This document shows positions 1 to 35,999 of a stretch of 35,999 bases of DNA, piece by piece. The notes below the pieces were generated by a model, which worked only from the letters and a program-made list of their open reading frames with translations, was not told the origin of the DNA and did no database searches. Origin of the DNA: Lentisphaerota bacterium (lineage in GTDB: Bacteria > Verrucomicrobiota > Lentisphaeria > Victivallales > SZUA-371); assembly GCA_003246475.1 (NCBI GenBank), contig QKAL01000230.1:1-35999 (forward strand). Direction: 5' to 3'. How positions within the stretch are numbered: the stretch's first letter is position 1; each line of letters opens with the position of its first letter. Both the position numbers and the translations under genes were made by a program.

Positions 1-1
1 G

Positions 2-700
2 AAGCTCCGGCATCTGGCAATGATAATGGATGGTAACGGCCGCTGGGCGGAAAAGCGCGGTCTGCACCGTTTGGAAGGACATAAGGCTGGTGCCGAAGCA
101 GTGCGAAGGATCATAAACCTGGCAAAAGATTATGAAATAGAATATCTGACGCTTTATGCTTTCAGTACTGAAAACTGGAAACGTTCGGCCGAAGAGGTTA
201 ACGGGTTGATGTTGTTGTTAAAGGAGTTTATCGATGGTAATATTGATGAACTGATGAAGAACGATATCCGACTCCGTGCGATCGGGCGTCTGAACGATTT
301 ACCGGAGGAAAGTAGAGAATCTTTGTTCCGCGGTATAAGTAAAACTGAAAATAACAGCAGTGGAACTTTAATTCTGGCATTGAACTATGGCGGCCGGGCG
401 GAAATTGTGGATGCGGCGGTTAAAATAGCGAAAGATGCCATAAATGGAAAAATTAATCCGGAAAAACTGGATGAAAACAGTTTCAGGGATTATCTTTATG
501 CTCCGGATATTCCCGATCCCGATCTGATGATACGGACGAGCGGGGAAATGCGGTTGAGTAATTTTCTGATCTGGGAACTTTCTTACGCTGAGTTTTATAT
601 CACGGATGTATTGTGGCCGGATTTCGGAAAAGCAGAAATGGAAAAGGCAGTCAACAATTTTTACCATCGCGAGCGTCGCTTTGGCGGGAGACTTAAATAG
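2..700 (+). CDS. uppS: Isoprenyl transferase (undecaprenyl diphosphate synthase), 5'-partial
   Basis: Cis-prenyltransferase that condenses isopentenyl diphosphate onto farnesyl diphosphate to make the C55 lipid carrier for peptidoglycan and other envelope glycans; cytosolic and membrane-peripheral. The reading frame is open to the left edge and reads KLRHLAMIMDGNGRWA. The ATG at 20 lies inside this conserved N-terminal motif, so the true start is upstream of the window and only a short N-terminal piece is missing. The catalytic Asp of MDGNGRWA, the substrate-binding RTSGEMRLSNFLIWE stretch and the C-terminal EFYITDVLWPDF are all present. The stop TAG shares its G with the GTG start of cdsA, so the two are translationally coupled. 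The uppS-cdsA order is a very common bacterial arrangement. Confidence 0.96.
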   Translation, partial: KLRHLAMIMDGNGRWAEKRGLHRLEGHKAGAEAVRRIINLAKDYEIEYLTLYAFSTENWKRSAEEVNGLMLLLKEFIDGNIDELMKNDIRLRAIGRLNDLPEESRESLFRGISKTENNSSGTLILALNYGGRAEIVDAAVKIAKDAINGKINPEKLDENSFRDYLYAPDIPDPDLMIRTSGEMRLSNFLIWELSYAEFYITDVLWPDFGKAEMEKAVNNFYHRERRFGGRLK

Positions 701-1536
701 TGTTTTTACCTAGAACCATCAGTTTCGTCATTCTATTGAGTATCTTTCTGACGGCAGTGTTGAATAATTCTGTTGTCGGCAGAACGGCGTTTATTGTACT
801 AGCCGGATTACTTGCTTACGGAGCGGTCTGGGAATTTTTGAATATGTACGAAAAGATAGGCAGAGCCGCCTTTAAGAAGACAGCCGCAGTAGCCGGTGTG
901 GTGATCATCATTGCCGCATTTTTTAACGGACAATGCTATATCAATGTTTATGGACTGTTATCGCTGGTGGCGGTATTGGGATGGTTCGTACTTCTTAATG
1001 GAAAGAACAGCCGGGAATATCTGGAAAAGGTATTCAATTCCGTCAATGGATTAATGTTGGTAATGTTGCCGTTATTGCCGCTGGTACTGATTTATATTGA
1101 ACCGGGAAAGATAGAAGGACGTTTTCTGATGCTCTATATGATCCTGGTAACCAAGGCCGGTGATACCGGAGCCTATATTACCGGGTCGCTGACCCATAAA
1201 ATAATTGGAAACAACCATAAAATTGTACCGTCGATCAGTCCTAAAAAATCCTGGGAAGGGACTATTGGCGGATTGGCGCTTAGTATGACAGTGAGTTGGT
1301 TTCTTTTTACCAGGATGTTGGAAATAAATAATCCGGTTCTTTCGCTGATTGCCGGTTTTGTACTGTTTTTCGGAGGATTTGCCGGGGATCTGGTGGAGTC
1401 GGTATTGAAGCGCACTGCCGGAGTAAAGGATTCCAATACGATTATCCCCGGTATGGGTGGAGTCATGGATGTGGTGGATAGCCTGATGCTTAACACCCCG
1501 ATATTTTACTTTGTATTTCTGCCGTTCATTAAATAA
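700..1536 (+). CDS. cdsA: Phosphatidate cytidylyltransferase
   Basis: Integral membrane enzyme making CDP-diacylglycerol from phosphatidate and CTP, the branch point of phospholipid synthesis. At 278 residues it has normal family length, with about eight hydrophobic segments. The cytoplasmic core GDTGAYITG, then SPKKSWEGTIGG, then the C-terminal signature region SVLKRTAGVKDSNTIIPGMGGVMDVVDS follows family order. In the classical signature the end reads GHGGxxDRxD; here His is Met and the Arg after Asp is Val, while KR, KD and both terminal Asp residues are kept. The GTG start is forced by the one-base overlap with uppS; no other start fits so well. Confidence is high for the family; the signature change is noted separately. 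Confidence 0.95.
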   Translation: MFLPRTISFVILLSIFLTAVLNNSVVGRTAFIVLAGLLAYGAVWEFLNMYEKIGRAAFKKTAAVAGVVIIIAAFFNGQCYINVYGLLSLVAVLGWFVLLNGKNSREYLEKVFNSVNGLMLVMLPLLPLVLIYIEPGKIEGRFLMLYMILVTKAGDTGAYITGSLTHKIIGNNHKIVPSISPKKSWEGTIGGLALSMTVSWFLFTRMLEINNPVLSLIAGFVLFFGGFAGDLVESVLKRTAGVKDSNTIIPGMGGVMDVVDSLMLNTPIFYFVFLPFIK

Positions 1537-1566
1537 TGTAGCGGAATAATTAAAAAGGAAGAGAAC

Positions 1567-2049
1567 ATGGAAAAAGAAATTTTGCGCTTGTTGATGGACA
1601 ACGCACGAATGCCGGCAGAAGAAATAGCCGCGCGTCTTGGCGTGTCCGCCGCCGAAGTCGCCGCAGCTATCAAGAAACTTGAAGTAACCAATGTTATTAA
1701 AGGATATACCGCGGTCGTCAATGAGGAAAGTCTGGACGAAAACCGGGTGATGGCAATCATCGAGGTAAAGGTGACGCCGCAGCGTGAAGGTGGATTTGAC
1801 TATGTGGCCAAACGCATCAGCAAATTTCCTGAAGTATCGGAAGTTTATCTGGTTTCCGGAGGTTACGATCTGCGTATCGAAGTAAACGGACACAACCTTA
1901 ATGAAGTGGCTTTGTTTGTTTCGAGTAAGTTGTCCACCATCGACGGTGTAATTTCAACGGTAACTCATTTCCTGCTTAAAAAGTATAAGGAAGCCGGAAA
2001 AATAATACATGATGAGGAAGAATATGAAAGACTCAAAGTCAGTCCGTAG
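1567..2049 (+). CDS. Lrp/AsnC family transcriptional regulator
   Basis: DNA-binding regulator of the feast/famine family, usually responding to an amino acid. Residues 1-50 form the N-terminal winged-helix part (ILRLLMDNARMPAEEIAARLGVS, then the recognition helix to about residue 45). Residues 62-140 form the RAM/ligand-binding domain with the typical YLVSGGYDLRIEV strand. Length of 160 residues is usual. A good Shine-Dalgarno (AAGGAAGAG) precedes the ATG by a few bases, and the gene lies 30 bp after cdsA. Its 3' end overlaps the following aminotransferase gene, so the two are almost certainly co-translated. An Lrp gene beside an aminotransferase suggests local control of that enzyme by its substrate or product; the amino acid cannot be read from the sequence. 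Confidence 0.92.
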   Translation: MEKEILRLLMDNARMPAEEIAARLGVSAAEVAAAIKKLEVTNVIKGYTAVVNEESLDENRVMAIIEVKVTPQREGGFDYVAKRISKFPEVSEVYLVSGGYDLRIEVNGHNLNEVALFVSSKLSTIDGVISTVTHFLLKKYKEAGKIIHDEEEYERLKVSP

Positions 2050-3205
2050 TAAAAATCGGGTTGCTGAGCATATAAAGACGGTGCCGAAAAGTGGTATCCG
2101 CGATTTTTTTGAATTGGTAAACGGGGTAAAAGGGGTTGTGTCGCTGGGTATTGGCGAACCGGATTTTGTTACTCCGTGGCGTATTCGCGAGGCGGCGATC
2201 TATTCCATGGAAAAAGGTCAGACCAGTTATACTTCCAATCTCGGGTTGCTGTCCTTGCGGAAGAATATCTGTAACTATGTTGCGGTTAATTACGGCGTAA
2301 ACTACCGGCCGGAAAACGAATGCATTGTCACAGTGGGAGTAAGCGAAGCGCTGGATCTCATCATGCGTGCCGTTATCAACCCTGGAGACGAAGTAATATA
2401 TCACGAGCCGTGTTATGTTTCCTATAAAGCGGAAATAACGATGGCGCACGGTGTTCCGGTTGCGGTTGAGACACATGAGGAAGATGGCTTTGCTCTGGAT
2501 CCCGATGAACTGGAAAAGAAAATCACGCCTAAAACCAAGATGATAGTGCTGAATTTTCCCTGCAATCCGACAGGGGCGACATTGACGCTGGAACAGAAAC
2601 AGCGTATCGCGGAAATTGCCGTCAAGCATGATCTTCTGGTAATAAGCGACGAAATCTATTCTGAACTGACCTATGAAAACGCGACGGCGTCGATAGCTTC
2701 TCTGCCGGGGATGCGCGACCGGACGATTTTCCTGCACGGTTTTTCCAAAGCTTTTGCCATGACCGGATTTCGGATCGGTTATGCCTGCGGACCGGAAGAT
2801 TTGATCGACGCGATGATGAAGATTCACCAATATTCGATGCTTTGCGCCGCCATAACAGCCCAGCGCGCTGCCGAAGAAGCCCTGATAAGCGGCACTCCGG
2901 ATATGGAAAGAATGAAAGAGGAATATCGGCAGCGGCGTAATGTTATTGTCAAACGGATGAATGAGATTGGTTTGCCGTGCATGATGCCCAAAGGGGCTTT
3001 TTATGTCTTTCCGCGCATTCGCGATACTGGGATGAAATCCATGGAATTTGCCACCAGGCTTTTGAATGAACAGAAGGTGGCGGTAGTTCCCGGGACGGCA
3101 TTCGGTCCATGTGGCGAAGGATATGTCCGTTGTTCCTATGCCTCATCGATGGACGAGATCATTGAAGCTACCGACAAGATCGAGAAATTCATTAAAAGTC
3201 TTTAG
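2009..3205 (+). CDS. Class I/II (fold type I) PLP-dependent aminotransferase
   Basis: Cytosolic transaminase exchanging an amino group between an amino acid and a 2-oxo acid. Visible landmarks are the substrate-loop region SLGIGEPDF near residue 45, Tyr-containing TSYTSN near 72, NFPCNPTGA at 182-190, the PLP-ring Asp in VISDEIY (D214) and the Schiff-base lysine K247 in HGFSKAFAMTGFRIGY, followed by the phosphate/carboxylate-binding Arg region. The 398 residues match the family. The start is ambiguous: ATG at 2009 is inside the Lrp gene, and ATG at 2024 follows GAGGAAG closely; either way the genes overlap by 26-41 bases. The sequence resembles the aspartate/aromatic-type subgroup (AspC/PatA-like), but substrate cannot be assigned. 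Confidence 0.93.
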   Translation: MMRKNMKDSKSVRSKNRVAEHIKTVPKSGIRDFFELVNGVKGVVSLGIGEPDFVTPWRIREAAIYSMEKGQTSYTSNLGLLSLRKNICNYVAVNYGVNYRPENECIVTVGVSEALDLIMRAVINPGDEVIYHEPCYVSYKAEITMAHGVPVAVETHEEDGFALDPDELEKKITPKTKMIVLNFPCNPTGATLTLEQKQRIAEIAVKHDLLVISDEIYSELTYENATASIASLPGMRDRTIFLHGFSKAFAMTGFRIGYACGPEDLIDAMMKIHQYSMLCAAITAQRAAEEALISGTPDMERMKEEYRQRRNVIVKRMNEIGLPCMMPKGAFYVFPRIRDTGMKSMEFATRLLNEQKVAVVPGTAFGPCGEGYVRCSYASSMDEIIEATDKIEKFIKSL

Positions 3206-3285
3206 AAGATCGTTGTCCGGTATGGTCTGAAATCATGCCGGACTACTCTGCAACCACGAAGGCAAAGGAAAATAGGGAACGGAAA

Positions 3286-4626
3286 ATGAGTATGGCGATT
3301 AAGAAGATAGCCGATTTTATCAATAATGATATCTGGTCTTTTCGGATTGACAGCATTTCGCCTCGTAAATCAGTTTTAATCAAGATAGTACGGGTTGTTG
3401 TATTATCCGTACGAAATTTTTTCTATGACCAGTGTTATCTGCGGGCATCGGCGATAACCTTTTATTCTATGTTGTCCGTAGTGCCGGTGGTGGCAATGCT
3501 GATCGGAGTTGCCAAAGGGTTTGGTTATGAACAGGTTTTGAAAAAATACCTGATGCAGCGTTTTACCGAGCAACAGCAGGTCATCGAAAAGATATTCATG
3601 TTTGCCGAGTCGATGCTGGAAACCAGCAAAGGTGGGGTAGTTGCCGGAATCGGAGTGATCTTGTTATTCTGGGCGGCAATTAAGCTGGTAAGCAACATAG
3701 AATCCTCTTTTAACTATATCTGGCGTGTTCCGCAAAACCGTCCTTTTTTCAATAAAGTCAGTTACTATCTGGTATTATTGCTGATAGCGCCTTTTGTAAT
3801 CATTGTTTCCAGCAGCGCCAATGTCTTTCTGCGTTCCAATCTGTATTTATTGTTGAACAAGCTGACGATGATTCAGGACCTGGCCTTGCCGCTGGTAGCC
3901 ATGGGATTGAAGTTGGTGCCTTATTTATTGATGTGGATTCTTTTCTGTTTTCTTTATAAATTCCTTCCTAATACCAGAGTTTCGATAGCTTCCGCAATAA
4001 TAGGTGGTATTATTGCCGGTACGGTTTTTCAATTCCTGCAGGAATTTTACATTGTCATTCAGATGGCGGTCTTTTCCAAATACAAGGCTATTTATGGGAG
4101 CTTTTCCACTTTGCCATTATTTTTACTGTGGCTGCAGTTTACCTGGCTGATAGTGTTGTTCGGCGCGGAAGTGGTATTTGCGCATCAGAATGCAGAAACC
4201 TTTGAGTTGGAGATATTTACGGATAAAATAAGTATTAGATCATTTAAGGCTTATGTGATCCGTACTGCGTCAATGATAGTGCACAATTTCATGGATCACG
4301 GCAAACCGATGGATATAAATGCTATTTCCATGAAAGCACATATGTCCATCGGGCTGACACGCCGCGTACTGGATGTGTTGGTTGAAACGGAGATAATTTT
4401 TGAGGCTATGGAAAAAAATTCCGGCCGGATCGTCTACCAACCGGCTTGCAATGCCGCCGAACTGACGTTGCTGGAAGTGATTACGAGAATTGAAACCCGT
4501 GGAATCGGTCAGATGCTCGGAGAAGACAAGAGCCTGGAAAAAATTACCTCGACGATTGCCGTTATTGATGATTGCGGTGTAAATTTACCGGAAAATATAA
4601 AAATCAAAGATTTGTCATTTATCTGA
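3286..4626 (+). CDS. YihY/BrkB-family inner-membrane protein
   Basis: Member of the YihY/virulence-factor-BrkB family, once annotated as ribonuclease BN by mistake; its real function is unknown, and a transporter role is often proposed. The conserved N-terminal pattern DQCYLRASAITFYSMLSVVPVVAMLIG is near residue 55, followed by five to six membrane segments up to about residue 310 (including YGSFSTLPLFLLWLQFTWLIVLFGAEVVFA, the family hallmark). The remaining 120 or so cytoplasmic residues look like the winged-helix-like tail found in many homologues. I chose ATG 3286 because AGGGAA lies six bases upstream; an in-frame ATG at 3235 without a ribosome site would add 17 residues. It probably belongs to the same plus-strand transcript as its neighbours. 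Confidence 0.9.
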   Translation: MSMAIKKIADFINNDIWSFRIDSISPRKSVLIKIVRVVVLSVRNFFYDQCYLRASAITFYSMLSVVPVVAMLIGVAKGFGYEQVLKKYLMQRFTEQQQVIEKIFMFAESMLETSKGGVVAGIGVILLFWAAIKLVSNIESSFNYIWRVPQNRPFFNKVSYYLVLLLIAPFVIIVSSSANVFLRSNLYLLLNKLTMIQDLALPLVAMGLKLVPYLLMWILFCFLYKFLPNTRVSIASAIIGGIIAGTVFQFLQEFYIVIQMAVFSKYKAIYGSFSTLPLFLLWLQFTWLIVLFGAEVVFAHQNAETFELEIFTDKISIRSFKAYVIRTASMIVHNFMDHGKPMDINAISMKAHMSIGLTRRVLDVLVETEIIFEAMEKNSGRIVYQPACNAAELTLLEVITRIETRGIGQMLGEDKSLEKITSTIAVIDDCGVNLPENIKIKDLSFI

Positions 4627-4639
4627 AAGAACCGTGTTG

Positions 4640-6037
4640 ATGAAGTATGATACGATTATAATCGGGGCCGGGATGTCCGGGCTTGCTGCGGGAATACGTT
4701 TGGCGCATTATGAGAAGAAGGTATTGATCTGTGAACGCCATTTCCGGGAGGGCGGACTTAATTCATTTTATCACCGCCATGGTGTTATGCTGGAAACCGG
4801 TCTGCACGCCATGACCAATTTTGCTCCGAAAGGCGCTAATAAAAACCTTCCGCTGATGAAACTGTTGCGGCAGTTGCGCATACCATATGATGCGTTACAT
4901 TTGCGTCCTCAGCGTGGTTCTTCGATAGTCTTTCCCGGAAAGCGCCTCGATTTTAATAATGGCTTTACCGAAATAACAGATTCCGTAAACAGCCAGTTTC
5001 CGGCGCAGACAGACCGGTTTCTGGAATTGGATCGTTTCCTTTGCGAATATGAAGACGCAACCAGCCTGGAAAAAGGTTTTATTTCCGGCCGGGAAACCGT
5101 AAACCGGTTTGTCAGTGATCCGGTATTGGCAGATATGTTGCTTTGCCCCTTGATGTATTATGGCAGTGCGGTTGAAAACGATATTGATCTGGGACAACTG
5201 GCATTGCTGTATCGCAGTATCTATCATGAAGGTTTCTGTCGGCCGGGCGGCAACGGCATCCGTGAGATTCTTGATCTGCTCAAAGAGCGCTTCCAGGAAA
5301 GTGGCGGCGAGTTGCGGATGAGTTGTCATGTGGAAAAAATCTGCTCAAAAGAGGGAAAAGTAACCGGTATCATCACCGATAAGGGAGAGTTTATCGAAGC
5401 GGAAAACATCCTTTCTTCCGCAGGTGCCCCGGAAACCATGGCCCTTTGTGATGTTTGTGTTACTCCGGGTTATCGGACGGAACCGGGGTCGTTGGCTTTT
5501 GTCGAGGCCATCGCTGTGATGGATGGCGGGTTTAACACCGCTAGTAACCGTACCGTGATCTTTTTCAATCAGGAAGAACGTTTTGATTATCGTAGTCCCG
5601 ACGGATTAATGGATACCCGCAGCGGGGTGGTATGTCTGCCGGAAAACTTTTATTTCGAAAAAAATGATCCTCTGCCGGCACGTATGATCCGGCTTACGGC
5701 CCTGGCGGGATATCAGTACTGGAAAAACCTGTCGCCGGAACAATACCAGGTGTGCAAGAAAAAGTGCACTGAAGAAGCCATGATACAGGCAGGTGTCGTC
5801 CTGCGTTGTGACGCCATTTTGGATAATGCCCGTTTTACTGACACCATTACTCCGCTGACTCTTGAAAAGTTCACCAACCGCACTCGAGGCGCAATCTACG
5901 GTTCCGCTGTCAAGCTAAAGGATGGCAGAACTCACTTGCGCAATCTCTATATCTGCGGGACCGATCAGGGTTTTCTCGGGATTACCGGTGCTATGTTAAG
6001 CGGCATATCCATAGCCAATCAATACATGCTGGTTTAG
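4640..6037 (+). CDS. FAD-dependent oxidoreductase, phytoene desaturase/CrtI-like
   Basis: Flavoprotein of the amine oxidase/carotenoid-desaturase superfamily. The N-terminal Rossmann motif IIIGAGMSGLAAGIRLA with a following acidic strand end (ICERH) binds FAD. Residues 36-60 (GGLNSFYHRHGVMLETGLHAM) match the CrtI-like second motif, and the C-terminal NLYICGTDQGFLGITGAMLSG is the typical last FAD-contact segment. Length 465 is usual. Nothing else in the neighbourhood is a carotenoid gene, so the substrate is open; isoprenoid or lipid desaturation, saturation or isomerisation are possible. The ATG at 4640 is favoured by GAAAGA at 4625-4630; a GTG at 4634 would add two residues. The gene ends tail-to-tail with the next gene, sharing four bases (TTAG) that contain both stop codons. 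Confidence 0.85.
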   Translation: MKYDTIIIGAGMSGLAAGIRLAHYEKKVLICERHFREGGLNSFYHRHGVMLETGLHAMTNFAPKGANKNLPLMKLLRQLRIPYDALHLRPQRGSSIVFPGKRLDFNNGFTEITDSVNSQFPAQTDRFLELDRFLCEYEDATSLEKGFISGRETVNRFVSDPVLADMLLCPLMYYGSAVENDIDLGQLALLYRSIYHEGFCRPGGNGIREILDLLKERFQESGGELRMSCHVEKICSKEGKVTGIITDKGEFIEAENILSSAGAPETMALCDVCVTPGYRTEPGSLAFVEAIAVMDGGFNTASNRTVIFFNQEERFDYRSPDGLMDTRSGVVCLPENFYFEKNDPLPARMIRLTALAGYQYWKNLSPEQYQVCKKKCTEEAMIQAGVVLRCDAILDNARFTDTITPLTLEKFTNRTRGAIYGSAVKLKDGRTHLRNLYICGTDQGFLGITGAMLSGISIANQYMLV

Positions 6038-7983
6038 TTTCGGCCTTTGGCTTTGCGATACATGCAGGAGCGCTCCTCGCCAATTTTCAATTGAACGTCG
6101 TAAGAGGTCAGGTTCATAGCGGCCCCGATCTCGTTGAGCAGTTTCTTTTCCTGCAGCGTCACCTTGCCATCGGCCAGACACATCTGGATCAGACAGCGCA
6201 GGAAAAATTCCTGGTCGATATAATTTTCGGGAAGTTTGACTTCAATGGTATTCTCTTGAACAGAAGAGATCAGTTTTTTCAAACGTTCTTCGCTATAATT
6301 ACGCTGCGACGCGTAGTTTTTTAACAAACTGTACTCTTCAGGTGCGATTTCGCCGTCGGACAGCATCATATACGCCGCCGCCGCCAGCAGACTGTCGATG
6401 TCGCATTGGCGGAACATCAGCATACGGTTCATTTCCGCCTCGCGGTCTGTTACCATTTGAGCCACGAAAACCTCATCGGCATATGACGAACGGTTTGAGG
6501 GATAGCCGCTGAAGGGTTGAATGGTTTCCAACACCCAGTCGTGACTGCCGTCATTAAGTGGAGTATGGCAATATTCGCAATACGGTTTGTCGGAAAGGCT
6601 TTCCGCGGCGCCACAGTTTGGACAATGCACACTGTTAAGCACGTTTTTCGCGGAGGACTGCACTCCGTGTTTTCTGGTCAGGATATATTCCTGAGTGAAG
6701 ATCCGCGAACTGTCATAATCCGGGACAATCAGATCAGGAACGTGTTGCGCCTCCCGATGACCGGACCATTTGACTTTAACCCTGACTTTGTCATAATCAT
6801 TTCCGCAGATAACCTCGACAGTCTCAACGCTTCCCACGGCAGCGTCGGCATAAAAAAGATGTTTGCCGTTATCCTGGATCTTAAACATGCTGTTGTTGCC
6901 GGACAGATAACCGGGTGCCGCCAGTTTGCGGATATATTTGCTGTCGGCAAAGAACTGTGAGGCGATCCAGCGGTAGAACATGACCGAAACCCGGTCTTCA
7001 ATATGATTGACATTGAATGTAGGGTCCATATTTTGCAGTTCCGGTAGCCCGGGAATATCACGGCTTTCTGTTGTCTGCCATTCCGATTCCTGGGTGATCT
7101 CAGTTAAAACCCAGTCGTAGTCGCCGGAATTAACCACCGATTTACAGGACGGGCATTCGGCACAGTCGGAGATTTCCAGGGATGCGCCGCAGTTGGGGCA
7201 GTTATTGTCGAGCAGACTTTTTCCGGCAACGGTTTTTGCGCCAGGCCGGCGGATGAAAGTCCAGAATTCGGTAAAGGGGCAAACGTTGTCGTGGTCGCCG
7301 TATACCACTTTGCCGGACTTGGTATCGACATAATAATCGGCGGCGCCAGCCTCTATTTTCAGCGTGATCGCGTTAAAATATTGTCCCGCCTCAACCAGCG
7401 CAATGTCCACATCTGCGATACACACGCCATCCATCTTATTGATTATTCTGGATTTCCGCATCATTTCCAGTTGAAGGGTAAAGCGCTCGAAAATTCCGTC
7501 GGAAACCAGAGTTCTTACGGATCTCATATCCTGGTTAGCCCAGGCGTCCTGGAGGCGGAAAAATACTTCTGTCCCGTGTTTTTTAAATTCCATCGGGCTG
7601 AACTGGGGGTCTCGGCCGGTAATCAGTGACATCTGACCCTGCATCCGCTCGAACCCCTGCCGTTGATTGTATTTGCTGATGGTACGTGAGACATGAATCT
7701 CTTTTCCCTGATAATAGGAAAAGTAAAGAATTACCAGAAAAATCACTGTAACGGGTATTCCAACGACCGGATACCTGAAAATCAGATATATCAGGAAGAA
7801 AATATCTCCGCCACTACCGTTGCCGCGGCCGCCGCCGCCGGAAAATCCCCCTCCAGAGAAACCGCCACCGCCACCAGCACGGGCCCAGAGATCGAAAGCC
7901 ATGAAAAATAAAGCAGATATTGTGAGGAAAGAGCACCAGCCTTTTCCCTGAACACGAAAACATCTTATCAATGACAGCATCAC
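6034..7983 (-). CDS. Membrane protein with duplicated Tim44-like/zinc-ribbon modules and a TerB domain
   Basis: Function unknown. Residues 17-35 look like a signal or first membrane segment, followed by a Gly-rich stretch (36-59) and a strongly hydrophobic segment at 61-90. This N-terminal layout is often seen in bacterial Tim44-domain proteins. Residues 125-255 form a first Tim44-like alpha/beta domain ending in a zinc ribbon (C262, C265, C277, C280). Residues 320-450 repeat that layout with a second ribbon (C454, C457, C469, C472). Each ribbon is followed by a DWVL box (290-293 and 482-485), so the module is an internal duplication. Residues 530-640 resemble TerB, a small helical domain with acidic, probably metal-binding loops (LSDGEIAPEE, LADGKVTLQE). 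It lies 12 bp after the DUF4404-like gene and is probably co-transcribed with it. Confidence 0.75.
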   Translation of the reverse strand: MMLSLIRCFRVQGKGWCSFLTISALFFMAFDLWARAGGGGGFSGGGFSGGGGRGNGSGGDIFFLIYLIFRYPVVGIPVTVIFLVILYFSYYQGKEIHVSRTISKYNQRQGFERMQGQMSLITGRDPQFSPMEFKKHGTEVFFRLQDAWANQDMRSVRTLVSDGIFERFTLQLEMMRKSRIINKMDGVCIADVDIALVEAGQYFNAITLKIEAGAADYYVDTKSGKVVYGDHDNVCPFTEFWTFIRRPGAKTVAGKSLLDNNCPNCGASLEISDCAECPSCKSVVNSGDYDWVLTEITQESEWQTTESRDIPGLPELQNMDPTFNVNHIEDRVSVMFYRWIASQFFADSKYIRKLAAPGYLSGNNSMFKIQDNGKHLFYADAAVGSVETVEVICGNDYDKVRVKVKWSGHREAQHVPDLIVPDYDSSRIFTQEYILTRKHGVQSSAKNVLNSVHCPNCGAAESLSDKPYCEYCHTPLNDGSHDWVLETIQPFSGYPSNRSSYADEVFVAQMVTDREAEMNRMLMFRQCDIDSLLAAAAYMMLSDGEIAPEEYSLLKNYASQRNYSEERLKKLISSVQENTIEVKLPENYIDQEFFLRCLIQMCLADGKVTLQEKKLLNEIGAAMNLTSYDVQLKIGEERSCMYRKAKGRN

Positions 7984-7995
7984 TGTTCCCGAAAA

Positions 7996-8322
7996 TTATA
8001 TGCCGATGTCCGACAACATCTTACAGATTCGGTTTACCAGTTCGACCACGCGCGGATGACTGGCCTCCAGTTCGTCTACCGAGGAAGAAAACCCGCTCAG
8101 GGTTTTGTCCAGCGATTCCTGATTATTTCCGTTAGCGGCTTCGTTGGCGGATTCTTTTGCGAAACCGCTGACGCTTTCGGCGCGATTACGGTCAGTTCGG
8201 GCCAGTTCTTCGAGTTCGGAATATAATTTGCCGACAAGTTCCGTCAATTCCGCTTTGCGGGAATCTTCCAATCCTTTTGCCGACGCGATCTTATCTTTGA
8301 TTTCCTCTAATGTCGTCTTCAT
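7996..8322 (-). CDS. Small helical protein, DUF4404-like
   Basis: A 108-residue, highly charged, mostly helical soluble protein without signal peptide or membrane segment. The first 45 residues form an amphipathic helical region (KTTLEEIKDKIASAKG, then LVGKLYSELEELARTD). The C-terminal LEASHPRVVELVNRICKMLSDIGI matches my recollection of the DUF4404 C-terminal pattern (E-x-x-HP-x-L, a helix, then ending in xxGI). No activity is known for that family. The ATG is preceded by a strong AGGAAAGGAAGG site, and a likely promoter sits 36-63 bp upstream of the start. It is the first gene of a two-gene unit with the Tim44/TerB protein, so a partnership with that membrane protein is a reasonable guess. 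Confidence 0.7.
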   Translation of the reverse strand: MKTTLEEIKDKIASAKGLEDSRKAELTELVGKLYSELEELARTDRNRAESVSGFAKESANEAANGNNQESLDKTLSGFSSSVDELEASHPRVVELVNRICKMLSDIGI

Positions 8323-8357
8323 CCGAACCTTCCTTTCCTTGTGATTTACTGAAAAAT

Positions 8358-8385
8358 ACTATAATGTCCGGTTCAGGATAATCAA
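8358..8385 (-). promoter_or_regulatory. Probable sigma-70 promoter of the DUF4404-Tim44/TerB unit
   Basis: On the minus strand TTGATT (8385-8380) and TATAGT (8363-8358) are separated by 16 bp, with the AGGAAAGGAAGG ribosome site and ATG of the 108-residue gene downstream. The rest of the short gap between this promoter and the end of the GH32 gene at 8421 shows no clear terminator. Confidence 0.5.
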
Positions 8386-8420
8386 GACGCGTGCGAAAAA
8401 GAGTATGAACAACCTTAAAA

Positions 8421-9848
8421 TTATAAATTCAGCGGAAAAATCAGTAGCGATTGTAAGACGGGATGTGCATCCGCCGCCGTAATTTTAAAATGATAATCCT
8501 GTTCCGGAGGGAATTGCCAGCACGTTGTCAACGCAATTCGATTATCCAGATATAATTCTACGACGGAGCAATCGACAAACAAACGGAAAGAAAATTCTTC
8601 CGTCATATGGTCTGTTAGTTTAAAAGAAACGTTACCGCAGGAAACGTTTTTTGAAATCAGATCAACCATCGCGGAGTAAAAAAGCGTTTCTTCTCCGGCG
8701 GCAGTTTGCAGTGCAAGTTCCAGCCATGGTACGCCATGGCAGATAATGTGTCCCGATACTTCAAAAACCCGACCGGCACTGAGTTCCTGTATATATGTCT
8801 TTCGCAACGAGATGAATGGAGGGAATTTCATTTCGCTTTGTCGAAGCAGCTTAAGTTCATCAGCGGGCTCCAGCTGCAACGTATTATCCTGTGCCATCGA
8901 TAGAACACGGGGTAGAGAAAGACACCCGCTCCAATCGGTGTTCCCTTCACAGAAGCCGTGATTCCAGCCCAGTATAATCCACCTGCCGTCTGGCGTCTTT
9001 AACAGGTTGGAGGCGTAGAAGTTGTAGCCGTCGATGATACCGTGGTCTTCAGGGATGAATTTTAAAGCCTCCGCATCAAAATGTCCGATAAAATATTCCG
9101 TACAAATGCTCGTCTTGTTTGAAAGCAGTAATATATGCCGTTCGCCGAGCCGGATCAAATTTGGGCATTCGAGATGGTGGCACTTTTCTCTGCTGCCTGG
9201 ATATTCAAAAACCACACCGCGATTTTGCCACTGACGCAACTCGCTATTATCCGCCTCATAGATTACTACAACCGGGTGATCCGGCTTTCCGTTCGGACCC
9301 CGTCGGCTGGCATTGGTAACCATGAAATGGCGATCGCCGTCCTCAAAATAGAAGGGGTCACAATAAATAATAAGCCCTTCGGCCTGCGACGTATTATCAT
9401 TAAAAGAGGCATATGGATCTTCCTGATTCCAGAAAATCAGGTCGGAACTACCCTCTACTCCCCGTAGTTCGGCTCCACCGTAAAAGATGATCGGAACATT
9501 TTGTGAATTTATGACACAGCACCCGGAACAACAATTTTCCTCTCCTGCCTCTGGACGCGGAATCAACGCTACCGGCAGGTGTTCCCAGTGTACCAGATCC
9601 CTGCTGCGTGCGTGACCCCAGTGCATGTTTGCCCAATGTGCGGCATATGGATTATGCTGGTAAAAAATATGATAGTATCCTTCATGATAAATAAGGCCGT
9701 TGGGATCTCCCATCCAGTTGCCGGGACTATGGAAATGAATGGTTGGTCGCCGATGGTCGAATGCCGCCGTTGAAGCCGCCGCCCATGCGGCGGCAGTCGG
9801 TTGGCGAACAGTTTTCGGTAGCGAGGCAATATCTTGCGGGATAAGCAT
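8421..9848 (-). CDS. Glycoside hydrolase family 32 (beta-fructosidase/sucrase type)
   Basis: Retaining beta-fructosidase acting on sucrose, sucrose-phosphate, levan or inulin-type fructans. The five-bladed propeller starts at FHSPGNWMGDPNG, with nucleophile D48. The transition-state-stabilising Asp is D164 in YCDPFYF, where the family normally has RDP, so Arg is replaced by Cys. The acid/base Glu is E227 in HHLECPNLI. A C-terminal beta-sandwich with LFVDCSVVELYLDN (about residues 415-430) is the usual GH32C domain. There is no signal peptide, so the enzyme is probably cytoplasmic, although the gene before it encodes an exported protein. The ATG directly follows the TAG of that gene (TAGATG), indicating coupled translation. 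It is the last gene of cassette A, whose LacI regulator probably senses the sugar. Confidence 0.92.
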   Translation of the reverse strand: MLIPQDIASLPKTVRQPTAAAWAAASTAAFDHRRPTIHFHSPGNWMGDPNGLIYHEGYYHIFYQHNPYAAHWANMHWGHARSRDLVHWEHLPVALIPRPEAGEENCCSGCCVINSQNVPIIFYGGAELRGVEGSSDLIFWNQEDPYASFNDNTSQAEGLIIYCDPFYFEDGDRHFMVTNASRRGPNGKPDHPVVVIYEADNSELRQWQNRGVVFEYPGSREKCHHLECPNLIRLGERHILLLSNKTSICTEYFIGHFDAEALKFIPEDHGIIDGYNFYASNLLKTPDGRWIILGWNHGFCEGNTDWSGCLSLPRVLSMAQDNTLQLEPADELKLLRQSEMKFPPFISLRKTYIQELSAGRVFEVSGHIICHGVPWLELALQTAAGEETLFYSAMVDLISKNVSCGNVSFKLTDHMTEEFSFRLFVDCSVVELYLDNRIALTTCWQFPPEQDYHFKITAADAHPVLQSLLIFPLNL

Positions 9849-11270
9849 CTATCTTACCTTCGGAGTGGGTTTTTCCATAAAGATTACGGCATATGGCGGA
9901 ATCTTTTCAGGAGGAATAAACCCTTCGGGGCGGAATTTATATTTAACTTCCCTGCCGGTGTAATTGATGATAGTGAGAATTTTCTTGCCTTCGGCTATGC
10001 CCACTCGCCAGAGCAGGCCGGCTTTTTCTATCGCGTCATCCGGTTTGGATTGGGCGATGGCTGGATTGCGAAACAGCGTCAGCCTTCGCCGAACCTCTTC
10101 GAACAACGGCTTGATCGACTTCCAGGTGGCAGCTGATTCCGGATCAGTCAACAGGTGCCAGCCGGGAGTTTCTGGCGTTGCGGTGGAATAGTAGAATATT
10201 CCATCGGCGCCCAGCATCAATGCCATAAAGGTCTGGCAACGCATTTGCTGGGGAGACGGCAGATACATGTCGTCCTTGATCTTATAGAGTTGCAGAACTA
10301 CCCAGTTCGGCACGGCATTTCCCGTCTGGTTACGCATTTCACGGATAAAGTGGGAAATTCTTCCGGCATCGGAATATACTTTGCCGAAGGTATAGGGATC
10401 GGACATCAAAATATCACGGCAGCCGGCGTACGAACCGAAGGCTACCGGACGGGAATGATTCATAACGATCGGCCTGTCGTTACATATAACCTTGCGATCT
10501 TCGTAGTCTTTACGCAGCTTTTCCGGCGTGTGATTGGCCTTATCCGGGTTAATCTCCGGCTCATCCGGACCGACCCAAGCGATGACGTTCGGAAACTTTT
10601 TGCCGATCTCACGATATAAAGAAGGTTCCGCCGAACATACCGCCAGCATATTCAGACGGTTGGCCAGCTCCATAATTTTTTCACATTTTGCGGCGTAAAA
10701 TTTTGGATAAGGTACCACCACCAGATTGAATCCGGTATCCGCCAGCAACGGCAGATCCTTAAGGGATTGTTCGGCGCTTTGCAATTCTATTATCTTCCCG
10801 TCCCGTTCATTTGGCCACGGCAGATATATACCGAGGGGAAATATTTCTTTGCCTTTTACCACTGGAAGTCGGTTATGGAAGCGGACCGGAGATTCTGGGC
10901 GATGTAATGTCAATGTTCCCGCCGCCACAGTCTTTGCGCTGTCGATTCTTGAAATATCCCACTGGATCAGGACATCTTCTTTTGAATCATCGGGAAGTGA
11001 TATTGTTTCAAGATTTTTTCCCTGGTGAAGTACGGATTTTTCCTTCATAATTTCGGCTCCGGAGAGATCGGAAACGGTACATTCAAGTCTCATATTCTTG
11101 TTATATTCTTGGGGAATTGTACATTCTAGGATCGCGGGTAAACCGGGGTACACATGGTCAGAGAATAACCGGCAATGGATTCTCGAGTCCGCTTCTTCCT
11201 CGCCAGCCAGAATGGAGGCGTTCGCTCCTGTAAAAATTATCAAAAAGAGTAGTAACCATTGTCTAATCAT
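9849..11270 (-). CDS. Secreted glycosidase-like protein with (beta/alpha)8-type core
   Basis: The first 22 residues are a clear signal peptide (hydrophobic LLLFLIIFTGANASILAG). Residues 28-125 look like a beta-sandwich. Residues 140-400 alternate strands and helices as in a TIM barrel: FPLGIYLPWP, FNLVVVPYP, NMLAVCSAEPS, NVIAWVGPDEPEI, DILMSDPYTFG, NWVVLQLY, DGIFYYSTATPETPG. The W-x-G-P-D-E-P element (D236, E237) occupies the place of a clan-A acid/base residue. The C-terminal 60 residues form a small beta domain. I cannot place it in a numbered GH family; an endo- or exo-glycosidase, or a barrel that only binds glycan, are the options. The start has AAGGA nine bases upstream. It lies between the pilin-like gene and the GH32 gene in cassette A. 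Confidence 0.7.
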   Translation of the reverse strand: MIRQWLLLFLIIFTGANASILAGEEEADSRIHCRLFSDHVYPGLPAILECTIPQEYNKNMRLECTVSDLSGAEIMKEKSVLHQGKNLETISLPDDSKEDVLIQWDISRIDSAKTVAAGTLTLHRPESPVRFHNRLPVVKGKEIFPLGIYLPWPNERDGKIIELQSAEQSLKDLPLLADTGFNLVVVPYPKFYAAKCEKIMELANRLNMLAVCSAEPSLYREIGKKFPNVIAWVGPDEPEINPDKANHTPEKLRKDYEDRKVICNDRPIVMNHSRPVAFGSYAGCRDILMSDPYTFGKVYSDAGRISHFIREMRNQTGNAVPNWVVLQLYKIKDDMYLPSPQQMRCQTFMALMLGADGIFYYSTATPETPGWHLLTDPESAATWKSIKPLFEEVRRRLTLFRNPAIAQSKPDDAIEKAGLLWRVGIAEGKKILTIINYTGREVKYKFRPEGFIPPEKIPPYAVIFMEKPTPKVR

Positions 11271-11305
11271 CTGAAAAAATCCTTCGTCATCTGTGGGTTA
11301 AAATA

Positions 11306-11326
11306 TCCGCCCGTTATTCGGGCGGA
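11306..11326 (-). terminator. Hairpin between pilin-like gene and glycosidase gene (partial terminator)
   Basis: An 8-bp stem (TCCGCCCG/CGGGCGGA) closes a 5-nt loop. On the minus strand it is followed by ATATTTTAAC, a weak T-rich tail. It sits just after the pilin-like stop codon and before the ribosome site of the next gene. It could attenuate transcription or protect the 3' end of the upstream mRNA, so that the pilin-like gene is expressed more than the enzymes. Confidence 0.55.
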
Positions 11327-11334
11327 AGATTTGA

Positions 11335-12000
11335 TTAATTGGTGATATCGTCGTAACGGTGCCACTGTTTTCCATCATCGGTAAAGAACTGCTTTGAGGC
11401 AACGTGACCGTCAAGATGCAGGAAATTGTTTCTTCCATGATGGCGAATCCCGTCGGCTCCGGCATTGCTGTCCGAAGCCAGAATATAACCGCCCGGATCG
11501 CTTCCGCGGTTTCTCGGTCTGGTTGCTCCGTTCAAAAGATATTGTCCCGCGGACCCGGAGCTGCCGCGTCCCAGCCCTCCGAAGTAGTTGTAAGACATGA
11601 TGTTGCCGCTGTCGTTAAGATCCCATTTGCGGCCCTTAGCCACATTGGGGTCGGATGGACAGCTGACCAGATCCTCTTTGGTGAGATAGTTTTCCAGAAA
11701 CAGATAAATCAAGCCATGGCTGAGGTTATTGTTGTGTGCGTAATAACATATCCAGTTAAGACCGTATGGGAAGGGGTCGTTAGAAAGGGATAATGGTGGA
11801 AGGTAGTCGTTATAGGAATCTGCATACATGGTAATGGTCAAGCCGAGTTGCTTCAGGTTTGAGGTGCATTTTATTGCCCGGGCTCGTTCCTTGGCTTTGT
11901 TCAATGCAGGCAGCAGCATTGCGGCCAGAATTGCGATGATCGCAATAACAACCAAGAGTTCTATTAGAGTAAATAATTGGAATTTGTTTTTACTTTTCAT
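11335..12000 (-). CDS. Pilin-like (pseudopilin) protein with H-x9-DG C-terminal motif
   Basis: A 221-residue protein with an N-terminal type IV prepilin-like segment: short basic leader, then [20 protein letters not shown], including the conserved Glu at +5, and the long helix continuing [13 protein letters not shown]. Position -1 to the expected cleavage site is Leu instead of Gly. The globular part contains paired Cys ([15 protein letters not shown]), a glycine-rich loop, and at the end [12 protein letters not shown], the H-x9-DG motif of the large Planctomycetes/Lentisphaerae pilin-like family. Its role is unknown; surface or periplasmic exposure is likely. The start at 12000 is fixed by AGGAGA six bases upstream; the in-frame ATG at 12027 has no such site. 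It lies 44 bp after the LacI gene. Confidence 0.88.
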
Positions 12001-12006
12001 CTTACG

Positions 12007-12012
12007 TCTCCT
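12007..12012 (-). promoter_or_regulatory. Ribosome binding site deciding the pilin-like start
   Basis: AGGAGA on the minus strand, six bases before ATG 12000. It makes the short leader form (MKSKNKFQL before FTLIELL) the probable product rather than the nine-residue longer form. Confidence 0.7.
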
Positions 12013-12044
12013 GCTTTTATAGTTCATTTAAAAACCTCCAAAAA

Positions 12045-13067
12045 TTATGGTTGAAGTTTCTTCACTGATTTGCGGATGACCAGTTCAGCGGGAAGTATTT
12101 TGTTAACACTTTCCATCGTCCCACCGTTAATCAGGCGCAGTGCGGATTTAGCGGCATATTCTCCCATTTCAAACAATGGCTGATGTACGGTGGTCAGCGG
12201 TGGTTCGATGTAACGAGACAATTCATAGTCGTCAAAACCTACAATAGAGATATCTGCCGGGACACGAATACCCGCGTCGTTCAGATAACGCAACATGCCA
12301 TAGACCATTTCATCGCTCATGGCCAAGGCTGCAGTGGCATTGAATTGCCCGCTGAAATAGTCCTGAGCCATCAGGCGTCCAGCCTCCATCGATGCCACGC
12401 GGTGTGTCAGCTTGACGACCAGTTCCGGGTCGAATGAAATATTATTTTCCGCCAGAACCTGGCAGTAGACCTTTAGGCGGTCTTCATGGTCCTTGGAACT
12501 CATATTGGCGCAGAAAAGTACGATCCGGCGGTGTCCTTGCCCAATCAAAAACTCCATGGCCTGGCGTGTTCCCTGTTCGTTATCCGCATCAACATAATAT
12601 ACGCCTGAAGCATCAACTTGGTCACCAATAATGATTACCGGGATTCCCGCACGCTGCATATAGCTGATAAAGTGCGAATGCTTGCCGATTAGAATCACGA
12701 CGTCGCAACCGTGCTCCATTACGGTTTTTACCACCATTTCTGACTCTGCCTGTGCGGGAGAAAGATGGATCATTGACAAGTCTATACCGGCTTCCGAGCA
12801 GAAATTCATAATCCCCTGCATGATAGTCGATGAATAGTGATCCATGCTAGACACCAAGTCCCGGATCATTACGAATCCTATCTGCCCTGCCCGGTTGCGC
12901 GATTGCCGCGGCCGGAACTGCATCTCTTCCATAATCGTCAGTACCCGTTGCCTGGTCTGCAGATTTACCGATGCTGACTGGTTCAGGATTCGCGATACGG
13001 TTGCCGCCGAGACCCCGGCTTTTTTGGCTACCGAATAGATCGATACTTGTTGATTTTTAACATTCAT
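12045..13067 (-). CDS. LacI family transcriptional regulator (cassette A)
   Basis: Sugar-responsive repressor or activator of 340 residues. The N-terminal LacI helix-turn-helix is intact: VSIYSVAKKAGVSAATVSRILNQ, residues 8-30, with the hinge near residues 50-58. Residues 65-335 are the periplasmic-binding-protein-like effector domain (IGFVMIRDL, YYVDADNEQGTRQAMEFLIGQGHRRIVLF, ADISIVGFDDYELSRYIEPPLTTVHQP). The last pattern is typical of LacI/GalR proteins. It is the first gene of the minus-strand cassette followed by pilin-like, glycosidase-like and GH32 genes, so fructan- or sucrose-type sugars are the logical effectors. A consensus promoter lies 50-80 bp upstream, and phased TTTCA repeats lie in the presumed leader, where autoregulation could act. 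Confidence 0.93.
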   Translation of the reverse strand: MNVKNQQVSIYSVAKKAGVSAATVSRILNQSASVNLQTRQRVLTIMEEMQFRPRQSRNRAGQIGFVMIRDLVSSMDHYSSTIMQGIMNFCSEAGIDLSMIHLSPAQAESEMVVKTVMEHGCDVVILIGKHSHFISYMQRAGIPVIIIGDQVDASGVYYVDADNEQGTRQAMEFLIGQGHRRIVLFCANMSSKDHEDRLKVYCQVLAENNISFDPELVVKLTHRVASMEAGRLMAQDYFSGQFNATAALAMSDEMVYGMLRYLNDAGIRVPADISIVGFDDYELSRYIEPPLTTVHQPLFEMGEYAAKSALRLINGGTMESVNKILPAELVIRKSVKKLQP

Positions 13068-13085
13068 GGATGCTTCATGTAATTA

Positions 13086-13111
13086 TTTCACAACTGTTTC
13101 AATTTGTTTCA
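13086..13111. repeat. Three helically phased TTTCA repeats in the LacI leader
   Basis: TTTCA occurs at 13086-13090, 13097-13101 and 13107-13111, at 11- and 10-bp intervals, so on one face of the helix. The last two are preceded by G (GTTTCA). On the coding (minus) strand they read TGAAA and begin right at the expected transcription start. This is a likely protein-binding site, possibly for the LacI product itself. Confidence 0.45.
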
Positions 13112-13117
13112 TAAATA

Positions 13118-13146
13118 ATTATAGCGTCTATTTTCATTAATGTCAA
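13118..13146 (-). promoter_or_regulatory. Consensus sigma-70 promoter of cassette A
   Basis: On the minus strand TTGACA (13146-13141) and TATAAT (13123-13118) are separated by exactly 17 bp, matching the sigma-70 consensus at all 12 positions. Transcription would start near 13111, about 45 bases before the LacI ATG. Confidence 0.85.
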
Positions 13147-13201
13147 TAGCGAATTATCGGATAGTTCATTATTTTATGCAAAGAAAATAGATAGAAAAGC
13201 G

Positions 13202-13220
13202 AGCCTCTTCGCCGAAGGCT
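13202..13220 (-). terminator. Hairpin, possible second terminator of the seven-gene operon
   Basis: AGCC...GGCT with an inner TTC/GAA (seven pairs, two-base bulge, GCC loop). On the minus strand it is followed by CGCTTTTCTATC. The T tail is weak, so this is a tentative call. Confidence 0.35.
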
Positions 13221-13259
13221 AAGTGTTCAATTGGAGCAAGGATAGTTCAAAAATAGATT

Positions 13260-13285
13260 AAAATGACGGGAAAACCCGTTATTTT
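13260..13285 (-). terminator. Hairpin with T-rich flanks downstream of the seven-gene operon
   Basis: ACGGG AAAA CCCGT core with AAAAT/ATTTT outer arms: 11 positions pair, one as G-T on the plus strand, which becomes C-A on the minus strand. On the minus strand the hairpin reads ACGGGTTTTCCCGT and is followed by CATTTTAATC. It lies about 180 bp after the end of the last gene. The ATGACGG core is shared with two other terminators here. Confidence 0.5.
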
Positions 13286-13462
13286 ATACAATATGACGGA
13301 TGATAGTATCTTGCAATTGGATAGATGATGGAACAAGAGGGTTACAAAAACAAAAATTCCAGTGACGTGTCATTAATTACAACGATCATCATTAAGATAC
13401 GTTATGAATTGCCCATGTAACAGGGAGCAAACACTGAAATACCATGGGCCGTATTGCAGATA

Positions 13463-15094
13463 TTATGGTTTTTTGCTGGAATCGTCCGCATTTTTAGTTT
13501 TGGCATCATCCTCTTTCGCCAATAACTTCATCTGCTCGAGCTGGAATTTCAATGCCTTTGCCATGGCCGGGTTGAATTTCTCCAGACAGGTCTTGGTGAC
13601 ACTTTCCTTGATTTTGTTGTAGCTGGCCAAGCCGGTCCGTCCTTTGACGTCGGCATTCTCAGTCATATATCGATTATAGACAAAACGGGCAAGCTTTTCA
13701 TGTGACAAGGCGGCGTCAATGTCGCCAAACGCCAGGAAATTGCAACAACGGTAGAGTAGACCGCTGATAATGTCGTTAGCCTGTTTGGGGGTGGCGTCTC
13801 TAACATCTTCCGCCCATTCTTTAAGTACGAACAGATCCAGTGGCGCCCTGTATTCCGGCTTTCCTGGCTCATCCTTGCGGAGAATATCATAGTATTTTTG
13901 GGCTTTGGAGTAGTTGCCGAAATTGTAAAGGACTACGACCGCATCTTTCATGAAGTTGAGCAGGGCAGAACGGAAACTGGAACTCTTGTTGTCTTCATAG
14001 GCTTTAAGATATGTTTCGCGGACTACATCCACCACATTCAGATTGGGAACCGTGATAACAGTTGCGTAATCCTTGTCATCAACCATCAACAGACGTCCTC
14101 CCATAAACGCGTCCTTCAGCGCTTGGGTAATCATACGCTCGCAATTGATGTCCTTGTGCGATGGTGTCATTTCCAGCCCCTTGGTCGCCCAGTAAATAGC
14201 CTGTGATTCGGGCAGACGCCAATCTAGGTCGCCATATTTCTTGTTAATGCTGAAAATCAGACGAGGATCAAGCTTATATACGTCAACCAGCCAGTTGACC
14301 CGGAGATAAGTTACCAATTTACTGATGATTTCCGGGTGGTTGAATTTCGATAGAAAATCCTCAGGGAGCTTCCCATTTTCGCGGAAATAGGTTTCAAGCT
14401 TGCTGAAAGAAGCATAACCGGTTTCGTCGAGGGCCTTTTGCAGAATGGCGCGGCTTTCATTTGAGAGGCTTTTCTTAAAGTCGTTGGCGTTTTGTGGCGT
14501 GGCCGCCCATTGTTCCCAGTCAGGGGCCGGTCCGCCGAAGACTTTCATCAATGCAATCGCCATCTGATTTTTGTAGTAAAGGTTGGCATCATCCATGATG
14601 TTACCGATCTTATGCTGATAGATCCAGCCGAGTTCCTTGTAAAGCAGAGGATCTTCGGGGTTATACTGAATCGCTTCGTCACGAATAAGTTCAATCCCGC
14701 GCGATATCCAGCGCCAGCGGTCTTCCGCCGAAGAACAGGTAACCGAAATATTGTATGCCATATTCCAAGCAAGATAGGCGGTTGCTCCGGTGAATCGCGG
14801 TTGAAGTTTTGTGATCCATGAAGCCAGCTGTACCATTTCAAAATAGTTGCCTTCATCCTGGAGAGATGTGGTGCGCAGCCACAGGAGGTCGGCCAGCAGA
14901 CCGCGGAAACTGCCCAGCGCCACTGTTGTGAAGGTTACGATTGGTGGCGCATTTTTGATTTCACCAGTGGCCCGGAGATGGTTTTCCTTGATCAGCAAAT
15001 TGAGCCGGCTGGATGATATTCCCACGCCGACCAACAGCATGGCGGTGGCGGCAATGGCCAGTAAATACATGACAAATGATCTAAAACGGTTCAT
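13463..15094 (-). CDS. Membrane-anchored helical-repeat (TPR-like) protein, unknown function
   Basis: A 543-residue protein with one N-terminal membrane segment (residues 8-27, LAIAATAMLLVGVG) and the remainder outside or in the periplasm. The body is almost all helical and contains TPR-like pairs, for example AIQYNPEDPLLYKELGWIYQ (about residues 140-160), NYSKAQKYYDILRKDEPGKPEY and DIDAALSHEKLARFVYNRY. The C-terminal tail is Lys/Asp-rich. The start codon overlaps the permease stop by four bases (ATGA), so the protein is made together with the ABC-2 permease. It may be an accessory or substrate-contacting subunit of that transporter. I do not recognise a named family. Confidence 0.75.
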   Translation of the reverse strand: MNRFRSFVMYLLAIAATAMLLVGVGISSSRLNLLIKENHLRATGEIKNAPPIVTFTTVALGSFRGLLADLLWLRTTSLQDEGNYFEMVQLASWITKLQPRFTGATAYLAWNMAYNISVTCSSAEDRWRWISRGIELIRDEAIQYNPEDPLLYKELGWIYQHKIGNIMDDANLYYKNQMAIALMKVFGGPAPDWEQWAATPQNANDFKKSLSNESRAILQKALDETGYASFSKLETYFRENGKLPEDFLSKFNHPEIISKLVTYLRVNWLVDVYKLDPRLIFSINKKYGDLDWRLPESQAIYWATKGLEMTPSHKDINCERMITQALKDAFMGGRLLMVDDKDYATVITVPNLNVVDVVRETYLKAYEDNKSSSFRSALLNFMKDAVVVLYNFGNYSKAQKYYDILRKDEPGKPEYRAPLDLFVLKEWAEDVRDATPKQANDIISGLLYRCCNFLAFGDIDAALSHEKLARFVYNRYMTENADVKGRTGLASYNKIKESVTKTCLEKFNPAMAKALKFQLEQMKLLAKEDDAKTKNADDSSKKP

Positions 15095-16515
15095 TTTCTA
15101 ATCACCAATCCCATTTCTCTGCGTTTGTAAAGCAGGATTCCCAGCAAAAATAACGGTAATGCCTTCAGGACAAAATAGCTGAAAAACAATTTCCCCATAT
15201 ATGAAAACTCGATCAGTTCCCCATTTGAAATAAAATTTGATACTTCAAAATTCTGCATGGGAATAATAATGATCAACAGCACTTTGCTGACCCAGTATCC
15301 GATAAAATTAGTAATCCCTTCAGAGGCGGATTCCGCGCCGCTGCCAACCAGATATTGAGCGAATATGCCGAATAGCAGATACGAAAACACCAGAAATACT
15401 GCGGTCGGCATAGACATGACGCAGGCGACGGCACAGGCCAACCCTGCGAGAATGATAAGCTGAAGAGCGGATACCGCCAGCGCGCGAAGATAATTTCCTA
15501 AAAACCCGCCAACTTTCGCCAGCAACTTCGGCCCGTCAGACATCTGGATGAAAAGCGGTTTGTTTTCTGGATCAAAACTTATAAACGCGACCTCAACACT
15601 ATTGTCACTCAAAACCGATCCCGGCCAAAGCGTTATTTCATGGAAAACCCCGGACATGTATTGTTGCGGGTAATCGTTGATTGGGAAGTAATACGCCTTC
15701 TTTTCCTTTTTTCCATCTACCACTTTGTCCGTTTCGATTTCACGTTTGACCAGCCAAACTCCATAGGTAATACGCTGATCCTTGCTGGAAATTTTATTGA
15801 CATAAAAACGGAAACGCAGGAAAAGCGGCTGATCATTGTTGGGAATGCCAGTAAACCGCCATGGACGCATATTGCCTTCTCCAGGTCGGATTTCGGATAG
15901 GAGCGCCACCACTCGTTTGCGCATCTCGTCCAGGCCGGCGGCTTCATTGATGTCTACATTGATTACGGCTTTATTTTTACTTTCCTGCTGCAATTGCTCC
16001 ATGCGCTTCTGGAACAGGATCTTTGCCATCGCATTGATATCTGGGCGCTCCGGCCAGAAAACACGCCGCCCCACCATAACTTCCGACTCGATTTTAGCCT
16101 TTTGCTCTGGAGTGAAAGACTGGCGGGAAAATTGCCAGATGATAATCAGATAGATGGACATTCCTGCCAGAAAAAGGAGAATTAGATGGATTATCAGCAC
16201 TCCCAACCATTTCCCGATCCAGATCTTGATTCTTGAAACCGGTTTGGAAATGACCATATGCAGCTGATAACTTTCAATGTCGGAAGACAAAGAAAAGCAA
16301 CCCAGCCAGACCGTGGAAAGAGACAGGATGAAGGTTACGATCGCCAGACTGTATTTCAGCGATATCTGAATATAGCCGTATGCCGTTCCATCCCCAGAAA
16401 TCGTCATGGGGACAAAAATGACGCATATCAATAACATTGCCAGCAGCAATTGAAAGATATGAGACCGTATTGCTGCTTTTGTGGTGAGTTTTGTAATACT
16501 CCATAAAGATATCAT
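15091..16515 (-). CDS. ABC-2-type transporter permease with large external loop
   Basis: Membrane subunit of an ABC exporter, 474 residues. Hydrophobic segments lie near residues 20-37, 52-74, 107-129, 345-375, 380-400, 420-440 and 445-466. Between the third and fourth lies a hydrophilic region of about 200 residues (130-330) with alternating charged helix and beta segments (MRPWRFTGIPNNDQPLFLRF, YGVWLVKREIE). It is probably extracytoplasmic and is bigger than in standard ABC-2 permeases. The ATPase is encoded 24 bp upstream and the TPR-like protein overlaps its stop, so the three form a transporter cassette. The substrate is unknown; heme, lipid or peptide export and a gliding/NosY-like role are all possible. 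Confidence 0.82.
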   Translation of the reverse strand: MISLWSITKLTTKAAIRSHIFQLLLAMLLICVIFVPMTISGDGTAYGYIQISLKYSLAIVTFILSLSTVWLGCFSLSSDIESYQLHMVISKPVSRIKIWIGKWLGVLIIHLILLFLAGMSIYLIIIWQFSRQSFTPEQKAKIESEVMVGRRVFWPERPDINAMAKILFQKRMEQLQQESKNKAVINVDINEAAGLDEMRKRVVALLSEIRPGEGNMRPWRFTGIPNNDQPLFLRFRFYVNKISSKDQRITYGVWLVKREIETDKVVDGKKEKKAYYFPINDYPQQYMSGVFHEITLWPGSVLSDNSVEVAFISFDPENKPLFIQMSDGPKLLAKVGGFLGNYLRALAVSALQLIILAGLACAVACVMSMPTAVFLVFSYLLFGIFAQYLVGSGAESASEGITNFIGYWVSKVLLIIIIPMQNFEVSNFISNGELIEFSYMGKLFFSYFVLKALPLFLLGILLYKRREMGLVIRK

Positions 16516-16539
16516 CAGCGTGTTCCGATCTGTTACCGG

Positions 16540-17691
16540 TTAAAGTAAATCTTTCAATTTTGCATTGGCTTCGGAAAGGTCTTCCCGGGACTCGGATTGA
16601 GGCGCGGGAGTCTCTTCTTCCTCTTCCGCCAGCCCGGCAAGAACAGTTGCCTTGACCTCTTCTTTTCTGATTTCGGCAGCGGTTGGCTGTTGCGGAGCCG
16701 CTACCGGAACGGTTTCTTCCACCAGAAGTTCCTTCAGGACAGCTTTTGTATCTTCTTTCGATACTCCTTCTGTAAGATAATCGGCAACATGGCCTCCACT
16801 GACGACTCCGGCGGTTTCTATACTGTCGGCTTTGGCTTTGTTGATGACATCCAGGAAGAAATTTTCCAGAGACATTCGCGGATTATCGATAGAAAAGGAT
16901 TCGTCCTTAAGTTCTTCTCGCAAAATTTTAAGTACCCGCTCCAAGGCATCAGCCTTCAATAATGGCGTGGTAATGCGACTTTCTTCCGGAATAGTCAACA
17001 GCTCGTCAAGAGTTCCGGTGGCGCGTACTTTCCCACCATACAGGATGATGACGCGATCGCAGATGTCTTCCACATCGCTGAGCAGATGGCTGGTAACTAA
17101 AACCGTCTTGCCGCGCTTTTTCAACAGCAGGATCAAGTCCTTGACTTCACGACAGCCTAATGGGTCCAGTCCCGAAGTTGGTTCGTCTAGAATCAGCAAT
17201 GATGGATCGTTGATCATGGCTTGCGCCAGGCCGATACGCCGCTGCATTCCTTTTGAGAACTCACCCACGGTTCGGCGGCGCGCATGAGTCATGCCGACCA
17301 TGTCCAGCAGCTGATCGATACGGCGTTTACGCTCTGGACCAGACATGTTGAACAGCGAGGCGAAGAAATCAAGCGTTTCTTCCGCGGTCAGATATTTATA
17401 AAGATATGACTCTTCGGGCAGATAACCGATGCGGGTTTTGGTCTCGACGTCGCGCGGTGACTGCCCGAAAATCGTTAGGTTGCCTGCCGTGGGATAAAGC
17501 AACCCCAGCAGCATTTTGACGGTGGTTGATTTTCCGGATCCATTGGGACCGAGTAGCCCGACGACTTCTCCCGGAAAAACCTGGAAGTCGATATCGTTGA
17601 CTGCTCTCGCCTTCGGGCGGTTCCAGAAATCCCGGAACTCTTTGCTCAATCCTACCGCATTGATGATTGGAATCTTGTTGGCTTCTGCCAT
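16540..17691 (-). CDS. ABC transporter ATP-binding protein with long C-terminal extension
   Basis: Nucleotide-binding subunit of the ABC-2-type exporter encoded just downstream. With GTG 17697 as residue 1: Walker A GPNGSGKST at 50-58, Q-loop region YLPEESYLY near 92-100, ABC signature FSKGMQRR at 147-154, Walker B LLILDEP at 167-173 and the H-loop in VTSHLLSDVED near 203. After about residue 235 there are 150 further residues: a small mixed domain, then an Ala/Glu/Pro-rich disordered tail (AEEEEETPAPQSESRED). This extension is longer than in ordinary exporters of this type. I use ATG 17691, which has GGTG five bases upstream; GTG 17697 would add two residues. It lies 28 bp after the P-type ATPase gene. 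Confidence 0.9.
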   Translation of the reverse strand: MAEANKIPIINAVGLSKEFRDFWNRPKARAVNDIDFQVFPGEVVGLLGPNGSGKSTTVKMLLGLLYPTAGNLTIFGQSPRDVETKTRIGYLPEESYLYKYLTAEETLDFFASLFNMSGPERKRRIDQLLDMVGMTHARRRTVGEFSKGMQRRIGLAQAMINDPSLLILDEPTSGLDPLGCREVKDLILLLKKRGKTVLVTSHLLSDVEDICDRVIILYGGKVRATGTLDELLTIPEESRITTPLLKADALERVLKILREELKDESFSIDNPRMSLENFFLDVINKAKADSIETAGVVSGGHVADYLTEGVSKEDTKAVLKELLVEETVPVAAPQQPTAAEIRKEEVKATVLAGLAEEEEETPAPQSESREDLSEANAKLKDLL

Positions 17692-17719
17692 CGTCACACC
17701 ATTTGTTATTTAAAATTAA

Positions 17720-19795
17720 TCAATCCGTATTAGCTTCCGCCGCCTGGCGCCGGTTATCTTCCAGCGTCAGCTCTTCTCCCGTCCGCACCAGTCTGGCGCT
17801 GTTGAAAATAATCAATACCGTACTGAGAGAATGTAATATTGCCGCTGCGATAGGCGACATCCAGCCGAAAACGGAAAGGATCATTCCTCCGAAGACGAAC
17901 AACATGCCCAAGAACAGGTTCTGGCTGATGACGATACGGGATTTCCGCGAGAGAAGCACCAGCATTGGAATGCGACGCAGGTCGTTGGTCATCAGGGCAA
18001 TGGAGGCGCTGTTGACCGCGATGTCGCTGCCGATGGCTCCCATGGCGATACCCAGATCGCCCGCCGCCAGCGCCGGAGCGTCGTTGACGCCGTCGCCGAC
18101 AACCGCGACCATGGAATGACCTTTAACCTTTTCCACGTAAGCGACCTTGCCTTCCGGCAGACATTCGCTGCGGTATTCATCGATCTTAAGCTGCTGTGCG
18201 ACGGTTTCAGCCACTGATTCGCGGTCCCCGGTAACCATCGCGCAATGTTCAACGCCGAGTACTTTCAAGGAATTGACCATTTCCGTGGCTTCATTGCGGA
18301 TCTTGTCCTTGAAGCCGATCCAGCCGATGGCGGATTTGCCTTTGGCAACGTAGATGACGCTCATGCCGAAACTTTCGCTTTCCTTTTTGCCGGTATGAAC
18401 GTTCGATACATCAACATTCATTGAACTGAGCCAATTAAGACGGCCGAGGAAATATTTTTCACCGTTAATTACCGCACTGACGCCTTTACCGTGTTCTTCC
18501 TGGAAGTCATGGGCTTCCTTGAGTTTCAGCCCGGCTTCAACGGCAAGCCGCTGCAATGCTTTGGCGGTCGGGTGATTGGAGTGTACTTCCGCCGAAGCCG
18601 CACAGAGCAGCAGCTCCGCCGGTTCAATACCGTTTACCGGAGCCAGCCGAGCCACGGAAAGTATCCCGTCGGTCAGGGTTCCGGTTTTGTCGAACACGAA
18701 AGTACGGATCTTCGAGGCGAGTTCCAGATGTGCGACATTTTTAATGAAAATACCCAGACGTGCCGCTGCGGCGACTGCCGCCACCACCGCGGTCGGAGTG
18801 GCCAGGACGATGGCGCAGGGACAGGCAATGACCATCAGAGTGATAACGCGCTTCATGTCTCCTTCGGAAATCCACCAGGTTAAAGCGGCCAGCATCAACA
18901 CCATCGGAGTATAAAAGCCCGCGTAACGGTCAATAATGCGTACTATCGGTGTGCGGCTGCTTTCCGCGGCGATAATCATTTCCTTGACCTTGCCCAGCGT
19001 GGTGTCTTCCCCGAGCTTGGTGACGCGAATCTCTACGCTGCCGGTCAGATTCTGGGTTCCGGCGAAAACTTCGCTGCCGATCTCTTTATCAACCGGGAGA
19101 GATTCCCCGGTGATGGAGGCCTGATTGACGGTAGTCTCGCCTTTTGCGATTACGCCGTCTACCGGAAAGTTATCGCCGGGGCGGACGCGGATAATGTCGC
19201 CGACTGCCAATTCGAGCACGTCAACTTCCAGTTCATTGCCCTCAATAATCTTGTTGGCGGTGTGAGGCGTCAATTTGACCAGCTCCTCAATCGAACGCTG
19301 TGCGCCGCTGGCGGTTCGCGATTCGATAATGATGGTGATCAACAGGAAAAAGGCAATGATGCCGGCGGTCTGGAAATCGCTACCGGCAAAGGCGGAAAGG
19401 ATGGCCAGCGCCACCAGTTCATTCATGTATACCTTGCCGCGGATCAGGTCTTTGATTGCCGTAAAGATGATCGGCAGTGCCAGAATGACTCCGCCCAAAA
19501 TGGCACTCAAATTCGCCGCAAACACCTGCGCGGGAAACAGCCATTGCAGCAGGAAGGAGTTGGCGACAAAAAAACCACCGATCAAGGCACTGGAAAGCCG
19601 CCCCATTGAGCGTTCGTGTCCTGTTCCTTCGGATATATTACCGCATACGGGGCAGGTTACCCCTTTGGCGTGAACGTGTTTCTGTGCCTGCTCATGGTTG
19701 TGTTCATGGGCATGGTCATGGGCATGGTCATGACCGCAGGAGCAATTTCCGTGTTCGGCATGCTCATGTTCCGCATTGGCGATTGCTTCAGCCAT
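17720..19795 (-). CDS. P1B-type heavy-metal-transporting ATPase with His-rich N-terminus
   Basis: Metal cation pump of 691 residues. The first 42 residues hold twelve histidines plus a CSC, and C48/C51 form a CPVCG element; this replaces the usual HMA domain. Eight membrane helices are expected. Actuator loop TGES is at 229-232, the intramembrane metal site CPC at 325-327, phosphorylation site DKTGT at 369-373 (D369), the P1B-specific HP pair at 408-409 and GDGVND at 567-572. The last helices read LHSLSTVLIIFNSARL, without the DG of classical Zn/Cd pumps, so the metal is uncertain; the His tail favours Zn, Ni, Co or Cu. Its ribosome site AAAGGTGA overlaps the stop of the HflK-like gene, showing coupling with it. 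Confidence 0.93.
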   Translation of the reverse strand: MAEAIANAEHEHAEHGNCSCGHDHAHDHAHEHNHEQAQKHVHAKGVTCPVCGNISEGTGHERSMGRLSSALIGGFFVANSFLLQWLFPAQVFAANLSAILGGVILALPIIFTAIKDLIRGKVYMNELVALAILSAFAGSDFQTAGIIAFFLLITIIIESRTASGAQRSIEELVKLTPHTANKIIEGNELEVDVLELAVGDIIRVRPGDNFPVDGVIAKGETTVNQASITGESLPVDKEIGSEVFAGTQNLTGSVEIRVTKLGEDTTLGKVKEMIIAAESSRTPIVRIIDRYAGFYTPMVLMLAALTWWISEGDMKRVITLMVIACPCAIVLATPTAVVAAVAAAARLGIFIKNVAHLELASKIRTFVFDKTGTLTDGILSVARLAPVNGIEPAELLLCAASAEVHSNHPTAKALQRLAVEAGLKLKEAHDFQEEHGKGVSAVINGEKYFLGRLNWLSSMNVDVSNVHTGKKESESFGMSVIYVAKGKSAIGWIGFKDKIRNEATEMVNSLKVLGVEHCAMVTGDRESVAETVAQQLKIDEYRSECLPEGKVAYVEKVKGHSMVAVVGDGVNDAPALAAGDLGIAMGAIGSDIAVNSASIALMTNDLRRIPMLVLLSRKSRIVISQNLFLGMLFVFGGMILSVFGWMSPIAAAILHSLSTVLIIFNSARLVRTGEELTLEDNRRQAAEANTD

Positions 19796-19808
19796 ATCTA
19801 ATCACCTT

Positions 19809-20951
19809 TTACTTTTGGTTGTTAGTCGTTTGCTGGACTTTTTTCGGCTCGGGATTGATTTTCAGGCGAACTTCCTGATTGCCGCGGGCCGATTTATATA
19901 GAATGAATTTTTCCTTGGTCGAAGCCAGGACATCTGCCAGGGTATAGTTATACAGGGCAACCAGGACAGTGTCGGGGCTTTTGAGATATTCTTCATTGAT
20001 CTTGTTGAAATAAAAGGCTTCCGATTTGATTTCCGCCACGATTCTGGTTTTGTAATTCTGGGCTTCCGCCAGAATCATAACTTTGTCGGAGGAGGCGGCG
20101 TTTTCCTGCTGGATCTGATAGGTCAACGCTTCACTGATCATTCTTTCCCGTTCCTGGCGGGCAATGCTTACTTCGTCGAATGCCGCTTTGGTTTTTTGCG
20201 GAGGTACCGCACCGCCAAGAGTGACAGACTCGATTTCAACACCGATATCCAGTTTTGTGATGGCCTCTAAGAATCCATTCTGAACGTCACTGATATAGCT
20301 CTGGTTGTTGTAGAGCGCCTCTTCGACCTTGTGTCTGGCGGTAACCTTTATTACAACGTTGCGGAGTTCGTTCTGCATCAGGACCAGCGGTCCGCCGTCG
20401 TAAGACTCTTCACCGTTCACAGTTTTTGCCGTTTCTTTGTCCGCAAACGGGGCTGTTGCCGCGATGACGTTCTCGTAATATTTCTGCGGGTTGCTGATCT
20501 TATAGACCACGTTCCAACTGGTATGGATTATATTGGCGTCGGCGGAGATCAGATAGTTATCGCGACCCGGTTCAAGAGGTCCTCCCTGAGGCGGAGGGGC
20601 GCCTTCCATCATCGGCATGGTCTGGGCCGTAAAAGAGATGGAGAAACTCTGCTGGTTCATCGGGATTTCGATAAACTCGTCTATCGGACGCGGGAACGCC
20701 CAGCTCCACCCCTTGCTGATAACAGATTCAACTTTGCCAAAACGTATCATAAGCATTGCACTCTGCGGTTTAACAATCTTAAATCCGCCAATAGCGAAAG
20801 AGTACACCAGCATTCCGATAATCAGCACGGCCATAATCAGAAACGCAACCTGCAGGCTGCGGACAAAGGCTTTCAGGCCCAAGTCATAACGGCCGTAATT
20901 ATGTTCCTGCCCATGAACGTGATGTTCGTGTTCATTATCCATGTTATTCAT
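19809..20951 (-). CDS. HflK-like SPFH/band-7 protein with short His-rich N-terminus
   Basis: Stomatin/prohibitin-fold membrane protein; relatives HflK/HflC assemble into large cages around the FtsH protease and modulate it. Residues 1-20 carry a His cluster (H8, H10, H11, H13, H17), then one membrane anchor at 34-55 and the SPFH domain from about 58 (KPQSAMLMIRFGKVESVISKGWSWAFPRPIDE) to 260. Residues 260-325 form a charged helix (EVSIARQERERMISEALTYQ) as in HflK. Length of 380 is close to HflK. Most HflK proteins have a Gly/Gln-rich head; here it is His/Glu-rich, like the pump encoded 13 bp downstream. It is the third of three consecutive SPFH genes. It could be a pump-associated scaffold rather than a general FtsH modulator. 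Confidence 0.85.
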   Translation of the reverse strand: MNNMDNEHEHHVHGQEHNYGRYDLGLKAFVRSLQVAFLIMAVLIIGMLVYSFAIGGFKIVKPQSAMLMIRFGKVESVISKGWSWAFPRPIDEFIEIPMNQQSFSISFTAQTMPMMEGAPPPQGGPLEPGRDNYLISADANIIHTSWNVVYKISNPQKYYENVIAATAPFADKETAKTVNGEESYDGGPLVLMQNELRNVVIKVTARHKVEEALYNNQSYISDVQNGFLEAITKLDIGVEIESVTLGGAVPPQKTKAAFDEVSIARQERERMISEALTYQIQQENAASSDKVMILAEAQNYKTRIVAEIKSEAFYFNKINEEYLKSPDTVLVALYNYTLADVLASTKEKFILYKSARGNQEVRLKINPEPKKVQQTTNNQK

Positions 20952-20971
20952 AATTCCGTCACCGTTTCGGT

Positions 20972-21907
20972 TTACTTTTTGCTTCCGTTATCGATTTTTT
21001 CCGCGCCGGCCTTCAAAATATCAAACGGGGCGGAATCGGTATCCAGGATCAGCGTTGTCTTCTGACCCATGATCTTCTTCATGGAATCCAGTTTGCGCAA
21101 GAACGCCGCCAGTTGCGGGTTCTTGTTGAATTCGCTGTAATATTTGGCTGCCATGGCATCGCCATCAGCGCGGATGGTCTTGGCTTCGGCTTCGGCGTCG
21201 GTCAGGATCTTGGTTTTTTCCGCATCAGCTTTGCTGCGGATATCTTTTGCCCGGCTTTCGCCTTCGGCGCGATACTGGCTGGAAATGGTCTGGCGCTCGG
21301 CGATCATGCGGTTAAATACCGAGGAGGTTGTGTTTGCCGGGATGCCGATATTGTTGATGCCGACACTGACCACTTCCACGCCGTACTGACTACGGGTTTT
21401 CAGGTTCAGTTCATCACAGATCATTTTTTCTATTTCCGAAAGCTTCATCTTGTTCGCGTCGGTGTTAATCAGCTGGTCGAAGCGGTATTTACCGATAACC
21501 AGCGATTTTTCGCTCCGCATCCAGTCACTGAGAGATTCTTCGGCGCGGGGAATGGTCATCCAGGTGGTATAAAAGAGTACGGGGTCAACGATCTTGTAAG
21601 CGATATATATGCCGATCAGAACGTTCTGTCCGTCTTTAGTGAGGGTCTCTTCGATCTTACCGCCTTTGCCTTCAAAACAGCGGATGCGTTTGTCGAACTT
21701 GTAGATGCTCTGGATCGGGTATGGCCAGCGGAAGTTCAAACCGGAATCGGCTGTACCGGAGATTTTCCCGAGAGTGGTGATAACAGCATATTCGGTGTTC
21801 TTTACTTGAAATGAGATGATCGTAATGATGAAGACCACCGCAACCATGATTCCGAGTAAAATGGTGACCCAGTGTTTGGGCGCCCGTTGTTCTTGTTTCG
21901 CCGACAT
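20972..21907 (-). CDS. HflC-like SPFH/band-7 protein
   Basis: 311-residue stomatin-like protein with an N-terminal membrane segment at residues 13-33 and an SPFH domain covering about 33-230 (YAVITTLGKISGTADSGLNFRWPYPIQSIYKFDKR; GVEVVSVGINNIGIPANTTSSVFNRM). The following helix has the HflC-type AEGESRAKDIRSKADAEKTK pattern (about 225-255). Length and order agree with HflC, the partner of HflK in a hetero-oligomeric cage. It has AAGGAG before its ATG and sits between the large SPFH gene (54 bp gap) and the HflK-like gene (20 bp gap). No FtsH gene is in the window. HflC is the best guess, but in this setting the partner set may differ from E. coli. Confidence 0.88.
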   Translation of the reverse strand: MSAKQEQRAPKHWVTILLGIMVAVVFIITIISFQVKNTEYAVITTLGKISGTADSGLNFRWPYPIQSIYKFDKRIRCFEGKGGKIEETLTKDGQNVLIGIYIAYKIVDPVLFYTTWMTIPRAEESLSDWMRSEKSLVIGKYRFDQLINTDANKMKLSEIEKMICDELNLKTRSQYGVEVVSVGINNIGIPANTTSSVFNRMIAERQTISSQYRAEGESRAKDIRSKADAEKTKILTDAEAEAKTIRADGDAMAAKYYSEFNKNPQLAAFLRKLDSMKKIMGQKTTLILDTDSAPFDILKAGAEKIDNGSKK

Positions 21908-21961
21908 CTACATTCTCCTTCTTTATTTATAAAGTATAATTTAAAATTACTGATTTAAGGT

Positions 21962-23884
21962 TTATTTGGTTACATTGCCGAGATCCGTATCCAGCAGATC
22001 AAGCCGCTCTTTCTCCTCCAGATTGATCTCGTAGATCTCATAGGGGATGGATTTGGAGAAGATGAATTTCCGGATGCTGTTGCAATCGCGTTCCAGGAAA
22101 TCGAGATAGGTTCGTAATTTGAAAATTTGCGGCATGGCGTTGTAAGAGAGAAGCTGTTTGCTGAAACGTTCAGCTTCGGCGGCAGAAACGCGGATCATAT
22201 TGTCGCTGTATGCCTTGGCGATCAGAGTAATACGGTCGGCCTGGGATTTGGCCGCAGGGATAGTCTTGATCTCATAGGCTTCGGCTTCGAGGATCTTGGT
22301 TTCCTTTTCTTCCATGGCGTTGATGACGTCATGGAACGAAGGCGCAACTTTTTCTATCTGAGGATGAACGTCGTGAATGTTCACGGCAACAATGGTGATG
22401 CCGAGATTATGGGCGTCACAGGACTCCTGAAGCTGTTTTTTCAGTGCGGCGGTTGTCTCCCCGCGTCCTTCGGACATGACCTTAAACAGATCGACGCTGG
22501 CAAAATATTTCGTGACGATCTGTTCCCCGATTTTCTGAACCATATTGGATGGATCGTAGTTGTCGAAGATATAGGCTTTGACATGATCTTTGTTGATGGT
22601 GAACTGGATCGGAATACTTGCGCCCAGAAGCGAGAGGGAACCCGAGGCGGAATCTTCGCCCTGAGTGTTGCGAACCGCAACCAGAAACTCTTTTTCCTGA
22701 GCATAATGTTTTTTGGTCCACAGGACGATATCGGGCTGAAGAGCCACACCGTCTTTCATTTCCAGCGAAGCTCCGACTCTGACCTCATGGATCTCGGTAC
22801 AGGATATCTTCTGAATGACCTCCATGGGATATGGCCACTTGTAATATACTCCCGCTTCGAGAGGGGCTTCATTTATCAGCTTGCCGAAGCGCAGCCGGAA
22901 GCCGACTTCATTGTGATTGACCTCGACAATGCCGGTGAAAAGCCAGAACAACAGTGCCCACAACAGCAGGATGGGAACGAGGGCTTTCTCAAAAAAGCCG
23001 TAAAGCGCGGTCTTCGAGACTTTAAAACCGAACTGATAATCAAGTGCGTCGGCGATATTGCGCATGACTCCGCCGGGTTCGGTAAAGAGCGCCAGAATTC
23101 GGCTTTCATAAACCGGGCGGACCTCTTCAATAGTACGTGGGCGGTAAAATTCGGTAACCAAACTGATTAACAGCTCTACATCCAGCAGAACAAAAAACCA
23201 GAAAATGATTTTTGCGAATGTTGCATCATACACCAGGCGGTGTTCGGTCTTGCCATAGCGGTACAACAAAGATGAAGCCGTTGCCAGCAGCATGGCAATA
23301 AACGCGGCGATCAGCCAGGCACCTACCGGGCGCAGCCAGCGGAATGTTTTGGCGCGGGACTGGCCGATACAGAATGCTCCTGAAAAGGCGCTTATAAACA
23401 TTAAAACCACGCAGACAAAGGCCACATGCAGTGTGTTTTTGGGTTCCAATGGCACCAGGCGACCGCTCCATTCACGCGCAAAAAGCACCAACATCGCCGT
23501 AATGACCACGATACTGATGATGGACATCACATACGGGGCGAAACGTTCGTAATTCTGGAACGCTCTTCCGGAGGTGAAACGGACGTCTTCTTCGGTATTG
23601 AACGCGCTGTCCTTACGCTCTTTGAGGAGTTGTTTTTCAATCTCTTCATAGCTGGCGGCGGCGGAAAGTTTGCCGTAGATCATGGCGGCGACGGCAAAGA
23701 GCGTAGCGATAATAAAGGGGATTATACCGATGGCATAGGCGTCAAGTCCGGCCCATTTGGACACCAGCCCGGTAAAAAAGATCAGCAAGGTGATAATTGC
23801 CGCGCCGATGCCGACGAAAAGTGAAACATTGAAAAGGAGCTTGGAACCTTCGATATTTTCTTTAATCAGACTTTCATTTGCCAT
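21962..23884 (-). CDS. Multi-spanning SPFH/HflK-like protein
   Basis: A 640-residue protein with two parts. The first 325 residues contain about seven hydrophobic segments (near 17-40, 47-70, 114-136, 147-170, 183-205, 223-245 and 305-325), with a charged linker near 75-110. The rest is an SPFH domain (VEVNHNEVGFRLRFGKLINEAPLEAGVYYKWPYP, from about 326) and an HflK-type helical region (ILEAEAYEIKTIPAAKSQADRI), ending in a short tail. Ordinary HflK has one membrane segment, so this polytopic N-terminal half is an unusual fusion. It is the first gene of the seven-gene operon. The start ATG is preceded by GAAAGAAG. It probably forms a hetero-oligomer with the two following SPFH proteins. Confidence 0.85.
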   Translation of the reverse strand: MANESLIKENIEGSKLLFNVSLFVGIGAAIITLLIFFTGLVSKWAGLDAYAIGIIPFIIATLFAVAAMIYGKLSAAASYEEIEKQLLKERKDSAFNTEEDVRFTSGRAFQNYERFAPYVMSIISIVVITAMLVLFAREWSGRLVPLEPKNTLHVAFVCVVLMFISAFSGAFCIGQSRAKTFRWLRPVGAWLIAAFIAMLLATASSLLYRYGKTEHRLVYDATFAKIIFWFFVLLDVELLISLVTEFYRPRTIEEVRPVYESRILALFTEPGGVMRNIADALDYQFGFKVSKTALYGFFEKALVPILLLWALLFWLFTGIVEVNHNEVGFRLRFGKLINEAPLEAGVYYKWPYPMEVIQKISCTEIHEVRVGASLEMKDGVALQPDIVLWTKKHYAQEKEFLVAVRNTQGEDSASGSLSLLGASIPIQFTINKDHVKAYIFDNYDPSNMVQKIGEQIVTKYFASVDLFKVMSEGRGETTAALKKQLQESCDAHNLGITIVAVNIHDVHPQIEKVAPSFHDVINAMEEKETKILEAEAYEIKTIPAAKSQADRITLIAKAYSDNMIRVSAAEAERFSKQLLSYNAMPQIFKLRTYLDFLERDCNSIRKFIFSKSIPYEIYEINLEEKERLDLLDTDLGNVTK

Positions 23885-23937
23885 AATCGCGCTTCTTTCA
23901 TCCCTTTGGAGTTATGGTCCTGTGTGTATGGATTCCT

Positions 23938-23965
23938 ATTTTAACATGCTTTTGTTCAAAAACAA
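23938..23965 (-). promoter_or_regulatory. Possible promoter of the seven-gene operon
   Basis: Minus-strand TTGTTT (23965-23960) and TAAAAT (23943-23938) with a 16-bp spacer, about 50-80 bp before the start codon of the multi-spanning SPFH gene. Confidence 0.4.
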
Positions 23966-24027
23966 ACGATTTTCTTTCGCCGCGGCATATTTTTTTACAT
24001 AAAGAATCCTCTGCTGAGACATTATTG

Positions 24028-24063
24028 AAAAAAACACCATCCCTTTCCCGTGCCAGGATGGCG
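24028..24063 (-). terminator. Intrinsic terminator upstream of the seven-gene operon, minus orientation
   Basis: On the minus strand CCATCC (24061-24056) pairs with GGATGG (24042-24037) around a 13-nt loop, extended outward by a G-T and a C-G pair, and is followed by seven Ts (24034-24028). No minus-strand gene lies between it and the divergent LacI gene. It would therefore end a short RNA or act as an attenuator for transcription entering the operon. A weak promoter candidate, TTTACA-N17-CAAAAT, lies at 24145-24117 on the same strand. Confidence 0.6.
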
Positions 24064-24192
24064 GTCAAATGAGATGATGAAACAAATCACTGTGACGTGC
24101 ATAGTATGACAGCGTTATTTTGAAAATGTTCCAGGTATTTGTAAATATGTTGGCTTTCTTTCTTAAATATTAAAGAGATTAATGCAAGAATG

Positions 24193-24210
24193 CGTGAATA
24201 ATTATGCACG
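24193..24210. promoter_or_regulatory. 18-bp near-perfect palindrome, candidate operator
   Basis: CGTGAATAATTATGCACG: only one symmetric pair mismatches (A against G). It lies 50 bp upstream of the -35 box of the LacI promoter and 127 bp upstream of its start codon. The position suits an activator or a distal repressor site. Confidence 0.5.
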
Positions 24211-24259
24211 TTCAATTCATGTTTATTTGCATAAAGATACATTTTATTCATTTTATGTA

Positions 24260-24288
24260 TTGCATTTATTCATGACACCGTTTATAAT
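24260..24288 (+). promoter_or_regulatory. Sigma-70 promoter of cassette B
   Basis: TTGCAT (24260-24265), a 17-bp spacer and a perfect TATAAT (24283-24288), 31 bp before the LacI start codon. The right arm of an ATACAT/ATGTAT inverted repeat touches the -35 box. Confidence 0.65.
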
Positions 24289-24319
24289 TAATGTTATAGA
24301 CAAATCAAACGAGGAATTT

Positions 24320-25333
24320 ATGGATAGAGAAAAAGTCAGCTGCAGCAATATTACGATGACCGATGTTGCCGAGCGGGCCGGAGTGTCACAAGCGACGGTA
24401 TCCCGGGTATTGAGCAATCATCCCCGGATTAACAATTACACCCGGCAAACGGTGATGCATGCCATACAGGAGCTGGGGTATCGGCATGTATCTCTGAACG
24501 GCGAGAACGGACGTGTTTCTGCTCCGACGACGCTTGGACTATTGATTTGTCCGCTTCCCGAACAAAAAAATCCCTTGGGCCTGGACTTTTTCAACGAGAT
24601 AATTGCCGGTATCCAGGAGGTAGCGCTGGATCATCATCTGGAGATTGTGCTTGCTACTTTGCCGGCGGGGGCGGACAAGGTGATGTTGGCCAATGTGACG
24701 CAGGAGCGCATGGCCGGTCTTATTTTGCTGGGCTATCCCTCCGAGCAGCTTACCACCCGTCTGCGTGAGGAAAAAATTAAATATGTGGTTGTGAGCGGAG
24801 ATGACAACATCGATGACCGAAGCGATATGATTACGGTCAATAATATCGAGGGCAGCATCAATGCCTGCCGTTATCTTCTGTCCCGCGGATGCCGGCGTCT
24901 GGGATTTATCGTGTCGCATCAGGACTCGTTCCGGATGACGGGGTTTCAGGTGGAGCTTTTAAGACATGACCTCTCGATTGCCGAAAAGGATGTCAGCGTT
25001 GTGGAGTCCACTGACATATCCGCTTTTATCGAGGAAATCCATTGCTGGATCAATCGGGGAGATTTGCCGGATGCTATCGTTATCAGTTTTTATGATGCGG
25101 CCATGGCGGTTAAAACGTTGCTGACTTTAAATGGGATCAAAGTTCCTGAGAACGTGGTGTTGTTTTCATTTAAACATCGGTTGAGCGACGACCAGATTCC
25201 CTGTATCCATCTGTCCCCCTCCATGCTGGGAAAAAAGGCGGCGCGGCGTATTATGGAGATGCTGCGGGATCCCAGCGATCCGCCTCACCGTATTGTTGTG
25301 CCGATGCAGGCCATTTTTAATCTTACAAATTAA
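24320..25333 (+). CDS. LacI family transcriptional regulator (cassette B)
   Basis: Sugar-responsive regulator of 337 residues. The helix-turn-helix ITMTDVAERAGVSQATVSRVL is at residues 11-31, followed by the hinge (LGYRHVSLN) and a PBP-like effector domain (TLGLLICPLPEQ; DMITVNNIEGSINACRYLLSRGCRRLGFIVS; CIHLSPSMLGKKAARRIMEML). The start at 24320 has GAGGA at 24311-24315 and lies just downstream of a promoter. An in-frame ATG 138 bp earlier would place the promoter and palindrome inside the gene and add 46 residues unlike any LacI N-terminus. The pilin-like gene follows after 35 bp without a terminator, so regulator, pilin-like protein and glycosidase should share one mRNA. Confidence 0.93.
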   Translation: MDREKVSCSNITMTDVAERAGVSQATVSRVLSNHPRINNYTRQTVMHAIQELGYRHVSLNGENGRVSAPTTLGLLICPLPEQKNPLGLDFFNEIIAGIQEVALDHHLEIVLATLPAGADKVMLANVTQERMAGLILLGYPSEQLTTRLREEKIKYVVVSGDDNIDDRSDMITVNNIEGSINACRYLLSRGCRRLGFIVSHQDSFRMTGFQVELLRHDLSIAEKDVSVVESTDISAFIEEIHCWINRGDLPDAIVISFYDAAMAVKTLLTLNGIKVPENVVLFSFKHRLSDDQIPCIHLSPSMLGKKAARRIMEMLRDPSDPPHRIVVPMQAIFNLTN

Positions 25334-25368
25334 CGAATCCCGGAAAATAATAAAGGAGCTTAAAAAAA

Positions 25369-26151
25369 ATGAGAGAAAAGAGCGGAACAGGTCAAAAGAG
25401 TTTTACACTTATCGAGTTGTTGGTGGTGATTGCGATCATTGCGATTTTGGCATCCATGTTGCTGCCGGCGTTGTCGAAAGCCAGGGATAAGGCGCATGAA
25501 ACACAATGTACCTCGAACCTGAAGAGTCTCGGTACCGCTACAATTATATTTGCAGATGCGCAGGATGGTTATTTGCCCCTGACCAATGGCGGCGGTTACG
25601 CAGCTAACTGGGCGTTTCACCTGGTCAATGCGGGATTGCTGAAGAATTCCGAGGACCCGTCCAACGGAAGTTATAATGGTAGCTGGATGTATTTCAATAA
25701 TCAGCTCTCGGTCTGCAAAGGGATTAAACGTAAAATGGTTGGCGACAACAGCGATCTTTTGAGCTGTCCTTCCATTCGTGGCACTGAAATGGCCGGAACC
25801 GGGATAAATTATTACATCAATGCCTATGGTTCTCCCCGCTACAGCATGGGAACCGGACCCAGTGATGATGGCAAAATAAAAGGTAATCCACTGGTCAAGA
25901 TCAAACGTCCGAGCGTACTGGTTCTGGCATATGACGGAGCCGCATTCAGCGGCGGTTCGATTACGATGGATGTCGGACCGATCTGGAACGCCTGCTGGAA
26001 TGATTATAACAATATGGGTGGAGCGCTGTCCCGGCGGCATAACAAAATGTCCAACACTCTGCGAGCAGACGGTCATGTGCAGAAAATTGCTTTGCAGGAG
26101 GTCGATAACTCCTCGTTCCCGGCGGTCGAATGGCATGTGCAGCAATTATAA
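25369..26151 (+). CDS. Pilin-like (pseudopilin) protein with H-x9-DG C-terminal motif
   Basis: A 260-residue paralogue of the cassette A pilin-like protein. After a 12-residue leader comes [20 protein letters not shown] with Glu at +5, then [22 protein letters not shown]. The residue before the Phe is Ser, not the Gly expected by prepilin peptidase. The globular part has paired Cys ([15 protein letters not shown]) and ends with [16 protein letters not shown], the H-x9-DG motif. AAAGGAG lies ten bases before the ATG. The gene sits between a LacI regulator and a large secreted glycosidase, exactly as in cassette A. A surface fibre, a glycan-capture protein or a secretion pseudopilin are possible roles; none is proven for this family. 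Confidence 0.9.
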
Positions 26152-26166
26152 AATTTAAGGAGCGAA

Positions 26167-28890
26167 ATGAGTGTTAGAACCATATTGATATTGCTGGTGA
26201 TGTTGGCCGCATCAGTCGGCTTTGCTGGCAATGAGCAAGTTAATCTGGCGATTGCGAAGGATGTGAAGTTCTCCTACCTCGATAACGATGGCAATGAGCT
26301 CGGGGCAAAGTATTTCAACGACACGACCGGTAAAATGTTGATTGGGGGTATGGATACGGAAGTCGTGTCGTCCAAGTACAGCAGTAACGAGAAGAAACGC
26401 ATGGCGGTACGTTTCGAGTTTCCGGTGGAGATACACCCATCATCAATAGATTTCAACTGGATGTGGGGACATAACGAAATGCAGTGGTTTGACCGGGCGG
26501 AAGTCTTTGTCGGCAACAAAGCCGGTAACCTGCCGCTGGTGAAAACCTTCAATAACCGTCGCATCAAGCAGAACTCGATCCCGATTTCCATTAAACTACC
26601 GCCTTGCAAGGGGCGGTATGTTGAGATTGTATTCTCGCAGGATGCGAATGTAAAATATTTCATGATGTCGTTCAGCTGTTTGCGGATTATGGCTACGGCG
26701 AGTGATCTTGCTCAGATGAACGCTTCTTCCGGAGATATGTTGCTGTCGTTAGTTCGCCAAGCCCCCTGCAATCTTTTTGAATATGGTAAACCGGCAACTA
26801 TGCCGTTGGAGCTTACTGCTCCGAAAAGCGGCCGGGCCACTTTAAAATACACTCTTCGAAACTATTTTGGCGATATTGCCGAACAACAGGAAAGCAGTGT
26901 AACATGCAAGGCCGGGAAAAACATTTTTCCTATTACTATGGAAGGGTTGGAAACAGGTTATTATGTGTTGGAGGTTGCCGCGGAGTTAAACGCAGCTAAA
27001 CGCATATACAAAGCAGAATGTCAGGCAAGCATGGGGGTGGCCGGTTTTCGGGTACGCAATATGGCGGAAGCGCTTGCCGCCGACTGCCGTTTCGGTATCC
27101 AGGGCGGTTTTGGATGTCCGGAGAGCAATGACGCCATGGTGAAGCTGGGGTTGAACTGGCAGCGAAGCTTTGTCCAGTTCGGACCGAATGTCGGCAAGAA
27201 TCCTGCTCAACCGTTTGAGGATTCCGATAACTTCATCAAGGCTCTGGTCCAGGACGGCTCCCGTATCATGATGCTCGAAATTAAAACCTTCCCCGCCGAC
27301 TGTTATGATGTTAAACGTTTCGGCCCGATGAAAGGCGACTGGTTTATCAATACTGTTCCGGTCAAGGCGAAATATCTTGAATATATCAAGAAGCTTGTCA
27401 GCCGTATTCCGAAAGAACAGAAGTTTTTTGAGATCTGGAATGAGCCGTGGGACATCAATCCGGCGGAATTTGCCGAGACTGCAAAGATGACTGAACAGGC
27501 TATCCGTCAAGCCCGCCCCGACGCGATCATCGGTCCCAACCTCGGGCCGATTGCTAACCTGGTAAAGATTATCGAGTACGGTGGTTTGGACAAGATGGAC
27601 ATGATAACGATTCATCCTTATGCGCCGGATTTCAAATCCAGTCCGGAGAAGGCGGAAATCCGGCAATGGGTCAAGGCTTTTAAGGCGACGGTAAAGAAAA
27701 ATCTGCGGCGTGAGCTTGATCTTTATGTAACAGAAATCGGCTGGCCGACCCCGAAGGGCGGGCCAATCGTTAATACCGAGCAGGAACAGGCTCAATATAC
27801 CGTTCGTGCCTGCCTGGAACTTTATGCTGAGGGGATTAAGGGTATCATGCCCTACTGCCTTGGACAACCAGAGACCGACCCCAATGAAAAAGAACACTTT
27901 TTCGGCTTTGTCCGTAAAAATCTTGAACCCAAGCCGGTTTTGCTGGCCTATGCCAATCTGGCATGCATGATTGAAGGATCTAAATACCTCGGGGATCTGT
28001 GGCTCGGGCCGGACATCGGTGCGATGCTGTTCTGCCGTAACGGTATTAATACACTGGTGGTTTATACGCCGGGAAAACCGCAGAAAATCCTGTTGCGGCC
28101 GGATGCCGCCGCCGTGACCATTACCGACATCATGGGCGCGAGGCAGACTGTTTCAGTAAAAAATAACCGGCTGTCTCTGACCTTGACCGGGGATCCTTTA
28201 TACATCGTGGGGGTGGGCGATAAGCTCAAGGCTTTGATTACCGATTCAACACGTCAACGCTGGACCGATGTTTACAAACGGGAGATGCGTCCGGCCATGC
28301 CTTTTACTTCGCCACCACAGATTGACGGTGATTTTTCGAAGTGGCGGAATTTCCCGAAAGTCAGGATTGTCGATACTGCGGTTTCAGAAAAGGATGCTTC
28401 CGCAACTCTGCAGATAGGCTATGACAGGAATTTCCTCTATCTGGCGCTTCAGGTTACTGACGATGATCCCGGGGTAAATGACCGGGAGGGGGCGCATGTC
28501 TGGGATGGAGACTGCCTTGAGTTGTTCTTCTCTCCATTACCGGAAAACGCCATCCCGGGGTTCCTCAAGGAAAACGATTACCAGCTGCTTATTGCGCCTA
28601 CGTCCAAATCCGGCAATCCGGTGGTGGTGTTCGGGGATGTATACCGCCGAGGACAGGAGGTTAAAGGAGTCAAAACATTTTTTAAGAAGCGCCCCGACGG
28701 CTGGGATGCCGAAATCGCCCTGCCCCTTTCGGCCTTTGCCGGTGCGGTCGGCGAGAAGGGACGTAAATGGGCTCTTGAGGCCAGTCTCGATGATGCCGAT
28801 AAAAAACGTGGAAGAGTCCAGATCAACTCCAACGGGCGCGGTGATAACTGGTCCAACTCCAGTGTCTGGTCACTGCTGGAACTTAAATAG
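26167..28890 (+). CDS. Secreted clan-A-type glycoside hydrolase with C-terminal CBM9-like domain
   Basis: A 907-residue exported enzyme. The signal peptide is residues 1-20 (LILLVMLAASVGFA). Residues 25-180 look like a discoidin-type beta-sandwich and 190-290 like an Ig-like domain. Residues 300-600 are a TIM barrel with acid/base E426 in FFEIWNEPWDI and nucleophile E523 in LYVTEIGWP, the arrangement of GH5/GH39/GH42-like clan-A retaining enzymes. A small beta domain (610-690) follows. Residues 716-905 resemble CBM9, a xylan/cellulose-end-binding domain (PPQIDGDFSKW; DRNFLYLALQVTDDD; WDGDCLELFFSP). The substrate is probably a plant or algal polysaccharide, but the GH family number cannot be fixed by eye. 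AAGGAG precedes the start; the unit ends in a strong terminator. Confidence 0.85.
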   Translation: MSVRTILILLVMLAASVGFAGNEQVNLAIAKDVKFSYLDNDGNELGAKYFNDTTGKMLIGGMDTEVVSSKYSSNEKKRMAVRFEFPVEIHPSSIDFNWMWGHNEMQWFDRAEVFVGNKAGNLPLVKTFNNRRIKQNSIPISIKLPPCKGRYVEIVFSQDANVKYFMMSFSCLRIMATASDLAQMNASSGDMLLSLVRQAPCNLFEYGKPATMPLELTAPKSGRATLKYTLRNYFGDIAEQQESSVTCKAGKNIFPITMEGLETGYYVLEVAAELNAAKRIYKAECQASMGVAGFRVRNMAEALAADCRFGIQGGFGCPESNDAMVKLGLNWQRSFVQFGPNVGKNPAQPFEDSDNFIKALVQDGSRIMMLEIKTFPADCYDVKRFGPMKGDWFINTVPVKAKYLEYIKKLVSRIPKEQKFFEIWNEPWDINPAEFAETAKMTEQAIRQARPDAIIGPNLGPIANLVKIIEYGGLDKMDMITIHPYAPDFKSSPEKAEIRQWVKAFKATVKKNLRRELDLYVTEIGWPTPKGGPIVNTEQEQAQYTVRACLELYAEGIKGIMPYCLGQPETDPNEKEHFFGFVRKNLEPKPVLLAYANLACMIEGSKYLGDLWLGPDIGAMLFCRNGINTLVVYTPGKPQKILLRPDAAAVTITDIMGARQTVSVKNNRLSLTLTGDPLYIVGVGDKLKALITDSTRQRWTDVYKREMRPAMPFTSPPQIDGDFSKWRNFPKVRIVDTAVSEKDASATLQIGYDRNFLYLALQVTDDDPGVNDREGAHVWDGDCLELFFSPLPENAIPGFLKENDYQLLIAPTSKSGNPVVVFGDVYRRGQEVKGVKTFFKKRPDGWDAEIALPLSAFAGAVGEKGRKWALEASLDDADKKRGRVQINSNGRGDNWSNSSVWSLLELK

Positions 28891-28901
28891 CCTCAAAACT
28901 T

Positions 28902-28938
28902 AAAATAACCGTCATTTTAACAAATGACGGTTATTTTT
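28902..28938 (+). terminator. Strong intrinsic terminator of cassette B
   Basis: A perfect 16-bp stem (AAAATAACCGTCATTT with AAATGACGGTTATTTT) around a 4-nt TAAC loop; the run of T at the 3' side of the stem completes the signal. Its near-symmetry means it could also work on the other strand. Confidence 0.88.
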
Positions 28939-29058
28939 ATGACATGATTTTTGTGAAATAGCGTTATTTATTTTTCACCACAAACCGATTAATAAGAAGG
29001 GAACGTTTAAACTAAAAGAACTATTTACAGTTAATGGCGTGAAAAAATTGAATCCATG

Positions 29059-29067
29059 AAAGGAGGT
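29059..29067 (+). promoter_or_regulatory. Near-perfect Shine-Dalgarno of the 1567-residue protein
   Basis: AAAGGAGGT with four bases to ATG 29072; the strongest ribosome site in the window, suggesting high translation. No convincing promoter was found between the preceding terminator and this site. Confidence 0.75.
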
Positions 29068-29071
29068 TTCA

Positions 29072-32000
29072 ATGAGTAACAAAGCGTTGGTATCGATTAT
29101 GTTGTTACTGAGTGCCGTGATTTTGCGTGGCGATAACTGGGAGTGGACCAAGGGGGCCTGGCCTGATGGTTTGACTGGGGTTTTGAAGAAAAACCAACTG
29201 AAACCGGCACTTGTCAACTGGTCTGCTGATTTTACTCAGCGTGAGAACGGCGGAACGCCATTTGCAGTGGTCGGCCAATTTCTGGATGGTTACCGGGCAT
29301 ATGTGCAATACGACAATGTTGGTAAAAAGCTGATAATCGGCGGCGGACAGCACTGGATGAATGCCGCGGTAATATGGCGGTTTGAAGCGCCTGCGGGAAA
29401 AACATTTGTCGGCGGAACGGTGACTTTGGATGGAGAGGCTCACATCGCAGGTGGTATTCCAACACTTTCCTGTGCCTATGTAGGCGCCAGCAATTCTCTT
29501 GATCTGAGTACATACCAGGGAGCCGGAGGAGGATATTATAACTACAATTCTGCCGATTTTGCCAAAAACTGGTTTGGCGCATTCAATACTCGGGGAACGG
29601 TGACGGTAAATATTCCGGCGAACTGTAGCACATTTTATGTGGTTGCGGCGGTGGATCAGACAGCGGACTGGACGGCGTTGCAGTTGTATGTGTATAATCT
29701 GCAGGTCAACGCGGTTCTTGACAATAATTATGGCCTGAGCATTGTAACTAATCGGGACGATCCGCTTTGGGTTGCCGATGATGTGGATGACCCGCTGGAA
29801 ATATTGGTGGTATCGACTGGAGACAGCGCATTATCGCTTAATCCTCCGGCGGCGGTTGACTGGCAGCTTATCCGCCGCGGCAGCAGCGAGGTGGAATGCA
29901 GCGGGTATGACAGCTTTACAGACGGTTCAACCCATGTTGACTTGAAAATGGCCTCACCGGGATTTTATACCCTGAAAGTATTTGACAATCCTGCAATGAC
30001 CAATATGCTTGACCAGCAGGACATCGTTATTCTGCCACAGCAATATTATCCAGCCACCTCCGCCAACAGTATTTATGGCTTTTTCGGCAACGGCAGTGAT
30101 CGCAGGCTGTGCCATCTCTTTGGCTCCAGATGGTCCGTAGCATGCGCTCAGTGGGCATTTTTGCAGCCTGATGCGGCATTACCGCCGGATTTTGCCGGTC
30201 TTTACGACAATATCTGCCTTAACAATGACTGGGGCCTGGAAACGATTATTCATATTGATACGGCACCCGGGTGGGCTAATGGCGGAAATTCTTCATATTA
30301 TCCTCCGACATCGGCATTCCTGGGGAGCTGGCAAAGCTTCAACAATGCCGTGGCAACAGAATTGAAAGGTGCTGCGGTATGGTATGAAAGCTGGAATGAG
30401 ATCAACAATCCGATTTGTGCTCCGTTTTCTTCTCCATATGATGTCGCCACTCAGTTGAGTGTGGGCAAGCAGTTGATACAATATCAGTACAACGGACTGA
30501 AAAGCGCGGATTGGCACATCAACCTGGCTGGAGGGTGTTTCGCCGGTCTGCTAGCAGACTGGGTCGACGACCTCTATGTAAGCCCTTATAGCTGTAGTAA
30601 TTCAATGGATCTTGTCAGTGCCCATCCATATTGTGCCGATGATGGCAGCGGTATTCATAAATTACCACCAGAACCAAACCTTGTTCCCGCGCTGACGGCA
30701 TTCCGTGAGTCCATGAACAACAGCGGCGGTGCAGCGCATCCACTCTTCTTTACCGAATTCGGTTGGTATGTAGCCTCCGGTGCGACAACTCTTGAACAGC
30801 AGGCACGGTGGGTTGCCCGCCAGTATGCCATTGTCAACGCCTATCGCGAGGCGTTGAATTTAAAAGCAATGCTTCATTTTACCTTTACCAGCGAACCGCA
30901 TTATTCGATTTTTGAATCCGGCCTGCGTGAAGCGTATCAACATCGTTTTCGACCGGTTATTAACGCTTTTTCCACCTCGTCTTCTCTGCTTGCCGGTACA
31001 AACCTTCTTCAGGCGGTACAGGATTATCCCGCGGTGGTCCGAGCCTATAAATTCCAGCGGGAAGATGAGATTATTTATGCCTGCTGGGCCACGGAAAGCG
31101 CGACGGAAAAAACTGTAACCTTGCCGGTGGATGAATCCCAGACCATGGTCCGGATAGGATTAATGGGAGAAAAAAGTTTTCAACTGGTATCTCCCGGAAT
31201 GGCAGTTAATCTGCCGGAGAACAGTGATCCGATTTACCTGGTTCAGTCCCAGAAATCGAAAATAGACTCTTTGCGCAATCATCTGGTTTTCAGTGTGGAA
31301 TGTGGAAAGAACCTGGATACTGGAAGTTTGACTTTGGCCAATACCGGGTGTTCTGGGACGCTGTCGGTATTGGGTTGTTCCGATCAGGGTTGGGTGTCTT
31401 GTCCTGGAAATGAGACTATACTTGCGACTGGAGGGGGGCCTGTTGATCTACCACTAACATTTGCCACCCGAGACCTGAATCCCGGCAAATACACTGCGAC
31501 AATCACCTTGACCGACAGCAATAATATTGCGCCTGAAAAGCAGGTCACAGTCACACTTCATGTTGCGGATTTGAACCGGATGACATTGCAGGATGGCGAT
31601 AATGGTGCGTCAAGTGAAAAATCGATTGAATTGAGTGAAGGAACTACGGTGGTCTGGGATAAATACGATGACTTGGCCACGGCCAAAAGTAAGTTTTATG
31701 CAGTGGATGGACAAGCGGCTAACGTGGTGGCATGGAATCCGGATCTGGATCGCGGAGATTGTCTGCAGTTGGGTTCTCTGTCCAGTTGGGCCAATGCTTC
31801 TGTTACGCATAAATTCACTGCCCCGGAAGGGTGCCGCTTTACCGGCGGCCAGATTCAGATGCAGGCTCTCAGTTATGGAGGGACTCCTCCGTCGTTGGGA
31901 TTGTACGTTACCAGCGGTTATAGTTCGAATTATGGCGACTTCAACCTGAGCCAGTCCGGAACGCTCTATGGCAGCGATGTACATGCGCCCCCGGCGGAGT

Positions 32001-33775
32001 GGACTTGGGATAACTGGGTCGTAAACATCCCCGCCGGAGCCAGTGAGTTTTATGTGACCATATATCTACCTGCAGACTACTCGCATGTCAGCGTCGGTTA
32101 TCTTCGCCTGGCTGAAGTTTCCTTCGGGGCAACAATGCAGCAGGGCGACCAGGGATCTGTTATCGGGAAAAGTATCACCCTCAAAGAAGGTAACGGTATT
32201 ATCTGGAATACCGGTGTTTCTGCGGCACAGATGATGGGTACTTTGTATTCCGCGACGGCGCAGCTACCTGACATGATTCATTGGAATGTGGATCAAAGCC
32301 GTGGCGATTGTATTCAAATGGGATCGGTTTCAAATTGGAGTAATGCATCGATAACCCACAAGATTAAGGCTCCGGATGGAAAGGTTTTTTCCGGCGGCCG
32401 GATGAAGCTGACGGGAATGGGTTACTGGAGCGCGCCACAGATCGGGTTGTACGCAACAGAGAGTTTTTCTGCCAACTATGGCAATTTTGATCTTAACACC
32501 TGTGGTTCCATCTACGACAGTGACTACCATGCGCCCCCTGCGGCGTGGACTTGGGATACTTGGCAGATAGATATTCCGGTCGGAGTTTCGGAGTTCTACC
32601 TGACGGTACAACATACAACGGACTACCATGTGGTATGTTTGGGAGCGCTGACGGCAGAGGATGTCGTTTTTGTCAAGCCTTTCCAATATTCTTCCAGCGG
32701 AGAGATTGCAGGAAATTCGATCCAGGTAGTTGAAAATGCCATATACTCCGTGCTTCACAACCAGATGACCGAGACCCAGGCCAGGGATACAATCTATGCC
32801 GTATCTGCGGAAGACGGAGTAGTTGTCGATTGGAAGGTGGAGAGTTCCGGAACATGTCTGAATTTCGGCAATACCAATTCCACTGGGAACTCCGCTGTGA
32901 CATGGAAGTTTACCGCGCCTCCGGGAAAGGTATTTAAAAGCGGTCAGGTCCATGTTGACGGCTATACGTTCTTTGGCGCGGCGATGGTGAATCTCTATTT
33001 GACCTCGGCATATGCCAGTTCCGCGACCGGGGACTTTAATCTGTCTGCGTCGGGGAAACTCTATGATTCAGATTCTCATGCGACAGAGGCTGCATATCTA
33101 TGGAACGACTGGTACGTGGATGTCCCCGACGGGGTTTCCGAGTTTTACGTTACGGTTTCACATACACAGGATTTTTCCTGTTTTTCAATGGGACAGCTGG
33201 ATCTTCGCAATATTGTTTGTGCAACACCGCTGCAGGACGGTAAATTCGGAAAAATACTGGGTCACACTGTTGAAGCAAATACCGGGACAACGTGTCTTTT
33301 TAATTCGGCAATGACGGTTGAGGAGGTAAAATCCAAATTTTATGCGGTACTTGGACAAGAGGAGAATGCTGTCCGTTGGCAGGTTAATGCTCCTGGAGAC
33401 TGTATCAGCATGGGAAGCGCAACTAGCCGAGCGAATGGCTCTATTGTTCTTAAAGTCAAAGCGCCGCAGGGAAAGAAGTTTGTTGGCGGATATGTTGATC
33501 TTTCAGGAATGACCTATTTTGTCGGTGCGCCGATCAATCTATATGTGTCTACCGCATTTGCGGCCACAACTTCCGGTGCTGTTGACTTAACCGGTTGTGG
33601 AGTTATTAACATGGACGATCACTCGACTATCGGTCAGTGGCAGTGGAGCAACTGGCAGGTAAATGTGCCGCCGGATGTTTCAGAGTTTTATATCATTGTC
33701 GATCACGATGCGGATTTTGCCGGCTCATGTCTCCGCGAATTGACGTTGAGGGACATTATAACCGCCGACCAATAA
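29072..33775 (+). CDS. Giant secreted glycosidase-like protein with repeated C-terminal beta domains
   Basis: A 1567-residue exported protein. The signal peptide is about residues 1-20 (ALVSIMLLLSAVILRG). Residues 50-215 are a divergent copy of the C-terminal repeat (AVIWRFEAPAGKTFVGGTVTL; TVNIPANCSTFYVV). Residues 215-325 look like an Ig-type linker. Residues 330-690 are a TIM-barrel-like domain with E443 in WYESWNEINNP and E562 in FFTEFGWY, at the acid/base and nucleophile places of clan-A glycosidases. Residues 745-838 resemble a BACON/Ig-like domain (LTLANTGCSGTL; LNPGKYTATITLTD). Then four tandem units of 181-183 residues start at 839, 1022, 1204 and 1387. No sorting signal or membrane anchor ends the protein. 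The substrate is unknown; the repeats probably bind glycan. It is a single-gene unit between two terminators. Confidence 0.8.
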   Translation: MSNKALVSIMLLLSAVILRGDNWEWTKGAWPDGLTGVLKKNQLKPALVNWSADFTQRENGGTPFAVVGQFLDGYRAYVQYDNVGKKLIIGGGQHWMNAAVIWRFEAPAGKTFVGGTVTLDGEAHIAGGIPTLSCAYVGASNSLDLSTYQGAGGGYYNYNSADFAKNWFGAFNTRGTVTVNIPANCSTFYVVAAVDQTADWTALQLYVYNLQVNAVLDNNYGLSIVTNRDDPLWVADDVDDPLEILVVSTGDSALSLNPPAAVDWQLIRRGSSEVECSGYDSFTDGSTHVDLKMASPGFYTLKVFDNPAMTNMLDQQDIVILPQQYYPATSANSIYGFFGNGSDRRLCHLFGSRWSVACAQWAFLQPDAALPPDFAGLYDNICLNNDWGLETIIHIDTAPGWANGGNSSYYPPTSAFLGSWQSFNNAVATELKGAAVWYESWNEINNPICAPFSSPYDVATQLSVGKQLIQYQYNGLKSADWHINLAGGCFAGLLADWVDDLYVSPYSCSNSMDLVSAHPYCADDGSGIHKLPPEPNLVPALTAFRESMNNSGGAAHPLFFTEFGWYVASGATTLEQQARWVARQYAIVNAYREALNLKAMLHFTFTSEPHYSIFESGLREAYQHRFRPVINAFSTSSSLLAGTNLLQAVQDYPAVVRAYKFQREDEIIYACWATESATEKTVTLPVDESQTMVRIGLMGEKSFQLVSPGMAVNLPENSDPIYLVQSQKSKIDSLRNHLVFSVECGKNLDTGSLTLANTGCSGTLSVLGCSDQGWVSCPGNETILATGGGPVDLPLTFATRDLNPGKYTATITLTDSNNIAPEKQVTVTLHVADLNRMTLQDGDNGASSEKSIELSEGTTVVWDKYDDLATAKSKFYAVDGQAANVVAWNPDLDRGDCLQLGSLSSWANASVTHKFTAPEGCRFTGGQIQMQALSYGGTPPSLGLYVTSGYSSNYGDFNLSQSGTLYGSDVHAPPAEWTWDNWVVNIPAGASEFYVTIYLPADYSHVSVGYLRLAEVSFGATMQQGDQGSVIGKSITLKEGNGIIWNTGVSAAQMMGTLYSATAQLPDMIHWNVDQSRGDCIQMGSVSNWSNASITHKIKAPDGKVFSGGRMKLTGMGYWSAPQIGLYATESFSANYGNFDLNTCGSIYDSDYHAPPAAWTWDTWQIDIPVGVSEFYLTVQHTTDYHVVCLGALTAEDVVFVKPFQYSSSGEIAGNSIQVVENAIYSVLHNQMTETQARDTIYAVSAEDGVVVDWKVESSGTCLNFGNTNSTGNSAVTWKFTAPPGKVFKSGQVHVDGYTFFGAAMVNLYLTSAYASSATGDFNLSASGKLYDSDSHATEAAYLWNDWYVDVPDGVSEFYVTVSHTQDFSCFSMGQLDLRNIVCATPLQDGKFGKILGHTVEANTGTTCLFNSAMTVEEVKSKFYAVLGQEENAVRWQVNAPGDCISMGSATSRANGSIVLKVKAPQGKKFVGGYVDLSGMTYFVGAPINLYVSTAFAATTSGAVDLTGCGVINMDDHSTIGQWQWSNWQVNVPPDVSEFYIIVDHDADFAGSCLRELTLRDIITADQ
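31586..33772 (+). repeat. Four tandem protein-coding repeats of about 546 bp
   Basis: Units at 31586-32134, 32135-32680, 32681-33229 and 33230-33772 encode 183, 182, 183 and 181 residues. Each has an opening GxxxGxSI-like segment, a GDCxxxGS box, a THKFTAPxGKxFxGG box, a NLYxTSxxxxxxGDFNLxxxGxxYDSDxHA box, WxWDxWxVxxPxGVSEFYVT, and a closing strand. DNA identity between units is modest, so the duplication is old. Confidence 0.85.
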
Positions 33776-33792
33776 ATCAGTTGTATCCTCCT

Positions 33793-33824
33793 GCCCGTCA
33801 TTTTATTAAAATGACGGGCTTTTT
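33793..33824 (+). terminator. Intrinsic terminator of the 1567-residue protein gene
   Basis: A 12-bp perfect stem (GCCCGTCATTTT/AAAATGACGGGC) with a 3-nt loop followed by TTTTT, 17 bp after the stop codon. Confidence 0.9.
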
Positions 33825-33863
33825 CTTCCAGCAATATATTTTTGAGCTTGTGCGCTGGAAACT

Positions 33864-33896
33864 AATGACGGAAATGCCGGGCATTCATCCGTCATT
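33864..33896. repeat. Imperfect hairpin sharing the ATGACGG core
   Basis: AATGACGGA (33864-33872) pairs with TCCGTCATT (33888-33896); inside, AATGC/GCATT pair around CGG with a two-base bulge. There is no clean T run after it on either strand, so a terminator role is doubtful. Confidence 0.5.
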
Positions 33897-34021
33897 TCGT
33901 TCTGTCATGGTTCACCCCAGTCTCAATTATTACTCTGTTATTGCGCTAGTTTATTTCAAATTTGAATACGGGAGGTCATAATACTAATTATGGTTTTTGG
34001 CTTATGCATCTTACGTTTCTT

Positions 34022-34055
34022 CCGCAAATCCACCGGGAAAAAGGGGTTTTTGCGG
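34022..34055. repeat. Inverted repeat upstream of the GntR-type regulator
   Basis: CCGCAAA and TTTGCGG enclose 20 bases containing CC-rich and GGGG-rich parts that can pair further. It lies about 30 bp upstream of the palindrome-promoter region; role unknown. Apart from the listed hairpins, the 33825-34060 stretch shows no gene or other feature. Confidence 0.35.
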
Positions 34056-34063
34056 CAGTGGGA

Positions 34064-34092
34064 TTGAAAATATGTTTTTGAGGTAATATTTT
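34064..34092 (+). promoter_or_regulatory. Likely promoter of the GntR/LacI-hybrid regulator
   Basis: TTGAAA (34064-34069), 17-bp spacer, TATTTT (34087-34092). The -10 box is inside the perfect palindrome at 34086-34105. Confidence 0.45.
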
Positions 34093-34105
34093 ACATGTAA
34101 AATAT
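34086..34105. promoter_or_regulatory. Perfect 20-bp palindrome, candidate operator
   Basis: ATATTTTACATGTAAAATAT is fully self-complementary. It covers the presumed -10 box and transcription start of the GntR-type gene, 28 bp before its start codon. Its length and symmetry fit GntR-family operators (short two-fold symmetric sites), so autorepression is the simplest reading. Confidence 0.7.
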
Positions 34106-34132
34106 CATGTAATAATTATGGAGGCGGTGAAC

Positions 34133-35176
34133 ATGTCGATACCTAAGAAAGCCGTTTTCGAGCGTTTGAAGGAAGAGCTGCGCTGCCGGATTGAAAAGGA
34201 TGAGCTGTCTTCTGGAATGATGTTGCCGTCAGAGCATAGTTTATGCAGGAGCTATAAGATCAGCCGGCCTTCTGTCCGCAAAGCGTTGGCGGCGCTTGAG
34301 AATACCGGCCTGATCTACCGGGTTCCAGGAAAGGGTTCTTATGTGGGGACCCGGCGGCAGGAACAACCGCGCTGGCAATTCAATATCGGGGTGGATATTG
34401 ATTGTAGCAATACTTCCGGAACAGAGTTGCTGAATGGAATGTTCAGCCGTTGCGGGACGGGTATCGCCAGACTGGTTTGGGTTGATGTCAACAATCTACA
34501 GTGTTTTGACGGAAAATATTTTGATGGTTTAATCCTGACACACAAACGCAGCTTGGATACAGGCGGGGAGCTTGCCCGTTGCGGTATCCCGGTAGTTGCG
34601 GTGAAGCATCTTCCTGATGAACCGTTGATGGCGTATGTGGGGGTGGATTATGCCAGAGAGGCGGAAAAAGCGGTGAACTGCCTTATGTCGATGGGACATC
34701 GGCAGATCGGTATGCTTTGTCGTTCCGGTGATCCTGCCGGCGATTTGTGCCGCCATGGTTTTGAGCTTTCCATATATCGTCAAGGCTTGACGGTGGCTCC
34801 GGATCATATATTGCAGTGTTCAAGTCGAGAAAACATGGTAAGGGAAATCCGGGCTTTTCTGGGACGAACCCGTTGCAGTGCGGTCTTCGTGGTGGATGAG
34901 TTAACGATGTTTGAATTATTCTGCGTCTGCAAAATTGAGGGAATAAACATTCCGCGAGACCTTTCCGTCATCTGTTTTGAGGATACGACAGCCGTTTCTC
35001 GACGTTTTGAGACAGGAATTTCCGAAATAAGAGTACCGACTGCCCGGATGGGTGAGTTGGCCGTTGATTACATCATTAACCGTCTTGTTACGCGTGATGA
35101 CGGAAGGGTCATGCGTACTATTTTGCCTGCTGAAATTGTGCTCCGGGACAGTTGCCGTGCTGTTATGCGGCATTAG
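34133..35176 (+). CDS. GntR-type DNA-binding / LacI-type sensor hybrid regulator (AraR-like)
   Basis: A 347-residue regulator. Residues 1-72 form a GntR winged helix (VFERLKEELRCRIEKDELSSG, then MLPSEHSLCRSYKISRPSVRKALAALENTGLIYRVPGKGSYV). Residues 80-345 form a LacI/PBP-like sugar-binding domain (DGLILTHKRS; VGVDYAREAEKAVNCLMSMGHRQIGMLCR; DLSVICFEDTTAVSRRFETGISEIRVPTARMGELAVDYI). The same combination is found in AraR of Firmicutes, so the effector is probably a sugar. ATG 34133 is chosen because GGAGG lies eight bases upstream; ATG 34118 would put that site inside the gene. A 20-bp palindrome overlaps its promoter. It runs tail-to-tail into the AraC gene, 15 bp apart, with no visible terminator. 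Confidence 0.92.
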   Translation: MSIPKKAVFERLKEELRCRIEKDELSSGMMLPSEHSLCRSYKISRPSVRKALAALENTGLIYRVPGKGSYVGTRRQEQPRWQFNIGVDIDCSNTSGTELLNGMFSRCGTGIARLVWVDVNNLQCFDGKYFDGLILTHKRSLDTGGELARCGIPVVAVKHLPDEPLMAYVGVDYAREAEKAVNCLMSMGHRQIGMLCRSGDPAGDLCRHGFELSIYRQGLTVAPDHILQCSSRENMVREIRAFLGRTRCSAVFVVDELTMFELFCVCKIEGINIPRDLSVICFEDTTAVSRRFETGISEIRVPTARMGELAVDYIINRLVTRDDGRVMRTILPAEIVLRDSCRAVMRH

Positions 35177-35191
35177 TGGCGCAAAGAAGTT

Positions 35192-35999
35192 TTACTTTTG
35201 AGTTCGTGACGGCATGGTTGTTAAGCGGTAATTGCCGGGTGCCACGCCATAGACCCGATGGAAAAGACGGCAGAAATAACTGCAATCTTCATAGCCGCAG
35301 GAAAAAGCTATCTCCTTGATCGTCTTGCGTTCCGACTGTAACATGCGAACCGCTTTTTTCAGGCGCAGTTCCTGCAGATAAGCTGCTGGAGAAAGACCGG
35401 TATGTTTTTTAAATTCCCGGCTGAAATGGAAGCGGCTCAGCCCGGAATGCTCTGCCATTTCATCCACGCCGATGGCGGAAGATATGTTGTTCATGCAGAA
35501 ACTGATGACTTCCGTTATAAATTCCGGCTGCTGAAACAACGTTCCTTGATTTCCAAGCTGGTCTTCGGAAATAGCCATTATCATGTCGTAGGCAAGTTTG
35601 GATGCCAGCCAGGGTGTGCTGATGCGTTTGTTTCTTCCCAGGCTGAAAACCTCCAGAAAGCAGTTGATAGTTCGTGCTCCAGAGTCAAAACGGCATACCG
35701 GACCGGTTTTGCGGCGTATCTGATCGAGCAACCGGACAGCTTCGCTTCCATTGAAGGTTGCGTGGATGAACTCCCATTCCCGAGAGTCCTCCGGGAGATA
35801 ATAGCAATGGTCTTCTGGGACTTTGACGAGGAGCGCCTGTCCCGGAAGAAGCGGAAAAGTTTCTTTGCCGACCCTTAATCCTCCGCGGCCAGATATGGTA
35901 TATTGCCAGATAACTATTTCTTTGGGGCCGCGCTTGAGTCCATTCCAGACGTAATCATGGCTGGTCTGCCGTTCATATCCGCAACTTATCAACATACAA
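35192..35999 (-). CDS. AraC family transcriptional regulator, probably 5'-partial
   Basis: Regulator with an N-terminal cupin-like sensor (IVIWQYTISGRGGLRVGKETFPLLPGQALLVKVPEDHCYYLP, about residues 27-70 of the visible protein) and a C-terminal pair of helix-turn-helix units. The first HTH is in VDEMAEHSGLSRFHFSREFKKHTGLSP and the second in IKEIAFSCGYEDCSYFCRLFHRVYGVAP, followed by the terminal NYRL. The sensor type is common in sugar-utilisation regulators. An ATG lies at 35995, but the frame is still open to the window edge, and related proteins usually have more residues before the GYER segment, so the start is probably outside. The target genes are not visible; they may lie to the right. 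Confidence 0.9.
   Translation of the reverse strand, partial: CMLISCGYERQTSHDYVWNGLKRGPKEIVIWQYTISGRGGLRVGKETFPLLPGQALLVKVPEDHCYYLPEDSREWEFIHATFNGSEAVRLLDQIRRKTGPVCRFDSGARTINCFLEVFSLGRNKRISTPWLASKLAYDMIMAISEDQLGNQGTLFQQPEFITEVISFCMNNISSAIGVDEMAEHSGLSRFHFSREFKKHTGLSPAAYLQELRLKKAVRMLQSERKTIKEIAFSCGYEDCSYFCRLFHRVYGVAPGNYRLTTMPSRTQK

Follow-up and report, generated by a model that had tools for sequence, protein, structure and literature searches.

An SPFH-P1B ATPase gene cassette and its ABC-2/TPR extension in Lentisphaeria

SPFH proteins are described as possessing a single membrane segment, and their domes enclose FtsH and also AQP1 and UT-B (PMC12407830). In P. aeruginosa, the cluster PA2434-2439 holds HmtA, a zinc/copper importer, together with HflK- and HflC-type genes, and its transcripts were increased 5.6- to 14.4-fold in a znuA mutant (PMC4542158), while its proteins tend to increase upon zinc depletion (PMC11761036). 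According to a review, import by HmtA needs confirmation (PMC10393844). Moreover, a study of the SPFH trio PaFlo5-7 named neither HmtA nor a P-type ATPase (PMC13086221); as PaFlo5-7 forms a three-gene SPFH operon, it probably corresponds to PA2437-2439. The trio is also reported from P. knackmussii (PMC13086221). The terms 'HmtA' and 'SPFH' occurred together in no paper of the literature search, which also returned nothing specific on SPFH genes and P-type ATPases in Lentisphaerae or Verrucomicrobia, and the 2009 SPFH survey named no ATPase partner.

The locus analysed here lies in a window (the whole stretch of DNA under analysis, 35,999 nucleotides) from a Victivallales-like Lentisphaeria genome, whose assembly spans 3.2 Mb and is 78% complete. 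On one strand of this window, a P1B-type ATPase gene lies next to three genes for HflK/HflC-type SPFH proteins, which is the arrangement of an HmtA-type cassette. The cluster PA2434-2439 likewise has three SPFH genes of this type and an atypical P1B ATPase (PMC4542158, PMC13086221), but no ABC-2/TPR genes have been reported there, unlike in the window operon. HmtA probably belongs to the P1B clade of the cassette, as judged from the gene content of its cluster. The initial annotation had known of no described system with this composition. Three SPFH genes with a metal pump had already been glimpsed in Pseudomonas (PMC4542158), and the four-gene core is a wider description of that arrangement, while the seven-gene form, with its ABC-2/TPR extension, is undescribed in the searched papers.

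The seven-gene operon of the window

The open reading frames were found exactly as initially annotated, with seven minus-strand genes separated, from SPFH1 to the TPR gene, by gaps of 54, 20, 13, 28 and 24 bp and a final 4-bp overlap. Their broad identities were also borne out, by three Band_7 matches, a TIGR01525 match and an ABC_tran match, the matches of the permease and the TPR protein being weak. The first gene, SPFH1 (21962..23884, minus strand), encodes 640 aa, in which hydropathy and AlphaFold2 place seven TM helices ahead of an HflK-like SPFH domain, with a long, coiled-coil helix behind it. In the profile search, it matched Band_7 with an E-value of 2e-14 and TIGR01933 (hflK) with 114 bits, below the cut-off. 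A PF01145 search of the window genome missed this protein, in which hmmscan does detect Band_7. The AlphaFold2 model, built with 32 orthologues, had a mean pLDDT of 77.7 and a pTM of 0.45, and its best PDB matches by Foldseek were HflK/C cages. The seven-TM architecture is unusual, since SPFH proteins are stated to have a single segment (PMC12407830). If the N-terminus is inside, seven membrane passages would put the SPFH domain of SPFH1 in the periplasm, as in HflK. A CDF (ZnT/YiiP) domain at the N-terminus was considered and rejected, as the Foldseek match was weak (E 0.016) and Pfam Cation_efflux was absent, which leaves a helix-bundle resemblance.

The two following genes encode SPFH proteins with one TM helix each. 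The HflC-like protein (20972..21907, minus strand, 311 aa) matched Band_7 (E 2e-28) and TIGR01932 (hflC) with 156 bits, above the cut-off of 134, while the HflK-like protein (19809..20951, minus strand, 380 aa) matched Band_7 (E 5e-20) and TIGR01933 with 130 bits, below the cut-off in that profile search. The P1B-type ATPase of the SPFH-operon clade (17720..19795, minus strand, 691 aa) matched the heavy-metal P-type ATPase profile TIGR01525 with 546 bits. It carries CPC in TM4 (residue 325), the TM8 motif HSLSTVLIIFNSARL (residue 655) and the DKTGT, HP and TGE motifs, and is thus of the intact CPC/His type; no HMA domain was found in it. The N-termini of this pump and of its HflK-like neighbour are both His-rich in the window genome, as had been noticed initially for the pump, but this feature is not conserved, since at least six N-terminal His were counted in 48 of 102 orthologous pumps and at least five His in 4 of 102 HflK-like proteins. 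With a correlation of 0.16 between the two, His-rich tails were rejected as a conserved metal link.

Downstream, the ABC-2-type ATPase (ABCA; 16540..17697, minus strand; ABC_tran E 2e-34) has 385 aa when read from a GTG, which leaves 22 bp to the P1B gene; its start is likely the ATG at 17691. The ABC-2-type permease (ABCP; 15091..16515, minus strand, 474 aa) shows TM helices by hydropathy, in groups separated by a loop of ~220 residues, and reached 21.8 bits with ABC2_membrane_2 (PF12679), below the cut-off of 27.2. Finally, the membrane-anchored TPR-like protein (13463..15094, minus strand, 543 aa) gave a weak TPR_17 match (E 0.008), and its first 180 residues are highly conserved. AlphaFold2 predicted one TM helix and a TPR-like helical superhelix (pLDDT 84), which Foldseek matched to TPR superhelices, and the basic N-terminus suggests a periplasmic body. 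LacI-type regulators flank the seven-gene unit on either side. Promoter-like matches in the region numbered 15 against 14.2 expected from shuffles, so no internal promoter is indicated, a count at shuffle level being no evidence for a single transcript. Upstream of the operon, the scan of the window for a Zur-like box gave no match. The upstream spacer holds one short palindrome, to which no interpretation was given.

Conservation of the gene order and ancestry of the core

Loci were fetched by similarity to the TPR protein and SPFH1 within the GTDB phylum of the window, 99 of them with enough sequence to be assessed. The order SPFH1-HflC-HflK-P1B-ABCA-ABCP-TPR was uninterrupted in 52 of these 99, including most Victivallales loci. 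The P1B gene lay inside the SPFH cluster in 97/99 loci and directly after HflK in 92/99, with a median gap of 3 bp. It was just upstream instead in L151 and L160, was present but missed for ORF-calling reasons in L052, L131 and L138, and was absent from the cluster only in L150 and L172. A further ABC-2-like permease (c6) appeared in 14 loci, mostly directly upstream of SPFH1. The four-gene core reached genomes related to the window only at the phylum level (L152-L162). The genes are therefore found together across Lentisphaeria and other classes of the phylum, and the seven-gene order is ancient and deeply conserved; a chance or local gene cluster is rejected, as dozens of species share this order.

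Furthermore, the same four-gene order was found in Pseudomonadota, which were sampled through plasmid records, on plasmids of Paraburkholderia sprentiae (L213), Rhizobium (L212 and L218), Klebsiella aerogenes (L216) and Burkholderia ubonensis (L217), with transposase genes near the cassette in the last two species. In tblastn, the Paraburkholderia pump and its SPFH1 retrieved the identical ten plasmid records. The core is thus a cross-phylum unit, here across two phyla, which excludes that the genes are neighbours in the window genome only. The P1B ATPases of all the sampled cassettes formed one clade with a support of 100, separated from pumps of the CopA, ZntA and SPC types even where these came from the same genomes, and the Rhizobium and Paraburkholderia cassette pumps clustered with that of the window. 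Cassette SPFH1, HflC and HflK each formed one clade as well (supports of 96, 92 and 97; all values are SH-aLRT only, from quick trees), distinct from canonical HflK and HflC, including the E. coli K-12 proteins used as references, with the cassette HflC clade as sister to canonical HflC. Single-clade ancestry is hereby shown for the four core proteins.

These clades bear on the possibility that the cassette SPFH proteins act as a local HflK/HflC that regulates FtsH in quality control, the pump and ABC genes being clients or merely co-regulated. The HflC-like protein does score above the HflC equivalog cut-off, and one FtsH was found in the window genome. In addition, only four Band_7 proteins were detected in the near-complete Victivallales genomes G006 and G150, three of them from the cassette, which makes an additional role alongside FtsH possible for these proteins. 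However, they fall in clades apart from the canonical ones, the P1B gene accompanies them across phyla and plasmids while ftsH was not seen in the cluster, and a genome without the cassette (G055) has a canonical HflK-HflC pair. Regulation of FtsH as the main function is accordingly judged unlikely.

The core and the ABC-2/TPR genes behave as two modules. The ABCA-ABCP-TPR block was detached from SPFH1-P1B in three loci (L055, L062 and L171), and ABCP-TPR lay away from the SPFH-P1B operon in Oligosphaera ethanolica (L120 and L113, on one 5.73-Mb contig) and likewise elsewhere in the genome in G079 and G114. In these last three cases, an ABC ATPase of the ABCA family stays in the SPFH-P1B operon, which, as far as gene arrangement can tell, suggests that the two modules are functionally coupled; a physical coupling may be supposed from it.

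The metal site of the pump and its repeated loss

The cassette pumps share DKTGT, HP, TGE, the P1B topology and, in most members, CPC with CopA, ZntA and CoaT. They differ from these in a TM8 of the form H-x-x-S/G-T/S...NSARL, in forming their own clade and in the repeated loss of CPC. Compared with MxSS and DxGxT, as seen in CopA- and ZntA-type sequences, and with the HEGxT TM8 motif (PMC8880997), the TM8 motif of the window pump, together with its separate clade, places it outside subclasses P1B-1 (CopA), P1B-2 (ZntA) and P1B-4 (CoaT).

A total of 108 pumps were compared, of which 107 had a readable TM4 motif. CPC was kept in 77 of these 107, the window pump included, and the others had VPA (11), CPV (6), CPG (3), IPC (3), LPC (3), CPI (2), CPL (1) or MPC (1). 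TM8 was readable in 76 of the CPC pumps, all of which kept its His, and the His was lost in ten pumps (six with Q, four with Y) from three lineages; the nine of these with a readable TM4 all lacked the second Cys. On the other hand, DKTGT and HP were present in 108/108. The second Cys was lost in 23 pumps (VPA, CPV, CPG, CPI and CPL), every one with ABCA attached, compared to 57 of the 84 that keep it. These losses correspond to ~5 lineages, with the loss of the TM8 His in three of them and nowhere else, so that the association of ABC linkage with second-Cys loss is suggestive only, with ~5 tree events and Lentisphaeria over-represented. Moreover, in four genomes with two cassettes (G046, G195, G212 and G236), the degenerate pump is in the copy with ABCA, ABCP and TPR, where c6 also occurs, though not called in all, while the copy with the CPC pump carries ABCA at most. 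The loss of the second Cys and of the TM8 His is, as judged from the motifs, at odds with metal transport in the ABC-linked lineages concerned, and 'metal pump', as the gene had been labelled, cannot serve as a general name for the family for this reason. Such repeated pump degeneration is undescribed in the searched papers.

It could accordingly be proposed that, in some ABC-linked operons, the caged P1B ATPase moves no metal, and that its phosphorylation cycle powers or gates the ABC-2/TPR complex or the cage. The joint loss of the ligands with invariant ATPase motifs, the presence of ABCA beside all the pumps without the second Cys and the distribution of the ABC-TPR genes in the two-cassette genomes are consistent with this. 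If true, a caged P-type ATPase would be a mechanical or regulatory subunit of an ABC-2/TPR envelope machine. However, most of the readable pumps keep CPC and, wherever TM8 is readable, its His, the small number of tree events weakens the ABC association, and other pump residues could bind an ion, which makes the proposal rather doubtful.

With regard to the metal itself, zinc genes neighbour the cassette in three loci only. Genes of the ZnuABC type lie beside it in two distant loci: in L213 they are upstream, as is a gene for a COG0523-type GTPase, and in L131, from the GTDB phylum of the window, the stretch upstream of c6-SPFH1 holds CobW_C, ZnuA, an ABC-3 permease and an ABC ATPase. In L151, P1B is neighboured by a ZnuA gene and a gene for an ABC ATPase. 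Most characterised P1B ATPases are metal exporters, the top NCBIfam scores were those of heavy-metal and Cd-type exporters, and the N-terminus of the window pump is His-rich, as might be expected if P1B exported Zn or Cd, with the SPFH and ABC genes repairing the envelope damage of metal stress. Such a resistance function is nevertheless improbable, as the CopA- and ZntA-like exporters encoded in the same genomes fall outside the cassette clade, the neighbours are uptake genes, zinc depletion induces the P. aeruginosa cluster (PMC4542158, PMC11761036) and several lineages have lost the metal ligands.

A putative cage around a probable metal-uptake ATPase

The explanation that we favour, by a modest degree of confidence, is an HflK/C-like SPFH cage around an HmtA-type metal-uptake ATPase, joined in Lentisphaeria and relatives by an ABC-2/TPR transporter, after which some ABC-linked lineages gave up metal transport. 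The first module, SPFH1-HflC-HflK-P1B, would be an old, transferable four-gene cassette, whose three HflK/C-type SPFH proteins, SPFH1 with six extra TM helices, would surround the P1B ATPase with a cage at the periplasmic side of the membrane. In its basal form, this ATPase would most likely import zinc, or perhaps copper, as an essential transition metal when it is scarce, its substrate and direction being transferred from HmtA and the neighbouring genes. The second module (the ABC ATPase, the ABC-2 permease and the periplasmic TPR protein) would form an ABC transport complex linked with that cage, and the second ABC-2-like permease upstream of SPFH1 would belong to the complex in some relatives; that the complex moves an envelope substrate is a guess from its predicted periplasmic parts. 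In some ABC-linked lineages, the window not among them, the ATPase would then have dropped its metal ligands and kept its ATPase motifs.

The caging of the pump is proposed by analogy with HflK/C-FtsH and stomatin-AQP1/UT-B. HflK/HflC-FtsH has the same HflK/C-type SPFH fold and a cage that encloses a membrane ATPase, whereas the cassette has separate clades, three SPFH genes instead of two, one of them with seven TM helices, and a P-type ATPase as the partner gene in place of FtsH. The stomatin dome also encloses a transporter, AQP1 or UT-B (PMC12407830), but it is eukaryotic, its SPFH domain is cytosolic and its clients are channels, not an ATPase. The initial idea of a scaffold that organises or protects the transporters thus survives as the best reading for the pump, with this solved dome as precedent. 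As for the second module, ABC-2 exporters such as GldAF share with it an ATPase and an ABC-2-like permease, with weak similarity to GldF, and differ from it in the linked TPR protein and SPFH-P1B cassette of the window module and in its permease, which is below the Pfam cut-off.

Overall, what had been a scattered observation in Pseudomonas, HflK/C-like genes beside HmtA, now extends to a unit that is conserved across phyla and whose SPFH proteins form separate clades. Candidate partners are also provided for the ABC-2/TPR transporter of Lentisphaeria, of which the searched papers gave no description. The pumps without metal ligands and with intact ATPase motifs constitute natural separation-of-function variants for studying the part that a P-type ATPase plays in an assembly of this kind, and the cassette would allow a direct test of SPFH cages in bacteria for enclosed transporters beyond FtsH.

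Genes flanking the window operon

The genes flanking the seven-gene operon (window 3235-11270 and 24182-35173) encode a BrkB-family membrane protein, a FAD oxidase-like protein, a Tim44-domain protein, a GH32 protein, a CBM9-domain protein and LacI- and GntR-type regulators, with no metal-related genes apparent among them. A plus-strand ORF of 1567 aa (window 29072-33775) had no Pfam matches. Moreover, two pseudopilin-like proteins (window 11335-12027, minus strand, and 25369-26151, plus strand), each with a 17-residue signature, were encoded next to LacI-type regulators.

Variation in gene composition among relatives

The SPFH trio (SPFH1-HflC-HflK) was present with the P1B-type pump missing in two loci, L150 (G086) and L172 (G198), the latter harbouring after HflK, in place of P1B, a 922-aa protein of another family (L172:9999-12767). 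Another family of ABC-2-like permeases, c6, with members of about 315-380 aa, has no representative in the window operon but appeared in 14 surveyed loci (L131:4835-5893, L140:14130-15281, L154:14070-15014 and 11 others), in most cases with SPFH1 directly downstream.

The permease-TPR pair and the TPR N-terminus

In the fetched flanks, pairs of the ABC-2-type permease (ABCP) and the TPR-like protein were found without an ABC ATPase of the family seen in the window operon in L093, L094, L098, L100, L104, L106-L110, L112 and L113. Residues 1-180 of the TPR protein (window 13463-15094, minus strand) were exceptionally conserved, with long stretches of invariant columns. As this conservation exceeds that of the TPR body, the sequence suggests that these residues may form a conserved contact surface.

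Follow-up and report, generated by a model that had tools for sequence, protein, structure and literature searches.

The locus raises the question of whether a domain of about 182 residues, occurring five times in a single predicted protein, belongs to a known family, and what it contributes to the enzyme on which it is carried. The protein is encoded in a window of 35,999 nucleotides (the whole stretch of DNA that was analysed) from contig QKAL01000230.1 of a Lentisphaerota bacterium. A multimodular glycosidase with tandem β-sandwich accessory domains is an already known kind of object. Lentisphaerae and related PVC bacteria contain many unclassified modules used in complex-glycan degradation, and a domain family that is tied to one GH39-like lineage and has multiplied fourfold within a single protein constitutes a compact and testable candidate for a new carbohydrate-binding module (CBM) family.

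The open reading frame extends without a break over 1567 amino acids (29072-33775, + strand, as are all the parts of it given below); a strong Shine-Dalgarno sequence, aaaggagg, is located immediately 5' of it at about 29059, and a terminator-like stem follows it. The hydrophobic N-terminus (residues 1-19, 29072-29128) resembles a signal peptide, with a hydropathy peak of 3.1 over 9 residues, and the rest of the protein is devoid of transmembrane-like stretches; the product is presumably an exported, multidomain GH39-like protein. The first copy of the unit, N, comprises residues 20-216 approximately (29129-29719). It is followed by a β domain (about 216-320), a presumed (α/β)8 barrel of GH39-like type (about 330-660) and a second β domain extending to about residue 735 (together 29717-31276). 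This region was recognised by profile matches to PDB entries, the limits of its sub-domains being drawn with low confidence from the alignment and the predicted strands. A linker domain (residues 735-836, 31274-31579) is, as judged from its sequence only, probably Ig/BACON-like; a database search with it gave no significant match. The C-terminal part consists of the units R1 (residues 836-1020, 31577-32131), R2 (1020-1204, 32129-32683), R3 (1204-1385, 32681-33226) and R4 (1385-1567, 33224-33772), all defined by comparison of the repeats.

The arrangement of four tandem C-terminal copies and one divergent N-terminal copy, as claimed in the original prediction, was confirmed by BLASTP and by profile searches. 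The R units share 33-44% identity with one another (110-176 bits, E 1e-35 to 1e-60), and N shares 25-33% with them (35-44 bits, E 1e-6 to 1e-10). Since the best scores from 500 shuffles of the protein were 27-29 bits, neither similarity is due to chance. In the genome of the organism, which is 78% complete, the profile recovered all five copies, solely in this reading frame. Duplication by an assembly artefact was ruled out, because the R copies are merely 33-44% identical.

Nothing above cut-off was found for the unit in Pfam, NCBIfam or the sequences of the PDB, in agreement with the original prediction, which had been unable to match it to a CBM or structural family. The unit profiles A2 and A5 retrieved no sequence at E≤10 from a library built from all PDB entries; viral contigs and genome contigs searched with the unit alone gave no match, nor did plasmids searched with the whole protein. 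The Pfam family PF21254 (AGA-YXIM_GBD) matched R3 only, with 13.6 bits against a gathering cut-off of 27 (E 0.064). Pfam matches to MACPF_D2, mSLOG, Toxin_4, DUF4841 and NPCBM_assoc, each below cut-off and on one or two sequences, were judged to be chance. No PDB or Pfam sequence match linked the unit to the gingipain K domains (cleaved adhesin), and it exhibits no detectable sequence similarity to CBM61, with 8% identity in the structural alignment. No library among those searched has an entry for this domain family.

In the 137 genomes of the order the unit profile had no further match; the 198 genomes of the class yielded one more genome with a match (G371), and a sample of 388 genomes from the phylum yielded G371 and G192. 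The broader profile A5 found G192 only among the 346 genomes of the class to which G192 belongs. Weaker matches of the unit profile in G383, G330, G306 and others (E 0.003-0.08), which are unremarkable among 388 genomes, were not accepted, and hmmsearch of the reading frames at four such loci (G383, G330, G306 and G280) detected no unit domain. When genome contigs were searched with the alignment of unit and barrel, the locus of G371 (L046, from a Lentisphaerae MAG) and two loci of Planctomycetota (L047 and L048) were recovered; G192, which belongs to the phylum of the window organism as well, contributes two paralogues of the module (L039/L040). These relatives are built of unit, β domain, barrel and β domain, with 31-37% identity over about 720 amino acids, corresponding to residues 25-730 approximately of the window protein. 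A third barrel-module paralogue of G192 (L039:11950-13944, 664 aa, 28.5% identity) matches the window protein from residue 171, and its reading frame as called is without most of the N unit.

Each full-length relative found carries one unit copy ahead of the same GH39-like barrel, as in the window protein, but a single one; after the barrel these proteins end or, in those of G192, continue with fn3, CarboxypepD_reg or TSP3 domains. Because the relatives (L039/L040, L046, L047 and L048) keep an orthologous N-terminal unit and the barrel as one module, the N copy is an ancestral part of a GH39-like enzyme family of PVC bacteria. This was missed in the first reading of the DNA, and it is only the four-unit C-terminal array, present in none of the relatives, that is specific to this protein among the sequences found so far. 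In a tree of ten units R1-R4 form one clade (100/99) and the N copy of the window groups with the other N-type copies. As the tree is unrooted, it does not distinguish a descent of the array from N from an origin in a source outside the sampling.

The barrel between the repeats, described in the original prediction as clan-A-like, was supported by the profile of unit and barrel (A4), which matched the PDB entry 5jvk with E 1.1e-7 at positions 263-673. The GH39 β-xylosidases 2bs9, 1w91, 1px8 and 2bfg followed at 1e-4 to 9e-4. The structures 5JVK (Bacteroides cellulosilyticus WH2), 1PX8, 1W91 and 2BS9 share with the window protein the catalytic motifs WNE and TE. The putative acid/base E443, in WNE (30398-30400, + strand), and the putative nucleophile E562, in FTEFGW (30755-30757, + strand), are invariant in the alignments A4 and A6, and are aligned to the WNEP and the TE, respectively, of the GH39 structures. 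The enzymes 5JVK, 1PX8 and 1W91 belong to GH39, the two catalytic glutamates have been named for XynB, and in 5JVK a β-sandwich occurs both ahead of and behind the barrel (PMC6933502). Compared with 5JVK and the GH39 xylosidases, the window protein adds one 182-residue unit in front and four behind. With the Pfam model of GH39 (PF01229) the window protein gave no match at E≤10. The relative L041 scored 13.7 bits with this model, the cut-off being 26, and the matching region is the first of its barrels, outside the module. Because the model does not match the window protein, the barrel is best named GH39-like.

An alternative which concerns the barrel only, and is compatible with a carbohydrate-binding role of the units, is that it represents an unclassified clan-A family other than GH39, acting on a sulfated or uncommon glycan. 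The GH39 matches are at the profile level only, the relatives have sub-threshold Pfam matches to GH42, GH39 and Glyco_hydro_cc, and their modules adjoin sulfatases: in L047 and L048 the gene order is LacI regulator, prepilin-like gene, unit-GH39 gene and sulfatase, and a sulfatase is found near the module in G192 (L039) too. Against this, the best PDB match is to a GH39 enzyme over about 410 positions and all others below E 0.001 are GH39 β-xylosidases. Furthermore, the genome of the window has one Pfam sulfatase, and since this lies away from the locus, a sulfated substrate is unsupported for this organism. We regard the alternative as a serious but minority possibility. GH39 is also named in the ulvan literature; ulvan was considered as a substrate for this reason, and the locus gives it no support.

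Four conserved boxes had been listed in the original prediction, and not all of them extend to every copy. The element APxGKxFxGG is the most general, being found with small changes in all five copies. The box GDCxxxGS occurs in R1, R2 and R4, but it reads GTCLNFGN in R3 and its cysteine is missing from N; R2 and R3 have YDSDxHA unchanged, whereas R1 reads YGSDVHA, R4 reads INMDDHS and N has no recognisable counterpart; and the Trp-rich box is confined, among the five copies, to R1-R4. The conserved polar and aromatic residues are, in the numbering of R2, W52, W142, W145, D132 and H134.

A structure prediction of one unit was made on R2, with eight copies as input. The AlphaFold2 model (pLDDT 79, pTM 0.79) is almost all β and forms a jelly-roll β-sandwich. 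Its loop 116-140, which holds the conserved D-x-H, was modelled below pLDDT 50, so that no binding site is readable. A model of residues 20-735, which include unit N and the barrel, was poor (pLDDT 49); in this low-confidence model the strand order of unit N is similar to that of R2. In the fold comparison by VIA-align the top match of the R2 model was TmCBM61 (PDB 2XOM), a β-1,4-galactan-binding jelly-roll β-sandwich, with Z 12.3 and 2.6 Å over 133 residues, the unit being about 40 residues longer. It was followed by the C-terminal domain of an α-1,6-glucosyltransferase (Z 12.0), the adhesin domains K1-K3 of gingipain Kgp (Z 10.7-11.2), CBM4-2 (Z 10.2) and a porphyran-binding CBM (Z 10.0). 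Domains that do not bind carbohydrate (Eph, MAM, gingipain adhesin and Cry domains) scored nearly as high as the CBMs. The leading scores differ little, so that they support a class of fold but no class of ligand. The similarity of the modelled jelly roll to CBM61 is weak evidence, since the jelly roll is common. The original suggestion of a β-sandwich as in CBMs therefore stands as regards a predicted sandwich beside a clan-A-type barrel, but the same jelly roll is also common to adhesins, MAM, Eph and Cry toxin domains, so that glycan binding is a supposition drawn from a widely shared fold.

The unit has the β-sandwich fold usual for CBMs, as judged from the R2 model and its CBM61 and CBM4-2 matches, and it is a discrete domain joined to a carbohydrate-active enzyme, with copies on either side of the GH39-like barrel. 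A CBM-like reading of the unit is plausible and partly supported. It seems fairly probable that the protein is a secreted GH39-like glycosidase acting on a polysaccharide, in which the ancestral N-terminal unit, CBM-like in type, was supplemented by the array of four and both serve as carbohydrate-binding modules. The barrel, with E443 as acid/base and E562 as nucleophile, would cut a glycosidic bond with retention; the N-terminal jelly roll and the four C-terminal copies would act as carbohydrate-binding modules; and a single unit would bind weakly, the array anchoring the enzyme by avidity on a glycan that is repetitive or insoluble. Secretion, catalysis, the binding of glycans and avidity are all steps that we infer. 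It is tempting to go further and propose that the unit is a new CBM family tied to the GH39-like enzymes of PVC bacteria, whose tetravalent array, with its own D-x-H and Trp loop, is a high-avidity reader of one glycan; we consider this proposal evenly balanced. If it is true, the glycan bound by the array would reveal the substrate of the gene cluster.

The same array could instead be a device for adhesion or surface attachment, directed to the producer cell, a protein partner or another cell and not to the substrate glycan. The gingipain Kgp bears several cleaved adhesin domains on one secreted enzyme, and its K1-K3 have a jelly roll like that predicted for the unit and are among the best fold matches, although the context there is a protease and here a glycosidase. 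The separation of the R clade from the enzyme-linked N copy, and the Trp-rich and SDxHA boxes that the R copies have and N does not, would agree with such a function. However, the relatives, which have no array, consistently pair the barrel with a unit of this type at the N-terminus, the fold score of CBM61 is at least as high, and the C-terminus, as read from the amino acid sequence only, contains no cell-wall or sorting motif; adhesion therefore appears rather unlikely. It is still more improbable that the units are structural spacers or stabilisers without a ligand of their own, since, although β-sandwich accessory domains of glycosidases can confer stability or architecture and four copies might form a stalk, the tryptophans, D132 and H134 numbered above are kept among copies of 33-44% identity, which is more than a spacer requires.

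The genes around that of this presumed glycosidase, on the + strand like it, include regulators of sugar type. They comprise a LacI-family regulator (24182-25333), a prepilin-like protein with an N_methyl match and a DUF1559 match below cut-off (25369-26151), a barrel protein of 907 amino acids with a CBM9_1 domain immediately preceding the gene (26167-28890) and, downstream, a GntR/Peripla_BP_3 regulator of sugar type (34118-35176). A prepilin-like gene just 5' of the module is found also in L046, L047 and L048. In L046 (2074-6876) a homologue of the 907-residue protein (E 4e-27) is fused to the unit-GH39 module, and because the homologues are joined there in one protein it can be argued that the 907- and 1567-residue proteins act together. 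Two terminator-like stems with a nearly identical core (CGTCATTTTA and AAATGACGG), at 28901-28932, identified by eye, and at 33793-33819, flank the 1567-residue gene; as they frame it, the gene appears to be transcribed as a separate unit. Elsewhere in the window there is a further small sugar cluster, with a GH32-type glycosidase at 8421-9848 (PF00251, E 8e-53) and a prepilin-like protein and LacI regulator at 11335-13067.
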